Below are positions 1-64,000 of a DNA stretch of 64,000 nucleotides, one piece after another. The position numbers were made by a program, and so were the translations under genes. The notes beneath the pieces are model-generated. The model worked only from the letters and a program-made list of their open reading frames with translations, searched no databases and was not told where the DNA came from. The stretch is from an uncultured Flavobacteriaceae bacterium (GTDB lineage Bacteria > Bacteroidota > Bacteroidia > Flavobacteriales > Flavobacteriaceae). Each line of letters begins with the position of its first letter. Positions within the stretch are counted from its first letter, which is position 1. The stretch spans positions 1-64,000 of the forward strand of contig CALIJE010000040.1 of assembly GCA_938017825.1 (NCBI GenBank). Direction: 5' to 3'.

Positions 1-1
1 A

Positions 2-988
2 CAAAGACCTAAGCCGTTTGCTAGACAGTCACAGGATCTTACAGAAAACGATATTAGTCCGTTTGCAGAAAACAAGGATGAACTTTTGGAGATTTTTCGA
101 AATTCCGATCGGCGGCAATACGCGCCACCTGCCTTAACTTCCAATTTTTTGCTGCCCGGTTACGACGGTGCTGCGGAATGGGGCGGCACGGCTGCCGACC
201 CTCAAGAAGGTATCATTTATGTAAATTCAAATGAAATGGCTTGGGACCTTAAGATTAGTATAGAGGACAAAATTGCCGAAGATACACCAAGAGGAAAAGC
301 CATCTACCAAAAATTATGCGCAAGCTGCCATCAGGAGAATCGTCAGGGAGCAACTGCAAGCGGTTATCCTGCCCTTTTAGATTTGCAGCTACGGAAAGAC
401 AAGGATGAGGTTTCGCAAGTTATACGTAATGGTAAAGGAATGATGACAGGCTTCCCAGAAATCGAGGATGATGAACTGAATGCGTTGCTTCAATATTTAT
501 ACGAAGAGGAAGTTGAGCGCAAATGGGTTGAAAAAGAGGAGCCAAAGACAGCAAAGAGGAGTTATCGGCATTCGGGATATACCAAATTCCTGGACAGTAA
601 AGGTCTCCCGGGAATTTCCCCACCTTGGGGCACCATGCACGCTATAGATCTTAATACAGGCGATTATATTTGGTCTGTTCCTCTAGGAGATACGCCGCAA
701 CTTGGTGAGGGCGGCAAAGGAACGGGATGCGAAAATTACGGTGGTGCGGTGGTCACGGAAAACGGCCTTCTTTTTATTGCAGCCACTAAAGATGGATATT
801 TTAGGTGCTTCGATAAAACAACAGGGCGATTGCTTTGGGAATACAAGCTTCCGGCTGCAGCATTTGCTACCCCGGCCATGTATGAGGTTGAAGGCAAGCA
901 ATACATTGCTATTGCCTGTGGTGGAGAAAAACTGGGAACCCCCAAAGGAAATAAGATAATTGCTTTTGCCCTCGACGAGAAAAATTAA
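2..988 (+). CDS. PQQ-dependent (quinoprotein) dehydrogenase with c-type cytochrome domain, C-terminal part; truncated by window start
   Basis: Frame is open from the window edge (QRPKPFARQSQDL...) through the listed ORF at 86; heme motif CASCH; PQQ beta-propeller-like C-terminus (GLLFIAATKDGYFRCFDKTTGRLLWEYKLPAAAFATPAMYEVEGKQYIAIACGG). Confidence 0.85.
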   Translation, partial: QRPKPFARQSQDLTENDISPFAENKDELLEIFRNSDRRQYAPPALTSNFLLPGYDGAAEWGGTAADPQEGIIYVNSNEMAWDLKISIEDKIAEDTPRGKAIYQKLCASCHQENRQGATASGYPALLDLQLRKDKDEVSQVIRNGKGMMTGFPEIEDDELNALLQYLYEEEVERKWVEKEEPKTAKRSYRHSGYTKFLDSKGLPGISPPWGTMHAIDLNTGDYIWSVPLGDTPQLGEGGKGTGCENYGGAVVTENGLLFIAATKDGYFRCFDKTTGRLLWEYKLPAAAFATPAMYEVEGKQYIAIACGGEKLGTPKGNKIIAFALDEKN

Positions 989-995
989 TGTCAAG

Positions 996-2195
996 ATGAA
1001 GAATTTCCTCTTCCTATTAGCTTTTGGTTTAATGCTTATTTGTAATGCACAAAAAGGATACGAAACAGGGGTGATAATAGATTCAATACCTGTTGGCAAT
1101 ACCTCGTCTGAAACTTTTGCGCTTTACTTGCCCACAACCTACAAAAGCAATCTATTGTCGTCAATTCTAATTGTTTTCTCTCCGTCCGGAAGAGGAAAAA
1201 ATGCGCTTGAAGTCTTTAAGCAGTCCGCAGAAGATCAAAATTATATTCTCGTTTGCTCCAATAACTCGCGCAATGGGGCTTACGATCGTAATTTTGCCAT
1301 AGCGGAACGTCTTTTTGGTCATATTTTTTCCAATTTCAACATAAAAGAGAAAGGCGTCTATTTGGCGGGGTTTTCTGGCGGATCTCGTTTCGTCTCTGCT
1401 ATTGCTTCAATGAGCGGTCAAATTGAAGGGGTTATTGCTTGTGGTGCTGGTTTCTCGCAATTGCCCTACCATATGCCTGCCGCCCAAAAGTTCGCCTACG
1501 CCGGAATATGTGGCGAGCACGATATGAATTATCGCGAAATGTTAGACGCAAAGACCTACCTAACGCAATTAGGGTTCCAGAATACACTTTTCTCATTTAA
1601 TGGCAATCATCGTTGGCCGCCCCAAGAACAGATTGCGCAGGCATTTAGTTGGCTAGAAATACAATCGGTAAAAAATGGGAATCTCAAAAAATCAAAATCA
1701 GAAATTCTCGAGAATTATAAAGAACAATACGCTATTTCAAAATCCATAAATGAAACTGAGCAACCATTAATTGCCTATGAGCGCTATGAACGTTTAGCTG
1801 AAAGCTATAAAAACTTCTTCGAGCTCGATAGTATTGTAGACACCATGCGCGCAATTCAGAAAAGCACTGCTTATTTGAACGAGCTTGCGGCAAGGGAAGA
1901 TGCCTTTAAGATTGAACGAGACCTGACGAAAACTTTTCTAACTCGGTTCAACAAAGACTATGAAAAGGCTGGAAACGCAAACATGAAATGGTGGGAAAAA
2001 GAATTTCAAAAATTAGATAAATTGGTAGCCAAAAAAGGAGGGTCGCAAATCGAAAAAATGCATTATCGCTTTCGATTCAACCTGTGGGTTATCATTTTTG
2101 AAAAACAAGACTTGCCCGACTTTGAACCCACGCCTGAACAAAAGGCATTTTGCCAGCAATTGTATGACCTTATTTATCCTGAACAGGCAAAATAA
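996..2195 (+). CDS. Secreted alpha/beta-hydrolase-like protein
   Basis: Signal peptide MKNFLFLLAFGLMLICNAQ at the internal ATG 996; nucleophile-elbow-like AGFSGGSR. Confidence 0.55.
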   Translation: MKNFLFLLAFGLMLICNAQKGYETGVIIDSIPVGNTSSETFALYLPTTYKSNLLSSILIVFSPSGRGKNALEVFKQSAEDQNYILVCSNNSRNGAYDRNFAIAERLFGHIFSNFNIKEKGVYLAGFSGGSRFVSAIASMSGQIEGVIACGAGFSQLPYHMPAAQKFAYAGICGEHDMNYREMLDAKTYLTQLGFQNTLFSFNGNHRWPPQEQIAQAFSWLEIQSVKNGNLKKSKSEILENYKEQYAISKSINETEQPLIAYERYERLAESYKNFFELDSIVDTMRAIQKSTAYLNELAAREDAFKIERDLTKTFLTRFNKDYEKAGNANMKWWEKEFQKLDKLVAKKGGSQIEKMHYRFRFNLWVIIFEKQDLPDFEPTPEQKAFCQQLYDLIYPEQAK

Positions 2196-2210
2196 AATGT
2201 TAGTGTGCGC

Positions 2211-3410
2211 CTAATCTCGTTCAGCTAAGGTCTGTGTCAAATCAATTAGGCCTTTGCCCTCTTGTTTAAAAACTCGCTTGGTGCGCAGATATCGATTTAG
2301 ATTATACTCATCGTAGTTAGGAGATAACTTGTCTATACTGCTTACGCGCACCTTTCCAGAGGCGTGGATAAATTCCTTATTTCCAATCCACATTCCAACG
2401 TGTACTACTTTTTCCTTCGTGGAGTCTGTTGCTTTTCTTCCAAAAAACAACAAATCGCCCCGTTGCAAGACATCAAAATTTCGAGTGGAGTCTATTGCCA
2501 TTCCTGTGCGCACTTGCTGTGAAGCGTCTCGTGGAATAACCATGCCATTAAGAAAAAAAACAGTTTTTGTAAAGCCACTGCAGTCTACCCCTTTTGTTGA
2601 AGTGCCCCCCCAAAGGTATGGGACCCCCATTAAGGTCTTTCCGGTCGCTACCAAATTCTCGTTGGTGGGGCTTAGCGTTTCCAGCCAATCGCTGTATGGC
2701 CTTGCCTCGTTTTTTCGAACATAGGCATTTCGTCCGTCGGGAAAGCGGACCATAAAATTATCATCTGAATTACGCACCACGCTCAACAGTCCGCCTGCCG
2801 TAAGATCTGAAATGACCGCACCATCGAATTGGGAGTCCTGAAAAGCATGGCCGTAGGTCTTTAAATAAATGATCTTTTCATCGTCTCTCCAATTTTCCGC
2901 ACTCTGTTCGTCTACCAAAACAACTCCTCCTTCATCTACCCATGCAAGGTACTTATCTGGAGTTTGAACGTAAAACCAATTTTCCTTTTGTTTGTACACA
3001 TTCAATACCGTGCCCAAGGTAGCTTGCGTGGCCAGTTCTGAGGAATGACCTGGATTACTGCGAAGGTTGGCCACTGAAATATTAACTATCGCCCTCGTCA
3101 TTTTTCCTAACTTGTCCGACGGCAATACTTGAACGCTGTCGATATATGGAATACTATCAGCTTCCAATCGATTTTTTAAGGCGGCCATTGCCTCTGGTAG
3201 ATTGCTCTCTCCTTTAAGGATATACGAACCTTCATGCTTCTCAGCTTTTACATCGAATAAGGCCACTCTTTTGTCTGGCGCATATTCAGCTTTGATCTTT
3301 GAGAGCTGAACCTCGGCAACACTTAAAGCTTTGTTCGGGTCTTCCTTGCAGCCGAAACATATAAGCAAGCCAATTATAAATAAAACACTATGTCGTTTTG
3401 ATGTTTTCAT
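2211..3410 (-). CDS. SH3-domain C40 (NlpC/P60) family peptidase, lipoprotein
   Basis: GVPYLWGGTSTKGVDCSGFT catalytic Cys motif and HVGMWIG His motif; lipobox-like LLICFGC; SH3-like region LRSNPGHSSELATQATLGTVL. Confidence 0.9.
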   Translation of the reverse strand: MKTSKRHSVLFIIGLLICFGCKEDPNKALSVAEVQLSKIKAEYAPDKRVALFDVKAEKHEGSYILKGESNLPEAMAALKNRLEADSIPYIDSVQVLPSDKLGKMTRAIVNISVANLRSNPGHSSELATQATLGTVLNVYKQKENWFYVQTPDKYLAWVDEGGVVLVDEQSAENWRDDEKIIYLKTYGHAFQDSQFDGAVISDLTAGGLLSVVRNSDDNFMVRFPDGRNAYVRKNEARPYSDWLETLSPTNENLVATGKTLMGVPYLWGGTSTKGVDCSGFTKTVFFLNGMVIPRDASQQVRTGMAIDSTRNFDVLQRGDLLFFGRKATDSTKEKVVHVGMWIGNKEFIHASGKVRVSSIDKLSPNYDEYNLNRYLRTKRVFKQEGKGLIDLTQTLAERD

Positions 3411-3507
3411 TGCTAATGGTTTTTACAAAAATAGCAATTATCTACTGCCAACGCCCTGCCCCTACTAGGTCTTGTATCCGTCTCTATTTTTATTACTTTC
3501 GCTTTGC

Positions 3508-4740
3508 ATGAATAAACTTGGAGTTATCGAGCTTTTCGCCGGGGTCGGCGGTTTCCGATTGGGGTTGGAAAAAACGAATGCTTTCGAGGTTATTTGGAGC
3601 AACCAATGGGAGCCCAGCACCAAAACCCAACATGCCTCTGCGGTATATGAGGCGCGGTTTGGTTCTATGAACCATAGTAATGAGGATATAGCAGAGGTTC
3701 CTACGGCCGCAATCCCAGATGCCGATGTCTTGGTTGGTGGGTTTCCTTGTCAGGATTACTCGGTCGCCACTACACTACAAAACTCAAAAGGTCTTTTAGG
3801 GAAAAAGGGGGTGTTGTGGTGGAGCATTCACAGAATTCTTTCGGAAAAAACAAATAAGCCCAAATATCTCATTCTTGAAAACGTTGATCGTTTGTTGAAG
3901 TCTCCTTCTACCCAACGAGGACGCGATTTCGCCATCATCTTAAAGAGCTTGGATGAGCTAGGCTATGCGGTGGAGTGGCGTGTAATCAATGCGGCGGACT
4001 ATGGAATGGCCCAACGCCGGAGAAGGGTTTTTATCATGGGTTACCACAAAAGCTCTCCGTTATATAGATCTCTAAATGGAACGGACAAAAAAGATTGGGT
4101 ACTTTCTTCCGGTGTATTTGCAAAGGCTCTTCCCCTAGTTGTTTCTTCGGGAAAAGCATCGCAGATCAATATTACCCAAGATTTAGTAGTGCTCTCCAAC
4201 AGCTTCAATAAAGAGGAGAAACTGTCCCCTTTCCAAAATTCAGGTGTTTTTTGTAACGGCAAAGCCGTCACTATAAAAACAATTCCCTCATATGAAGGTC
4301 CTAAAATGACGTTAGGAGACGTGCTCCAAAATGGGGCCGTCGCTGAAGAATTTTATATTTTAGAAAAAGACCAACACAAATGGAATTATTTAAAAGGCGC
4401 AAAGAAGGAGACCCGCAAGGCGAAAAACGGCTACGAATACACCTATAGTGAAGGCCGCATGGTCTTCCCAGATGCTTTGGACAACGCTTCAAGAACTATA
4501 ATTACGGGGGAAGGTGGGCCGAGCGCTTCGCGATTCAAACATGTAATTCAAAGTGCAACAGGACTTCGTAGGCTGACCCCTATAGAATTGGAGCGGCTAA
4601 ATATGTTCCCTGATAATCATACCCAACTTCAAGGAATAAGCAATACCAAGCGGGCCTTTTTTATGGGTAATGCGCTTGTGATCGGGGTGGTCGAAAAAAT
4701 TGCTGCTCAACTTATAAAACAGATCGAAAACATTAGTTGA
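3508..4740 (+). CDS. DNA (cytosine-5-)-methyltransferase
   Basis: ELFAGVGGFRLGLE (motif I), GGFPCQDYSVA (motif IV PCQ), ENVDRLLKSP (motif VI), RRRRVFIMGY (motif VIII), RRLTPIELERLNMFPD and MGNALVIGVV (motifs IX/X). The start at 3508 is preferred over 3472. Confidence 0.93.
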   Translation: MNKLGVIELFAGVGGFRLGLEKTNAFEVIWSNQWEPSTKTQHASAVYEARFGSMNHSNEDIAEVPTAAIPDADVLVGGFPCQDYSVATTLQNSKGLLGKKGVLWWSIHRILSEKTNKPKYLILENVDRLLKSPSTQRGRDFAIILKSLDELGYAVEWRVINAADYGMAQRRRRVFIMGYHKSSPLYRSLNGTDKKDWVLSSGVFAKALPLVVSSGKASQINITQDLVVLSNSFNKEEKLSPFQNSGVFCNGKAVTIKTIPSYEGPKMTLGDVLQNGAVAEEFYILEKDQHKWNYLKGAKKETRKAKNGYEYTYSEGRMVFPDALDNASRTIITGEGGPSASRFKHVIQSATGLRRLTPIELERLNMFPDNHTQLQGISNTKRAFFMGNALVIGVVEKIAAQLIKQIENIS

Positions 4741-5121
4741 TCATTTTGTTTCTTAGCTAACAGTGAACCTTTATCGATAAAGGAAAAATACATTTACAAA
4801 CTTGTCAAAAATCACAACAATACCTTCAAAATCATTAAACATTTAGTGCTACTAAGAACAAAATCATGCTTGTTTTATCCCGACATAACCGACTCGATAG
4901 TTGGTTGGTATCAGATTGGCATTGCAAATCTTGCGGTTAGGCAAGGGCTTAACCAGTTAATTTGGTTTTAAAATTATACGTGGTTTTTCCAAATAACAAA
5001 CCGTGTAGTATGTGTGTGCAATACCATCCAAAATTCGATGTCTACAAAATTGATGGTGTTATTTCTACTAAATTAGTATAAATTTCGATCAATAATTGAA
5101 TACGACCAGCGCCCCTAGAAT

Positions 5122-5541
5122 ATGCAAATAGTAAGTAATCCTAAAGTACAAGAAACGATAGGTAGATATCCTAAAGCGGCACAAAAACGATTATCTCAAT
5201 TGCGAAAATTAATTTTAGAGGCTGCGTCTGAAATCGAGGGTCTTGATAAGATCGAAGAAACCTTGAAATGGGGAGAGCCAAGTTATCTGACTAAGCATGG
5301 AAGTACTGTGCGAATGGATTGGAAGGAGAAAAAGCCCGATCAGTTCGTGATCTATTTTAAATGCACGTCAAAGCTAGTCGAAACCTTTAGGGAAATTCAT
5401 AAGGATTCTTTTGTTTTCGAGGGAAATAGGGCCATTGTTTTTAAGATACAGCAAGAAATTCCGGAAAAAGCCTTGAAACAGTGTATCGCCATGGCGTTGA
5501 CTTATCATAAAGCAAAGCATTTACCCTTATTGGGTGCATAA
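5122..5541 (+). CDS. DUF1801 domain-containing protein
   Basis: KIEETLKWGEPSYLTKHGSTVRMDWKEKKPDQFVIYFKC resembles the DUF1801/YdhG family. Confidence 0.75.
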   Translation: MQIVSNPKVQETIGRYPKAAQKRLSQLRKLILEAASEIEGLDKIEETLKWGEPSYLTKHGSTVRMDWKEKKPDQFVIYFKCTSKLVETFREIHKDSFVFEGNRAIVFKIQQEIPEKALKQCIAMALTYHKAKHLPLLGA

Positions 5542-5546
5542 TAGTT

Positions 5547-5990
5547 TTACTCCTTAACCATTTTGATGTGAGGTATACCATCTTCTAGGTATTCAGTTCC
5601 GGTTTCCTGAAAACCTAAGGAATTGTAAAATCTCTTAAGATATGTTTGTGCGGATAAATGAATTGTGGTTTGCTTGAATTTTTGTTCAACAGCCAATATC
5701 GAAGCCTTCATAATATCTTTACCGAAGTCGTTTTGGCGTTCAGACATGATAACGGCAACTCTGCCTATGCTCGCTTGCGAAAAATAATGTCCCTTATCGA
5801 ATATCCGGGTATACGCTACAAGCTTATTCTTTTTATACCCTAAAACATGTAACGCTTTTTGGTCTTTTCCATCAAGATCTTGATACACACAGTCTTGTTC
5901 AACCACAAAAACTTCGGATCTAAGTTGAAGAATGTCGTAAAGTTCTTGGGTGGTAAGTTCAGCGAAATTTTTAACGATGATCTGTAACAT
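5547..5990 (-). CDS. GNAT family N-acetyltransferase, ElaA-like
   Basis: LYDILQLRSEVFVVEQDCVYQDLDGKDQKALHVLG is typical of ElaA; IGRVAV acetyl-CoA region. Confidence 0.85.
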   Translation of the reverse strand: MLQIIVKNFAELTTQELYDILQLRSEVFVVEQDCVYQDLDGKDQKALHVLGYKKNKLVAYTRIFDKGHYFSQASIGRVAVIMSERQNDFGKDIMKASILAVEQKFKQTTIHLSAQTYLKRFYNSLGFQETGTEYLEDGIPHIKMVKE

Positions 5991-5994
5991 TCAT

Positions 5995-6426
5995 TTATGA
6001 ACAAGGAATTTTTTCAACGCGCCGCTCATGGCGCCCACCTTCAAAGCTCGTGCTTAAAAAAACCTTTACCATTTCTAGGGCTTGAGGCAGCGAAATAAAA
6101 CGAGCAGGTAAACTTAGAATATTGGCATCATTATGTTCTCTACCCAGTGCAACGAGCTCTTTGCTCCAACAAAGGGCACAACGTACTTTCGAATGTTTGT
6201 TCGCTGTCATGGATGCCCCATTACCACTACCACAAATTATGATACCAAAGTTTACCTTTCCTTCGTCCACATCATTTGCCACAGGATGAACAAAATCTGG
6301 ATAATCAACACTATCGGTGCCATCGGTGCCATAGTTTGCCACTTCTATTTGCATTGACTTTAATAAACCTACAATCGCTAGCTTATATTCAGTACCGGCA
6401 TGGTCGTTGCCTATGGCTATTTTCAT
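5995..6426 (-). CDS. rpiB: Ribose 5-phosphate isomerase B
   Basis: MKIAIGNDHAGTEYK, GIIICGSGNGASMTANKH, HNDANILSLPARF. Confidence 0.93.
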   Translation of the reverse strand: MKIAIGNDHAGTEYKLAIVGLLKSMQIEVANYGTDGTDSVDYPDFVHPVANDVDEGKVNFGIIICGSGNGASMTANKHSKVRCALCWSKELVALGREHNDANILSLPARFISLPQALEMVKVFLSTSFEGGRHERRVEKIPCS

Positions 6427-6540
6427 CTTGGGTTTTCAATTGGTTAGTGGCACAAAAGTACGAATAGTTGTGTGTTTGCAACAAAAAAGCATCCGTTGAC
6501 AACATAAATTACGTATTTCCTAAGCAGACTTGTTAATTAG

Positions 6541-6960
6541 CTATTCATAAAATAGGTTTTTACTGTTCATAAGCTCATCACAAAAAAGCATTTCAAAACT
6601 TTGTTTTTTAATCTAAATAGTGCTTTACGAAACCTATTCATATTTCACTAATTTATTTTTTACAATTTTACAGTAAGATATCAGCGCTTCTTGTAGAGTA
6701 ATGAACATATATTTTAATAAAAGTTATATGAATTTTATGTTCATATCTGTTATGAAGATACGTTTATAAGAACTATAACCATCTGATTTTTAAAAACCTT
6801 CCTTTTGTAAAAAATGTCAACAAAATCTTTTTGTTGTTCATAGCAACTAAAGTCATGTTTTTTTATATCCATTATCAACACACAATCATAAACAACATTT
6901 TTGATTTAATTTATTTAAAAAATAAAATGATTATATAATATATGTTCATAACATAAACCA
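6541..6960. other. Candidate replication origin or regulatory region: AT-rich intergenic region with repeated TGTTCATA(A)
   Basis: Exact TGTTCATA at 6565-region (6564-6571), 6738-6745, 6836-6843 and 6943-6950; variant at 6701; TTATCAACA at 6873-6881; long A/T tract 6901-6940. Read directly; function is inferred. Confidence 0.4.
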
Positions 6961-6995
6961 TAACGAAACTAAATACCGCCTCAAATTATAATTCG

Positions 6996-7003
6996 TAATT
7001 TTG
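6996..7003 (+). promoter_or_regulatory. Bacteroidetes-type -7 promoter element (TANNTTTG) for rnr
   Basis: TAATTTTG located 20 nt before the rnr ATG. Confidence 0.5.
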
Positions 7004-7022
7004 GGCAACTAATGAAGATTTA

Positions 7023-9212
7023 ATGTCGAAGAAAAAAAAGAAAGCAAAAAACCATAGAAAAAACGAAATTACACGGGGTATTTTTACCGTACTTGAAAAA
7101 GAACCGAAAAAAACGTTCAACTATAAGCAAATTGCAGCAAAAATAGGCGTTACCGACGCACACGATAGAAATACCCTAATCAAGAGATTAGTCAAATTAA
7201 AAGAAGCGAAACGCATTGCCGAAACCGATCGAGGCCAGTATAAGGCGCTAGCATCTACAAAAACATACCATACAGGCACTGTTGATATTACAGGAAGAGG
7301 CAATGCCTATATTATCATTGAAGGGATGGACGATGATGTGTTTGTGCCGTTCAATAAGCTTAAAAAAGCGTTCCATAAAGACACTGTTGAAGTTTATATT
7401 TTCCCTAAAAGAAATGGGAAAAAATTAGAAGGTGAGATTACTAGTATTGTAGCGCGAAACAAGAGCAGCTTCGTTGGTATCGTAGATATGCAAAAGACCT
7501 TCGCTTTTGTACGTCCTTCTGATTTTAGAATGTATACCGATATTTTTGTCCCAAAGGAAAAAATAGGATCTGCTGAAGATGGTGATAAGGTCATCGTTGA
7601 AGTAGAAGAATGGCCAGATAAGGCAGAATCGCCTTTCGGACATATTACAGAGGTTTTAGGTAAACCAGGGGAACATGACACTGAAATTCATTCTATTTTG
7701 GCGGAATATGGGCTTCCTTATACCTTTCCTTTGGAGGTGGAACGTTATGCTAATGAGTTAGATACTAGTATTAAGGCTGCTGAAATTGCTAAACGAAGGG
7801 ACATGCGTGATGTTCTGACATTTACAATAGATCCAAAAGATGCCAAAGATTTTGACGATGCACTCTCTTATGAGGTTTTGGAAAATGGAAATTTTGAAAT
7901 CGGGATTCATATCGCGGATGTTTCCCATTATGTAAGGCCGGATACAATTTTAGATGAAGAGGCGTACAATAGGGCTACCTCGGTTTATTTGGTAGACCGA
8001 GTCGTGCCGATGCTTCCGGAAGTACTTTCAAACAACGCCTGTTCGTTGAGACCACATGAAGAAAAGTACACATTTTCAGCTGTATTTGAATTGAATGATC
8101 GGGCTGAATTGAAAAATCAATGGTTTGGGCGCACGGTTATAAATAGCAACGAGCGCTTTGCGTATGAAGAGGCACAATATATTATTGAGAACAAGAATGG
8201 AAATATCCCTAAAGAAATTTCTATTCGAGAAGGTGCATATTCGGTTGCTGAAGAAGTTGTCGAGGCTACCTTGAAAATGGATGAATTAGCCAAAATTATG
8301 CGCCAAAAACGAATGCAGCAGGGTGCAATTTCATTCGATTCAGTAGAGGTTCGCTTTAATTTAAATGACAAAAACGAGCCTGAAAGTGTCTATTTTAAGG
8401 AATCAAAGGACGCAAATAAGTTGATTGAGGAGTTTATGCTTCTTGCAAACCGAAAGGTGGCCGAATATATTGGAAAGCAGAAACCAAAGAAAACGTTCGT
8501 GTATCGCATACATGACGATCCTAATGAAGATAAATTACAAGCGCTTAACGGGATTATTTCCCGTTTTGGGCACAAACTTGACTTTAAGGATAAAAAATCC
8601 ATTAGCTCATCGCTAAACAAGCTTCTGGCCGATGTAAAAGGTCAAAAAGAACAAAATTTGGTAGATACTTTGGCAATTCGTAGCATGAGCAAGGCAATTT
8701 ATACAACTGAGAACATAGGCCACTACGGTTTGGCGTTCGATTATTATTCTCACTTTACCTCTCCAATACGCCGTTATCCCGATGTTATGGTACATCGTTT
8801 ACTTCAACATTACCTAGATGACGGAAAATCAGCAAAGGAACAGTTATATGAGGAAAAATGTAAGCATTCCTCGGACATGGAAAACCTTGCAGCGAATGCA
8901 GAACGGGATTCGGTTAAATACATGCAGATCAAATTTATGCAAGATCACCAAGACAGGGAATTCGTAGGGGTAATTTCAGGAGTGACCGAATGGGGAATTT
9001 ATGTGGAGATTATAGAGAATAAGTGTGAGGGGATGGTTCGTATTCGAGATATAAAAGGGGATTATTATATCTTTGATGAAAAGGAGTATGCCATAATAGG
9101 CGAACGAACTAAAACCAAGTACACCTTAGGAGACGAGGTTGTGGTTATGGTAAAAAGTACTGATTTGATTAAGCGCCATTTGGATTTTTCTTTGATTGGT
9201 AGGAGCGAATAG
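7023..9212 (+). CDS. rnr: Ribonuclease R
   Basis: RNB catalytic motif TIDPKDAKDFDDALS; YSHFTSPIRRYPDVMVHRLL; C-terminal S1 domain. Confidence 0.96.
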   Translation: MSKKKKKAKNHRKNEITRGIFTVLEKEPKKTFNYKQIAAKIGVTDAHDRNTLIKRLVKLKEAKRIAETDRGQYKALASTKTYHTGTVDITGRGNAYIIIEGMDDDVFVPFNKLKKAFHKDTVEVYIFPKRNGKKLEGEITSIVARNKSSFVGIVDMQKTFAFVRPSDFRMYTDIFVPKEKIGSAEDGDKVIVEVEEWPDKAESPFGHITEVLGKPGEHDTEIHSILAEYGLPYTFPLEVERYANELDTSIKAAEIAKRRDMRDVLTFTIDPKDAKDFDDALSYEVLENGNFEIGIHIADVSHYVRPDTILDEEAYNRATSVYLVDRVVPMLPEVLSNNACSLRPHEEKYTFSAVFELNDRAELKNQWFGRTVINSNERFAYEEAQYIIENKNGNIPKEISIREGAYSVAEEVVEATLKMDELAKIMRQKRMQQGAISFDSVEVRFNLNDKNEPESVYFKESKDANKLIEEFMLLANRKVAEYIGKQKPKKTFVYRIHDDPNEDKLQALNGIISRFGHKLDFKDKKSISSSLNKLLADVKGQKEQNLVDTLAIRSMSKAIYTTENIGHYGLAFDYYSHFTSPIRRYPDVMVHRLLQHYLDDGKSAKEQLYEEKCKHSSDMENLAANAERDSVKYMQIKFMQDHQDREFVGVISGVTEWGIYVEIIENKCEGMVRIRDIKGDYYIFDEKEYAIIGERTKTKYTLGDEVVVMVKSTDLIKRHLDFSLIGRSE

Positions 9213-9263
9213 GTTTTTGGAATGGATGTTGTTTATAGATGAACAACCTACTTAAAAACTGAT

Positions 9264-9950
9264 ATGATACAAAAAACAATTTTTTTTACCCTTCTTTTTT
9301 TCGGCGTGCACTTGCTATCTGGCCAAGATGAAGAAGTTACAATTCAAATCGATGCGTTCAAAGAAATCAAAGCTTTCGACGGACTTTCGGTCAACTTGAT
9401 CAAATCTACTGAGAACAAAGTTGTGATTACCGGGGAAAGCACCGGTAGGGTTAGCGTTGTCAATAATAAAGAGGTATTGAAACTCAGAATGAAACTTGAC
9501 AAAATATTTAGTGGTTACCGCACCTTTGTAGATGTATATTATTCCGGAGAAGTTATTATAATCGATGTGAACGAAGACGCCCGAATTACCTCAAAAGAGA
9601 CCATTAAACAAGACGTGCTGGAACTTAAGGCCCAAGAAGGAGGGGAATTAAGCATAAGTACGGAAGTTGAGCAGCTATTGATCAAAACCGTGACCGGCGG
9701 TGTTATTGAAACAGTAGGTGCTGCAGATTTACAAGATGTAGCCATTAATACCGGTGGAATATATGAGGGCAAGGACCTAAAGACTAAATTCACTACAATT
9801 AACGTTAATGCAGGATCTAGGGCAGAAATTTATGCCACTGATTATGTCAAGGCAACCGTTAAGGCAGGCGGTGAGGTTTTGGTATATGGCGACCCGGCAA
9901 AGATGGAGGAAAAGGCTGTTTTTGGAGGAACCATCAAACGCGTACAATAA
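9264..9950 (+). CDS. Head GIN domain-containing (DUF2807-like) secreted protein
   Basis: Signal peptide; FKEIKAFDGLSVNLIKSTENKVVITGE and repeated beta-helix-like strands. Confidence 0.75.
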   Translation: MIQKTIFFTLLFFGVHLLSGQDEEVTIQIDAFKEIKAFDGLSVNLIKSTENKVVITGESTGRVSVVNNKEVLKLRMKLDKIFSGYRTFVDVYYSGEVIIIDVNEDARITSKETIKQDVLELKAQEGGELSISTEVEQLLIKTVTGGVIETVGAADLQDVAINTGGIYEGKDLKTKFTTINVNAGSRAEIYATDYVKATVKAGGEVLVYGDPAKMEEKAVFGGTIKRVQ

Positions 9951-10011
9951 TAGATTTGAGCTTCTCGTGAAGCTTAGCGATATACAACCATAAAACCAAC
10001 CACCCCCTACT

Positions 10012-10686
10012 ATGTGGGAAGATATTCAGGCGGCAATTCCTTTGGGCTTTTTTTTAAGCTTTATGATTGGCCCTGTATTTTTTGTGCTCTTAGAAACAAG
10101 CGCATTAAAAGGTTTTCGCGCAGCTATAGCTTTTGACCTCGGCGTAATCCTGGCCGATGTTCTCTTTATTTTGGCCGCCTATTTCACCAGTTTTCAATTA
10201 TTGGAAAATTTAAGCAACCAGCCAGGGCTATACGTTTTTGGTGGGGTTATTTTGTTGGTCTACGGCATATTCATTGTGGTAAAGAAAGAGGAAAAAGTGG
10301 GGCTCCATGCCACTGAGAATACCGAAACAATTTCCAACAAAGATTATCTTGGACTTTTCATTAAAGGGTTTCTGCTGAACTTTATCAATATAGGGGTGCT
10401 TGTTTTTTGGCTTGTTCTGATCATATCGGTTGGTACAAGTGTAGACAACGATCCCAAGCGTATCGTTACATTTTTTTCCACAATGATTCTTGCCTATTTT
10501 ACCACGGATGTACTGAAGATCCTTTTGGCGAAACAATTAAAACGAAAATTAACACCAACCAGGATACGAATGATTAAAAAAGGACTGGGCATTATTTTGA
10601 TTATTTGCGGTTTGGTGTTGATAACCAAAGGGTTTCTCCCAAAGGACAAATTTAATATTGAGAAAGGAATAGAGCGCATTCGATAA
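10012..10686 (+). CDS. LysE family translocator
   Basis: IPLGFFLSFMIGPVFFVLLETSALKGFRAAIAFDLGVILADVLFI; multiple TM helices. Confidence 0.85.
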   Translation: MWEDIQAAIPLGFFLSFMIGPVFFVLLETSALKGFRAAIAFDLGVILADVLFILAAYFTSFQLLENLSNQPGLYVFGGVILLVYGIFIVVKKEEKVGLHATENTETISNKDYLGLFIKGFLLNFINIGVLVFWLVLIISVGTSVDNDPKRIVTFFSTMILAYFTTDVLKILLAKQLKRKLTPTRIRMIKKGLGIILIICGLVLITKGFLPKDKFNIEKGIERIR

Positions 10687-10711
10687 ATCAAATCTTCTTA
10701 TCTGGAAAAAC

Positions 10712-10739
10712 AAAAACCCCATATTTCTATAGGGTTTTT
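10712..10739. terminator. Bidirectional rho-independent terminator between lysE-like gene and tRNA-Cys
   Basis: AAAAACCC-C-ATA-TTTC-TAT-A-GGGTTTTT hairpin. Confidence 0.75.
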
Positions 10740-10743
10740 CTTG

Positions 10744-10814
10744 AGGCATCGAGCGGATTCGAACCGCTGTACAAGCTTTTGCAGAGCCTTGCCTAGCCAC
10801 TCGGCCACGATGCC
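10744..10814 (-). tRNA. tRNA-Cys (GCA)
   Basis: Reverse strand GGCATCGTGGCCGAGTGGCTAGGCAAGGCTCTGCAAAAGCTTGTACAGCGGTTCGAATCCGCTCGATGCCT; 7-bp acceptor stem GGCATCG/CGATGCC, anticodon loop CTGCAAA, T-loop TTCGAAT, discriminator U; CCA not encoded. Confidence 0.95.
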
Positions 10815-10837
10815 ATTTTGCAGGGGCAAATATACTA

Positions 10838-11209
10838 CTATTTTAAAAACCCTTTTCTTTTTTGAGACATGATTGCAGTCACCATTTCAACGTCTCCCCC
10901 AATAGGCGGATTGATTTTTGATACGGCCACTTTGGTTTTGTTCACCAAGGTCATTTCCTTGAAAATTCTACCGATAATTCGTTGGGCCACATGTTCCAGT
11001 AGCTTAGATGGAATTTGCATCTCCTCCTTTACAATTTGGTTTATTTGAACGTAGTCTACCGTATCGGCAAGCAGATCAGATTCACTGGCCTTTTCTAGAT
11101 TTGCACTTACCGTGATATCAACCCGGTAATCGCTTCCAATACTGGTTTCTTGTGACAGGCATCCATGATGGGCGTATACCCGTATATTTTTAACTTCTAT
11201 TTTCCCCAA
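10838..11209 (-). CDS. folB: Dihydroneopterin aldolase
   Basis: MGKIEVKNIRVYAHHGCLSQETSIGSDYRVDI; VKEEMQIPSKLLEHVAQRI; KINPPIGGDVEMV. Confidence 0.92.
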   Translation of the reverse strand: MGKIEVKNIRVYAHHGCLSQETSIGSDYRVDITVSANLEKASESDLLADTVDYVQINQIVKEEMQIPSKLLEHVAQRIIGRIFKEMTLVNKTKVAVSKINPPIGGDVEMVTAIMSQKRKGFLK

Positions 11210-11320
11210 TGAAAATCAATTTTAGGCAAACTTAAAGCAATTGGGAAGAAAAGGAAAATCCCTAAGATTATTAAAACAAATGCAATCTGTATATTTAGTA
11301 CTTAGGTGTTGAAGACGGTA

Positions 11321-12274
11321 TTAATACGTACACCTGCAATTACTCAAGCCCTGGAAGAGATCTACACCAACGGTAACAACATGTGTCCCGGTGCTGTAGG
11401 TTAGTATTTCATTCAGGATAATTTGATAGGAGTAACCAAAGTAAAATTTACCCTTTTTAAGACCCGCAAAAGGAGCGATGTATAATGGGTTTCCGATTTG
11501 ATCGTTTAAGAAACGGTAATTTATACCAGCATAGTAATAGTCTTCAAAATCATACCACCGCAGCTTAACATTCAAATCGGTTTCTGAGCGACCATCACTT
11601 TCAAAAATCTTAAATAGGACCGATGGCTCAATTTCCAAATCACTGTTTTTATTTTTTCTATAGCGGTAACCGGTGTACGCATAATAGTTTCGAAGTGCAT
11701 TTGGCTCATCTGCATCAAAAGTGAGGTTCCTAGGGTCCTTGCCCAATAAGTTCGATGCATTTGCGCTGAAGTAGAACTTCCCGGCTCGGTACATGGCTCC
11801 GATATCGAAATTATGGTTCGTGGTTTGTCTATTGTTGATTACATTGGGGTCAAGGTTTCCGCCGATGAACTCATCAATATCAATTCGAAACTGATTAAAA
11901 TTATAAGAGAGTCCAAATGAAAGAAATTCGTCATCATATCGATCAATGGTCAGGTGGTGCGCAAACGAAACTCTTGCACCTTGCTGCTTGGTGTACCCGT
12001 TTTTATCGTTGTACAAAAACAATCCCAGACCTGATTGCTCTCCAATACGCATATCGGCGGCCAAAGATTGTGTCTGTGGTGCGTCTTTGATACCCACCCA
12101 TTGGGTTAAGCCGTTAAGCCTAATTTTAACATGATCCCCTATTCCGGCATATACAGGCGAGAGCACAAAAGGGTTGTCCGCCAGATATTGGCTTAGCTGG
12201 GGTGAATTCAATTCTTGTGCTCTCGAAACAAGAGCGCCAAGAAGCAAAATCAAGATTGTTAGTTTATTGCGCAT
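11321..12274 (-). CDS. PorP/SprF family type IX secretion system membrane protein
   Basis: SQYLADNPFVLSPVYAGIGDHVKIRLNGLTQWVGIKDAPQTQSLAADM; beta-barrel OMP pattern; directly downstream of the giant adhesin on the same strand. Confidence 0.92.
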   Translation of the reverse strand: MRNKLTILILLLGALVSRAQELNSPQLSQYLADNPFVLSPVYAGIGDHVKIRLNGLTQWVGIKDAPQTQSLAADMRIGEQSGLGLFLYNDKNGYTKQQGARVSFAHHLTIDRYDDEFLSFGLSYNFNQFRIDIDEFIGGNLDPNVINNRQTTNHNFDIGAMYRAGKFYFSANASNLLGKDPRNLTFDADEPNALRNYYAYTGYRYRKNKNSDLEIEPSVLFKIFESDGRSETDLNVKLRWYDFEDYYYAGINYRFLNDQIGNPLYIAPFAGLKKGKFYFGYSYQIILNEILTYSTGTHVVTVGVDLFQGLSNCRCTY

Positions 12275-12291
12275 TTCGGACTCATTATGGT

Positions 12292-15200
12292 TTATCGATA
12301 TAGGGTAAAATGCCCTACAAATTCACGCTCGTCGTTTTCTCCGTTCAATTGTATTACATACCAGTAATCACCAGTAGGTAATTCTTTGCTGTTGTAGAGG
12401 CCATCCCAACCGGGAGAATTCACAGATTGTTCAGAAACCACTCTACCATAACGATCGTAAATTCTAATTAGTATTTGGGGCCAAGCCTCAATATTTTGAG
12501 GTCTCCACAGATCATTCTGTCCATCACCATCTGGGGTAAAGAAATTAGGAATTTCAATGTCTACAAATTCCATTTCGATACTTTGAATGTCTTCACAGCC
12601 GTTTTGATCGATTACACGTACGACATAGGTGCCAGACTGATTAATTCTATAGGTATTATCCTCACCATTGTTAACATCATTAAAGTAGAAGGTGTATGGG
12701 GCCAAGCCATCAGTTGCAATTGCCGTTATTTCATTAAGATTGTTGTTTTCTAAGGCCAAATTCACCGGTAGGAAATCCTCTATGGTAAAGGGATAGGTTA
12801 CACTACACATATCATAGAAAATGGTTATCGAATGATCTCCTGGGGCTAAGTTTGCAAAGTTGTTGCCTAGCCTTGCGTTATTAATATCATCAGAATCCAT
12901 GGCAAATAACACATCATCGCTCAAAGATTCGTCTTCCAAAGTAATGTTTAGATAGTTCATCACCCGGTTGCTATCGCATTCGTACACTGGCTCAATTGTC
13001 GCAGTTAAATTAGGACCTGAAGAGACCTCAGCTATTGCAGCTATCGGCTCGCAGCCACTATCTCTTACCCTTACTTCATAAAATCCGGCAGCCAAATTAT
13101 CAAATACAAAACCATCGGTTACATCAATGTAATCAGCATCATTGGTTGAATTTAAGGACGCCTGATATGGTGGGGTACCATTGGTTATATTTAAAGTAAT
13201 GGTTCCGTTTGCATCACCTTCGCAGAATTCAGCTGTTGTTGTTGTCACCAATTCTAGAGGAACCGGTTCGAATATGGTAATTGTAAATTCTTCAAAACAA
13301 CCATTTGTGTCCTGGGCCAATACCCTGTATACCGTACCGGCAACTGAACCCTCAAGGTCTGTTATGATATAGGTGTCTTCGGTCATTGCTTCAGAAATAC
13401 GACGTAGTTCAACCCCATTGGGATCTGTGATGGCGTACTGATATGATCCGGTACCACCTCCATTATTGGTAATTGTTATTGTGCCATCATCTTCTCCTGG
13501 GCAGCTTACCATTGTTGGTGTTGCGTCGAAGTCCACTGCTGGTAATTCCTCAATTGTGACTGGCTTTGTAACCGGTGTACAGTCTCCGCTGACCACACTG
13601 ATATAGTAGGTGCCCGCTGGCAAATTGTTAAATTGCCCGGTGGCTTGTGCATGGCCCACACCATTCACGTTATCGGTTAATGCAATATCGCGATACAACG
13701 AGTACTGGTAATTACCCATACCAAAAGAAGCTTCAGCAAATACACTACCTGTGCTCTCACCGTTACAAGCAATATCAACTTTAGTAGGGTCAGATAGCTC
13801 TAAAGGAACAATAGGGTCTTCAGTAATTGCATTTGATATAGTAGAAGCACAATCAAAAGAATCTCTTACATAGTATTGATAGGTTCCGGCGGGCACATTG
13901 AATAGATGAGTGTTTCCACCAGACATTGCAGTATAAGTTATACCATCAAGACTATATGAATAAGGCGCTGTACCGCCACTTGCCGTTAATAACAATTCTG
14001 CGTCGTTGGCGCATGTTAATGCGCTTTCAAGTGTTAATTGCGCAACGACTTGTGTTGGTTCGGTAATGGTTACTTGGTTTGTTTCGAAATCACAATTCCA
14101 ACCATCTGTAACCGTAATACTGTAGATTCCAGCGCCAAGGCCATTAAAGGTATCCGATACTTGTTCTCCGGAGGTAAATTCAATTACTGCTCCAGCTTCA
14201 TCATAATAGTTTAGTTGATATTCATATGAACCACTACCATTCAAGACATTAACCGCGGTAACAGAGCCGTTTGTATCACCAATGCATTGCAGATTGGTAA
14301 TCAAAGGAATGGCATCAGCAACTACAGGAATTGGCCGAACTAGAATATTAGGATAATCATTTGTAATTGTACAGGTGTTCGCATCTACTACCTCTACTCT
14401 GTAATCCCCCTCTGCAAGACCAGAAAAAACGTGCGCCTGTACATCGGTTACCGTTGGATATACCTGACCAGTGGTAATATTGGTTAACGTAATATCATAA
14501 GGCGCATAACCTCCGTTAGGCACAACGGATAGTTCTCCTTGATCATTGTCACAAGTTACATTGGCTCTAGGCTCGGTTAGCTCAGTTAACGGCAAGTCTG
14601 GCGAGATGATAGTAAAAACATTTGTAGTCGTACTACATTCCGGTGCTGCTGTTTCGGTTATGGTTATGTAATAGTTGCCCCCAGACAAACCAGATATGGT
14701 TTGAACATATGGACTACCGCTAGCAGTATCAGATCCAGTTAGGACACTTGCGCCAGCTTGGGTGAAAACCTCATAGTCAAATGTACCGTTGTAACCGAAT
14801 ATTGAAAGCTCTGCAGAACCGTTGCTATCTCCAAAACAAATTACAGGTGTTAAGGCATCTGCTCTGGCCTCAATTAGGTCATAAGGCGCAATGTCATACA
14901 CTGTCGTGTCAACGAAACAACCAGTATCAGTGTCTGTTACCCGGAAGGTGTAGCCGCCCACTGCCGTAAGTTCAAAAGTTGCCGTAGTGGCTGTAGTCGC
15001 TATTTGAGAACCATTGGGATTTCCTAAAGGCAATAGCTCAAAACTATAGTTATGTGGGTTTCCATCATCCGTTACCGTAATCAACACTTCTTCTGGGCCC
15101 GCACAAGATATTGGAGAGACTTGGCTTACGGCAGCAGAAAATGTATTGATGGGATCAATTGCTTGTGTAGGCAATGTAAACGGGCATCCATTTGCGTCTC

Positions 15201-18200
15201 TGATAGCAATATCATAATTACCAGGTGAAGAGACGGTGTGTGTGAACACGTTTCCGCCAGTTGGTAGATATGCACCGCCATTTATACTATAGAAATAGTC
15301 AGCTGTACCTGTCCCTGCATCGATGGTGACCTGTATGCTTGCGGATAATTGTGAATTGTTAGGGTCACAAGCAAAAGGAGTAACATCTGTAATCGATGCA
15401 TTGAGAGCACTTGGCTGAACTATGACGACTTGGTCAGTAGCCACGCAATTCCTATTTGACGTAACCGTGATATCGTATGTACCTGCAGGCAGACCAGTAA
15501 ATAGGTTCGAACTTTGGCTTGTTGTTGTCGTGCCATCGGAAATTTCAAAAACATATGGAGGATTATCATTAACACCAGTACTGGTAGGCTCCATATTAAT
15601 AGTTATGGTACCGTCAGTATTCCCAAAACAACTAACATGTGTTCTTGATGTCTGAAGCAAGGTTACAGGTGTTGGTTCTTCAAGTGCAATAGAAGCATTT
15701 GCAAAACAATTTGGAGCACCTAAATTATTGTCTGTTATTCTTATGATATAGTCGCCAAAAGGTACCCCAGTAAATTGATTTCCTGTTGGTGCTATTCCTG
15801 TATTTGAGAAATCAGGCAGCAGCAGTTCGGCAGTAAATGCACCCGAACCACCTCCGGCCGTAAACTCTAATACACCATCATTGGCATTACATGTTGGCTG
15901 GCTTACAACAAATGCACTAAGTGTTAGCTCTGGCTCAATGGTAATATTTTCTGTTTCCCCGCACCCGTTGGCATCACGTATTTCCACAGAATGGGCACCA
16001 GCAATCAATCCGGTAATGGAATATGGGAAACTAGGCACACTTTGGAAGGCATTTCCGTCGATACTCAAGGTATATGGTGCCACACCGACATCTGCAGCAT
16101 CTAAGGAAACAATAATACCAAAACTACCCTCTTCGGCACACTCATCATCAATAACTAAAGAGATATCGGGCGTGGTATCGGTTTCAATGGTTACCGCCAA
16201 TGGTGAATCTATGATACAATTATTGGCATCTCTTACATAGATATCCCAATTCAGACTTACTGTCGGATCTAATTCAACAGTTTCATCAAAAGGGAATGTG
16301 GCAGGTACCCCAGAACCACTTATTGAAGCTCCATAGGCATATGGTGCCGTTCCCCCAGTTGCCTGGACGGTAACTATGGCGTTGGCTTCGTTGCAATTCG
16401 CGTTGACATTATTCAAAAGTTGAATAGCCAAAGGATCTGGCGCATCAATAGTAACACTATTAGATGTTCCTACGCATTCTGGGAATGCGGTTTCTGTAAT
16501 TTGAACAATATAAATACCAGCGGGAAGCGTAGTAGCTACGTTGAAAACATATGGGTCTGCAGTAGCATTGTCAGAACCTGAAGCCCCGGCAACAAATGCG
16601 CCGTTTGCATCGAGCACCTGATAATTAAAAGTACCGGTATAACCGCTAATGGCAACCTGTATTTCGCCATCAGCACTATCACTACAAGACGCATCGCTTG
16701 TTACTGCGGCCGCTACATTTATTAGATCGAATGGCGCAATAACGTGCTCTACGATGACCGAACAGTTAGTAACTGTATCTAAAATCTCATAAGAATAAGT
16801 ACCTGGTTGGGTTAAGATAATATTCAAAGGATCGGCTATTACATTTCGATTTGGCAATTCTAAGTAATTATATGTTCCAGAGCCGTTGGCGGCAATTATT
16901 TCAATTAGTTCTTCCCCATTAACACAATCAATAACTTGATTTTGATTTATAACTGCTGTAACATCTTGCCTTACCGGTATAGGTAAAACCAAAGTTGCCT
17001 CACAACCATTGGAATCTCGTACGGTTATATTTACATCTGGCGAACCAAAGGGCACCTGTAAGGTGTTCGACGTTTGAAAGTTGCTTCCATTGTCAAAACT
17101 ATATACATATGGTGATGTGCCAGAAGGATTACCAAGACCATCATTATTTACGGTCACGGTAATTGTGCTAGCAGTATCATCGCAACTAAAAGGAGTAGCT
17201 GCTGCGCTAATATCTAATTGAGAAGGCTCATTTACATCAACCGATCTTGTGTCTAAACATCCCTTATCGGATAGTACGGTAACATTATAAGTTCCTTGCG
17301 TTAGTCCATTAAATACATTTGATGCCTGCGTAGTTGCACCCCCATCAAGACTATATAAATAAGGGATATCAATATTTCCAGGATCTAAGCTAACGGTTAT
17401 TGTTCCGTTATTTCCACCAAAACAACTAACCTCTGTAGCACTTAAACTAAATGTTGGTATAGAAGGTGCGGGCAAACTTATATTCAAAGGAAAAGTACAA
17501 TTCGTAGTAACATCTTCCACTTCGAACGAATAAGAAACAGAGTGAGTTAAACCAGCAAACACGCCTGTTGTGTTCGTGGGGCCTGCCGGACTTGTTTGTG
17601 TGTATGAGTAATTACCTGAACCGCCGCTAGCCGTAACAGTAACTTCTCCTGAATTTGCAGGGTTGCAATTTTCATCAGCACTAATATTAGCGATGGCATT
17701 TAGGGGTGGGTATATTGTAATATTTTCTGTTTCACCACAACCATTTACATCCAAAATTGCGACGGAATGAGCTCCCGAACTTAAATTTGAGACAGTCAAC
17801 ACATCGCCTGCAAGCACTAAGCCGGTAGCAGATTGTGGTGCACCACCGTCAATACGAATTGCATGTGGCACAACGCCGGCAACATCCAAGGTAATATCTA
17901 TACTATAGCCACCTTCATCAGCAATACATTGATTGTTGATCGTAAGACTTATTTCTGGAGATGGGTCTGTTGGCACATTTACCGGTGCTGCCTGTATACA
18001 ATTAAAATCATCTTTTACATACACGATATAATCACCACCCTCAACATTGAATGAGTTTATTGAGCTCCCAGCCCAGGTGGCAGTGGTAGGTGCTGGATCG
18101 GTACTCAAAGCGATTTGGTACTCATATGGTGCTCTACCAAATTGAGCAGAAGCAGAAACTTGGCCGGCGTTTAGATTACAATTGTCGTTTTTAATTAGCG

Positions 18201-21200
18201 AAGCATTGGCAACTAATTGCACAGCAGCCTCTTCGATAGTAAACTCTTGTGTTGCTAAAGGACACCCGTCATATGTTCCACCGTTTTCGGTAAGTAAAAT
18301 GTAGTATACTCCAGGGGCCAATGGGCCTAAATCCGTAACAGAAACACCGGTACCCACAGCAGGTGGGTTAACGGCGGTCGATCCACTTATACCTGTTGTA
18401 ATGTTTGACTGAAAATTAAATATTTCATAAGAAACACTTGTGGCGTCACTTGCATAGTTGTCAATCGAGAAGTCGACGGCGCCATCGGCAATACCCGTAC
18501 AAGTAACATTTGAAACCTCATCAATTGACCATGTAAGGTTCGAAGGAGTATCTATTGGGGCATCTGCAGTTTCGAAATAGTAACATCTCGTTGCGTTGTC
18601 AAAGACCACAAACGTATAAGTTGTACCAGGAGTCAATCCTGTGATGGTTGCCGTATCACCATTAACAACATCTGGCCCCTGATAATTGTTCGAATAGGGT
18701 GGCGAAAAGAATTCCAAAACCGCAAATTCATAATCGTTGCTAGTAAAAGCAGAAGATACTGTAACTATCGCAGTTCCTCCAAGAGCACAATCTACCGTTG
18801 CAGTACTTACATCAATGTCTAAATCATCTGGTGGAGATGCAATTATGGCATTACTGGTAACCGAACAGCCATTGGCGTCAATAACTTCTACAAAGTAGAT
18901 GCCGAAATTTAAAATCGTAAATGTATGATCTCTATTTCCAGGAGAAGTGTTGTATACCTGGGTCGGCATCCCATTATTTGCAGATAGGTGATAGCTATAC
19001 TCTACCGTTCCTCCAGCTACACTAGTTACACTAATGGTGCCGGGAATAGTATTATCAGTTGGATCGGCGCCAGCTGAATCACATTGAATATCTGTTAAAC
19101 TAATCGAGAATGTAATTGGATCTGGCTCTCCTATAATTATAGTATCTATATCTGTACATGATTTTGCATCGGTGACGGTAACTTCATAGGTTCCAGCAGG
19201 AAGACCAGATGTCTGGGTTCCGTAGTTTGTTCCAGTTGTGGTATTCAGTACCGCAATTGTAAATGGCGCAACACCTTGTGTTGGATCAAGATTCACCTGA
19301 ATAGTTGCGCTACTGTCACCATTACACAGAACGTCTGATGTTTGTACCAAGGATGAAATTACAGGGCTTTGAATCGGTTCAACTATAACCTGAGAAATAA
19401 CGGAGCAAGTTCTATTATCCGTAACTCTAAAGTCATAGGTTCCGGCAACAGCAGTAGGGTAGGAAAATGAATTGCCCACTATTGCCGTGGTCGGCGACCA
19501 TGTTGTTCCGCCATCCGTACTAACTTCATAAGTTGCATACGGAGTGTAACCGCTTGAAATTGATACATCGATTACCGCGTCTGGAGAAACTGTACAGTCC
19601 AAGGCCTTCGTTAAAATTGCGCTAGCAATCAATTGGGGCTCAATGGTTTCATTTATCACGTTGGTTAAACAACCGTAAGCATCGGTAACTTGAATGTCAT
19701 AGGTGCCCGGCACTAAGTTAGAAATGGTAAACGTATTTCCGGGAATAGTGGTTTGTCCTCCTCCGTTGATGCTATAGGTATAAGGAGCAACACCATCTGT
19801 TATATCAATTACCAAGGAGGCCTGGTCTGTGCCATCATAACAGAAATCAGATGCCGCATTTAATGCTATAGATGGTGTTTCAGCCGGATCGATCGTCAAA
19901 GGCTTGCTGACAATACAACCACCAGAATCTCTGACATAAATAGTATACGTACCATCAGAAACATTCGTAAATACATTGCTGTTCTGATACGGGTAGATTA
20001 TCGCAGGGCCTACGGTATTTTCCAATTGATACTCATAACTTCCCCATCCGTCAGTTGCGGTTACCGTAATAGTGGAATTTTGAACGCATGTTACAGGGCT
20101 ATCCGAAAAGGTAAAATCCAATGCGGCAGGCGGATTATCAACGGTCACAGAAGTTGTAGCTATACAATTGGTGGTATCGTCGGTTATGGTAATCACATAG
20201 GTGTCCGCAGCAAGGCCAGTTACTGCAATAGGAGTAGTAGTATTTATATTCGCTTGAGATTGGACAAGTACATTTGAACTGTTTTCAACGGTATAGCTAA
20301 ACGTACTAGAAAAGGCACTTGCCGTAAATGATATTTCCCCATCAGTATCGCCAAAACAGGTAACGTTGGACACTAATTGAGAATTCGCTTCAATTTGAGG
20401 AATGTCGGCAATTGTATAATTCTCTTGTACAGTACAGCCCTTTGCATCTGTGATTTGAAAGGTATATGTGCCCGGCGCCAAGCCTGTAAAAACATTGTTG
20501 TTCGCATTGTTGATAACACTACCGGATGGTGCGATTATTTCATAAACAAAAGGCGCATTTCCATCTACAACCGAAACGGTTACATCTGAAGTAATAGCAG
20601 GACAAGTTGGGTTTGTTTGCGTGAAAGTAAGATCAGAAGGCTCATTTAGGGGGTCAATTACTAAGGCCGGAGTTTGTACAGTACAACCATTTGAATCACG
20701 AATTGTAATGGTATAGTTGCCAGCAACTATTCCAGTACTAAAAGTGTCAGAAGTTTGAAAATTAACACCATCAATACTAAATGTATAGCCAGGAGTTCCA
20801 CCAGAGTAGTTAATCGCGCGCAGTGTTGCCGAAGTATTGTCACAACGGTATTCTTGAACAACATCAATGGTTCCAGGAAGTATTGGGTTAGGCGCGGTCA
20901 ATGTAACATCATCAGCAACCGTACATCCTTTCGAGTCAGTTACCGTATAGCTGTATGTACCTGCACTTAAGCCAGCGTAGGTTGTTTGAGTTGAGGGAGC
21001 GCTTCCATCGAAAACGATTTGGTATGGCGGCAATCCACCAGAAATCTGCAATTCAATAGCTCCATCAGAACTACTATCGCATAGGGGATTCGTGGGCGCT
21101 TCAACTACTATAGGTGGGCTATTGGGGGTGATTACAATTTGGTTTGTCGTAATTGTACAGTTTTCACTATCGGTAATTACAAATTCATACGTTCCTGCAG

Positions 21201-24200
21201 TTGTTGTGAAATAGGAGAACGGAGTGCTTGGCACAGCTGAACTAGCCTGAATACTGGCGCCGTCTCTAATTACTTCATAGGTAAAACTGGGATTCCCACC
21301 CGTTATGCTGATTCTGATTTCCGCATCAGGTGATGCACTACAGTCTAAATCTTTAATCAAATTCGCTGCCGCCGTCATTGTCGGGAAGACATCAATACTG
21401 GCGCTTGCCGTACAATTTTTACCATCAACAACTTCTACAATATAACTTCCGGGCCCCAGTCCGGTAAACGTAGTGTTGGTCTGATAAGCGCCACCGTTTA
21501 CTCGATATTGAAAAGGAGCTTCTCCCCCTGAAATTACATTAGCCGTTAATGTTAACCCATTTGAGCTATCATAGCATAAGCTATTGGCGGTAACCTCTAA
21601 TACTGGTGCAATTGCTGGTGTTAGCGAAAATGTTTGTGTTACCTCACAGCCTCCCGCATCTCGCACTGTAACTGTATAATTTCCTGAGGTGTCAGTTAGT
21701 CCTGTAAATGAATTTGTAGGTTGTGGCCCAACAACCCCTCCGGCGGGATCCTCTAGTTCGTATTCGTACCCACCCCACCCATCGGAAGCCGTAATAATTA
21801 CAGAACCAGGATTTGTTCCCGTGGCAGAACAAGAGATATCAGTAACATCTAAATTAGAAATGACCAATGCAGCTGTAGGCGAGGCAATGGTTACCTCTGT
21901 AATAGCTGTACAATTCGTATCAGAGTCTGTAACGGTTATCTGATAAACACCAGCAGCAAGCCCCGTCAAAGGTATTGTTGTAGAAGTTTCTCCAATACCA
22001 GAAAAAGTAGCCGGCCCACTTATTGTGTAATCATATGTATTTGCAAAATTGCCAACGCTAAAGGTTGCGCCACCGTCAGTGAGACCAAAACAGCTAATGT
22101 TGTTATCTAGTTGACCTGTTACGGTTATGGGGACAACATTGTCAATGGTATAACTTTCCTGGATCACACATCCCTTGTCATCGGTAACCTGAAAAGTATA
22201 GGTTCCAGGTGACAAGCCTGCAAAAACATTATTGTTCCCATTGGCCAAAACATCTCCGGCAGGTGCTATAATTTCATAAACAAAAGGTGCAGTACCGTCA
22301 ACTATTGACACGGTCACATCTGAAGTCAGCGCCGGACACAACGGTTGGGTAGAAACAAATGTTAGGTCGCTTGGTTCATTGCGCGGATCTATGGTTATCG
22401 TATTGGTTTGGATAGAGCACCCAGCGGTATCACGCACAGTAATGGTATAATCTCCGTTTGTAAGTCCAGAAAAAGTTTCAGCTCCTGGTCCTGATACAAA
22501 ATTTACCCCATTAATACTATATTCATAGGGTGCAGTTCCTCCAGTAACATTTTGTGCCTGAATAATTCCATCTTGAATACAGGTATAATCTTGCACCAAA
22601 ATAGCATCTGCCGTCAAAGCATTGGTTGGCGAACCAATAGTATGATAAAAAGGGTAGTTACATGAGGCACTTCCTTTACGCATATTTACGATTATCGTAT
22701 AATCCCCATTGGCAAGCCCTGGAAAAAAGCCTGAAGAATTAAAAGCAATGGCATCTGTGAAAAGGAAATTCTCCGCCAAAGCATCTTCTAGCGTAATATT
22801 GAAATCATAGAGGTAATAGGTTAGCTGATAACCTCCATCATCTGCAAGATTCATTTGAATTGCCCCACTGGAATCACCAAAACAAGCAACGTCTGTTATA
22901 GTAGCCGCATTAAAGGTTGCAGGGGGTCGAAATTCGATTGTTACCGTGTTTGAAATCGCACTACAGTTGTTACGATCGACAACAACAAAGGTGTAGTCAC
23001 CAGGATTAAGGATATCGAAGATTACACTGGTTTGATATTCGGAAGCCGGAATATCACCAACCGTGGGATAGGAAGTTAGGGTCACCCCGTTTTCGTCAAC
23101 ATAAGTCCAAATGGCATAAACGTGTGGGGTTTTCCCTCCCTCGGAGTCTAGCAAAATATTACCTTCCTTACAAGTAACATGTTGGGAAACCCTGGCAGTA
23201 ACCTCGAGATCATTTTCATCTACTATGGTGATTTGTTCTGAGTATTCACAACCATCATCTGTTCGCGCAATTGCGATATAGTTTCCTGGATTAAGGTCTT
23301 CGAAAGTAAAATTGTTGTCAGGTTGAACCGTCTCACTGTCTAAGAGTGTTCCTTGTCCTGCATTTGACCCATCATCAATTCGTATTTCATATTCATAATT
23401 TGGTTCGGCATTGAGCACTTGAATATTTACTGATCCAAGACCGCTACAACCGGCATTTGTAACATTAACATTATAGCTCACATCTCTATCAAGAATTCCT
23501 ATTTCAGGAGTTCTAAAAACACAAGCCCCAGGAATAGGAGCCCCTGCTGCATCCAATTGAGTAACTTGAACGACATATCCTCCGTTTTCACCAGCACCAA
23601 AATCGAAGCTAGGACCATTGTTTGCACTAAACGGAATGATTACGGCCTCGGTGTCAGAATCTACTAATTGATACCCATAGCTGCTTCCTAAATTGGTAAT
23701 TGTAATGTTCCCATCTGAAGTACAAATAATGTCTTCTTTTGTATACTGAATGTCTAGTAAATTTTGAAAAACATTAAAATAGAACCTGCTGATACAACCG
23801 TTTAGATAGGTAACCTCAAGCCTATATTTTCCTGCGCTGCCAACTGTAAAGTTGTTTCCAGACCCCACTTCATTCCAAGTGCAGGCCAGGTTTTTATTTG
23901 CACAATCGTCAGCTGATTCATCACAACTGGCTTCATCCAATAATTCCCATGAAAGACTTTGGGCATCAACAATATTTACTTGCAATTGTTTGGTGTCTCC
24001 TAAGCCACAAAGAAAGAGCTTTAGCAATTCGTCTCCGTCTATTGAACAGGTTACAATTTCACCAGCCAAATCATTAGTTGGGTCGGTATCTCCATTAACC
24101 TCATTGTAAAATGCGATAATTGGATCAGGAATTGTTCCTGATCCAAAGGGTTCAACTCTTATTATTTCTTTAAAACCCTTACAAGGATCCGCTACAATTT

Positions 24201-26127
24201 TATCAACAATATAAGTACCAATTTGATTAACCGTCATGGTGCTTGGATCATTGTCTGGATCCCCATCAGTGATTACCGTATCAGTTGCATCGAATAAATT
24301 GTTTCCATTATCATCTCGAACCCAAATATATTCGTCAAAATTATCCCCAGCATCTAGAATGGCAGTGTCACCACATAATTCTACCGTTCTCGTATAGTTA
24401 CAATCTGATAAATCGTCTAACAAGAAGTTTGTTGCCCCTGGTACAGGGGGCAAACAATTATTAAATTCTGTTACACTAGGATCATCAGTAATCATATTGT
24501 CATTGATCACACCTTGGTAACTCGAATAGGCTAAATTTTGGATTAAGTCAGTACATGCGTCAATAAAGTCAAAACAGTTTTCTGCCACCTGTACTCGAAG
24601 TCGAATATTGGCTGTGGGATCCCCTTGCTCAATGATATTGTCGGGCACTGAAAAATTAATGGTTCTTGTTGCGGGATCAAAAGTATAAGTAGTCCCGGGA
24701 GGCATTACCAAATTAGCCTCATCTAGCGTGACATTGATTGGCAATACATCTCTAATGGTATAATTTGTTGCATCATCATTCCCGTAATTTGTGAAGTAGA
24801 GCACATAGTCCAATACCTGACCGAGATTAACTCCTAATCCGGTAATGTCGTTACCTCCAATATCTTCTACCTTTTTTTCAAGAACGATTTCAGGTTCTAT
24901 GATTTCAATATTGAACGAATTAAAGAACGGATAATACTGATCACTATCCGTATTGAACCTAAAAGTTGCTGAGGTTTCGTTGTTATCAATTACAGAATTG
25001 GTCGGGTTATTTAGGGCAAGTAGGTCAGCATCAAAGCCCAATGTGTTTAAGCTCCCAGGATTGCGACCTGCAAGCAAGGTTCCATTTACAGAAATATTAC
25101 TATTGAAGAAGTTATCAGGAGGGTTTACCGTATTGCTAATTCTTGTGAACCCCGGGTTTGATGGAGTAGTGATTTCCATAAAATCACCGGTAAGTCTAAA
25201 ATCGCCCTCTAAGGCAGCAGCCCCAATGTTGGCCTGTACGGGGCCTCCAGGAATAGTAGTAAAGCCGTTGTAGTTAATGGGTACGGTATTACCATCTCCA
25301 ACACGTGCAAACCCATCGAATGTTGTAATTAGCTTACCTGTTAAGGTTGGGTTTTCATATACCACCACAAGTGTCCAACCACCTGCAGATCCTCCGGGCA
25401 TTAAACTTGTGCTATTAGCTAAATCATAGCCAATACCTTGGGCAGCCGGTATATTTGCCACAGTATAGACCCCTGAAGGATCTGGATACATGCCTGTGAC
25501 AGGGTCTCTAGTGCCTCGCACTAAATCAGTAACATCGGCATATGCCGCATAAGGTGAGTTTGAAGCCAATGCCGGAGCTGTTATACCATCAAATAAGATG
25601 GCATCAGCAGTAATGTTGGCGTAGGTTGCACTCCTCGGAATTTGTAGCTGAACTTGATTTATGGGATGTGCCCTTCCGGGGCCATCAGTGTCTCTAGGGT
25701 CGTTGGGATCAGTGTAGTCTCTCGGATAGGTTCCTGTCCAATATAAACCAGCATATCTTATCTGGTTACAACTCATTTCGGTAAACCCGAATGTTGCGGA
25801 ACTAGAACTAAACGTCGAGGCATCTGAATCGACGTCTATATAGCGCATGTCCTTGAAATCATTAACATTTAAATACCCCCCAGTTTCCGGATTACGATTC
25901 CAGTTTCTATTTATTCCGTTGGCATTTAGGTTGTTGTAATCATCGTTAGGCTCCGTAGATGCGGTGCCTCCGTCCCTATTGAGAATACTGTTTCCAATTA
26001 TCGTTAAATCTCCTTTGATATTGTCTTGGTAACGTACGTTAAAAGGGGTATAAACCTGTGAAAAACCTATGTAAGAGCATAGGATTGCAAAGACAATGAG
26101 TGCTTTTCGGGTAACTTTTGTGGCCAT
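12292..26127 (-). CDS. Giant SprB-repeat-containing cell-surface adhesin with type-B gliding-associated/T9SS C-terminal domain (4611 aa)
   Basis: Many repeats of the form C.G..DG.I.....GG..PY.YS..G......F..L..G.Y...V.D..GC; DUF11-like region EKKVEDIGGNDITGLGVNLGQVLDYVLYFTNYG; CTD IPNFFTPDGDGQNDLWRPQNIEAWPQILIRIYDRYGRVV...GDYWYVIQLNG. Confidence 0.95.
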   Translation of the reverse strand: MATKVTRKALIVFAILCSYIGFSQVYTPFNVRYQDNIKGDLTIIGNSILNRDGGTASTEPNDDYNNLNANGINRNWNRNPETGGYLNVNDFKDMRYIDVDSDASTFSSSSATFGFTEMSCNQIRYAGLYWTGTYPRDYTDPNDPRDTDGPGRAHPINQVQLQIPRSATYANITADAILFDGITAPALASNSPYAAYADVTDLVRGTRDPVTGMYPDPSGVYTVANIPAAQGIGYDLANSTSLMPGGSAGGWTLVVVYENPTLTGKLITTFDGFARVGDGNTVPINYNGFTTIPGGPVQANIGAAALEGDFRLTGDFMEITTPSNPGFTRISNTVNPPDNFFNSNISVNGTLLAGRNPGSLNTLGFDADLLALNNPTNSVIDNNETSATFRFNTDSDQYYPFFNSFNIEIIEPEIVLEKKVEDIGGNDITGLGVNLGQVLDYVLYFTNYGNDDATNYTIRDVLPINVTLDEANLVMPPGTTYTFDPATRTINFSVPDNIIEQGDPTANIRLRVQVAENCFDFIDACTDLIQNLAYSSYQGVINDNMITDDPSVTEFNNCLPPVPGATNFLLDDLSDCNYTRTVELCGDTAILDAGDNFDEYIWVRDDNGNNLFDATDTVITDGDPDNDPSTMTVNQIGTYIVDKIVADPCKGFKEIIRVEPFGSGTIPDPIIAFYNEVNGDTDPTNDLAGEIVTCSIDGDELLKLFLCGLGDTKQLQVNIVDAQSLSWELLDEASCDESADDCANKNLACTWNEVGSGNNFTVGSAGKYRLEVTYLNGCISRFYFNVFQNLLDIQYTKEDIICTSDGNITITNLGSSYGYQLVDSDTEAVIIPFSANNGPSFDFGAGENGGYVVQVTQLDAAGAPIPGACVFRTPEIGILDRDVSYNVNVTNAGCSGLGSVNIQVLNAEPNYEYEIRIDDGSNAGQGTLLDSETVQPDNNFTFEDLNPGNYIAIARTDDGCEYSEQITIVDENDLEVTARVSQHVTCKEGNILLDSEGGKTPHVYAIWTYVDENGVTLTSYPTVGDIPASEYQTSVIFDILNPGDYTFVVVDRNNCSAISNTVTIEFRPPATFNAATITDVACFGDSSGAIQMNLADDGGYQLTYYLYDFNITLEDALAENFLFTDAIAFNSSGFFPGLANGDYTIIVNMRKGSASCNYPFYHTIGSPTNALTADAILVQDYTCIQDGIIQAQNVTGGTAPYEYSINGVNFVSGPGAETFSGLTNGDYTITVRDTAGCSIQTNTITIDPRNEPSDLTFVSTQPLCPALTSDVTVSIVDGTAPFVYEIIAPAGDVLANGNNNVFAGLSPGTYTFQVTDDKGCVIQESYTIDNVVPITVTGQLDNNISCFGLTDGGATFSVGNFANTYDYTISGPATFSGIGETSTTIPLTGLAAGVYQITVTDSDTNCTAITEVTIASPTAALVISNLDVTDISCSATGTNPGSVIITASDGWGGYEYELEDPAGGVVGPQPTNSFTGLTDTSGNYTVTVRDAGGCEVTQTFSLTPAIAPVLEVTANSLCYDSSNGLTLTANVISGGEAPFQYRVNGGAYQTNTTFTGLGPGSYIVEVVDGKNCTASASIDVFPTMTAAANLIKDLDCSASPDAEIRISITGGNPSFTYEVIRDGASIQASSAVPSTPFSYFTTTAGTYEFVITDSENCTITTNQIVITPNSPPIVVEAPTNPLCDSSSDGAIELQISGGLPPYQIVFDGSAPSTQTTYAGLSAGTYSYTVTDSKGCTVADDVTLTAPNPILPGTIDVVQEYRCDNTSATLRAINYSGGTPGYTFSIDGVNFQTSDTFSTGIVAGNYTITIRDSNGCTVQTPALVIDPLNEPSDLTFTQTNPTCPAITSDVTVSVVDGNAPFVYEIIAPSGSVINNANNNVFTGLAPGTYTFQITDAKGCTVQENYTIADIPQIEANSQLVSNVTCFGDTDGEISFTASAFSSTFSYTVENSSNVLVQSQANINTTTPIAVTGLAADTYVITITDDTTNCIATTSVTVDNPPAALDFTFSDSPVTCVQNSTITVTATDGWGSYEYQLENTVGPAIIYPYQNSNVFTNVSDGTYTIYVRDSGGCIVSKPLTIDPAETPSIALNAASDFCYDGTDQASLVIDITDGVAPYTYSINGGGQTTIPGNTFTISNLVPGTYDIQVTDAYGCLTNVINETIEPQLIASAILTKALDCTVSPDAVIDVSISSGYTPYATYEVSTDGGTTWSPTTAIVGNSFSYPTAVAGTYDFRVTDNRTCSVISQVIVEPIQSPVISSLVQTSDVLCNGDSSATIQVNLDPTQGVAPFTIAVLNTTTGTNYGTQTSGLPAGTYEVTVTDAKSCTDIDTIIIGEPDPITFSISLTDIQCDSAGADPTDNTIPGTISVTSVAGGTVEYSYHLSANNGMPTQVYNTSPGNRDHTFTILNFGIYFVEVIDANGCSVTSNAIIASPPDDLDIDVSTATVDCALGGTAIVTVSSAFTSNDYEFAVLEFFSPPYSNNYQGPDVVNGDTATITGLTPGTTYTFVVFDNATRCYYFETADAPIDTPSNLTWSIDEVSNVTCTGIADGAVDFSIDNYASDATSVSYEIFNFQSNITTGISGSTAVNPPAVGTGVSVTDLGPLAPGVYYILLTENGGTYDGCPLATQEFTIEEAAVQLVANASLIKNDNCNLNAGQVSASAQFGRAPYEYQIALSTDPAPTTATWAGSSINSFNVEGGDYIVYVKDDFNCIQAAPVNVPTDPSPEISLTINNQCIADEGGYSIDITLDVAGVVPHAIRIDGGAPQSATGLVLAGDVLTVSNLSSGAHSVAILDVNGCGETENITIYPPLNAIANISADENCNPANSGEVTVTASGGSGNYSYTQTSPAGPTNTTGVFAGLTHSVSYSFEVEDVTTNCTFPLNISLPAPSIPTFSLSATEVSCFGGNNGTITVSLDPGNIDIPYLYSLDGGATTQASNVFNGLTQGTYNVTVLSDKGCLDTRSVDVNEPSQLDISAAATPFSCDDTASTITVTVNNDGLGNPSGTSPYVYSFDNGSNFQTSNTLQVPFGSPDVNITVRDSNGCEATLVLPIPVRQDVTAVINQNQVIDCVNGEELIEIIAANGSGTYNYLELPNRNVIADPLNIILTQPGTYSYEILDTVTNCSVIVEHVIAPFDLINVAAAVTSDASCSDSADGEIQVAISGYTGTFNYQVLDANGAFVAGASGSDNATADPYVFNVATTLPAGIYIVQITETAFPECVGTSNSVTIDAPDPLAIQLLNNVNANCNEANAIVTVQATGGTAPYAYGASISGSGVPATFPFDETVELDPTVSLNWDIYVRDANNCIIDSPLAVTIETDTTPDISLVIDDECAEEGSFGIIVSLDAADVGVAPYTLSIDGNAFQSVPSFPYSITGLIAGAHSVEIRDANGCGETENITIEPELTLSAFVVSQPTCNANDGVLEFTAGGGSGAFTAELLLPDFSNTGIAPTGNQFTGVPFGDYIIRITDNNLGAPNCFANASIALEEPTPVTLLQTSRTHVSCFGNTDGTITINMEPTSTGVNDNPPYVFEISDGTTTTSQSSNLFTGLPAGTYDITVTSNRNCVATDQVVIVQPSALNASITDVTPFACDPNNSQLSASIQVTIDAGTGTADYFYSINGGAYLPTGGNVFTHTVSSPGNYDIAIRDANGCPFTLPTQAIDPINTFSAAVSQVSPISCAGPEEVLITVTDDGNPHNYSFELLPLGNPNGSQIATTATTATFELTAVGGYTFRVTDTDTGCFVDTTVYDIAPYDLIEARADALTPVICFGDSNGSAELSIFGYNGTFDYEVFTQAGASVLTGSDTASGSPYVQTISGLSGGNYYITITETAAPECSTTTNVFTIISPDLPLTELTEPRANVTCDNDQGELSVVPNGGYAPYDITLTNITTGQVYPTVTDVQAHVFSGLAEGDYRVEVVDANTCTITNDYPNILVRPIPVVADAIPLITNLQCIGDTNGSVTAVNVLNGSGSYEYQLNYYDEAGAVIEFTSGEQVSDTFNGLGAGIYSITVTDGWNCDFETNQVTITEPTQVVAQLTLESALTCANDAELLLTASGGTAPYSYSLDGITYTAMSGGNTHLFNVPAGTYQYYVRDSFDCASTISNAITEDPIVPLELSDPTKVDIACNGESTGSVFAEASFGMGNYQYSLYRDIALTDNVNGVGHAQATGQFNNLPAGTYYISVVSGDCTPVTKPVTIEELPAVDFDATPTMVSCPGEDDGTITITNNGGGTGSYQYAITDPNGVELRRISEAMTEDTYIITDLEGSVAGTVYRVLAQDTNGCFEEFTITIFEPVPLELVTTTTAEFCEGDANGTITLNITNGTPPYQASLNSTNDADYIDVTDGFVFDNLAAGFYEVRVRDSGCEPIAAIAEVSSGPNLTATIEPVYECDSNRVMNYLNITLEDESLSDDVLFAMDSDDINNARLGNNFANLAPGDHSITIFYDMCSVTYPFTIEDFLPVNLALENNNLNEITAIATDGLAPYTFYFNDVNNGEDNTYRINQSGTYVVRVIDQNGCEDIQSIEMEFVDIEIPNFFTPDGDGQNDLWRPQNIEAWPQILIRIYDRYGRVVSEQSVNSPGWDGLYNSKELPTGDYWYVIQLNGENDEREFVGHFTLYR

Positions 26128-26275
26128 TTTAGCAAGTTTGGTTGGGCATATGGGCCAATTTTGGCTTTCATATGCGCAGTGCTTAAAGCGAAGGTATTTT
26201 TAGACTATGAATCGCGAAAAAGCACATGATATCATGAACAAATATTAACCTATTAGATGAGCGACCGAATTTATT

Positions 26276-26306
26276 GTTGTGTCATGGGCGTTTTATGTTG
26301 TGAAAG
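26276..26306 (-). promoter_or_regulatory. 21-bp-period direct repeat GTTGTG(N15)GTTGTG, putative LytTR-type response-regulator site upstream of giant adhesin
   Basis: GTTGTGTCAT at 26276 and GTTGTGAAAG at 26297; CAAATAT at 26239-26245 is 37 bp from the repeat start to start. Confidence 0.55.
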
Positions 26307-27045
26307 CCAAAAATTTGAGGGTTTGCAAGTCTTGCATAGGCTTTAAACGCTTGAATTTTCAAGATTTTGTAGGAAAAGGTGCTTAGTTGTAAAAAAGGTC
26401 GTTTTAAAGCGTTGAAACTGCATTTATTTAAATTGAGACCAAACCAGAACAATGGCGAAAAAGTGCTTTAAAGGGATAAAAAAAATGTGAATTGACAAGA
26501 ATAAAAGGAGACACTTTCGGCTAAAAAAAATGAAAATGCACTTGCAAATAATGCACTTGAATTCTCATAAAAATATTGAACAGGAAGCCTTATGATTATG
26601 CAAAAATTCTTGGCATTGTGCCTTGACGATCACCATTTAAATACATGATTTTCCTATAGCCGTAAGACATAAGGCGATTTGTCACCTATTCTATTTCACG
26701 CAAAAGGTTTTAAGTGTTTTCGGATAAAATTGGAGGACTGGGGCTGTGATAAGCCACCTGAAGCAATCGTGTCTTTGAAGGCCTAAATCAATGGTTTATG
26801 GTTTATTTTTGCCGGACCGATCAAATTGAAATTTTATGTCATGGGCATTTTTGCCTATGGGATACTTTGCTAGGCTCTAGGAATTGTTGCATCCACGGTA
26901 TAATATAACCGGGTCTTTTTAATGCAACTTATGACGCTAGCGGTACCATGCGTATAGATGTATGGGTAGGCCAAACTGTTATAAGGATGCCGTAAGCTTT
27001 GGCGAATTGCACATGGGGATATAGCCGAGAAATTAGTCAATTCAA

Positions 27046-27072
27046 AAGGCCATGCTCATTCTAGTTGGCCTT
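27046..27072 (-). terminator. Hairpin downstream of the PorP/SPOR-like gene
   Basis: AAGGCCA ... TGGCCTT followed on the minus strand by TT. Confidence 0.4.
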
Positions 27073-27151
27073 CGACCTTGTTTGGTTAACTGTAAGGATG
27101 CTAATCTCACTTCTCTTTTATGAGAGCTTTGCGGCGATGAGAAAAACCAAG

Positions 27152-29302
27152 TTAGGCAACCAGACCGGGTTGCACTCGCATGATCCACATCTTGTCATCG
27201 TAGGAGTCGTTGATTTTGGAGTAATAGGAAATAAGAGCGTTGTTCCAAGATTCATGACGTTTAAGGTAAACGTACCTCCAGTTGTTTTCCGGATTAACGA
27301 AATAGCTGGCACTAAGTCCGTAAGAATTCAAAGTCTTTACAAAACGTTTGGCGTTTGCAGGATTGGCGAATACATTGGCAATAATATAGTAACCAGATCC
27401 GACCCCGTCCAACTTGAATATTTTTCCTGCGGGGATGGGTGAGCTTATTTGGTCTTGAGCAACTGAGTTTCGCTTCTCTGCAGTAGTATTATACTGATTG
27501 GCTTTTTTCTGTATTTTGTTTACATTGCTGGCGTAAGCTTCATTGCTATAGCGGTTATCTACATTCATGATCCATTTTGCACCATCATAATTACCATCTA
27601 AATTACTATTGTAGGCAGAGGCGGCGTCCTCCCATGTATCATGTCGTTCTAGGTAAACATATTTTAGACCGTTGTTTGGATTGTCGATATAGTCAGAAGC
27701 AAATCCTTGATTATTGAGGTCGCGCATAAACTTGTCCATATACTTACCACCTTTATATACGTTCGCTACAATGTAGTAACCATTTTCGACACCATTTAGG
27801 TTGTCGAATTTTCTACTTTTAATACCAATGCTGGGACTGGCAACTTTAGCATAGCTCACGCTTCTAGTATTAGTTGACCGAGTGTTATCTTGCCGTGTAG
27901 GTTCTGGAATTGAGTTCACTGGTAGAGAGTTTTCAGGGGCCGAGACCACTTGAGCTGTTCCTGTATCGTACTGGGTACTGTTTGACTGGACATTGGTTGT
28001 ACCGTACGGTATGTTTTTTGAAGTATTTGTATTCGAAGCCAAATCAGCTGTATTGTCACGTCCTGTGGCAAATAACTGTTCGGCCCGTTGCTCCAAGTCT
28101 GGGCGTTGGCCCTTAGTTTCGTTTCGAACCATACGCATTACCATTTCAAAACGGCGTTCCAAGTCTTGCTGACGATTGCTTTCCAGTGAATCTTGGCGGT
28201 ACATTAATTCAGCAAGGATTGCATCATTTTCTGCCAGCTTCTTTTTCAATTCGGCTATTTCATCATTGGGAACGAGGGTGTTAGGCTCCAAGTCTTCATT
28301 ATCCACAAGTTCATCACCACCTTCTTCAAGCATTACGCGGTCTTCCGTAAGGTTTGGTGTGAAAGAATAGGCAAATGAAATTTCATGGGTTGGGCCAAAA
28401 TTCTCAAAGTTGGTTCCGAATCCCTTTTCCATGGTGTAACCCAAAGAAAGTCTTTGGTTGATATTAAAGCCAGCTCCCACCGAGGCGCCATAGAATGTAT
28501 CGTAACCACCTTGCAACCAGCCTAGTTTAGGGAGGTCGAGAATTAGACTTCCACCATAACTTAAATTGTCATCTGTATTATCTATAACTCTTTGGCTGTT
28601 CATACGCACACGGGCCAAAGGCATCAAACGAGCGTTTTCCAAAATACCGGTAGACTTGGTAAAGGGATGGGTATACTGTAAATGCGCCGAATATCCTTTA
28701 TCGGCAAAGTCTGATAATGATTCACTTGTTTTTAGATTATATTCTATCAGATTTTCGGCATAAGCACCAAAATCAAAATTTCCGAATGATAAATTAAAAC
28801 CTGGTTGAAAGGAAAGGATGTTGCTATCCTCGGTTCCATTAAGCACTTCGTCAATAGGGTTTAGGGGATCAAGTGCATTTTGATCAAGCCCCGTACTGTA
28901 ATACGCCAAGTTACCACCAAAAGTAAAATTGCTCTTATCGCTTAGTTTTATTCCATATGCGTAATTGGCCAATACCCCTATGTTGGATACCGGTCCGATT
29001 TTCTGAGAATATAGGCTAAGCCCTAATCCGCTTCTATCCCCAATTCGACCGCTATAGCTCAAGTAATACGTTTGGTCATTGTCCTTAAATTGTACCGATT
29101 GGTTTCTATGTAGTAGATTTACATACGACTTATCTTCTTGTACCGTTGAAAAGGTAGGGTTGATAAGGAAACGATTGAATTTGAGTAAATTTTGAGGAGC
29201 AACTCTATAAGGCAAAGCCGGGTCGCTTTCTTGGGCTTGAACAATGGAAGTGCAAGACAAAAGAACAATTAGGGACAGGGTTATGTATTTTGTAAGCTTC
29301 AT
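27152..29302 (-). CDS. PorP/SprF family membrane protein with coiled-coil linker and two C-terminal SPOR-like repeats
   Basis: LPYRVAPQNLLKFNRFLINPTFSTVQEDKSYVNLLHRNQSVQFKDNDQTYYLSYSGRIG is PorP-like; C-terminus has tandem GYYIVANVYKGG.../GYYIIANVFANP... modules ending in AKWIMNVDN / KMWIMRVQP. Confidence 0.85.
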   Translation of the reverse strand: MKLTKYITLSLIVLLSCTSIVQAQESDPALPYRVAPQNLLKFNRFLINPTFSTVQEDKSYVNLLHRNQSVQFKDNDQTYYLSYSGRIGDRSGLGLSLYSQKIGPVSNIGVLANYAYGIKLSDKSNFTFGGNLAYYSTGLDQNALDPLNPIDEVLNGTEDSNILSFQPGFNLSFGNFDFGAYAENLIEYNLKTSESLSDFADKGYSAHLQYTHPFTKSTGILENARLMPLARVRMNSQRVIDNTDDNLSYGGSLILDLPKLGWLQGGYDTFYGASVGAGFNINQRLSLGYTMEKGFGTNFENFGPTHEISFAYSFTPNLTEDRVMLEEGGDELVDNEDLEPNTLVPNDEIAELKKKLAENDAILAELMYRQDSLESNRQQDLERRFEMVMRMVRNETKGQRPDLEQRAEQLFATGRDNTADLASNTNTSKNIPYGTTNVQSNSTQYDTGTAQVVSAPENSLPVNSIPEPTRQDNTRSTNTRSVSYAKVASPSIGIKSRKFDNLNGVENGYYIVANVYKGGKYMDKFMRDLNNQGFASDYIDNPNNGLKYVYLERHDTWEDAASAYNSNLDGNYDGAKWIMNVDNRYSNEAYASNVNKIQKKANQYNTTAEKRNSVAQDQISSPIPAGKIFKLDGVGSGYYIIANVFANPANAKRFVKTLNSYGLSASYFVNPENNWRYVYLKRHESWNNALISYYSKINDSYDDKMWIMRVQPGLVA

Positions 29303-29312
29303 TAGGGAGAAA

Positions 29313-31565
29313 TTATCTTATAACGGTTATAGTACCTTGTTTTAAAGTTTCGTTGGCATTCTTTATGATATAGTAGAAGACCATATTTTGCGTTGGGAAC
29401 GCCATTGATGATTCGGGCCAATTGTTTTGATAGCTCATTTCATTCAGTACCTCTTTGCCTTTGTCATCATAAATAACAACGTTGACATCTGATTTGTTGG
29501 AGTAGGAGTTTGGAATTACCCATTGGTCGTTTGAACCATCGCCGTTCGGGGTGATGACATTGGGGATGTTGAACAGGTCTAAGAACACTGCCGTCAATGG
29601 TCTTGTTACCGAACAGTTGTCTACGCTTGCAACAAGGGTAAAGTCGCCTTCTTCTGAAAAGGTCATCGAATCTGTGCTGCTCACCAGGTTGTTCCCGGCA
29701 TCGAACCACTGATAAGCGGTTCCGCCCGTTGCAGTGACCGTTCTCGAACTTCCTTCAGGAAAAACAACATCACCATCAACATCCAATTGAATAAGGTTGG
29801 GGTCTAATCCTGTGACGGCTATTTCATTGGAATATAACGTACACCCATTGCGGTCTATGGCTAGTCGGTACGTTCCAGTATCCGTAACGGTCAAGGTGGG
29901 AGAAGTACCGCCTAAAGAAGTACCGTCTCTTTCCCAATTATAGGTAGCTGTCGTTAGATCGGTTGAAGTGCTAATAGTTAGGGTGTCACCACCGCTACAA
30001 AATACCGTACCCGTGCTAGTAATGGTTACCGTTTCATTGGTCAACAATTGAACGGCCAGTGCGTTTGAATTAATGGAATACGTGCCTAAAACAGCACTTA
30101 CATCATAACTTCCATTCTCGGTAACATCTGTAAGGCTAATGCTTTTAGAGGTTGCGCCGGGAACGGGAACATTGTCTTTTTCCCATTGATAGGCAAAGGA
30201 GTCTACCAATTGTGAGGTAACATCTGAGGTGGTTGCACCCGTAACTGCATTAACGGTAACCACTTCAAGTACTACATCTGTATTGACGCAGCCTTGGTAA
30301 TCAGTTGGATTATAGCCAATTACCATTTCAAAGGAATCTGGTACCACAGCTACTGTATTTTCGGAGTTGACCGTTGCCGCACAGGCTCCAGTTGTTGTTA
30401 CTGCACAATAATATGTGCCATCTTGAGTGATATCTAAAGTACTGTTGGTGGCACCTGATATGGCTGTCGTATTTCTGTACCATTGAAAGCTTGGTGAGGT
30501 GGCAGTGGTCGAAACACTGAGGCTTACAGTTTGAGAAGGTAGTACTACCACATTGGCAGGGTTATCTCTGGTGACGGTAAACCCACCTGCGTTGGTCATG
30601 GTTACTGCCGCCGACATTTCATTGCAAATGCCTGTCGCCGATATTTCAACTTGGTAGTCTCCTGCAAAGTTTGGTGTAGCAGAATCTACAATATAGTTTT
30701 CACCAGTGGCGCCGGCAATCGGAGCTCCATCTTTAAACCATTGGTAGCTCCAAGTGGCGTTGGTTATATTGATTTGCAAAGTTTCGGTTTGACCGGTACA
30801 CAAGGCCGTATTGGTCGGAGGGTTGATGGCAATGCCCTGACTGCCGCTACCAAGCGACACATCAATTACATTTGAATAAGCATTACTAGCACCTGTACAC
30901 GCAGCCCCATAATCGATATAGGCTTGGTACATGCCACTAGTATCGGCAAGGATACTCGTGCCGTTGCCTGGCAAAAGAGTACCGCTTCTATACCATTGAT
31001 AATTATAGGTTTCTGCATTTGGTACATTGTCAACGGTCAGTGTTATTGGATTTACGGCACAGATACTTCCTGGGGTCGTTCCATCCCCGTTGGGACTGAT
31101 ATTAAAGTTTTGGGTGTAGCCTTGGTAGTACATGGCATACGGCTCTGACTCTGCCCCATCTCGTGCAGGACTTGTACTTCGAACCCTTAATCGATAGCCG
31201 TCGCCCTGTGTATCTACTGGGATGGCAAACTCCATATAAAATTGTCCGTTAGGAGTGTTCTGCCCACCTTCAGTCGCTAGCTGTACTGGCGCTGCAAAGC
31301 TTCCAGTGGCATCGGAGAGTTCAAGTATGAAATCGTTGTTGGCATCGGGACTGCCGACCCAACTTACATCGACAAAGTATTCATTGAAACCGTTTATGCC
31401 GGCACATATTTGTGTCCACGCACTACCCGACCCGTTGTTCGGAGGGTTTTGATTGGGTGCTGGTTCAGGTGCATTGATAATAATTTGAGCACTTACCAAG
31501 GAGGGTGCTATAAGCAAAATTGCAAACAGCAAAAAGTTCAGGGGTTTCAATGGTTTTGATCTCAT
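29313..31565 (-). CDS. Secreted Ig-like multidomain protein with type-B gliding-associated/T9SS C-terminal domain
   Basis: Signal peptide; repeats such as YQWYRSGTLLPGNGTSILADTSGMYQAYIDYG; CTD LFNIPNVITPNGDGSNDQWVIPNSYSNKSDVNVVIYDDKGKEVLN. Confidence 0.9.
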   Translation of the reverse strand: MRSKPLKPLNFLLFAILLIAPSLVSAQIIINAPEPAPNQNPPNNGSGSAWTQICAGINGFNEYFVDVSWVGSPDANNDFILELSDATGSFAAPVQLATEGGQNTPNGQFYMEFAIPVDTQGDGYRLRVRSTSPARDGAESEPYAMYYQGYTQNFNISPNGDGTTPGSICAVNPITLTVDNVPNAETYNYQWYRSGTLLPGNGTSILADTSGMYQAYIDYGAACTGASNAYSNVIDVSLGSGSQGIAINPPTNTALCTGQTETLQINITNATWSYQWFKDGAPIAGATGENYIVDSATPNFAGDYQVEISATGICNEMSAAVTMTNAGGFTVTRDNPANVVVLPSQTVSLSVSTTATSPSFQWYRNTTAISGATNSTLDITQDGTYYCAVTTTGACAATVNSENTVAVVPDSFEMVIGYNPTDYQGCVNTDVVLEVVTVNAVTGATTSDVTSQLVDSFAYQWEKDNVPVPGATSKSISLTDVTENGSYDVSAVLGTYSINSNALAVQLLTNETVTITSTGTVFCSGGDTLTISTSTDLTTATYNWERDGTSLGGTSPTLTVTDTGTYRLAIDRNGCTLYSNEIAVTGLDPNLIQLDVDGDVVFPEGSSRTVTATGGTAYQWFDAGNNLVSSTDSMTFSEEGDFTLVASVDNCSVTRPLTAVFLDLFNIPNVITPNGDGSNDQWVIPNSYSNKSDVNVVIYDDKGKEVLNEMSYQNNWPESSMAFPTQNMVFYYIIKNANETLKQGTITVIR

Positions 31566-31638
31566 AAGTAGTCGTTATTTGGGTCACAACAGATTCAAAA
31601 ACAAATATGCTATATAATTAACGCGCAGGGAATTTAAT

Positions 31639-31669
31639 GTTGTGGCACTCCGCAATTATGTTGTGAAAC
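31639..31669 (-). promoter_or_regulatory. 21-bp-period direct repeat GTTGTG(N15)GTTGTG, putative LytTR-type site upstream of the Ig-like/PorP operon
   Basis: GTTGTGGCAC at 31639 and GTTGTGAAAC at 31660; CAAATAT at 31602-31608, the same 37-bp offset as at 26276. Confidence 0.55.
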
Positions 31670-31714
31670 GCATTTTATCTAGGGTGAGCAGGTTTAAAAA
31701 AGGCGTTATACGCC

Positions 31715-31722
31715 TATTTTTG
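31715..31722 (+). promoter_or_regulatory. Bacteroidetes-type -7 element (TANNTTTG) for glnS
   Basis: TATTTTTG 27 nt before the preferred ATG at 31750. Confidence 0.5.
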
Positions 31723-31749
31723 CTACTTTTGAACGATAATATTTTTGGA

Positions 31750-33435
31750 ATGAGCGAGGAGGCTAGATCACTTAATTTTTTAGAACACATTATTGAAGAA
31801 GACCTAAGAAACGGCTTCCCAAAAGAAGCCCTTCGTTTTCGGTTTCCGCCAGAGCCCAATGGCTATCTGCACATTGGCCATGCGAGCTCAATTTGTTTGA
31901 ATTTCGGGCTGGGCTTGCGCTACAATGCGCCGGTAAACCTAAGGTTCGATGATACGAATCCAGCTAAGGAAGAACAGGAGTTCGTAGATGCGATAAAAGA
32001 AGATGTTAGATGGTTGGGCTTTGATTGGGATACCGAAAGGTATGCTTCTGACTATTTTCAACAGTTGTTCGATTGGGCGGTTCTATTGATCAAAGAGGGC
32101 AAAGCCTACGTGGATAGCCAAACGAGCGAGGAAATGGCCGAACAAAAAGGCACACCGACCGAAGCCGGAGTTGAAAGTCCGTTTCGACATCGCTCTATCG
32201 AAGAAAATCTTAAACTCTTCGAAGGTATGAAAGCCGGTGAATATGATGAAGGCACCCATGTGTTGCGAGCCAAAATCGATATGACCTCAAGCAATATGCT
32301 GATGCGAGACCCTATTATGTATAGGGTATTGCACAAGGCGCACCATCGCACAAATACCGATTGGTGTATTTACCCAATGTACGACTGGACGCATGGAGAG
32401 AGCGACTATATAGAACAAGTATCGCACTCGTATTGTACTTTAGAGTTTGCCATGCATCGTGAACTATATGATTGGTTTTTAGACCAGGTTTATGATGAGG
32501 CCAAGGTGCGGCCCAAGCAGCGAGAGTTTGCCCGAAGGAACTTGAGCCATACGGTTGTGAGTAAGAGAAAATTAGCCAAATTGGTAGAACAAGGTGTTGT
32601 AGGCGGTTGGGATGATCCAAGAATGTCAACTATTTCCGGGATGCGACGCAGAGGGTACACTCCAGAATCTATTCGCAATTTTGCGGATACCATTGGTATT
32701 GCGAAGCGCGATAACCTTATAGATGTTTCGCTACTTGAATTTCAGGTACGCGATCATTTAAATAAAGTGGCTCCGAGGGTACATGGCGTTTTGAACCCCT
32801 TGAAGTTGGTCATTACCAACTATCTAAAAGGTGAGGTCGAATGGGTCGAAGCCGAGAATAATCCTGAAGACGAATCGGCAGGTACTAGACAGGTCCCCTT
32901 CTCTAGGGAATTGTATATTGAACAGGAAGATTTCAGGGAAGAAGCAAATAAAAAATTCTTTAGACTGAAACTAGGGAAAGAGGTACGCCTTAAAAATGGT
33001 TATATTATTAAGGCCGAAAGTTGCTCCAAAGATGCTGAAGGGAACGTTACGGAAGTTCAATGTACATATGACCCCAAAAGTAAAAGCGGAAGCGGCAGCG
33101 AGGAAAGTCTCAGAAAAGTGAAGGGAACATTGCACTGGGTCTCAATTGCTCATGCGCTATCTGCCGAGATACGAATTTATGACCGCTTGTTCACAGATGA
33201 AAGTCCAGATACGCATAAGGACAAAGATTTTATGGAATTTGTAAATCCCGATTCACTTAAAACCATAACAGGATACTTGGAACCACATTTGGCCAATGCC
33301 AAAGTCGGGGATACTTTTCAATTTCAGCGAATGGGATATTTCTGTGTAGACCCGGATACTACTTCAGACAAATTGATTTTCAACAAAACTGTGGGCTTAC
33401 GGGATTCTTGGGCAAAAATCCAACAAAAAACCTAA
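31750..33435 (+). CDS. glnS: Glutaminyl-tRNA synthetase
   Basis: RFPPEPNGYLHIGHASSICLNFGL (HIGH), NLRFDDTNPAKEEQEFVDAIKEDVRWLGF, VVSKRKL (KMSKS equivalent). Start at 31750 preferred over 31642. Confidence 0.95.
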   Translation: MSEEARSLNFLEHIIEEDLRNGFPKEALRFRFPPEPNGYLHIGHASSICLNFGLGLRYNAPVNLRFDDTNPAKEEQEFVDAIKEDVRWLGFDWDTERYASDYFQQLFDWAVLLIKEGKAYVDSQTSEEMAEQKGTPTEAGVESPFRHRSIEENLKLFEGMKAGEYDEGTHVLRAKIDMTSSNMLMRDPIMYRVLHKAHHRTNTDWCIYPMYDWTHGESDYIEQVSHSYCTLEFAMHRELYDWFLDQVYDEAKVRPKQREFARRNLSHTVVSKRKLAKLVEQGVVGGWDDPRMSTISGMRRRGYTPESIRNFADTIGIAKRDNLIDVSLLEFQVRDHLNKVAPRVHGVLNPLKLVITNYLKGEVEWVEAENNPEDESAGTRQVPFSRELYIEQEDFREEANKKFFRLKLGKEVRLKNGYIIKAESCSKDAEGNVTEVQCTYDPKSKSGSGSEESLRKVKGTLHWVSIAHALSAEIRIYDRLFTDESPDTHKDKDFMEFVNPDSLKTITGYLEPHLANAKVGDTFQFQRMGYFCVDPDTTSDKLIFNKTVGLRDSWAKIQQKT

Positions 33436-33626
33436 GATCGATATTCCTTATCAGATTAATTATAGCAATCGGTATTTTCTATGCGAAACCGCTGGTTTTA
33501 GGCCGTTTTAAGGGCACTTCTTTCCTTAGCAATACGATTCGACGAAGCCCGCCAACAACCTTTACTACAATGCCTCTATGGCTAAAACAGATGTAAAACG
33601 GCACTAGTAGACCCTTTTGGATAAAA

Positions 33627-33661
33627 AAACCCTCTTACGCCGATTTGGCATAAGAGGGTTT
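33627..33661. terminator. Rho-independent terminator between convergent glnS and SPFH genes
   Basis: AAACCCTCTTA-CGCCGATTTGGCA-TAAGAGGGTTT hairpin. Confidence 0.85.
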
Positions 33662-33685
33662 GCTTTTTTAATACGCTATTGGATG

Positions 33686-34624
33686 TTACTTGTCTAGTTT
33701 TGGCGGATTGTTGTTTTTTGCTTTTTTCATAGCCTCACCAATTTGGTTACTCGCAGTAAAACTAGCCACCATGTCATTCAACATTTGGCTCCCGGCTTGC
33801 GGAGAGTTTGGCAACAATATAAGATTGCTGTTAGTCTCTTGACCAATTGATTGTAGTGTGTCATAATGTTGGGTGACCACGATTAGTGCGGATGCCTCTT
33901 GAGAATTGATACCAACCTTGTTCAAAACTTCGACCGATTCTTCGAGGCCTCTAGCGATCTCACGTCGCTGGTCTGCAATACCCTGACCTTGCAATCTCTT
34001 ACTTTCTGCCTCGGCTTTTGCTTTTTCAACAATAAGAATACGCGCAGCATCACCTTCGAACTGAGCGGCTATTTTTTCGCGCTCCGAGGCGTTGATACGA
34101 TTCATGGCCTCTTTAACTTGACCGTCTGGATCAATATCGGTTACCAGTGTTTTGATGATGTCATACCCATAGTCCATCATAGCTTCATTCAATTCTGATT
34201 TAACCGCGATAGCAATATCATCTTTTCGAACGAAAACATCATCTAATTTCATTTTAGGTACTTCGGCACGAACCACATCAAAAACATAAGACGTAATTTG
34301 ATCGTGTGGATAATCTAGTTTATAAAAAGCATCATATACCTTATCGCGAATCACCTTATACTGAACAGAGACTTTTAGGCGAACGAAAACATCGTCTAAA
34401 GTCTTGGTTTCGATGATAACATCCAACTGTTGAATTTTTAGGCTGAGTCTCCCGGCAATACGATCTACCAGCGGAATTTTCATATGAAGACCCGAATGTC
34501 GAATACTCTGAAATTTACCGAAACGCTCAATGATGACCGCGGTTTGTTGTTTTACAATAAAGAATGCCGAAATAAGAACGACAATCAGAAAGAATAAAAT
34601 AGGAATGTAAAAGAATTGCCCCAT
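33686..34624 (-). CDS. SPFH/Band 7 (paraslipin-like) membrane protein
   Basis: FFIVKQQTAVIIERFGKFQSIRHSGLHMKIPLVDRIAGRLSLKIQQLDV; EAMNRINASEREKIAAQFEGDAARI. Confidence 0.92.
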   Translation of the reverse strand: MGQFFYIPILFFLIVVLISAFFIVKQQTAVIIERFGKFQSIRHSGLHMKIPLVDRIAGRLSLKIQQLDVIIETKTLDDVFVRLKVSVQYKVIRDKVYDAFYKLDYPHDQITSYVFDVVRAEVPKMKLDDVFVRKDDIAIAVKSELNEAMMDYGYDIIKTLVTDIDPDGQVKEAMNRINASEREKIAAQFEGDAARILIVEKAKAEAESKRLQGQGIADQRREIARGLEESVEVLNKVGINSQEASALIVVTQHYDTLQSIGQETNSNLILLPNSPQAGSQMLNDMVASFTASNQIGEAMKKAKNNNPPKLDK

Positions 34625-34775
34625 AATGTTTAGATTTTAAGTTTAGGATTGAATATAGTAAGAGTTTACCATATCAGTAGCTTATTTCTTAGAATTGTTA
34701 CAAACACCAATACCTGCACGCCCTAAAGACAATATTTATTATTGAATAGATAGACTTGCTTATTGCTGTAATGGG

Positions 34776-36284
34776 TTAACCCAATTCTCGAATCGCACCC
34801 TGAATACGTGAAACACTTTCCTTTTGACCTATCATTGCCATAATATCAAAAATATGAGGCCCTTTCATGTCGCCAACCAGTACCAATCGCAAAGGCGGCA
34901 TCACCTTGCCAAAAGAAAGTTCTTGGTCAGAAATCCATTTCTTGATTTTGACTTCTACCATTTCAGAGGAAAAATCAGGGACCGCCTCCAGTTCGGCTAC
35001 GAGTCTGCCAAGTATTTGGGGAGTATCCTCCTTCCATTGCTTGCGAACCGCTTTTTCGTTGTAAGAAGATGGCGCTACAAAAAAATAGTGGGACAATTCC
35101 CAGAAGTCGGCAACAAATGTAGCCCGTTCTTTAATCAAGGAGACCACCTTTTCAACATAGTCCTTGCCAGTGAGCGCAGTGTTTACATTGTGCTTTTGAA
35201 GTAGGGGTAAAAATGCATCGGCCAGTTCAGCATCACCTTTCTTTTGAAGATAGTGTTGGTTGTACCACTTTGTTTTATCTGGATCAAAACGAGCCCCAGA
35301 TTTAATGACACGTTCCAAACTAAAGGCTTGCACCAAACCTTCTAACGTAAAGATTTCCTGCTCTGTTCCGGGATTCCAACCTAGCAAGGCCAGAAAGTTA
35401 ACGACAGCTTCAGGAAAGTACCCGGCCTCTTTGTAGCCCAAACTCTCTTTCCAGGAAAGCGGAAATACGGGAAAGCCCATTTTTTCTCCGTCTCTCTTGC
35501 TTAGCTTGCCTTTGCCTACTGGTTTCATAATCAATGGCAGGTGGGCAAATTTGGGCGCATCCCATCCAAAAGCATCATACAATTGCTGGTGAAGGGCTAA
35601 TGATGGCAGCCACTCCTCTCCTCTTATGACATGGCTTATTTCCATCAAATGGTCATCGACGATATTTGCAAGATGATAAGTGGGCATCCCATCACTTTTA
35701 AAAAGTACTTTGTCATCCAAGATATTGGTATCGATTTCGATATCTCCTCGAACGATATCCTTTAAACGGAGTTTTTGATCTTGGGGAGTAAGAAATCGTA
35801 TTACATAATCATCGCCCGAAGTGATGCGTTTTTGAACCTCTTCTGGTTTCAAAGACAAGGAGTTATCAAGCTTTAATCGGTTGTGCCAATTGTAAATAAA
35901 GGTCTTTCCCCTAGCCTCATGATCTGTTCTATGAAAATTCAGTTTTTCGGCCGTGTCGAAGGCATAGTATGCTTTTCCATTTGCAACTAATTCCTGGGCA
36001 TATTGCTTGTATAAGTGCTTTCGCTCGCTTTGGCGATATGGGCCATGTTTCTTTTCATTGCCCGGTCCTTCATCAAAGGAAGTTCCAAGCCAGTTTAGTG
36101 CCTGGATAATATAATCTTCGGCCCCTTCAACATAGCGATTTTGGTCGGTGTCCTCTATACGTAAAATGAAGTCGCCCTCATGTTTTTTCGCAAAAAGGTA
36201 ATTGAATAAAGCAGTGCGCACTCCACCAATATGAAGGGGGCCGGTAGGGCTAGGCGCAAAACGAACACGGACTCTTTGGCTCAT
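34776..36284 (-). CDS. gltX: Glutamyl-tRNA synthetase
   Basis: VRVRFAPSPTGPLHIGGVRTALFNYLFAKKHEGDFILRIEDTDQNRYVEGA; KLSKRDG. Confidence 0.96.
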   Translation of the reverse strand: MSQRVRVRFAPSPTGPLHIGGVRTALFNYLFAKKHEGDFILRIEDTDQNRYVEGAEDYIIQALNWLGTSFDEGPGNEKKHGPYRQSERKHLYKQYAQELVANGKAYYAFDTAEKLNFHRTDHEARGKTFIYNWHNRLKLDNSLSLKPEEVQKRITSGDDYVIRFLTPQDQKLRLKDIVRGDIEIDTNILDDKVLFKSDGMPTYHLANIVDDHLMEISHVIRGEEWLPSLALHQQLYDAFGWDAPKFAHLPLIMKPVGKGKLSKRDGEKMGFPVFPLSWKESLGYKEAGYFPEAVVNFLALLGWNPGTEQEIFTLEGLVQAFSLERVIKSGARFDPDKTKWYNQHYLQKKGDAELADAFLPLLQKHNVNTALTGKDYVEKVVSLIKERATFVADFWELSHYFFVAPSSYNEKAVRKQWKEDTPQILGRLVAELEAVPDFSSEMVEVKIKKWISDQELSFGKVMPPLRLVLVGDMKGPHIFDIMAMIGQKESVSRIQGAIRELG

Positions 36285-36325
36285 ATCTTTTTATTGAAGC
36301 GCAAAGGTACTAAAAACAAAGGCTT

Positions 36326-37375
36326 TTAGGCGGTTTGCATTTTCATTTCAGATGGGATTCTGGGGTTCATTAAGCGGAACCATAAAGGTGGTAAAAGTGA
36401 AAGCACCATGGAAGTCGGATAGCCATATGGCATTTGTGGAGAAATATCATGATAATCTAGAAGCTGATATTTTTTGGAAGATTTATGATGGTGATCGCTA
36501 TGACGTGTCAATTCATACAGTACAATACGCCCCATAACATGATTGCTGTTCCATGAATGCACCTCTCGCACACGCTCGTATCTACCTGAAGCGGTCTTTG
36601 AACGCGAAAGGCCGTAGTGTTCAATGTAATTCACAGTTTCTAACATCAAAAACCCTACGATTCCTGTAAAGAAGGCAAAAAGTAGTCCCATTGGGCCGAA
36701 TGCGATGTAAACAGTTGCCAAGTATATTGCTTGAAAAATAGAATACCACAGCATATCGTTCTTTATGCTATAAAACCCCAGTTTTTCCGCCTTAAGAAGT
36801 TTGAACTGTAGTTTCCAAGCGCTTATGTATTGTCTGAAAACCGAAGTAAACCAAAAAGAATATACCGTTTGGTTGTATTGTGCGGTTGCTGGATCCTCCT
36901 TTGTCGCGGCATTCGCATGATGCCCAAAATTATGTTCAATATAAAAATGCATATAATGGGAGGGGAGCAGTAGCAATTTCCCCAGATGTCTTTCGAAGGT
37001 TGTTTGGCGATGACCCAATTCGTGTGCAACATTAATACCGTTGGTTCCAAGAACGATACCCAAGGAGAAGATTAGGCCAATAAGCTCAGCGGTTTCTGGC
37101 GTATGCGCAGAAACATCCCAAAGCCCATAACCTAATAACCCAAATACGACAGGAATGTTTAGATAAAGCATCCAATCAAAGAGCTTGCTTTTCGATTTGT
37201 CGACGCGCACCTCCCCTTCATGATTACTGGTATCATGTGGTAATAGGATTTCCAAGACCGGAATCATTACAAAAGCATAGAACGGGGTAAGATAACACCA
37301 GGGTCCTTTTAAGTATAGGCCAATTACCGCTGAAAGTGGCAGGGTCATGGCGGCTAGGTATTTAAGATCTTTCAT
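36326..37375 (-). CDS. Alkane 1-monooxygenase / membrane fatty acid desaturase-like di-iron enzyme (AlkB family)
   Basis: His boxes HELGHRQ, EHNFGHHANAA and HSDHHHKSSKKYQLL, plus NYIEHYGL. Confidence 0.85.
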   Translation of the reverse strand: MKDLKYLAAMTLPLSAVIGLYLKGPWCYLTPFYAFVMIPVLEILLPHDTSNHEGEVRVDKSKSKLFDWMLYLNIPVVFGLLGYGLWDVSAHTPETAELIGLIFSLGIVLGTNGINVAHELGHRQTTFERHLGKLLLLPSHYMHFYIEHNFGHHANAATKEDPATAQYNQTVYSFWFTSVFRQYISAWKLQFKLLKAEKLGFYSIKNDMLWYSIFQAIYLATVYIAFGPMGLLFAFFTGIVGFLMLETVNYIEHYGLSRSKTASGRYERVREVHSWNSNHVMGRIVLYELTRHSDHHHKSSKKYQLLDYHDISPQMPYGYPTSMVLSLLPPLWFRLMNPRIPSEMKMQTA

Positions 37376-37500
37376 TTTAATGTGGTAGATGATGAACGGG
37401 CGACTACAACTAATTCGACTCTTAAATTCATCGTAAATGTAACGAGATAGGCTGTCAACACAACGTTTTTGGCGTATCTTGGACCTAAATATAGCTCAAA

Positions 37501-40500
37501 TTGAATAGCTACCACAATATACTCGATAAATTGAACGCCTTTACCAAGAGGTATTATACCAAGATGTTGATAAAGGGTGTGTTGCTTTTTTTGGTCCTAG
37601 GACTACTGTTTTTTGTGGTCGTCATGGGAGTCGAGTATGTTCTTTGGTTGAATTCAACCGGGCGATTTATTCTTTTATTGGTATTCATTGGTGTAGAAGC
37701 ATTCTTGCTTTACAAATACATTGCCACACCTCTTTTTTACCTATTTAAGCTACGTAGGGGTATTAGTAACAAAGAAGCGTCCCTGTTGATAGGCATGCAC
37801 TTTCCCAATGTAGGGGACAAGTTATATAATCTGTTGGATTTGGCGGAAGACAAAAACCAATCCGAATTGTTGTTGGCTAGTATTGCACAGCGCTCGGAAC
37901 GTCTACATCCGGTTCCTTTTGTGAAGGCCGTTGACTTTTCCGAGAATTTAAGGTACGCGAAGTATTTGGTAGTTCCGTTTTTGATTTTTGGTTTAATTTG
38001 GCTGAGTGGCAACCTGAGTTCTTTTTTCGGATCCGCGAATCGGGTTGTAAATTACGACATGGCATATGAACCGCCTGCTCCCTTTAGTTTTAAACTACTA
38101 TCGAACAAGCTTGATGTTTTGGATACCGAAGCGTTAACCTTGGAATTGACTACGGTTGGCGAGGTACGCCCCAAAGCGGTTTTCATTAGTATAGAAGGAA
38201 AAGAATCGGTGCTGCCACAAGAAAACGGTATCTACCAATACACTTTTACACCTCCTTTAAAGCAGACAGACTTCTATTTTACGGCCAATGGCGTTCGTTC
38301 ACAGGAATATCGCCTAAATGCCCTTAGAACGCCGTCAATTCAGGATTTCAAGGTGAAATTGAACTATCCGAACTACACGAACCGTTCTTCTGAAGTGCTT
38401 AAAGGTACTGGAAACGCGACAATTCCGGAAGGCACAAGAGTTACCTGGGAAATTGTTGGCCAGCATACCGAGAACATTGAATTACTTACCAAAGACACCA
38501 CTTTGGCCTTTAGTAAGGAAAAGGAATTGTTCGCTCTTTCCAAAAATGTGTACGCCGATCTTTCATATGAATTGGCCACATCGAATACAAATGTCAAAGA
38601 TTATGAAAAGCTGGCTTATCGGTTAAGCGTTATTCGAGATGCATATCCTACAATAAAGGCGCGGCAGGTCTTGGATTCTCTTAATCCGAACCTGTCTTAT
38701 TATGCCGGTGAAGCTACTGATGATTATGAATTGAAAAGTATTCGTCTAGTATGTTATCCGGATGATGATGAGGATGCAAAACAGCAAGTCTTGATTGAAC
38801 AGCCCAATGCGAATTTTAAGCAGTTCTATTACACCTTTCCTTCGGGGCTTCAATTGGAAGAAGGGAAGAATTATAGCTTCTATTTTGAGGCTACCGATAA
38901 CGACGCTATTCACAAAGGAAAAACTATGAAAAGCCAAGTGTTTTCAATGGCCTTACTAGATGAAAATCAAGTAAAGAACAAGGAATTGGAATCGCAGCAA
39001 CGTTTGATCAAGAACATGGACAAGTCCTTGGAGAAATTTAAGGAACAGAAAGAAACGTTAAGGGAATTAAATCAAGAACAGAAAGAAAAGAAACAGCTGA
39101 ATTTTAATGATCAGAATCAAATCAGGGATTTTTTGCAGAAACAGGAGCAGCAAGAGAGTATGATGCAAAAGTTCAGCAAGGACCTAAAGGAGAACCTGCA
39201 AAAAGACGCAAAAGACGACAAGCAGAATCAATTGTTACAGGAGCGTTTGGAGCGGCAAGAAAAGGAGGCCGAAAAGAATGCAAAATTACTAGAAGAACTT
39301 CAAAAGATATCGGACAAAATTAATAAGGAAGAGCTGGCGCAACGTTTAGAGGAACTTGCCAAAAAGCAGCAAAATAGTCAGCGGAGTTTAGAGCAGATAC
39401 TTGAGCTGACCAAACGATATTATGTTACCGAAAAAGCGGCACAGCTGGCAAAGGATTTAGAGCTTTTGGCAAAGAAACAAGAGCTTCTGTCTGAACTTAA
39501 GGCGGGGCAGGATTTTTCGAATGATGAACAGCAAAAATTGAACGAGGAGTTTAATAAAATAGCGGAAGCATTGAATGAACTTGAAAAGGACAATCAGGAT
39601 CTTCAAAAACCCATGGACTTAAAGGTGGACAAGAAAAAGCAAGAGGGCGTAAAAGAGGACCAAAAAGAGGCGCTCGAGCAAATCAACAAGCACGAAGGGG
39701 CGGAAGAGTCATCGGAGTCGAAGGAGAAAGAGAAAATGGCAGAGAAGGCTTCGCAAAAACAGAAATCTGCTGCAGAGAAGATGAAAGAAATGAGCAAAGA
39801 GTTAGAACAATCATCGGCCGGCGGAGCATCGGGAGGTTCTTCTGTGGCAGAAGATGCCGAAATGCTCAGACAGATATTGGAGAACCTCATAACCTTTTCC
39901 TTTAAACAAGAAGGACTGTACGAAACCCTAAGAAATGCCGAGGGTGACATTCCCCAATTTTCTAGCGTTGTACGAGAACAGCAAGAACTTAGAAGTTTAT
40001 TTGAACATGTTGATGATAGTCTTTTTGCCTTGTCCCTGAGGCAGGCCGAGTTAGCTGATTTCGTAAATGAGCAAATTACCGAGGTATACTATAATATCGA
40101 TAAGTCGCTAGAACGTCTTGCGGAGAGTCAAATTTATCAAGGAGCGTCTGCTCAAAAGTACGTGCTTACCGCCTCGAATAGTTTGGCCGATTTTTTGGCA
40201 AACGTTCTCGATAATATGAACAGCAGTATGCAATCAGGTTCTGGGTCGGGGCAAAGTTCAGAAGGTTTTCAATTGCCCGATATTATTCAAAAACAAGGGG
40301 AGTTGAAGGGTAAAATGAACGGAATGGGCCAGGAGGGCCAAGGACAACCCCAAAGCGGAGGAGAAGGAGAAGGTCAAAGCGGACGAGGCAAACAAGGGGG
40401 TGAACAAGGAGGAGAGGAAGGAGCTGAAGGACAAGGTGAGAACGGGCAAAAAGGCAAGAACGGCAAGGGCGAGGGAGGAGAAAACGGAGAAGGCGGCAAA

Positions 40501-41001
40501 GGTAAAAACGGTAATGGAAAGTCGAAAGGAGAAGGCAACGGACAAGGCGGTTCTGGCAATGGAGAAGGTGAACCAACCGAGGCCGAATTACAAGAAATTT
40601 ACGAGATCTATAAGGCGCAGCAACAATTGCGACAACAATTGGAAAAACAATTGGAGGATATGATCAACAACAGTGATCGAAATTTAGGAAAAAAGCTTTT
40701 ACGGCAAATGGAGGATTTCGAGAACGATTTACTGGAGAATGGAGTTACCCAACGTGGCCTTACGAAAATCAATACAATCAATTATGAGCTTTTGAAGTTG
40801 AAGAACGCTGCGATGAAGCAAGGAAAGAAACCTGAAAGGGAGAGTAATGCGAACGATAAGAATTTCCGGAATCCGATAACCACAAGACCGGACGCTCTGA
40901 AGAAAGACAGGGATGAAATTGAAATTTTGAATAGAGAAGCGCTACCTTTGCGCCGCAATTTTCAAAACAAAGTCAAGGAATATTTTAAGAGCAATGATTG
41001 A
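37501..41001 (+). CDS. DUF4175-like large membrane protein with coiled coil and Gly/Glu/Gln/Lys-rich low-complexity region
   Basis: N-terminal TM helices, long K/E/Q coiled coil, then GQGQPQSGGEGEGQSGRGKQGG...; start is TTG (37501). Confidence 0.75.
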   Translation: MNSYHNILDKLNAFTKRYYTKMLIKGVLLFLVLGLLFFVVVMGVEYVLWLNSTGRFILLLVFIGVEAFLLYKYIATPLFYLFKLRRGISNKEASLLIGMHFPNVGDKLYNLLDLAEDKNQSELLLASIAQRSERLHPVPFVKAVDFSENLRYAKYLVVPFLIFGLIWLSGNLSSFFGSANRVVNYDMAYEPPAPFSFKLLSNKLDVLDTEALTLELTTVGEVRPKAVFISIEGKESVLPQENGIYQYTFTPPLKQTDFYFTANGVRSQEYRLNALRTPSIQDFKVKLNYPNYTNRSSEVLKGTGNATIPEGTRVTWEIVGQHTENIELLTKDTTLAFSKEKELFALSKNVYADLSYELATSNTNVKDYEKLAYRLSVIRDAYPTIKARQVLDSLNPNLSYYAGEATDDYELKSIRLVCYPDDDEDAKQQVLIEQPNANFKQFYYTFPSGLQLEEGKNYSFYFEATDNDAIHKGKTMKSQVFSMALLDENQVKNKELESQQRLIKNMDKSLEKFKEQKETLRELNQEQKEKKQLNFNDQNQIRDFLQKQEQQESMMQKFSKDLKENLQKDAKDDKQNQLLQERLERQEKEAEKNAKLLEELQKISDKINKEELAQRLEELAKKQQNSQRSLEQILELTKRYYVTEKAAQLAKDLELLAKKQELLSELKAGQDFSNDEQQKLNEEFNKIAEALNELEKDNQDLQKPMDLKVDKKKQEGVKEDQKEALEQINKHEGAEESSESKEKEKMAEKASQKQKSAAEKMKEMSKELEQSSAGGASGGSSVAEDAEMLRQILENLITFSFKQEGLYETLRNAEGDIPQFSSVVREQQELRSLFEHVDDSLFALSLRQAELADFVNEQITEVYYNIDKSLERLAESQIYQGASAQKYVLTASNSLADFLANVLDNMNSSMQSGSGSGQSSEGFQLPDIIQKQGELKGKMNGMGQEGQGQPQSGGEGEGQSGRGKQGGEQGGEEGAEGQGENGQKGKNGKGEGGENGEGGKGKNGNGKSKGEGNGQGGSGNGEGEPTEAELQEIYEIYKAQQQLRQQLEKQLEDMINNSDRNLGKKLLRQMEDFENDLLENGVTQRGLTKINTINYELLKLKNAAMKQGKKPERESNANDKNFRNPITTRPDALKKDRDEIEILNREALPLRRNFQNKVKEYFKSND

Positions 41002-41413
41002 ATTTCACTATGAAATTGATTTTGAACTTATTCATGAACCAAAGTATAAGTTGTGGCTTGAAAAGATAGTCAGGCTAGAAGGAGGAGCTGATTTAAGGCT
41101 CGATTACATCTTTTGTACGGACACGTTTTTGTTAGAGAAAAATCGACAGTTTTTGAATCATGATACTTTTACCGACATCATTACTTTCGATTATTCCGAG
41201 AAAGCCTTAACTGCAGGGGATATTTTTATTTCAATTGACCGCGTGAAAGAAAATTCGGACAAATATAACGTTCGGTTTGAAGAAGAAATATTGCGTGTAA
41301 TGGCGCATGGAGTATTGCATTTGTTAGGATATAATGACAAGACCGAGTCAGAGCAGAATCTGATGAGGCATAAAGAAGATGAAATGATTAAACTGTTCCA
41401 CGTGGAACATTAG
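40994..41413 (+). CDS. ybeY: Endoribonuclease YbeY (rRNA maturation)
   Basis: VMAHGVLHLLGYNDKTESEQNLMRHKEDEM zinc motif H...H; FTDIITFDY. Confidence 0.93.
   Translation: MIEFHYEIDFELIHEPKYKLWLEKIVRLEGGADLRLDYIFCTDTFLLEKNRQFLNHDTFTDIITFDYSEKALTAGDIFISIDRVKENSDKYNVRFEEEILRVMAHGVLHLLGYNDKTESEQNLMRHKEDEMIKLFHVEH
41394..41409. other. parS-like centromere site, perfect 16-bp palindrome
   Basis: TGTTCCACGTGGAACA; lies within the last codons of ybeY (CTG TTC CAC GTG GAA CAT TAG = LFHVEH*). Confidence 0.85.
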
Positions 41414-41427
41414 TTAGGATACTAGGG

Positions 41428-43296
41428 ATGTTTACAAACGAATATGATGTGATTGTTGTGGGTGGTGGCCATGCTGGTGCTGAGGCAGCTGCCGCAGCCG
41501 CGAATATGGGGTCTAAAACCTTGTTGATTACAATGAACTTGCAGACTATTGGTCAAATGTCCTGTAATCCTGCTATGGGCGGAATTGCTAAAGGACAGAT
41601 TGTTCGTGAGATTGATGCCCTTGGCGGTTATAGTGGAATTGTAACGGACAAGTCTGCCATACAGTTCAAAATGCTGAACAAATCAAAAGGTCCGGCTATG
41701 TGGAGTCCTCGTGCACAAAACGATCGCATGCGATTTGCAGAAGAGTGGCGCTTACTTCTCGAAAAGACGCCTAACTGTGATTTTTATCAAGAGATGGTTA
41801 CGGGGATCACGGTTACGAGCGGAAAAGTTAGCGGAGTAAAGACATCATTAGGACTTGAAATTCGCGCCAAGTCCGTAGTACTTACGAATGGCACTTTTCT
41901 GAACGGATTGATTCATATTGGAGAAAAACAGCTCGGTGGGGGTCGAGCGGGGGAAAAGGCCTCTACGGGTATTACGGAGCAATTGCTCGATCTAGGCTTT
42001 GACAGTGGTAGAATGAAGACGGGTACGCCACCAAGAGTGGATGGCCGGTCTTTGGATTATTCTGTAATGATACCACAGCCTGGTGATTCAGAACCGGAGA
42101 AGTTTTCCTATTTGAAGACACCTGTCTTAGAACGGCAGCGCGATTGCTACATGACGCATACAAGTTCCATGGTTCATGAGATGCTTCGTGAAGGCTTTGA
42201 TCGCTCCCCAATGTTTAATGGTCGAATAAAGAGTATCGGCCCTAGATACTGCCCTTCCATAGAGGACAAGATCAATAGATTCGCTGACAAGGATAGCCAT
42301 CAGATTTTTGTAGAACCAGAAGGGTGGGATACGGTTGAGGTGTATGTGAACGGTTTTTCAACCTCTTTGCCAGAGGATGTGCAAGCACGAGCTTTACGTG
42401 CGGTAAAGGGTTTTGAAAAGGTCAAGTTTTTTAGGCCGGGCTATGCAATAGAATATGATTATTTTCCGCCCACCCAACTGAAGCATACGCTTGAGACCAA
42501 ATTGGTTGAAAATCTATATTTCGCAGGTCAAATCAATGGCACTACAGGATATGAGGAAGCGGCCTCCCAAGGACTCATGGCAGGGATTAATGCTCATTTG
42601 AAGGTCAATGAAAAAGAGGCGTTTACGCTGCAGAGGGATGAAGCTTATATTGGTGTGCTTATAGATGATTTGATTACCAAAGGCACAGAGGAGCCGTATC
42701 GGATGTTTACCTCAAGAGCAGAGTATAGGACCTTACTGCGACAAGATAATGCAGACTTAAGATTAACCCCAAAAGGCTATGCGCTAGGTCTGGCCAAAAA
42801 GGAGCGTTTAGAGCGAATGGAGCACAAGCTCAGTAAATCCAATTCCTTTGTTAAGTTTTTTAAGGACACAAGTGTTTTGCCAGCAGATATCAATCCTATT
42901 TTAGAGGAACTAGGCACTTCCTTGGTGAAGCAAAGTGATAGGATGTTCAAAGTGTTTTCAAGGCCACAGGTTACGATGGAGCACATGATGCAATTGAATT
43001 CCGTAGCTGATTTTGTAGAAACGAATGGGCTTGATAGAGAGGTGCGTGAGCAAACTGAAATTCAAGTCAAATATTCTGGTTATATCGCGAAGGAGAAGAA
43101 CAATGCGGATAAGTTGCAGCGATTGGAAAACGTTAAGATCCCTAGAGAATTCGATTATTCAAAATTAAAATCCCTTTCGTACGAAGCGCGGGAAAAATTG
43201 AACGCCATACAGCCAGTGACGATAGCACAGGCGGCTAGGGTCAGTGGTGTAAACCCATCAGATATTAGTGTTTTGCTCGTGTACCTTGGCCGATGA
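41428..43296 (+). CDS. mnmG: tRNA uridine-5-carboxymethylaminomethyl(34) synthesis enzyme MnmG
   Basis: YDVIVVGGGHAGAEAAAAAANMGSKTLLIT, CNPAMGGIAKGQIVREIDALGG, GQINGTTGYEEAASQGL. Confidence 0.97.
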   Translation: MFTNEYDVIVVGGGHAGAEAAAAAANMGSKTLLITMNLQTIGQMSCNPAMGGIAKGQIVREIDALGGYSGIVTDKSAIQFKMLNKSKGPAMWSPRAQNDRMRFAEEWRLLLEKTPNCDFYQEMVTGITVTSGKVSGVKTSLGLEIRAKSVVLTNGTFLNGLIHIGEKQLGGGRAGEKASTGITEQLLDLGFDSGRMKTGTPPRVDGRSLDYSVMIPQPGDSEPEKFSYLKTPVLERQRDCYMTHTSSMVHEMLREGFDRSPMFNGRIKSIGPRYCPSIEDKINRFADKDSHQIFVEPEGWDTVEVYVNGFSTSLPEDVQARALRAVKGFEKVKFFRPGYAIEYDYFPPTQLKHTLETKLVENLYFAGQINGTTGYEEAASQGLMAGINAHLKVNEKEAFTLQRDEAYIGVLIDDLITKGTEEPYRMFTSRAEYRTLLRQDNADLRLTPKGYALGLAKKERLERMEHKLSKSNSFVKFFKDTSVLPADINPILEELGTSLVKQSDRMFKVFSRPQVTMEHMMQLNSVADFVETNGLDREVREQTEIQVKYSGYIAKEKNNADKLQRLENVKIPREFDYSKLKSLSYEAREKLNAIQPVTIAQAARVSGVNPSDISVLLVYLGR

Positions 43297-43769
43297 AAAA
43301 GTCCTTATTTTTTCGGCAGAAGAAGCCGCTCACGGTAATTATTTTGGGCACGATGTTCTTAGTATTTGTGTTATGGTTTCTAGCAGAAGGTGCTGGCTCA
43401 TTGAGTCAACTTGTGGTCATGGGTTTGCTGGGTTTGCTTTTGTTAGGATATTCAATATCATATGAAATAGTGTCAGACGGTGTTGCCAAAAAGCATTTCG
43501 GGCTATTTGGTCTCAGCCTATTTAGGGCCAAGCTTCATATTCTATATTCGGAATATTTGTGTGTTGTGAAGGCAAGGTATAAACAAGGTGCAGAGTGGGG
43601 CCCAGTGGCAAGTCTAGGTAAGGAAAGATCGGGCGAGACCTATGCTATTCGCTTGTTCAATGGGAACAAGCATTTTACCGTTTACAGAACAAGTTCCTTA
43701 CAAGGTGCGCGGCTAAAGGCAGAGGCACTTTCCGACTTGTTGGGTATTGAATTACGTGAAAAGAACTAG
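43293..43769 (+). CDS. Hypothetical membrane protein (two N-terminal TM segments, PH-like C-terminus)
   Basis: ATG overlaps the mnmG stop; hydrophobic N-terminus; no family recognised with certainty. Confidence 0.6.
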   Translation: MKKSLFFRQKKPLTVIILGTMFLVFVLWFLAEGAGSLSQLVVMGLLGLLLLGYSISYEIVSDGVAKKHFGLFGLSLFRAKLHILYSEYLCVVKARYKQGAEWGPVASLGKERSGETYAIRLFNGNKHFTVYRTSSLQGARLKAEALSDLLGIELREKN

Positions 43770-43772
43770 AAT

Positions 43773-43788
43773 TGTTCCACGTGGAACA
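43773..43788. other. parS-like centromere site, perfect palindrome
   Basis: TGTTCCACGTGGAACA; palindrome extends to ATTGTTCCACGTGGAACAAT at 43771-43790. Confidence 0.85.
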
Positions 43789-43877
43789 ATTTTTTCGATA
43801 TGTACTATTTTGTGCTGAAACACTTTTATGGCTCAGTTGTTGATAGCTAGATTCGACAACTATAATCAGGCAAAAAA

Positions 43878-44435
43878 ATGCGTTCAGTACTTCTCTTGAT
43901 TTCGTTACTATTTGTTGTTCAATCCTGCATTCCTTTGAGGGTGGCGCCCAAAATTGAGGACCATAAGGTCACGAAGGGAAAGAAGTTTAAACGAAGCCTT
44001 TCTAAACGGCAAATGTTCATCTTCGAAAACCCGAAAGAAGAACATCATTTTTACAATTATGTGAATATGAAATTTCATTTGAACGACAGCAATGTGTATG
44101 ACGACATACCATTTGTAGTTGATAGGGAACAATACTTTTTTGCCTGGTATGAGGTTGAGATACCAGACAAAACATTGAATTTGGCACCAATGTTCACACA
44201 ACTTTTTATCGGTGCTGCCTTAGGTAGTGATAATCCTTTAGAAGATTATAGTGGTGAGGACGACATACGAAGAAGAGAAAATTGGTATGTAGCAATAGAA
44301 GTATATAGTGACTCCGAAAAAGACTGTCTTGCCGCTGGCGCCCTTTCAAGGGAAGTAGTTTTGAAGTATCTTCGAGCCTTAAAACAGGAATACCTCGCTA
44401 CGCACAATTATAATGAAGTCGTATTTAAGAACTAA
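43878..44435 (+). CDS. Hypothetical lipoprotein
   Basis: MRSVLLLISLLFVVQSCIPLRVAP: signal peptide and lipobox-like VQSC. Confidence 0.6.
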   Translation: MRSVLLLISLLFVVQSCIPLRVAPKIEDHKVTKGKKFKRSLSKRQMFIFENPKEEHHFYNYVNMKFHLNDSNVYDDIPFVVDREQYFFAWYEVEIPDKTLNLAPMFTQLFIGAALGSDNPLEDYSGEDDIRRRENWYVAIEVYSDSEKDCLAAGALSREVVLKYLRALKQEYLATHNYNEVVFKN

Positions 44436-45240
44436 AGATCATTCCGTTACCAAAGAAGAATTTGAATTGCATCATGACACGGTTCTTGATATGCTTATTA
44501 CCCATCCAAGACCTGAACATTTGGAGCGGTATTACGAAAGTGATTCTTATATTTCCCATACCGATTCTAGGACTTCATTGGTAGACAAGCTTTATCATAT
44601 GGTCAAACGGCTCAGTTTGACCAAAAAGGTGAAATTGATTTCGCGCTACGCCAACGGCACGAAAACGCTTTTGGATCTCGGTGCGGGCACCGGAGATTTT
44701 TTAGCAACCGCCAAGCAAGAGGGCTGGAGAATCGTTGGCGTGGAAGTCAATTCAAATGCACGCAATAAATCTAGCGAAAAGGGTATTGAACTACTTTCGA
44801 ATCTGTCTCAGGTCGAAAACCAAAAATTTCAGATTATCACACTTTGGCACGTACTTGAGCATTTGCCCGATTTAGAGGAATATATCGAAATGCTGGCGAG
44901 TAAGTTAGAGGAGGAGGGAACCCTAGTCATTGCCGTGCCAAATTTTAAATCGTTTGATGCCAGGCATTATAAAGAGTATTGGGCGGCTTATGATGTACCA
45001 AGACACCTATGGCATTTTTCTAGAGGAGCCATTAAGAAAATGTTCGAACCCTTCGGGTTTAAACTGGTCAAAACAAAACCAATGATATTTGACTCCTTTT
45101 ATGTGAGCCTGCTTTCCGAAAAATACAAATCGAAAAGACAGAACTTTTTTAAAGCAATGTGCATCGGACTGTACTCCAATATAAAGGCCTGGGGAACAAA
45201 AGAATACTCTTCGCACATCTATATCCTTCAAAAGGTCTAA
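44413..45240 (+). CDS. Class I SAM-dependent methyltransferase
   Basis: KTLLDLGAGTGDFLATAKQEGWRIVGVEVNSNA; TLWHVLEHLPDLEEYIEMLASKLEEEGTLVIAVPN. Confidence 0.88.
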   Translation: MKSYLRTKDHSVTKEEFELHHDTVLDMLITHPRPEHLERYYESDSYISHTDSRTSLVDKLYHMVKRLSLTKKVKLISRYANGTKTLLDLGAGTGDFLATAKQEGWRIVGVEVNSNARNKSSEKGIELLSNLSQVENQKFQIITLWHVLEHLPDLEEYIEMLASKLEEEGTLVIAVPNFKSFDARHYKEYWAAYDVPRHLWHFSRGAIKKMFEPFGFKLVKTKPMIFDSFYVSLLSEKYKSKRQNFFKAMCIGLYSNIKAWGTKEYSSHIYILQKV

Positions 45241-45475
45241 AACACGTTTTAAGCCTTTTTCCTAGCGTTTTACTCAGTTTCGTGTCCGTACGAGCCTCTT
45301 CTTGCCAAAGTCTTTTCTAAAGGCTGTTTTAGAAGATGATTTTCATAGACGAAACAAATAGAATTGACCTGTTCCCATAAATAAAACTGATGACCTTCGA
45401 TAGATATAAAAAAAGTCGGTTTACGGAAAGATCACATAAAATTCAATTCGTTAGGACACATTAAAAAAGCTTTCC

Positions 45476-45483
45476 TATTTTTG
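45476..45483 (+). promoter_or_regulatory. Bacteroidetes-type -7 element (TANNTTTG) for OmpH-like gene
   Basis: TATTTTTG 28 nt before the ATG at 45512. Confidence 0.45.
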
Positions 45484-45511
45484 CGCCGATTCAATACAGA
45501 AAAATTTGATT

Positions 45512-46018
45512 ATGAAAAAACTAATGTTGTTGGTTGTACTGTGTGTTATGGCTTCTTGCCAACAGGAAAAAATGGGATATGTTGATAGCGTGAGAATCAT
45601 GGAGGATTACGAAGAACAAAAAGAAAGTGCGGCTAAGTTTAAAATCAAGGTCGATGCCTTGACGAAAAAACGCGATAGTATTTCGCAGGCCTTTCAATTA
45701 GAGATGCAGGCCTTTCAAACAAGGGCGCAAAAAATGAATCAAGCCAAAGCACAAGAAGAATACGGGTTGATGCAGCAAAGAGGCCAGTTTATGGGACAGC
45801 AATTGCAGCAAGAAGAGCAAGCGCTTACCACGCTACAACAAACCGAACGCGATAGTATCATTAGTACTATTAAGAAAGAAATTAAGGCCTATGGTAAAGC
45901 ACAGGGCTACTCATATATTCTTGGAGGAGGAGATACTGGCGCTGTTTTGTACGGTACGGATGCCAATGATCTAACAGACCAAATTCTCAAGATTTTGAAC
46001 GATAAGTTCAAAAAGTAA
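45512..46018 (+). CDS. OmpH/Skp family periplasmic chaperone-like lipoprotein
   Basis: MKKLMLLVVLCVMASCQQEKMGYVDSVRIMEDYEEQKESAAKFKIKVDAL; GYSYILGGGDTGAVLYGTDANDLTDQIL. Confidence 0.82.
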   Translation: MKKLMLLVVLCVMASCQQEKMGYVDSVRIMEDYEEQKESAAKFKIKVDALTKKRDSISQAFQLEMQAFQTRAQKMNQAKAQEEYGLMQQRGQFMGQQLQQEEQALTTLQQTERDSIISTIKKEIKAYGKAQGYSYILGGGDTGAVLYGTDANDLTDQILKILNDKFKK

Positions 46019-46041
46019 AGAGTACACATAAAGATGTGATG

Positions 46042-46066
46042 GCCTAGCTGAAATGCTGGGCTTTTT
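46042..46066 (+). terminator. Rho-independent terminator after OmpH-like gene
   Basis: GCCTAGC-TGAAAT-GCTGGGC followed by TTTTT. Confidence 0.75.
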
Positions 46067-46069
46067 CTT

Positions 46070-46474
46070 TTAAGGCTGTAGCAAGAAAACCAAAAAAATT
46101 GCTGGTACAAAGTACACTGCTATTGTCATCGCACCTGCATAGTCTTTAGCCATGCGCTGCCCGAACAATAGCATTAATAGCGAAATACAACATAGAATTG
46201 CACCGTAGAAGGCCAGGGTAGACGAGCCACCGCCGACTATCTGAAAAAAGCCAACCGCACACAACAGGCCTGCCGCTAGCTCAACCAACAAAACCACTGC
46301 TAACAAAAAAGGAACTGTACCCTTTAATGGGCTTTTCTCAAAATGGCTTTTTAGCCAAGACAAATTTCCACCCCAATCGAATACTTTGTCGAGGCCGCTT
46401 TGTAAAAATGTGATGACCATAAAAAGCAAAAGGAGTAATTGGGTCGCGTTATTAAGTACAGTGTCGTTCATCAA
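46070..46474 (-). CDS. DoxX-like family membrane protein
   Basis: Four hydrophobic segments; LLFMVITFLQSGLDKVFDWGGNLSWLKSHF. Confidence 0.65.
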   Translation of the reverse strand: MMNDTVLNNATQLLLLLFMVITFLQSGLDKVFDWGGNLSWLKSHFEKSPLKGTVPFLLAVVLLVELAAGLLCAVGFFQIVGGGSSTLAFYGAILCCISLLMLLFGQRMAKDYAGAMTIAVYFVPAIFLVFLLQP

Positions 46475-46499
46475 GGTCTATTTTGTCGTTCAGATTTAT

Positions 46500-47651
46500 T
46501 TAGGCCGCCTTTTTATGTAATAAACGGGTCAATTTTATTGAAAGATCGGTAAAAATGAGCTTAGAATTGCCATTTCGCTCCACATGATAGATGGCGTCTT
46601 CCAATTCTTGGGTAATATCAACGATATTGTTTTCATGGATAAAAGGAGCGAATTTCTCCAATTGAAATCCGTCAACATGAAGCTGCATATAAACCAAATC
46701 TTTTGCATTGAAATTGATAAGCATTGCCTGTCGAATAATCGCAATGCAATAATGTAGAAAGTTCTTTTGAGTTTCCCGCCCGGTAGCGGCCAACTCATTT
46801 CCCCACATAATCAATTCGTGAATTGCCCCCTTATTGCCTTTTGCTTTGAACGCACTTCTTACCCATTGTACAAACCACTTTTCGAAAACCAGATCCTCCG
46901 AATCCTTGTTCATCAAATCAAGCGCCTTATTAAAGTTGCCATTTGCTTCATGTGCCAATTTTTTGGCTTCGGATTTTGGTAGTCCTTTTTCCTCTAAAGC
47001 TGTACTTATTGCTTCTTCCGATAAAGGTGGAAAATGAAGAATCTGGCATCTAGACCGAATAGTCTGTAATAGCTGTTCCTCGTCTTCTGAAACCAGGATG
47101 AAAACGGTTTTCTCCGGAGGCTCTTCAATCAGCTTCAGAAGCTTATTGGCGGCACTTCCGTTCATTTTTTCAGCCATCCAAATCAACATAACCTTATATC
47201 CTCCTTCATAAGATTTAAGCGAAAGTTTCTTTACAATATCTTGAGCTTCATCAACACCAATTTGCCCCTGTTTTTTCTCAATACCGACTAGTCGGTACCA
47301 ATCGAACAAATTGCCATATGGTTGCTCTAAAAGAAAGCTTCGCCACTCGTGCAAATAATGATTGCTTACCGCATGGCTTTTCACTTTTTCACTGTTCGAA
47401 ACCGGAAAAGCAAAGTGCATATCGGGGTGCGAAATCGATCCGAATTTGAGATTACAAGAGTCATTTTTACCAGCATTTTCACCGCCGGCATTTCCACAAA
47501 TTATATATTGGGCATACGCTAATGCCATAGGTAAAGTACCTGAACCTTCCGGACCAACGAATAGTTGTGCATGCGAAATGCGACCAGAATCCGCACTTGT
47601 CATCAAGTGGTTTTTAATATGCGAAAGCCCTAAAATATCTTTGAACAACAT
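46500..47651 (-). CDS. holB: DNA polymerase III subunit delta-prime
   Basis: DILGLSHIKNHLMTSADSGRISHAQLFVGPEGSGTLPMALAYAQYI; MNGSAANKLLKLIEEPPEKTVFILVSEDEEQLLQTIRSRCQ. Confidence 0.92.
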   Translation of the reverse strand: MLFKDILGLSHIKNHLMTSADSGRISHAQLFVGPEGSGTLPMALAYAQYIICGNAGGENAGKNDSCNLKFGSISHPDMHFAFPVSNSEKVKSHAVSNHYLHEWRSFLLEQPYGNLFDWYRLVGIEKKQGQIGVDEAQDIVKKLSLKSYEGGYKVMLIWMAEKMNGSAANKLLKLIEEPPEKTVFILVSEDEEQLLQTIRSRCQILHFPPLSEEAISTALEEKGLPKSEAKKLAHEANGNFNKALDLMNKDSEDLVFEKWFVQWVRSAFKAKGNKGAIHELIMWGNELAATGRETQKNFLHYCIAIIRQAMLINFNAKDLVYMQLHVDGFQLEKFAPFIHENNIVDITQELEDAIYHVERNGNSKLIFTDLSIKLTRLLHKKAA

Positions 47652-47809
47652 CCTTCAAATATAGGGAAAATACAAGGCCATGTGATACCCTATTTGAGGT
47701 CTTGTCGGCCAAAATTGCAAATTCAATAAAATACCAATCGGTAAATTGGATAATCAGGATTTATATGCCTTTTTGAGGCATGTTTGATTCTCCAAAACAT
47801 AGATATGTG

Positions 47810-47817
47810 TACATTTG
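47810..47817 (+). promoter_or_regulatory. Bacteroidetes-type -7 element (TANNTTTG) for pgk
   Basis: TACATTTG 23 nt before the ATG, with TTTG at 47783-47786 upstream. Confidence 0.5.
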
Positions 47818-47840
47818 CCTCGCTTTAACACTCATTTTTT

Positions 47841-49031
47841 ATGAAAACCATCAACGATTTCAATTTTGACAACAAGAAAGCCCTGATCAGGGTAGATTTT
47901 AATGTTCCATTGGATAATGATCTCATGGTGACCGACACCAATCGCATTGAAGCGGCTAAGCCAACTATCTTAAAAGTATTGGAAGATGGCGGAAGCGCAG
48001 TATTGATGTCGCACTTAGGAAGACCAAAAGGGCAAAAAAATGCCGATCTATCCTTGAAACATATCTGTTCAAAGGTTTCGGAGATTATTGGGGTCGAGGT
48101 GAAATTTGTGAATGACTGTGTAGGATCTGAAGCTGAAACAGCAGTTGCAGCTATGCACCCCGGAGAAGTTTTGTTGCTCGAGAACCTGCGCTTTCATAAG
48201 GAAGAGACCAATGGGGACAGAGATTTTGCCAAACAACTTGCGGTTTTGGGAGATATATATGTCAATGATGCTTTTGGCACTGCGCATAGAGCGCATGCCT
48301 CTACAACCATCGTTGCAGAATTTTTTCCAGATAAAAGATGTTTTGGATCCTTGCTGTCGAAGGAAATCGACGCAATAGAAAAAGTGATGCGCACGGGTGA
48401 AAAACCAGTGTTGGCTATTCTGGGTGGCGCAAAAGTATCCTCGAAAATCACCATCATTGAAAACATATTGGATAAAGTTGACCACTTGATTATTGGGGGT
48501 GGAATGACGTATACGTTCGTTAAGGCCAAAGGCGGAAACATAGGGGACTCAATTTGTGAAGATGACAAGATGCCGTTGGCTTTGGAAATTCTGAAGCAGG
48601 CGACGGAACGGAACGTACAAGTGCACTTACCAGTTGATGTTTTGGCGGCGAACGATTTTTCAAACGAGGCGGACACCCAGGTCGTTGATGTAGACAAGAT
48701 ACCTGATGGATGGCAAGGTCTCGACGCCGGACCAAGAACTATAGAGAACTTTAGAAATGTAATCACCCAAAGCAAGACCATTTTATGGAATGGTCCGATT
48801 GGTGTTTTCGAGATGGATAGCTTTAATAAAGGCACCATTGCTATCGGCGATGCCATAGACGAAGCTACGCAAGATGGAGCCTTTTCGTTGGTTGGCGGGG
48901 GTGATTCAGTAGCTGCTGTCAAACAGTTCGGTTTTCAGAATAAAGTGAGTTATGTTTCCACAGGAGGCGGGGCGATGCTTGAAAGTCTAGAGGGGAAAAC
49001 CTTGCCAGGGATAGCTGCAATAATGGCGTAA
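47841..49031 (+). CDS. pgk: Phosphoglycerate kinase
   Basis: [71 protein letters not shown]. Confidence 0.97.
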
Positions 49032-49147
49032 TTAGGTCGTTATCGGTTGTATAGGCCAAGGGGAATTTTAGTGGCCATAAATTGTAATAAAATTTCATTC
49101 TCTCGAAAAAATACCCGATTTTCGTTCACCTTCCCTGAAAACTTTTC

Positions 49148-50785
49148 ATGATTATGATGACAAAAAAGATGAAGCTGCTCTCTTTTGCACTCCTCTTAGC
49201 AGGTGTTTTTGTGGTTCGTGCCCAGCAACATGATTCTGTTCCCAAGAATCAAAATGAGCTAAGGATTATTGAGGCTAAAGATATTCCTTTAGATACGACC
49301 AAAACAAACACCCTAGTTCCATTGAACGACGCACCACTAACGTTTACCCAAGACAGGGATAAGAACACATACGGTCTTGAGGACCACCCTGAGGCTGCAA
49401 AATACGACAGTATTTGGATGAGACAGTTGTATGAGGCTGCTGCACTTTTTGACGACATGTACGATGAGGTGGCCAACAACACCGGCGCAACCAATGACAA
49501 TACAGATCATTATGTCTTTGACCTTCCTACCGATACGCTTAAAGCGCGCCTGTCTAGATTAAATCAGAAGACCCCGTTCAATGTGGCGTACAATCCATCA
49601 CTGGAGAGTGTAATCAGATCCTTTTTAAAACGCAAAAGCGGATTGATGGAGCGTATGATCACTGTAAGCCAATTCTATTTTCCTTTGTTTGAACAACAGC
49701 TAGACAATTATGATATCCCAATCGAGATGAAATACTTAGCTATCGTCGAATCTGCCCTAAACCCACGGGCAAGATCCCGAGTCGGCGCAACTGGCTTATG
49801 GCAATTTATGTATGGCACCGGTCGTGAAATGAAATTGGATATCAATAGTTATGTTGACGAGCGTAGCGACCCCATAAAATCAACGGAGGCCGCCTGCAGG
49901 TATTTGACTAGACTTTATGGGATTTATGAAGATTGGGATTTGGCCCTTGCGGCGTACAATTCGGGCCCCGGCAATGTGAACAAGGCCATTAGAAGATCGG
50001 GAGGCTATAAAAATTATTGGAATATACGCAGAAATTTGCCACGCGAGACTGCGGGGTATGTACCTGCATTTTTGGCTACCATGTATCTTTTTGAATATGC
50101 AGAGGAACACGGCCTCAAGCATATAAAGGCCGAACGTCCTTACTTTATTACCGACACCGTTCACGTAAAGAGTATGATTACGTTCGATCAAATCGCCAAG
50201 TTGACCGATATCAGTGTCAAGGAGCTAGAGGTCTTGAATCCCTCATATAAACTGAATGTGATTCCGTTTATAGCAGGAAAGAACTATGCCCTTAGATTAC
50301 CGAAAAACGTTATGGGGAAATTCGTGGCGAACGAAGAACAGATCTATGCATATGTAAAGAAAGAATTTGAGAGTAAGGAAAGCCCCTTGCCCAAGTTGGT
50401 CTCCCAAGCATCCCAAGAACGTATTCGTTATAAGGTTCGTAGCGGTGATTTTCTGGGAAAAATTGCAGAACGATATGGTGTACGGGTCAGTCAGATTAAA
50501 CAATGGAACGGACTTCGAAGCAACAATTTGCGAATTGGCCAACGCCTAACGATTTATCCGAGAAAGCGTGGGGCGATTCGAAAAAGCACCACCACTGCAT
50601 CCGTCAGTAAACAGACGATTCCTGCAGGCGTAAAGGTTCACACGGTACGCCGGGGTGATTCGCTTTGGACTATCTCTAGGAAATATCCTGGTGTTTCCGT
50701 CGACAATTTGAAAAAATGGAACGGTATTAGTGGTAAGAACTTAAAGCCGGGCACCAAACTTAAATTGTGTGAATGCCCATCTTAA
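49148..50785 (+). CDS. Membrane-bound lytic murein transglycosylase with LysM domains (MltD-like)
   Basis: MKYLAIVESALNPRARSRVGATGLWQFMYGTGR, LALAAYNSGPGNVNKAIRRSGG, two LysM repeats. ATG at 49154/49160 are alternative starts. Confidence 0.92.
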   Translation: MIMMTKKMKLLSFALLLAGVFVVRAQQHDSVPKNQNELRIIEAKDIPLDTTKTNTLVPLNDAPLTFTQDRDKNTYGLEDHPEAAKYDSIWMRQLYEAAALFDDMYDEVANNTGATNDNTDHYVFDLPTDTLKARLSRLNQKTPFNVAYNPSLESVIRSFLKRKSGLMERMITVSQFYFPLFEQQLDNYDIPIEMKYLAIVESALNPRARSRVGATGLWQFMYGTGREMKLDINSYVDERSDPIKSTEAACRYLTRLYGIYEDWDLALAAYNSGPGNVNKAIRRSGGYKNYWNIRRNLPRETAGYVPAFLATMYLFEYAEEHGLKHIKAERPYFITDTVHVKSMITFDQIAKLTDISVKELEVLNPSYKLNVIPFIAGKNYALRLPKNVMGKFVANEEQIYAYVKKEFESKESPLPKLVSQASQERIRYKVRSGDFLGKIAERYGVRVSQIKQWNGLRSNNLRIGQRLTIYPRKRGAIRKSTTTASVSKQTIPAGVKVHTVRRGDSLWTISRKYPGVSVDNLKKWNGISGKNLKPGTKLKLCECPS

Positions 50786-50798
50786 AAAGCCGAAGGAA

Positions 50799-51794
50799 AT
50801 GAAAATTTTTAGAACCTTAGTCGTCATAAGCTTGTTGCTTGTCTTTTCTTGCAAGGATTTAGGCAATAATAAGCGCTATCTCCCTAAAAGTATAGGACCT
50901 ATTAATTCATTGGTCGTGGTGATGGATGATCAATTGTGGAAAGGGGAAGTAGGGGATAAGGTACGAGAGCATTTTGCCTCTTCGGTAATAGGTCTTACTT
51001 GGGATGAACCCATTTTCAGTATCAACCATTTTCCACCCAAGGCCTTTAGTGGAACAACCCGAAAGTCTCGTTCCATTCTGTATGTTCAGAAAGATAGTTT
51101 GGATTTAGGCCATATTAAGACAGATATGTATGCCTCCCCTCAGAAGGTGGGGGTGGTAAAAGGCCGCACTAATGATGAACTCATGGCGAATATAGATGCA
51201 CAGGCCGAAGCGATGATCGCTGCTTTTCGTAATCTTGAAATTGAAGAGTCCCAAAAGCGTTTTCTTAAATCCTTGAACCAAGAGGGGGTGCTCGAAGAAA
51301 AATATGATATTTCCCTAGACATACCTTCTATCTATAGTGTGGGTAGGCAGGAAGATAATTTCGTATGGTTTTTTCGAAATGTTCGTGAAGGTCATTTGAA
51401 CATCATTGCCTACACGATGCCAGAAGACAGTTTTCGGGCCGATTCTACCTTAGTAAAAGACATTGTTCGAATGCGCGATTCAATTGGCGAAACCTATATT
51501 CCAGGAACTGACGTTCCCGGAAAAATTACCCATATGCGAACCGAACCAGCTTTTGCGCCCCATGTATTTCCAATCGAAATAGCCGGTAAGAAGGCGGCCG
51601 AGGTTAAAGGGTGGTGGGACATCAAAAATTATGCGATGGCAGGCCCGTTTATCACCTATATTATAAGTGACCCTGAGAATAAACGCAAAATGGTCGTAGA
51701 AGGCTTTACGTTTGCTCCAGCGACGGCCAAAAGAGACTATATGTTTGAATTGGAGGCTATCTTAAAAACCATAAGGTTCGATTCTGAAAAATAG
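50799..51794 (+). CDS. DUF4837 family lipoprotein
   Basis: MKIFRTLVVISLLLVFSCKDLGNNKRYLPKSIGPINSLVVVMDDQLWKGEVGD. Confidence 0.8.
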   Translation: MKIFRTLVVISLLLVFSCKDLGNNKRYLPKSIGPINSLVVVMDDQLWKGEVGDKVREHFASSVIGLTWDEPIFSINHFPPKAFSGTTRKSRSILYVQKDSLDLGHIKTDMYASPQKVGVVKGRTNDELMANIDAQAEAMIAAFRNLEIEESQKRFLKSLNQEGVLEEKYDISLDIPSIYSVGRQEDNFVWFFRNVREGHLNIIAYTMPEDSFRADSTLVKDIVRMRDSIGETYIPGTDVPGKITHMRTEPAFAPHVFPIEIAGKKAAEVKGWWDIKNYAMAGPFITYIISDPENKRKMVVEGFTFAPATAKRDYMFELEAILKTIRFDSEK

Positions 51795-51938
51795 GATGTT
51801 TATCAGACAAAGCCGAATACATACGAAAAATTCGACTCAACGATTCTCAATTGGTTGATCGCTCTTCTAGGACAACTCCTTCCGCGTTTATTTTCCATTA
51901 ATTCGATTGGGGGATCCTTCGTTAAAACGTGTAAACAT

Positions 51939-51970
51939 AAAAGGCGACCACTTTGTAGTGGTCGCCTTTT
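51939..51970. terminator. Strong bidirectional terminator hairpin
   Basis: AAAAGGCGACCACT-TTGT-AGTGGTCGCCTTTT (14-bp perfect stem). Confidence 0.85.
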
Positions 51971-51994
51971 AATGCTTTAGTTGGTTATCTGGTC

Positions 51995-52165
51995 TTAAAC
52001 GAATACGAAGCCGGTAAATAATCTGTAAAAAAAGGCGTAGACAACAACACCCAAAATTGCGAAGCAAAACCATGAAAACACCTTAAAGTAAGATGCAATG
52101 AACATGTGGCCTAGATTTCTAAACGCTTCTGAATAGATTTGTTTGATAAGTAGTACGTTTTTCAT
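51995..52165 (-). CDS. Small membrane protein, 56 aa (DUF6747-like); not in supplied ORF track
   Basis: Manual translation MKNVLLIKQIYSEAFRNLGHMFIASYFKVFSWFCFAILGVVVYAFFYRLFTGFVFV*; followed by a terminator and preceded by a 21-bp-period repeat site. Confidence 0.75.
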   Translation of the reverse strand: MKNVLLIKQIYSEAFRNLGHMFIASYFKVFSWFCFAILGVVVYAFFYRLFTGFVFV

Positions 52166-52250
52166 AACGGGTTGGATTTGGGGTTACACAAGAGTTTAAT
52201 TATATATATAACTGATAATCTGATATTTAGGTATTTTGTCGATGAATTTT

Positions 52251-52281
52251 GTTGTGAAAGGTGCTTTTCAGGTTGTGAAAG
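52251..52281 (-). promoter_or_regulatory. 21-bp-period direct repeat GTTGTGAAAG(N11)GTTGTGAAAG, putative LytTR-type site upstream of the 56-aa ORF
   Basis: Identical decamers GTTGTGAAAG at 52251 and 52272. Confidence 0.6.
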
Positions 52282-52356
52282 TGGCTTTTGACCAATGCGA
52301 AAGAATAGATGCTATTGACATACCGAATAGTATATTTTAAACATCGAACATAAGAA

Positions 52357-52380
52357 AGCCATCCTTGTCAAAGGATGGCT
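52357..52380 (-). terminator. Terminator of the OmpA-family gene
   Basis: AGCCATCCTT-GTCA-AAGGATGGCT hairpin downstream of the minus-strand stop codon. Confidence 0.75.
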
Positions 52381-52411
52381 ATATATGGATTGTAATTTGC
52401 AATGAACCGAA

Positions 52412-54985
52412 CTACATGTCAACGATAATGAACTCGGAGCGTCTGTTTCTAAAGTGCTCCTCTTCGCTACAACGCACTCGGCCGTTACATTCGTTCAACA
52501 ACATTTCCTCACCGTATCCTGTGGCGCTCTGAATTCTACTAGCGTCGATTCCTTGCGATATGATATAATCTCTTGTAGATTTTGCACGTTTGTCAGACAA
52601 GTATTTGTTGTATTGGGCAGATCCACGAGAATCTGTATGGGATTCTACCTTTATTACCATATTCGGATACTCTATCATAAGTTCCACAAGTTTATCGAGC
52701 TCTGCTGCGGCATCATTACGAATATAGGATTTATCAAAGTCAAAGTAAATCATCTCCAGATCAATCTTCTTAACACCGTCGGCTTCCTCCGCAATCATTT
52801 CTTCAAAACGCTTCATCTCTAGATCCTGATTTATCAACTCATTGTCTTTGGATGCTACGTCAACCATGGTTTCTAAGTAACCATCACGATTCGACCGAAG
52901 AGTATATTTAGTATTGCTTTCAAGGTCCTCAAATAAGAAACTACCGTCCTCCCCTACTGTTACTTCTTGGATAAGATTGCCATCTTCGTCTAATAACTGT
53001 ACATTCGCTTCTGGCAAAAGACTGTCAGTGACTACTTCCTTTACGATTCCTGCAATGGCGTTCAGATTTTCAGGCGTTCTTTCAAAGGAATAGATATCAT
53101 CGTCGCCTTTCCCTCCTTTTCGATTTGAAGCGAAATAGCCGTTAAGATCTTTATCATCTGCAATATACGAGAAGTCATCTCTATTACTATTTACAGGTTT
53201 CCCCATATTTTTCACCTCACCAAAACCTTCTTCCTCGCTATAAGCCACTTCAAAAACGTCTAAACCACCAAGGCCAACATGACCATCTGAGGCAAAGAAC
53301 AATTTGTTCGAATTTATATACGGAAACATCTCTCTACGTTCCGTGTTGATTTCTGGTCCAAGATTCTTGGGATCGGAAAATTGCCCCCCATCTAGAACAT
53401 CTACTACAAAAATGTCGGTTTTGCCGATACTGCCGGGCATATCGGAAACAAAGTATAGCTTTTTCCCGTCGGGACTTAGAGCCGGGTGTCCCGTAGAATA
53501 ATCATCGCTGTTAAACGGCACTTCTTGGGCTTCGCTCCATTCTCCGTCTACAAGATTCGAAACATAGATCTTCAAATGATTTACACCATTTTTGTCACGT
53601 TTTAATTTCTTCCCGTAGTTATTTCGAGTAAAATACATTTTGGTTTGGTCTGGTGAAAAACTCACCGAGGCCTCATGGTACTTTGTATTCACCTTTTTCG
53701 AAAGTCTTGAAGTTGGTGTTAGGTCGTTGGTCTCCTCATTTATTTTTGCAGAATAAAGATCCAAATAGGGTTGATCGTTCCATTTATACTTTCTTGTTTT
53801 AAGAAAAGAGGAGTCTTTGGCAGACGCATAAATTATTTGAGTGCTGTCTAAGTACATTGGTGAGAAATCAGAATATTCAGTATTTATCGCAAGATTCTTG
53901 ATCTCATAATCAGGATTAGCGGCCAAGATATTGTCGAGTACCATTTCATTTGCGGTTATCGCTGAATCGGCTATTTCTCCTTCACCCCTGCTCATTTTTT
54001 TATTATAAAGACGCATAAGTCTTTTAGCACGGGCATATTTACCGGTCCCTTTTAGTGCATGGGAATACCGAAAGGTATTTTGAACTGAAAGATCTTTGCC
54101 CTGCTTTTCATATAGCTTATGGTACCATTCATACGCTTTTTCCATATTCGTATTAAAGTAATGGGCTTCTGCAGCTTTTTGAACGATTTGATCAGTATTG
54201 TTCTCACCTTTTCTCAACGCTTGTTCATATAGTTCTGCAGCCTCAGCGTACCACATCATGTTGAAATAGCTGTCGGCTTTTTGTACCAACTTGCTTTTGC
54301 TATTAGATGACGCAATTTCCGGACTGTCGATATTTTTAATATCGTTTAACATGTCATAAGTAACTTCATCCACATCGACATCCACATTAGATTCGTCTTG
54401 AATAGATTGTGTATTGTCATTGAATACAGAGATGGGAGTGGTGGATTCCGATTCTTTATTCTGGGCCATTGTATTCGAATCGCTAGTATTTTCTTTTATG
54501 TTTACAGAAGGCGATTCTATCACATCGGTATCTTCCTTTACTATAGTTTCAAGAAGTGGAATTCCATCAATTACTTCCATCAGCCAAACATCGTCTTCGT
54601 AGGCGCCGTCAAAATCAGAACTTATGTCAGCAATGGCATCTTCCCATTCGGCATAATGATTTAGGTAAATATAATTAAGGCCACTGTCGGGATTCGAGAT
54701 AAATCCCGCACCAAAACCTTGGCGATTATATTTCCTTACTGTCTTCTTGAGATTTTTGGTCTTGCTCAATACAGCTGCAACGGCATAGTAACCATTGTGC
54801 ACTTCCCTCATATCGGAGAAGGTTCTGAAGGCGATACCATTTTCTTCAGCCGCATCCGCAAAACTCTCTTGAGGTTCTGAGGTCTCGGACGGAGACATCG
54901 ATTCATTGGTCAGGTCTTGAGCGCTCGCAAAAAACGTGAACAACAAAATGGTATAGGTAATTACTTTTTTCATGGTTAAGGTCAA
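52412..54985 (-). CDS. OmpA family protein with N-terminal SPOR-like module, TPR and PD40 repeats
   Basis: OmpA C-terminus FDFDKSYIRNDAAAELDKLVELMIEYPNMVIKVESHTDSRGSAQYNKYLSDKRAKSTRDYI; PD40 motifs (STGHPALSPDGKKLYFVSDMPGSIGKTDIF); N-terminal HNGYYAVAAVLSK.... Confidence 0.93.
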   Translation of the reverse strand: MTLTMKKVITYTILLFTFFASAQDLTNESMSPSETSEPQESFADAAEENGIAFRTFSDMREVHNGYYAVAAVLSKTKNLKKTVRKYNRQGFGAGFISNPDSGLNYIYLNHYAEWEDAIADISSDFDGAYEDDVWLMEVIDGIPLLETIVKEDTDVIESPSVNIKENTSDSNTMAQNKESESTTPISVFNDNTQSIQDESNVDVDVDEVTYDMLNDIKNIDSPEIASSNSKSKLVQKADSYFNMMWYAEAAELYEQALRKGENNTDQIVQKAAEAHYFNTNMEKAYEWYHKLYEKQGKDLSVQNTFRYSHALKGTGKYARAKRLMRLYNKKMSRGEGEIADSAITANEMVLDNILAANPDYEIKNLAINTEYSDFSPMYLDSTQIIYASAKDSSFLKTRKYKWNDQPYLDLYSAKINEETNDLTPTSRLSKKVNTKYHEASVSFSPDQTKMYFTRNNYGKKLKRDKNGVNHLKIYVSNLVDGEWSEAQEVPFNSDDYSTGHPALSPDGKKLYFVSDMPGSIGKTDIFVVDVLDGGQFSDPKNLGPEINTERREMFPYINSNKLFFASDGHVGLGGLDVFEVAYSEEEGFGEVKNMGKPVNSNRDDFSYIADDKDLNGYFASNRKGGKGDDDIYSFERTPENLNAIAGIVKEVVTDSLLPEANVQLLDEDGNLIQEVTVGEDGSFLFEDLESNTKYTLRSNRDGYLETMVDVASKDNELINQDLEMKRFEEMIAEEADGVKKIDLEMIYFDFDKSYIRNDAAAELDKLVELMIEYPNMVIKVESHTDSRGSAQYNKYLSDKRAKSTRDYIISQGIDASRIQSATGYGEEMLLNECNGRVRCSEEEHFRNRRSEFIIVDM

Positions 54986-55285
54986 TTAGTAAAATCTTGG
55001 GGATTTAAAATGTATATCCTGGAATGAACATTGGCATATAAATAGTTGTAATTTTCAAGTTATTCTAAAGTTGTTATTAATCAGTTCCAATCATTTGTTG
55101 CCGCTATTCCTCTATTTTCCAGAGTTTCGCGGCCAGGACCAACTCTGGTTAAGCCGTTCCGTTTATAGTTAACGCCTAAATTTTTAGTTTCGTATAACGT
55201 ACAATCGGCTGTAGCTACTGACGCATATATGACTAGAATTCCGTTTGTGCAATATTTTCTGTTTTTCTCCTACACTGTGATTTCC

Positions 55286-55762
55286 TCAATACTTTCCCAA
55301 TTGATCATTGTCAATGATATACAACCAGCCTGTTTTTTGTGTTAATTTGTTCTTGCCCCACTCTAGGGTATAATAATATGTACCTATAGGTATATTAATG
55401 TTTGCGCCCATTGCTGACTGGCTAGTCGACTTACCATCCCACGTATTGTCATATCCTTTTTTATCATATACAAGCGAACCCCATCGGTTGTAAACTTTTA
55501 AGTGATTATTGGGGTATTGATCAATACAGTCGATGAGAATTACCGCCTTTTCGATTTTCATTTGAACAATCCCGTTGAACGATTGCATACAGTCAGAGAC
55601 GATATGTTCAAATTGCAACACTTTATCTTGTTGTGCCGATGGGCCGTTTTGTTCTAATTGCCCAAACGCAAAAGAGCCAGTTGACAGCAACAAGCCAAAA
55701 AGAATAAGCGACTTAAAGCTTAATTCTCTTTTACAAAAACTTCTTTCGATTGATTTGGTCAT
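55286..55762 (-). CDS. Short secreted protein consisting mostly of a degenerate type-B gliding-associated/T9SS C-terminal domain
   Basis: Signal peptide then IDQYPNNHLKVYNRWGSLVYDKKGYDNTWDGKS...GTYYYTLEWGKNKLTQKTGWLYII. Confidence 0.8.
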   Translation of the reverse strand: MTKSIERSFCKRELSFKSLILFGLLLSTGSFAFGQLEQNGPSAQQDKVLQFEHIVSDCMQSFNGIVQMKIEKAVILIDCIDQYPNNHLKVYNRWGSLVYDKKGYDNTWDGKSTSQSAMGANINIPIGTYYYTLEWGKNKLTQKTGWLYIIDNDQLGKY

Positions 55763-55879
55763 AGTTAAATAGAATTTGGTTACTATTCTATTGCGGGTTT
55801 CAAGGTATATTAGCTAAATTTATTTTGGTTATTGAACAAACGTTGAGTGGGCCTATAACTTATAAAATTGCTTGTTTTT

Positions 55880-55910
55880 GTTGTGAAACGTTCACTTTCT
55901 GTTGAGAGAC
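55880..55910 (-). promoter_or_regulatory. 21-bp-period direct repeat GTTGTG/GTTGAG, putative LytTR-type site upstream of the short type-B CTD gene
   Basis: GTTGTGAAAC at 55880 and GTTGAGAGAC at 55901. Confidence 0.45.
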
Positions 55911-56050
55911 TTGTGACAAGCGCATGGAAAAATCTAAAGATGTCTCGATAGTATGTTGATAATCAATATTTTGTGAAAATCATAAAGATTTTGCGAATAT
56001 GTGAATATTTGTGGTAAACCGAGAAGTATTTGTATATGTCTAAAATGAAT

Positions 56051-56075
56051 AAACCCCCGGTATTTCCGAGGGTTT
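56051..56075 (-). terminator. Terminator hairpin downstream of tatA
   Basis: AAACCC-C-CGG-TATTT-CCG-A-GGGTTT. Confidence 0.7.
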
Positions 56076-56099
56076 CAATTATGGACGCTAGGAAAGTGC

Positions 56100-56282
56100 C
56101 TAGTCGTTGTTCTCTTCTATTTTTTCATCTTCTTTGGAAGCATCTTTAAATTCTTTGATTCCACTTCCAAGCCCGCGCATCAATTCTGGTATTTTTTTTC
56201 CTCCAAACAGGAGCAGAACCACTAATACGATAATGGCAATTTGCCAAGGACCAGGCGCTAAAAATATATGTACTGCAGTCAT
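56100..56282 (-). CDS. tatA: Twin-arginine translocase TatA/TatE family subunit
   Basis: [42 protein letters not shown]. Confidence 0.93.
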
Positions 56283-56468
56283 AAGTAAAAGATTGTTAGA
56301 GTAACAAATGTACTAAAAAATGATATGATGTCACTGTTAATGTTAACGCCGGATTATATTTTTAATTGTAGTGAAATCTGCGAAGTCAAAATAACTTAAA
56401 CGCTATCGTCATCATAAATTAGTAAAGAATCAAGGAAGAAAACCAAAGCATTCTTATATTTGTTCTTC

Positions 56469-57341
56469 ATGGCTAAAAAGGATAAAAGAAGAAGAGAAAT
56501 TAGGCGTAAGCTACTGCACAAGTACCGCTTGGTGATATTGAACGAGAGCACCTTCGAAGAAAAAATTTCCTTCAAATTAAGCAGGCTAAATGTATTCATA
56601 ACAGGAACTCTGGTAACAATTGGCCTTATTGGCCTAACCACCCTTCTTATAGCCTTTACACCCTTAAGGGAATATATTCCCGGGTATTCTTCTACGCGTC
56701 TAAAAATGCAGGCTACTACGCTGACGTATAAGACTGATTCACTCGTTCGTGTGCTCGATAATACCAATCGTTATTTAGAAAATGTCCGCATGGTTCTTAC
56801 GGGCGATATTGAAAATACCGGAATGAACCGTGATTCGTTGTTTGAGCAATTTAAGCTCGACCCGGCATCCGTCGATTTAACTCCAAGCCGACAAGATTCT
56901 GCACTTAGAGCCGAAGTAGCGTTAGAAGATAAGTACAATTTATTTGAGCGAAGCGGAGGTAGTAGTAACCCCTTGGTTTTCTTTTCTCCATTGAGTGGCA
57001 CCATAAGCCAACACTACGATGCCGAGAAGAAACATTATGCAGTAGATGTAGTGGCTCCGAGAGACACACCGATTAAAACAGTTGCGGATGGTACTGTAAT
57101 TTTTGCCGAATGGACTGCCGATACGGGTCATGTTATCATTATAGAGCACAAAGGCGGTATCCTAAGCGTATACAAGCACAACGGCTCATTGAACAAAGAG
57201 CAAGGAGACATGGTCAAATCTGGCGAGGTTATCGCCTCTGTTGGCAATACAGGGGAATTTACTACCGGGCCCCATCTACATTTTGAACTTTGGAATAATG
57301 GCACTGCGGTAAATCCGACAGACTATGTCGATTTTAAATAA
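56469..57341 (+). CDS. M23 family metallopeptidase (LytM domain)
   Basis: HYAVDVVAPRDTPIKTVADGTVIFAEWTADTGHVIIIEHKGGILSVYKHNGSL...GNTGEFTTGPHLHFELW. Start at 56469 preferred. Confidence 0.93.
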   Translation: MAKKDKRRREIRRKLLHKYRLVILNESTFEEKISFKLSRLNVFITGTLVTIGLIGLTTLLIAFTPLREYIPGYSSTRLKMQATTLTYKTDSLVRVLDNTNRYLENVRMVLTGDIENTGMNRDSLFEQFKLDPASVDLTPSRQDSALRAEVALEDKYNLFERSGGSSNPLVFFSPLSGTISQHYDAEKKHYAVDVVAPRDTPIKTVADGTVIFAEWTADTGHVIIIEHKGGILSVYKHNGSLNKEQGDMVKSGEVIASVGNTGEFTTGPHLHFELWNNGTAVNPTDYVDFK

Positions 57342-57346
57342 AAGCC

Positions 57347-58849
57347 ATGTCGCTAAAGTCATTCGCCGCCAAAATTTTCGCCAATCGAATTGCCAGGAAG
57401 ACGGGTAAATGGATGAATAATCCCGCGGCTGCACAAAAAAAGGTATTTCATAGTTTATTGAAGAGCGCCCGAGAAACAGCCTTTGGCAAAGACCATAACT
57501 TTGATTCGATTCAAGACTATTCCGATTTTGCTTCGAATGTTCCTATACGCGATTACGAGGGGTTAAAACCTTATGTAACTAAGGTTATAGAAGGGCAACC
57601 CGATATTTTGTGGCCAGGTAAGCCTATATACTTTGCCAAGACCTCAGGCACAACCTCAGGCGCAAAATATATTCCCATAACACGGGCATCAATTCGTAAC
57701 CAGGTGAATGCCTCGCGAGATGCCATTTTGAACTATATTCACGAAACCGGCAACACTGACTTTGTAACCGGTAAAATGATTTTTCTTCAAGGAAGTCCCG
57801 TATTGACCGAAAAAAATGGGATTCAGTTGGGGAGATTGTCGGGTATCTCCGCCCATTACGTTCCCAAATATTTACAAACGAATCGTATGCCAAGTTGGGA
57901 AACCAATTGTATTGAAGACTGGGAGACCAAAGTAGATGCGATTGTCGAAGAGACCATAAATGAGAATATGACCGTAATCGCAGGCATACCGTCATGGGTT
58001 CAAATGTATTTTGAAAAGTTGAGTTCCAATTCGGGAAAACCGGTCGGCGAGTTGTTCCCCAATTTTCGATTATTTATTTACGGAGGGGTAAATTATGAGC
58101 CGTATCGCAATAAGTTTGAGACGTTAATAGGACGTAAGGTTGACAGTATAGAACTGTTTCCGGCAAGCGAAGGTTTTTTCGCCTATCAAAACTCCCAAAC
58201 CGATAACGGAATGCTTTTGCTGCTGAATTCAGGTATATTCTATGAATTTGTTAAGGCCGATGAATTCTATGAAGAACATCCAAAACGAATTACCATAGAA
58301 GAAGTGGCACTGAACGTAAATTATGTTATGATCATCTCCACAGATGCTGGGTTATGGGGATATAATCTAGGAGATACCATTCAGTTTATTTCGTTAAAAC
58401 CCTATAAAATTATCGTTTCAGGGCGCCTAAAGCATTTTATATCCGCTTTTGGTGAACACGTTATTGCCAAGGAAGTTGAAGAGGCCATGCAAGTTGCCAG
58501 TGCTCAAACAGATGCCCTTGTAAATGAATTTACAGTTGCGCCACAAATAAATCCTGAAAATGATGAATTGCCGTATCACGAATGGTTGGTCGAGTTCGAA
58601 AGGCCGCCGTCAGATATGCAAAGATTCGTTCAAATATTAGACGTTCAACTCCAAGAACAGAATAGCTACTATTATGATCTCATTTCTGGAAATGTTTTGC
58701 AAACCCTAAAAGTAACCAAGATTGAATCTGGCGGTTTTCTAAAGTATATGAAATCAATTGGAAAACTGGGGGGACAGAACAAAGTGCAACGCCTGTCAAA
58801 TGATAGGAAGGTGGCAGATGGTCTTTCGCTCTTTAAGATTAAGAGATAA
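57347..58849 (+). CDS. GH3 (auxin-responsive promoter) family protein, acyl-adenylate-forming
   Basis: FAKTSGTTSGAKYIPITRASIRNQ (ATP-binding loop), LFPASEGFFAYQ, VSGRLKHFISAFGEHVIAKEVEEAM. Confidence 0.9.
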   Translation: MSLKSFAAKIFANRIARKTGKWMNNPAAAQKKVFHSLLKSARETAFGKDHNFDSIQDYSDFASNVPIRDYEGLKPYVTKVIEGQPDILWPGKPIYFAKTSGTTSGAKYIPITRASIRNQVNASRDAILNYIHETGNTDFVTGKMIFLQGSPVLTEKNGIQLGRLSGISAHYVPKYLQTNRMPSWETNCIEDWETKVDAIVEETINENMTVIAGIPSWVQMYFEKLSSNSGKPVGELFPNFRLFIYGGVNYEPYRNKFETLIGRKVDSIELFPASEGFFAYQNSQTDNGMLLLLNSGIFYEFVKADEFYEEHPKRITIEEVALNVNYVMIISTDAGLWGYNLGDTIQFISLKPYKIIVSGRLKHFISAFGEHVIAKEVEEAMQVASAQTDALVNEFTVAPQINPENDELPYHEWLVEFERPPSDMQRFVQILDVQLQEQNSYYYDLISGNVLQTLKVTKIESGGFLKYMKSIGKLGGQNKVQRLSNDRKVADGLSLFKIKR

Positions 58850-58935
58850 CATACTGATAGTTATATTTAAGGCACTATAGTTTTTCCTAGAAAATTACAA
58901 TTTAAATTATTGTAATTTTATCCCGAAATAGGAAT

Positions 58936-60618
58936 ATGGGGAAAACTACCAACACTACCCGTGCACAGGAATCTACCAATGCAATTGAGCGACTCTACAT
59001 TACGATGCGCCACCTTTTCAACCGCGGTTTTTATAAACCTACAGGAGTCTCCGGGGAAAGTTTAAAAAACGCACTTCTTCAATTGCGTCCAGAAATATAT
59101 GGAAGTATTGCCGAAGAAAAAGCTGAGCTTAACGGGCTAATCTATGTCTTAGAGCGTTTACCGAAAGGAATAGAGCAGTGCCGCTACATTAACCTTACCT
59201 CTGATGAGGGCTATGGGCGGTCACATTTAAAACCGATTATACCCCCTAAAAGACGTAGAAACTGCTACCGCATTGATGAGGAGCAAATGAATATTGAAAT
59301 TACTCGGGGTCGTTCCGATATTTATGACATACTTACGCATTTGACATTCCTATTCGTTGAGTCTGAGAAAATAGCAAACAAGGTTATCATTGAGGACACC
59401 GATAAGACGACTCGAGATTGGCAAAAACTGGAGAAAGCGGTCAATAAAAAGGAGCTTACCCAAGCAGAGCGAGAATTAGCATTAATTCATGTGGCAAACG
59501 TTCTTGGCCGAACTTTCGATGAAATAATGCAAGTTTATGAACAGTTTGCGACTCCCAAAAACCCTGAACGCTTTTTGCATATTGTATATTGGCTGGGCCG
59601 ATTGGCCATTGAGGAAGAATTGACAGGAAACAAGAGGGCGATAACCTTTAGTGCGCAATTACGTGAACGCCTTGGCCATCATATTCATGGTGAACGATGG
59701 GCAATCAAAATTAAGGAAGTACTGGCAAAACAAGGCTTGTTGCAACGACCTATTCATATAATAAGTGCCAATATGCACAGCGTAATGAACTCCCTTTTTG
59801 CAAGAAATGCACTCAAAAAGGAGTTTCCAAAAGAAGATTCGTTAAACATATATCAGGCATTAAGTTCCTCTGAGAATAAGGATTTACGTGCAAAAGTCAC
59901 AGCCGTAGCCCGGAAAAATGGAATGTTGGCCATTGATGATCAAACTGGAACCAACATTGATGTCCAGATTTTTGATATGGCTAAATTAGGCAAGGACGCG
60001 TGCTGTTACGACCTGCCCAAGAATGTACCCGATGAGCAAAAACCTGTTATCTTTGTGATGGATTATGCCTTTGGCGAACAAGCCTATGAGACCATAGACG
60101 AATTATTAAAGCCCTATGGCACCAAAAAGAAACCGATATTCTTGAACATCGAATCGATTTCAATAATGGGCAAAGCGGGAATTTTAGAGGGCGGCAAAGG
60201 TGATTTGATGATTCCGTCGGCACATATTTTCGAAGGCACCTCTGACAACTATCCTTTTGTGAATGAGTTGTGCGCCGAAGATTTTAAAGGTCATGGTCTA
60301 GAGGTTTTCGAAGGCACAATGGTTACTGTTTTGGGAACATCCTTACAGAACAAGGATATTCTAAAGTTCTTTCATGAAAGTACTTGGAACGTAATTGGCC
60401 TTGAAATGGAAGGGGTACATTATCAAAAAGCGATTCAATCGGCCTCCAAGGTTCGAAAAAGTATTAAGGAAGATATAAAAGTACGCTATGCCTATTACGC
60501 GTCCGACAACCCCTTGGAAACCGGAAGTACCTTGGCTTCTGGCGGTTTGGGGACCACAGGGGTAAAGCCCACCTATCTCATAACCGATAAAATTTTAAAA
60601 CAAATATTCAACACCTAG
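58936..60618 (+). CDS. Conserved DUF6909-like protein with nucleoside-phosphorylase-like C-terminal region
   Basis: AIERLYITMRHLFNRGFYKPTGVSGESLKNALLQLRPEIYGSIAEEKAELNGLIYVLERLP; C-terminus VIGLEMEGVHYQKAI resembles the NP-I family EMEA signature. Confidence 0.65.
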   Translation: MGKTTNTTRAQESTNAIERLYITMRHLFNRGFYKPTGVSGESLKNALLQLRPEIYGSIAEEKAELNGLIYVLERLPKGIEQCRYINLTSDEGYGRSHLKPIIPPKRRRNCYRIDEEQMNIEITRGRSDIYDILTHLTFLFVESEKIANKVIIEDTDKTTRDWQKLEKAVNKKELTQAERELALIHVANVLGRTFDEIMQVYEQFATPKNPERFLHIVYWLGRLAIEEELTGNKRAITFSAQLRERLGHHIHGERWAIKIKEVLAKQGLLQRPIHIISANMHSVMNSLFARNALKKEFPKEDSLNIYQALSSSENKDLRAKVTAVARKNGMLAIDDQTGTNIDVQIFDMAKLGKDACCYDLPKNVPDEQKPVIFVMDYAFGEQAYETIDELLKPYGTKKKPIFLNIESISIMGKAGILEGGKGDLMIPSAHIFEGTSDNYPFVNELCAEDFKGHGLEVFEGTMVTVLGTSLQNKDILKFFHESTWNVIGLEMEGVHYQKAIQSASKVRKSIKEDIKVRYAYYASDNPLETGSTLASGGLGTTGVKPTYLITDKILKQIFNT

Positions 60619-60622
60619 CAAT

Positions 60623-61627
60623 ATGTCAGAAAACGTACCCAATAACAAGGCTGCAGACGAAATAGATTTGGGCAATCTATTGCTTATGATCAAAAATGGT
60701 TTTATAAGTCTAGGCAATATGGCCCTGTACGTTTACCTCTTCTTCAAAAAAAACATTTTTATTCTACTTGGCCTAATTTTACTCGGTTTCGCAATAAGCT
60801 ACGGCCTTAGTCAGATAGTATCCCAAAAGCTAAAAACAGAAGTCATTGTGCGCCCAAATTTTGAAAGCGCCGATTACCTTGAAGATGTCGTTTCAGAAAT
60901 TAAGACCAACCTTCTTACAAAAGATGAAGATTTTCTCAGTATGCTAGGCGTTTCGGCCGATCAAATTAAGGGCTTTGATATAGAGCTTGAACCAATATCG
61001 GAGATAGAAGTAGATGAAAGCGATGAAAAAATGTTGAATGAGTTACGCTACCTTGAAACCCTCAATAACTTTAGGGACAAAGGGTTCGCTATGGATATTT
61101 TGAGGTCAGAACTTGCCGAAAAAAGCGTAGTGGATTACACGCTTACCTTTGAATACACTCGAGCCAAAGACGGTTCGGAACTGGCCAAGAAGCTAATGGA
61201 CTATATTAATACCAATGAGTATTTTAACGGTATAAAGGAGGTATATATTAAAAACGCCAAATTCAGAATCGAGAACAATTCTAAGATGATCGCTCAAATA
61301 GATGATGTGATAGCGAATTATTCCGAATCCATAAGACCAAATAACGCCTTGATTGCCAATAAGACCTTTTATACAGAAAAAGAACCTTTGGATGTGCCCT
61401 CGCTTATTGCCTTAAAGAGACGCTACAGTGAGGATATTGAAGAAAAACACTTAGAATTAGAACAGCAATCGGCTGTCATAAGTATTCTCAATTACGGGAA
61501 GATGCAACAGGTGAGAAAATCATTTGTTCATGATCGAGTTTTCCAGATACCATTGGCATTGGTGCTGGGCTTTTTGCTCTATTGCTTTATTAAATTTCTA
61601 AACGCCAAGTCTAAGGAACTTACCTAA
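60623..61627 (+). CDS. Wzz/chain-length-determinant-like inner membrane protein
   Basis: Two TM helices flanking a coiled-coil periplasmic domain (FILLGLILLGFAISYGLSQIVSQKLKTEVIVRPN ... FQIPLALVLGFLLYCFIKFL); next to rfb genes. Confidence 0.65.
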   Translation: MSENVPNNKAADEIDLGNLLLMIKNGFISLGNMALYVYLFFKKNIFILLGLILLGFAISYGLSQIVSQKLKTEVIVRPNFESADYLEDVVSEIKTNLLTKDEDFLSMLGVSADQIKGFDIELEPISEIEVDESDEKMLNELRYLETLNNFRDKGFAMDILRSELAEKSVVDYTLTFEYTRAKDGSELAKKLMDYINTNEYFNGIKEVYIKNAKFRIENNSKMIAQIDDVIANYSESIRPNNALIANKTFYTEKEPLDVPSLIALKRRYSEDIEEKHLELEQQSAVISILNYGKMQQVRKSFVHDRVFQIPLALVLGFLLYCFIKFLNAKSKELT

Positions 61628-61628
61628 A

Positions 61629-62693
61629 ATGGCAAATGGCAACGACACAAAAAAACTATTGATTACCGGAGGGGCCGGTTTTATTGGGTCCCATTTGGTA
61701 AGACACTTGATTGAACACTATCCTAACTATCAAATTTTTAATCTCGATGCCCTTACCTATGCCGGTAATCTTGAGAATCTAAAGGATGTTGAACAAGCGG
61801 CGAACTATACCTTTCTTAAAGGGGATATTGTTAATGCGGAGTATATATCAGGAATCTTTGCAGATTATATGTTCGATGGAGTTATTCATTTGGCAGCAGA
61901 ATCGCATGTAGACCGCTCTATTAAAAACCCCTTGTCTTTTGTACACACGAACATAATCGGCACGGTAAATTTATTAAATGCAGCCAGGGATGCCTGGAAA
62001 GATGACGATGGTGAGAAACGTTTTCACCATATCAGCACCGATGAGGTTTATGGCACGTTGGGCAAGGAGGGTCTATTTAACGAAATGTCCGCCTATTCCC
62101 CAAATTCCCCATACTCGGCCGCCAAGGCCAGTTCAGACCATTTTGTAAGAGCGTATGGCGAAACCTATGGCATGCCCTATGTAATTTCGAATTGCTCGAA
62201 TAACTATGGTCCCAATCAGTTTCCTGAAAAGTTGATCCCTTTGTTTATCAATAATATCTTGGAGAACAAGGCGCTACCGGTCTACGGTGAGGGCAAGAAT
62301 ATAAGAGATTGGCTATTCGTGCTAGATCATGTACGGGCCATAGATTTGATTTTCCATAAAGGAAAAAACAAGGAAACGTATACGGTCGGAGGATTTAACG
62401 AATGGCGAAATATTGATTTGGTAAAATTGCTTTGCAATTTGATGGACAAAAAATTGAACCGTAATCCTGGAACTTCAGAGCAGCTCATTACTTTCGTAAA
62501 AGACAGACAGGGCCATGACCTAAGATACGCTATTGATGCTGGTAAATTGAGCTCAGAACTCGGTTGGAAACCTTCGGTAACCTTTGAAGAAGGTCTTCAA
62601 CTTACAATGGAGTGGTATTTGAGCAATAAGGAATGGTTACAGCGCGTAACTTCTGGGGACTATCAAAAATACTACGCAGCAATATATGGTTGA
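61629..62693 (+). CDS. rfbB: dTDP-glucose 4,6-dehydratase
   Basis: KLLITGGAGFIGSHLVRHLIEHYPNYQIFNLDALTYAGNLENL; HISTDEVYGTLG; YSAAKASSDHFVRAY. Confidence 0.96.
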   Translation: MANGNDTKKLLITGGAGFIGSHLVRHLIEHYPNYQIFNLDALTYAGNLENLKDVEQAANYTFLKGDIVNAEYISGIFADYMFDGVIHLAAESHVDRSIKNPLSFVHTNIIGTVNLLNAARDAWKDDDGEKRFHHISTDEVYGTLGKEGLFNEMSAYSPNSPYSAAKASSDHFVRAYGETYGMPYVISNCSNNYGPNQFPEKLIPLFINNILENKALPVYGEGKNIRDWLFVLDHVRAIDLIFHKGKNKETYTVGGFNEWRNIDLVKLLCNLMDKKLNRNPGTSEQLITFVKDRQGHDLRYAIDAGKLSSELGWKPSVTFEEGLQLTMEWYLSNKEWLQRVTSGDYQKYYAAIYG

Positions 62694-62771
62694 AATATGT
62701 CCTCAAGAATTTGATTATTTTCATGAGGACACCAAACTCAAATTTGTAACAATATAATTAGCAACCCATAA

Positions 62772-63638
62772 ATGAAAGGTATAATTCTCGCAGGTGGTTC
62801 AGGAACAAGATTGTATCCGCTAACCTTATCGGTTTCAAAGCAGCTCATGCCCATTTATGATAAGCCGTTGGTCTATTACCCTTTATCTACACTTATGTAT
62901 GCTGGCGTTCGTGAGATCTTGATCATTTCTACACCCAAAGACCTGCCATTGTTTCGTGACTTATTGGGTGATGGCCAGAAATACGGCTGCACTTTTTCCT
63001 ATGCGGCACAAGAAGCCCCAAAAGGTCTTGCCGAAGCATTTATCATCGGGGAAGATTTTATTGGAAACGATAAAGTAGCACTAATTTTAGGCGACAATAT
63101 TTTTTATGGTTCTGGCCTGGCCAAGCTTTTACAATCTAATAACGATCCAGATGGTGGAAGCATTTATGCCTACAGAGTACATGACCCTGAAAGATACGGG
63201 GTCATAGAATTTGATGAAAACGGGAAGGCCATCAGTATTGAGGAAAAGCCCAAGGCGCCCAAATCAAATTATGCTGTTCCTGGTATATACTTTTATGACA
63301 ACGAGGTGATAGAAATTGCAAAGAACATTGTGCCAAGCAATAGAGGGGAATTCGAAATAACCGATGTCAACAAAGCGTATTTGAACAAAGGAAAACTAAA
63401 TGTCACGGTGTTAGACAGGGGCACCGCTTGGCTCGATACGGGAACCTTTCAATCTTTGATGCAAGCCTCGCAATTTGTTGAGGTAATCGAAGAGAGACAA
63501 GGGCTTAAAATTGGAGCTATAGAAGCTGCGGCCTTTGAGATGGGGTATATAAACGAAGACCAATTTCGAACCTTGGCAGAACCTTTGATGAAAAGTGGCT
63601 ATGGTGAAAAACTATTGGGAATTCTTAACAAGCGATAA
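62772..63638 (+). CDS. rfbA: Glucose-1-phosphate thymidylyltransferase
   Basis: [55 protein letters not shown]. Confidence 0.97.
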
Positions 63639-64000
63639 TGACAGCTACAGAGACGAAACTAAGGGGGTGTTTTGTGCTAGAAGCCCCGCTCTATGAAGAT
63701 GAACGCGGGTATTTGTCGGTAGTATTCAATGACCAAACATTTAAAGAAGCTACTGGCCTTGAAGTCGCTTTTGTTCAGGACAACCAGTCGTTTTCGAAAA
63801 AAGGGGTCATTAGGGCGCTACATTATCAACGGGGTGAGTTCGGGCAAGCCAAATTGGTTCGCGTGCTAAGCGGCAAAGTGCTTGATGTTGCGGTTGATTT
63901 GAGAAAAGAATCTTCAACTTTTGGCGAACATGTGGCCTTAGAATTAAGCTATGAGAATCGAAAACAGCTATTTATTCCGAGGGGATTCGCCCACGGATTT
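63638..64000 (+). CDS. rfbC: dTDP-4-dehydrorhamnose 3,5-epimerase, N-terminal part; truncated by window end
   Basis: ATG overlaps the rfbA stop (TAATG); manual translation [121 protein letters not shown]. Confidence 0.95.
   Translation, partial: MTATETKLRGCFVLEAPLYEDERGYLSVVFNDQTFKEATGLEVAFVQDNQSFSKKGVIRALHYQRGEFGQAKLVRVLSGKVLDVAVDLRKESSTFGEHVALELSYENRKQLFIPRGFAHGF

Follow-up and report, generated by a model that had tools for sequence, protein, structure and literature searches.

Does the long AT-rich spacer between the divergent rpiB and rnr genes serve as the chromosomal replication origin (oriC) of its host, or does it serve the two genes beside it? We addressed this question in a stretch of 64,000 nucleotides (the window), which lies on contig C40 (97 kb) of a 3.32-Mb assembly in 171 contigs. 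In a comparison of RNase R, the nearest named relatives were Maribacter, Arenibacter and Zobellia, indicating that the host, a marine bacterium, belongs to the Flavobacteriaceae. A preliminary description of this DNA had reported a spacer of about 600 bp, very rich in A and T, from which both flanking genes diverge, and this was confirmed: rpiB on the minus strand and rnr on the plus strand are separated by 596 bp of 25.3% GC, compared with 41.3% for the window (Table 1). Such a divergent rpiB–rnr spacer was found at 95 of the 112 loci with rnr, with a median length of 651 bp and a median GC content of 24%. The dnaA gene is not adjacent to the spacer, its single match in the genome being located on contig C42, and an Rfam scan of the window detected one tRNA and nothing else. 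Based on the location, conservation, uniqueness, skew switch and parS proximity computed for this spacer, we consider it to be the oriC of the host with a probability of roughly 0.93. About 1.3 kb to the left of rpiB, and thus near the putative origin, a Dcm-type cytosine-5 DNA methyltransferase (TIGR00675) is encoded at 3472–4740 on the plus strand.

Table 1. Coordinates of the features discussed (positions in the window; a point in the strand column denotes no strand)
Feature	Position	Strand	Basis or remark
Putative oriC region, AT-rich spacer separating the divergent rpiB and rnr	6427..7022	.	596 bp, 25.3% GC
rpiB, left neighbour	5995..6426	-	ncbifam NF004051 ribose-5-phosphate isomerase B, above cut-off
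Extra exact TTATGAACA, rpiB 3' end	5995..6003	+	sequence match
Promoter-like TACTTTTG (TAnnTTTG type), rpiB	6453..6460	-	sequence; relatives keep ACAAANGTACAAAT on + strand; putative function
Putative DnaA box TTATGAACA, oriC left arm	6564..6572	-	homologous TGTTNATAA in most aligned relatives
Putative degenerate DnaA box TAATGAACA	6699..6707	+	one mismatch; column TTAACA in most relatives
Putative degenerate DnaA box ATATGAACA	6738..6746	-	one mismatch; ATGTTNA column kept in most relatives
Putative half-box GTTNATAA (on + strand), conserved	6762..6769	-	20-spacer alignment
Putative degenerate DnaA box CTATGAACA	6835..6843	-	one mismatch; weakly conserved in relatives
Core origin module (predicted): DnaA box, triplet array, A/T tract, inverted DnaA box	6872..6951	+	unique motif pair; R1 match
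Putative DnaA box TTATCAACA, directed into A/T tract	6872..6880	+	TATNAACA identical in all 24 aligned modules
Array of five A-ending triplets (CAA TCA TAA ACA ACA), DnaA-trio-like	6883..6897	+	relatives' conservation
Candidate DNA unwinding element, 45 bp, 43 A/T (two G)	6898..6942	.	sequence; position and composition conserved
Putative DnaA box TTATGAACA, facing back over A/T tract	6943..6951	-	TGTTNATAA invariant in 24 aligned modules
Promoter-like TAATTTTG, rnr upstream	6996..7003	+	relatives keep TATAATTCGTAATTTT; putative function
rnr (RNase R), right neighbour	7023..9212	+	ncbifam TIGR02063, above cut-off
parS GTTCCACGTGGAAC	41395..41408	.	first of only two in genome
mnmG, between parS sites	41428..43296	+	ncbifam TIGR00136
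parS GTTCCACGTGGAAC	43774..43787	.	second of two in genome

The proposal of an origin had started from an octamer, TGTTCATA, reported four times in the spacer. Its count was correct, and so were the copies at 6564, 6738 and 6943, with the remaining copy at 6835 rather than 6836. The other elements were likewise present at slightly different places: TTATCAACA occupies 6872–6880 and not 6873–6881, near copies, reported at 6634 and 6701, were located at 6699 and at other places, and the A/T tract extends from 6898 to 6942 instead of from about 6901 to 6940. In 2000 dinucleotide shuffles of the spacer, the expectation for TGTTCATA was 0.06 (maximum 2). Nevertheless, 49% of the shuffles contained some 8-mer with four copies, because the region is AT-rich. 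By itself the number of repeats is hence weak evidence, leaving conservation and skew to decide. As a conserved motif, TGTTCATA/TTATGAACA was rejected, being rare in relatives and without genome-wide enrichment (50 occurrences of TTATGAACA versus 57 of its reversed control). Canonical TTATCCACA boxes were absent from the spacer.

The sequence conserved in the family is TTATNAACA, with 231 occurrences in 91 of 95 relative spacers, of which the fifth position is free (T 106, C 59, A 44 and G 22). Among the top enriched words in the 55 spacers of 350–900 bp was TTATTAACA (56 versus 3.6 expected), and TTATCAACA and CTATTAACA each occurred 31 times in the same set (1.05 and 0.95 expected, respectively). 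In seven of eight genomes, the densest window of TTATNAACA within 100 kb was the spacer itself. When the spacers of 20 close relatives were aligned, the main sites of the window coincided with conserved columns, the variation being largely confined to the fifth base of the box, indicating that TTATGAACA is the host genome's variant of the putative family box. Whether the repeats are kept in relatives had been set beforehand as a check: the literal octamer is mostly absent, and the family form is present, at homologous positions in close relatives. The suggestion of lineage-specific DnaA boxes was thus right in kind, with TTATGAACA as only the version of one host. We regard it as very likely that TTATNAACA elements are DnaA boxes. 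Within single genomes of the family, the fifth base was more uniform than between genomes (0.43 versus 0.31 in shuffles), which could reflect composition, descent or co-adaptation with DnaA.

The DnaA protein of the host retains the equivalent of Arg399 and carries Ala at the equivalents of Pro423 and Thr435, the change at 435 being common in the class. These positions have been given as base contacts (PMC5043019). These substitutions fit a changed box without proving it. A lineage-specific DnaA box is also a feature of epsilonproteobacterial origins, for which a link to changes of the helix-5 contacts, at 435 and 438–439, has been proposed (PMC5043019); there, position 5 is a fixed T, whereas the TTATNAACA box has a free fifth position and A at the sixth.

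The right part of the spacer contains a compact module, in which a box is followed by 2 nt, five triplets, a 45-bp A/T tract and an inverted box. The candidate AT-rich unwinding element adjoins the first box, directly after box and array. In the whole genome, the pair TTATNAACA-N45..75-TGTTNATAA occurred once, at 6872–6951, and the reversed control did not occur. A profile of the core built from 33 such modules found 92 of the 95 spacers, and in about 100 kb of each of eight genomes, including genomes outside the training set, it ranked the spacer first in every case. A sequence model built from 24 modules (R1) matched the host genome at 6869–6954 (E 3.4e-12), with no second place, and matched 178 of 201 family genomes, mostly at one place each, leaving 23 without a match. 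The best 30 family loci were all beside rnr and/or rpiB, at 110–534 bp from rnr and/or 428–605 bp from rpiB, and the same 85-base core recurs at the same position across the family. Folding of the core strand was not notable (z −1.3). In genome G131, the listed R1 match is at C1:588467 (E 1.1e-5), far from rnr and parS; as rnr lies there at a contig end, the genuine module may be absent from this assembly or divided.

In order, number and distance, the triplets are similar to the DnaA-trio known from B. subtilis and H. pylori (PMC8235120), in which a box is likewise followed by a short gap, some five repeats of 3 nt and an A/T tract. Among 59 spacers held out from the profile, the third base of triplets 1 to 5 was A in 100, 100, 93, 93 and 100%, respectively, and 65 of 89 spacers had A at all five third positions. 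This A agrees with the stringent B. subtilis repeat CTA, of which the third base on the box strand is also A. In contrast, the consensus of the DnaA-trio on the box strand is 5'-YTR/YTD-3', with a middle T reported as highly conserved (PMC8235120), and this T (3'-GAT-5' on the other strand) is not kept in the spacer triplets, of which the middle base was C 190, A 167, T 83 and G 5 times (C or A in 357 of 445). The gap of 2 nt between box and repeats also differs, being of mixed composition without a GC-rich motif such as GGCC. Of the marks of a DnaA-trio, about five repeats directly after the DUE-proximal box were found, and neither the middle T nor the GC-rich motif was. We judge the chances about even that the array is a variant DnaA-trio, and the origin core points to an unusual version of a DNA-opening signal. 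The array after the box is thereby a test of the generality of the DnaA-trio rule, since its repeats retain their position, number and phase but not the base reported to be the most conserved.

Whether replication direction changes at the spacer was asked of the GC skew. The host assembly, a MAG of 87% completeness in 171 contigs, does not allow the full skew curve of its own chromosome to be drawn; the sample consisted of seven complete relatives, with about 100 kb or more on each side of the spacer, plus the window contig. Skew was taken at third codon positions (GC3), which lessens the effect of gene direction. To the left of the spacer, the mean GC3 skew stayed between −0.04 and −0.09 in each of the ten 10-kb bins, and to the right it was +0.10, +0.17, +0.08 and +0.13 in bins 1 to 4, respectively. 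The sign change lies at the spacer, on average exactly at the start of rnr. A skew minimum at the spacer, also set beforehand as a check, was borne out by this switch. Individually, the cumulative GC3 minimum was no more than 6 kb from the start of rnr in five of eight cases, namely G399 (−5.9 kb), G308 (−3.1 kb), G337 (+2.1 kb), G238 (−1.0 kb) and the window contig (−2.5 kb). G375, G145 and G256 had weak skew, with minima elsewhere and no clear GC3 minimum. G399, of the same genus as the host, was sampled every 240 kb genome-wide and showed one positive and one negative half, with switches at about 4.31–4.37 Mb (spacer at 4.307 Mb) and about 1.9–2.4 Mb, about half a chromosome apart.

Plain GC skew rose in a step at the start of rnr, from around 0 to +0.07, and was nearly flat for 40 kb leftward, and its cumulative minima in the relatives lay 11–52 kb to the left of the spacer. 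These minima would suit an origin a few tens of kb to the left of rpiB, with the spacer merely near it. However, they are shallow and explicable by gene orientation (mean coding strand +0.3 just left of the spacer), the restriction to GC3 moves the switch to the spacer, and neither a box cluster nor a module match was found to the left, making such a location extremely unlikely.

The two parS sites reported at about 35 kb were confirmed, with GTTCCACGTGGAAC occurring exactly twice in the 3.32-Mb assembly, on C40 in both cases and 34–37 kb from the spacer. A search for parS as TGTTTCACGTGAAACA, with one mismatch allowed, gave zero matches, the host genome using GTTCCACGTGGAAC. In the family, parS was present in 391 of 400 genomes, mostly in two copies, and a pair flanking mnmG, with about 1.9–2.4 kb between the sites, is found almost throughout, although some genomes (G375 and G145) have mnmG inverted. 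In each of the eight genomes examined, mnmG and parS lay to the right of rnr, at a distance of 7–40 kb. Since the two parS sites flank mnmG, oriC might instead be at or next to this gene (about 41–44 kb in the window), with the spacer as a nearby site of DnaA titration or a secondary site. In two species descriptions, Ori-Finder 2022 has indeed placed oriC at mnmG, in Mariniflexile litorale (PMC11278836) and Algorimicrobium (PMC12843772), both reports noting agreement with GC skew and one of them a mismatch of dnaA with the skew. Those calls and the spacer share the same chromosome neighbourhood and differ in the marker, the spacer being 7–38 kb from mnmG in the genomes examined. In 8/8 genomes, mnmG lies to the right of rnr at this distance, inside one replichore on its positive-skew side, whereas the sign change is at the spacer, and near mnmG we found no dense box cluster and no match to the core module. 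An origin at mnmG thus appears exceedingly improbable.

Outside the Flavobacteriaceae, a search of the class with R1 gave weak matches in about 20 of 193 genomes, not far from chance and individually weak (E 4e-6 to 0.007). Four of these, from four Bacteroidia families, were directly upstream of nadA, and two of the four were also beside a divergent rpiB. Next to the nadA-side modules, the cumulative GC minimum was 26 bp and 502 bp away in two cases, and mnmG/parS were 2–7 kb away in two; the third out-of-family contig examined, G401, had no clear GC minimum. An rnr-upstream origin throughout the class was rejected, since in the best-matching genomes outside the family rpiB is not divergent upstream of rnr, and the module is at nadA. 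From these few genomes, rpiB looks like the older neighbour of the putative origin and the rnr side like that of the Flavobacteriaceae. It is possible, at odds slightly short of even, that the Bacteroidia share an ancestral origin beside rpiB (lying upstream of rnr in the Flavobacteriaceae and upstream of nadA in a number of families) and a variant DnaA-trio, in which the third-base A rather than the middle T is fixed and an inverted box stands across the A/T tract. If so, the rule by which DnaA reads single strands would differ in the Bacteroidia, in addition to its domain IV contacts.

These modules also bear on the question of gene regulation, the preliminary description having offered a multi-site regulatory region for rnr as its alternative. 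In that case the repeats would be transcription-factor sites serving rnr and/or rpiB, in keeping with the promoter-like element towards either end of the spacer and with the frequent role of DnaA as a gene regulator. The two elements are, however, about 530 bp apart and near the genes, and they do not need the 400 bp in between. A regulatory role leaves the GC3 switch and the proximity of parS unexplained, and other families have the core module upstream of nadA, with no rnr beside it. This alternative, accounting for neither the skew switch nor the rnr-less core at nadA, is very unlikely.

The call of the spacer as oriC, by comparison, is upheld by the GC3 switch, conservation and parS. The spacer combines a sign change of the skew, a cluster of predicted boxes, an AT-rich candidate unwinding element, a module unique in the host genome and conserved in relatives, and a nearby parS pair. 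Reading DnaA binding, the opening site and the role of the triplets from sequence, we propose the following course of initiation at this oriC. DnaA, encoded on contig C42, would bind an array of TTATNAACA boxes over about 400 bp, from which an oligomer would be guided into the core at 6872–6951, which consists of a box, 2 nt, five triplets, the 45-bp A/T tract and the inverted box. The duplex would open in the core, where the helicase would be loaded, and two forks would depart in opposite directions, with rpiB and rnr each transcribed away on the leading strand of its own fork. ParB–parS near mnmG would then segregate the new origins.

Like the DnaA-dependent oriC of the E. coli, B. subtilis and H. 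pylori type, the spacer is one AT-rich intergenic region located where two replichores meet, with clustered predicted 9-mer boxes, a candidate DUE beside an inward-pointing box and parS nearby. It differs from these in the box TTATNAACA, which has A instead of C as its sixth base and a free fifth, in the inverted box at the distal end of the A/T tract, and in its flanks, which are rpiB and rnr and not dnaA. A literature search with rnr/rpiB terms gave no statement of an origin at the rpiB–rnr spacer. The Flavobacteriaceae papers found had placed the origin by software at mnmG or numbered the genome from dnaA, one of them noting a misfit of dnaA with GC skew. The position of the origin would be readable from sequence alone, via a conserved place and a conserved core. 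A signature that would locate it in about nine of ten family genomes could serve as a ruler for growth-rate estimates (ori/ter), for genome numbering and for autonomous plasmids.

Other parts of the window contain further loci. A single ORF of 4611 aa at 12292–26127 on the minus strand probably encodes, judging by size only, a giant surface protein, and its neighbours at 11321–12274 and 27152–29302 start, by eye, like PorP/SprF-type proteins of type IX secretion. An ORF of 1166 aa at 37501–41001 on the plus strand, without an NCBIfam match, has a strongly purine-rich 3' part (AT skew 0.3–0.38), and a similar N-terminus starts an ORF adjoining rpiB in L288, from another family.
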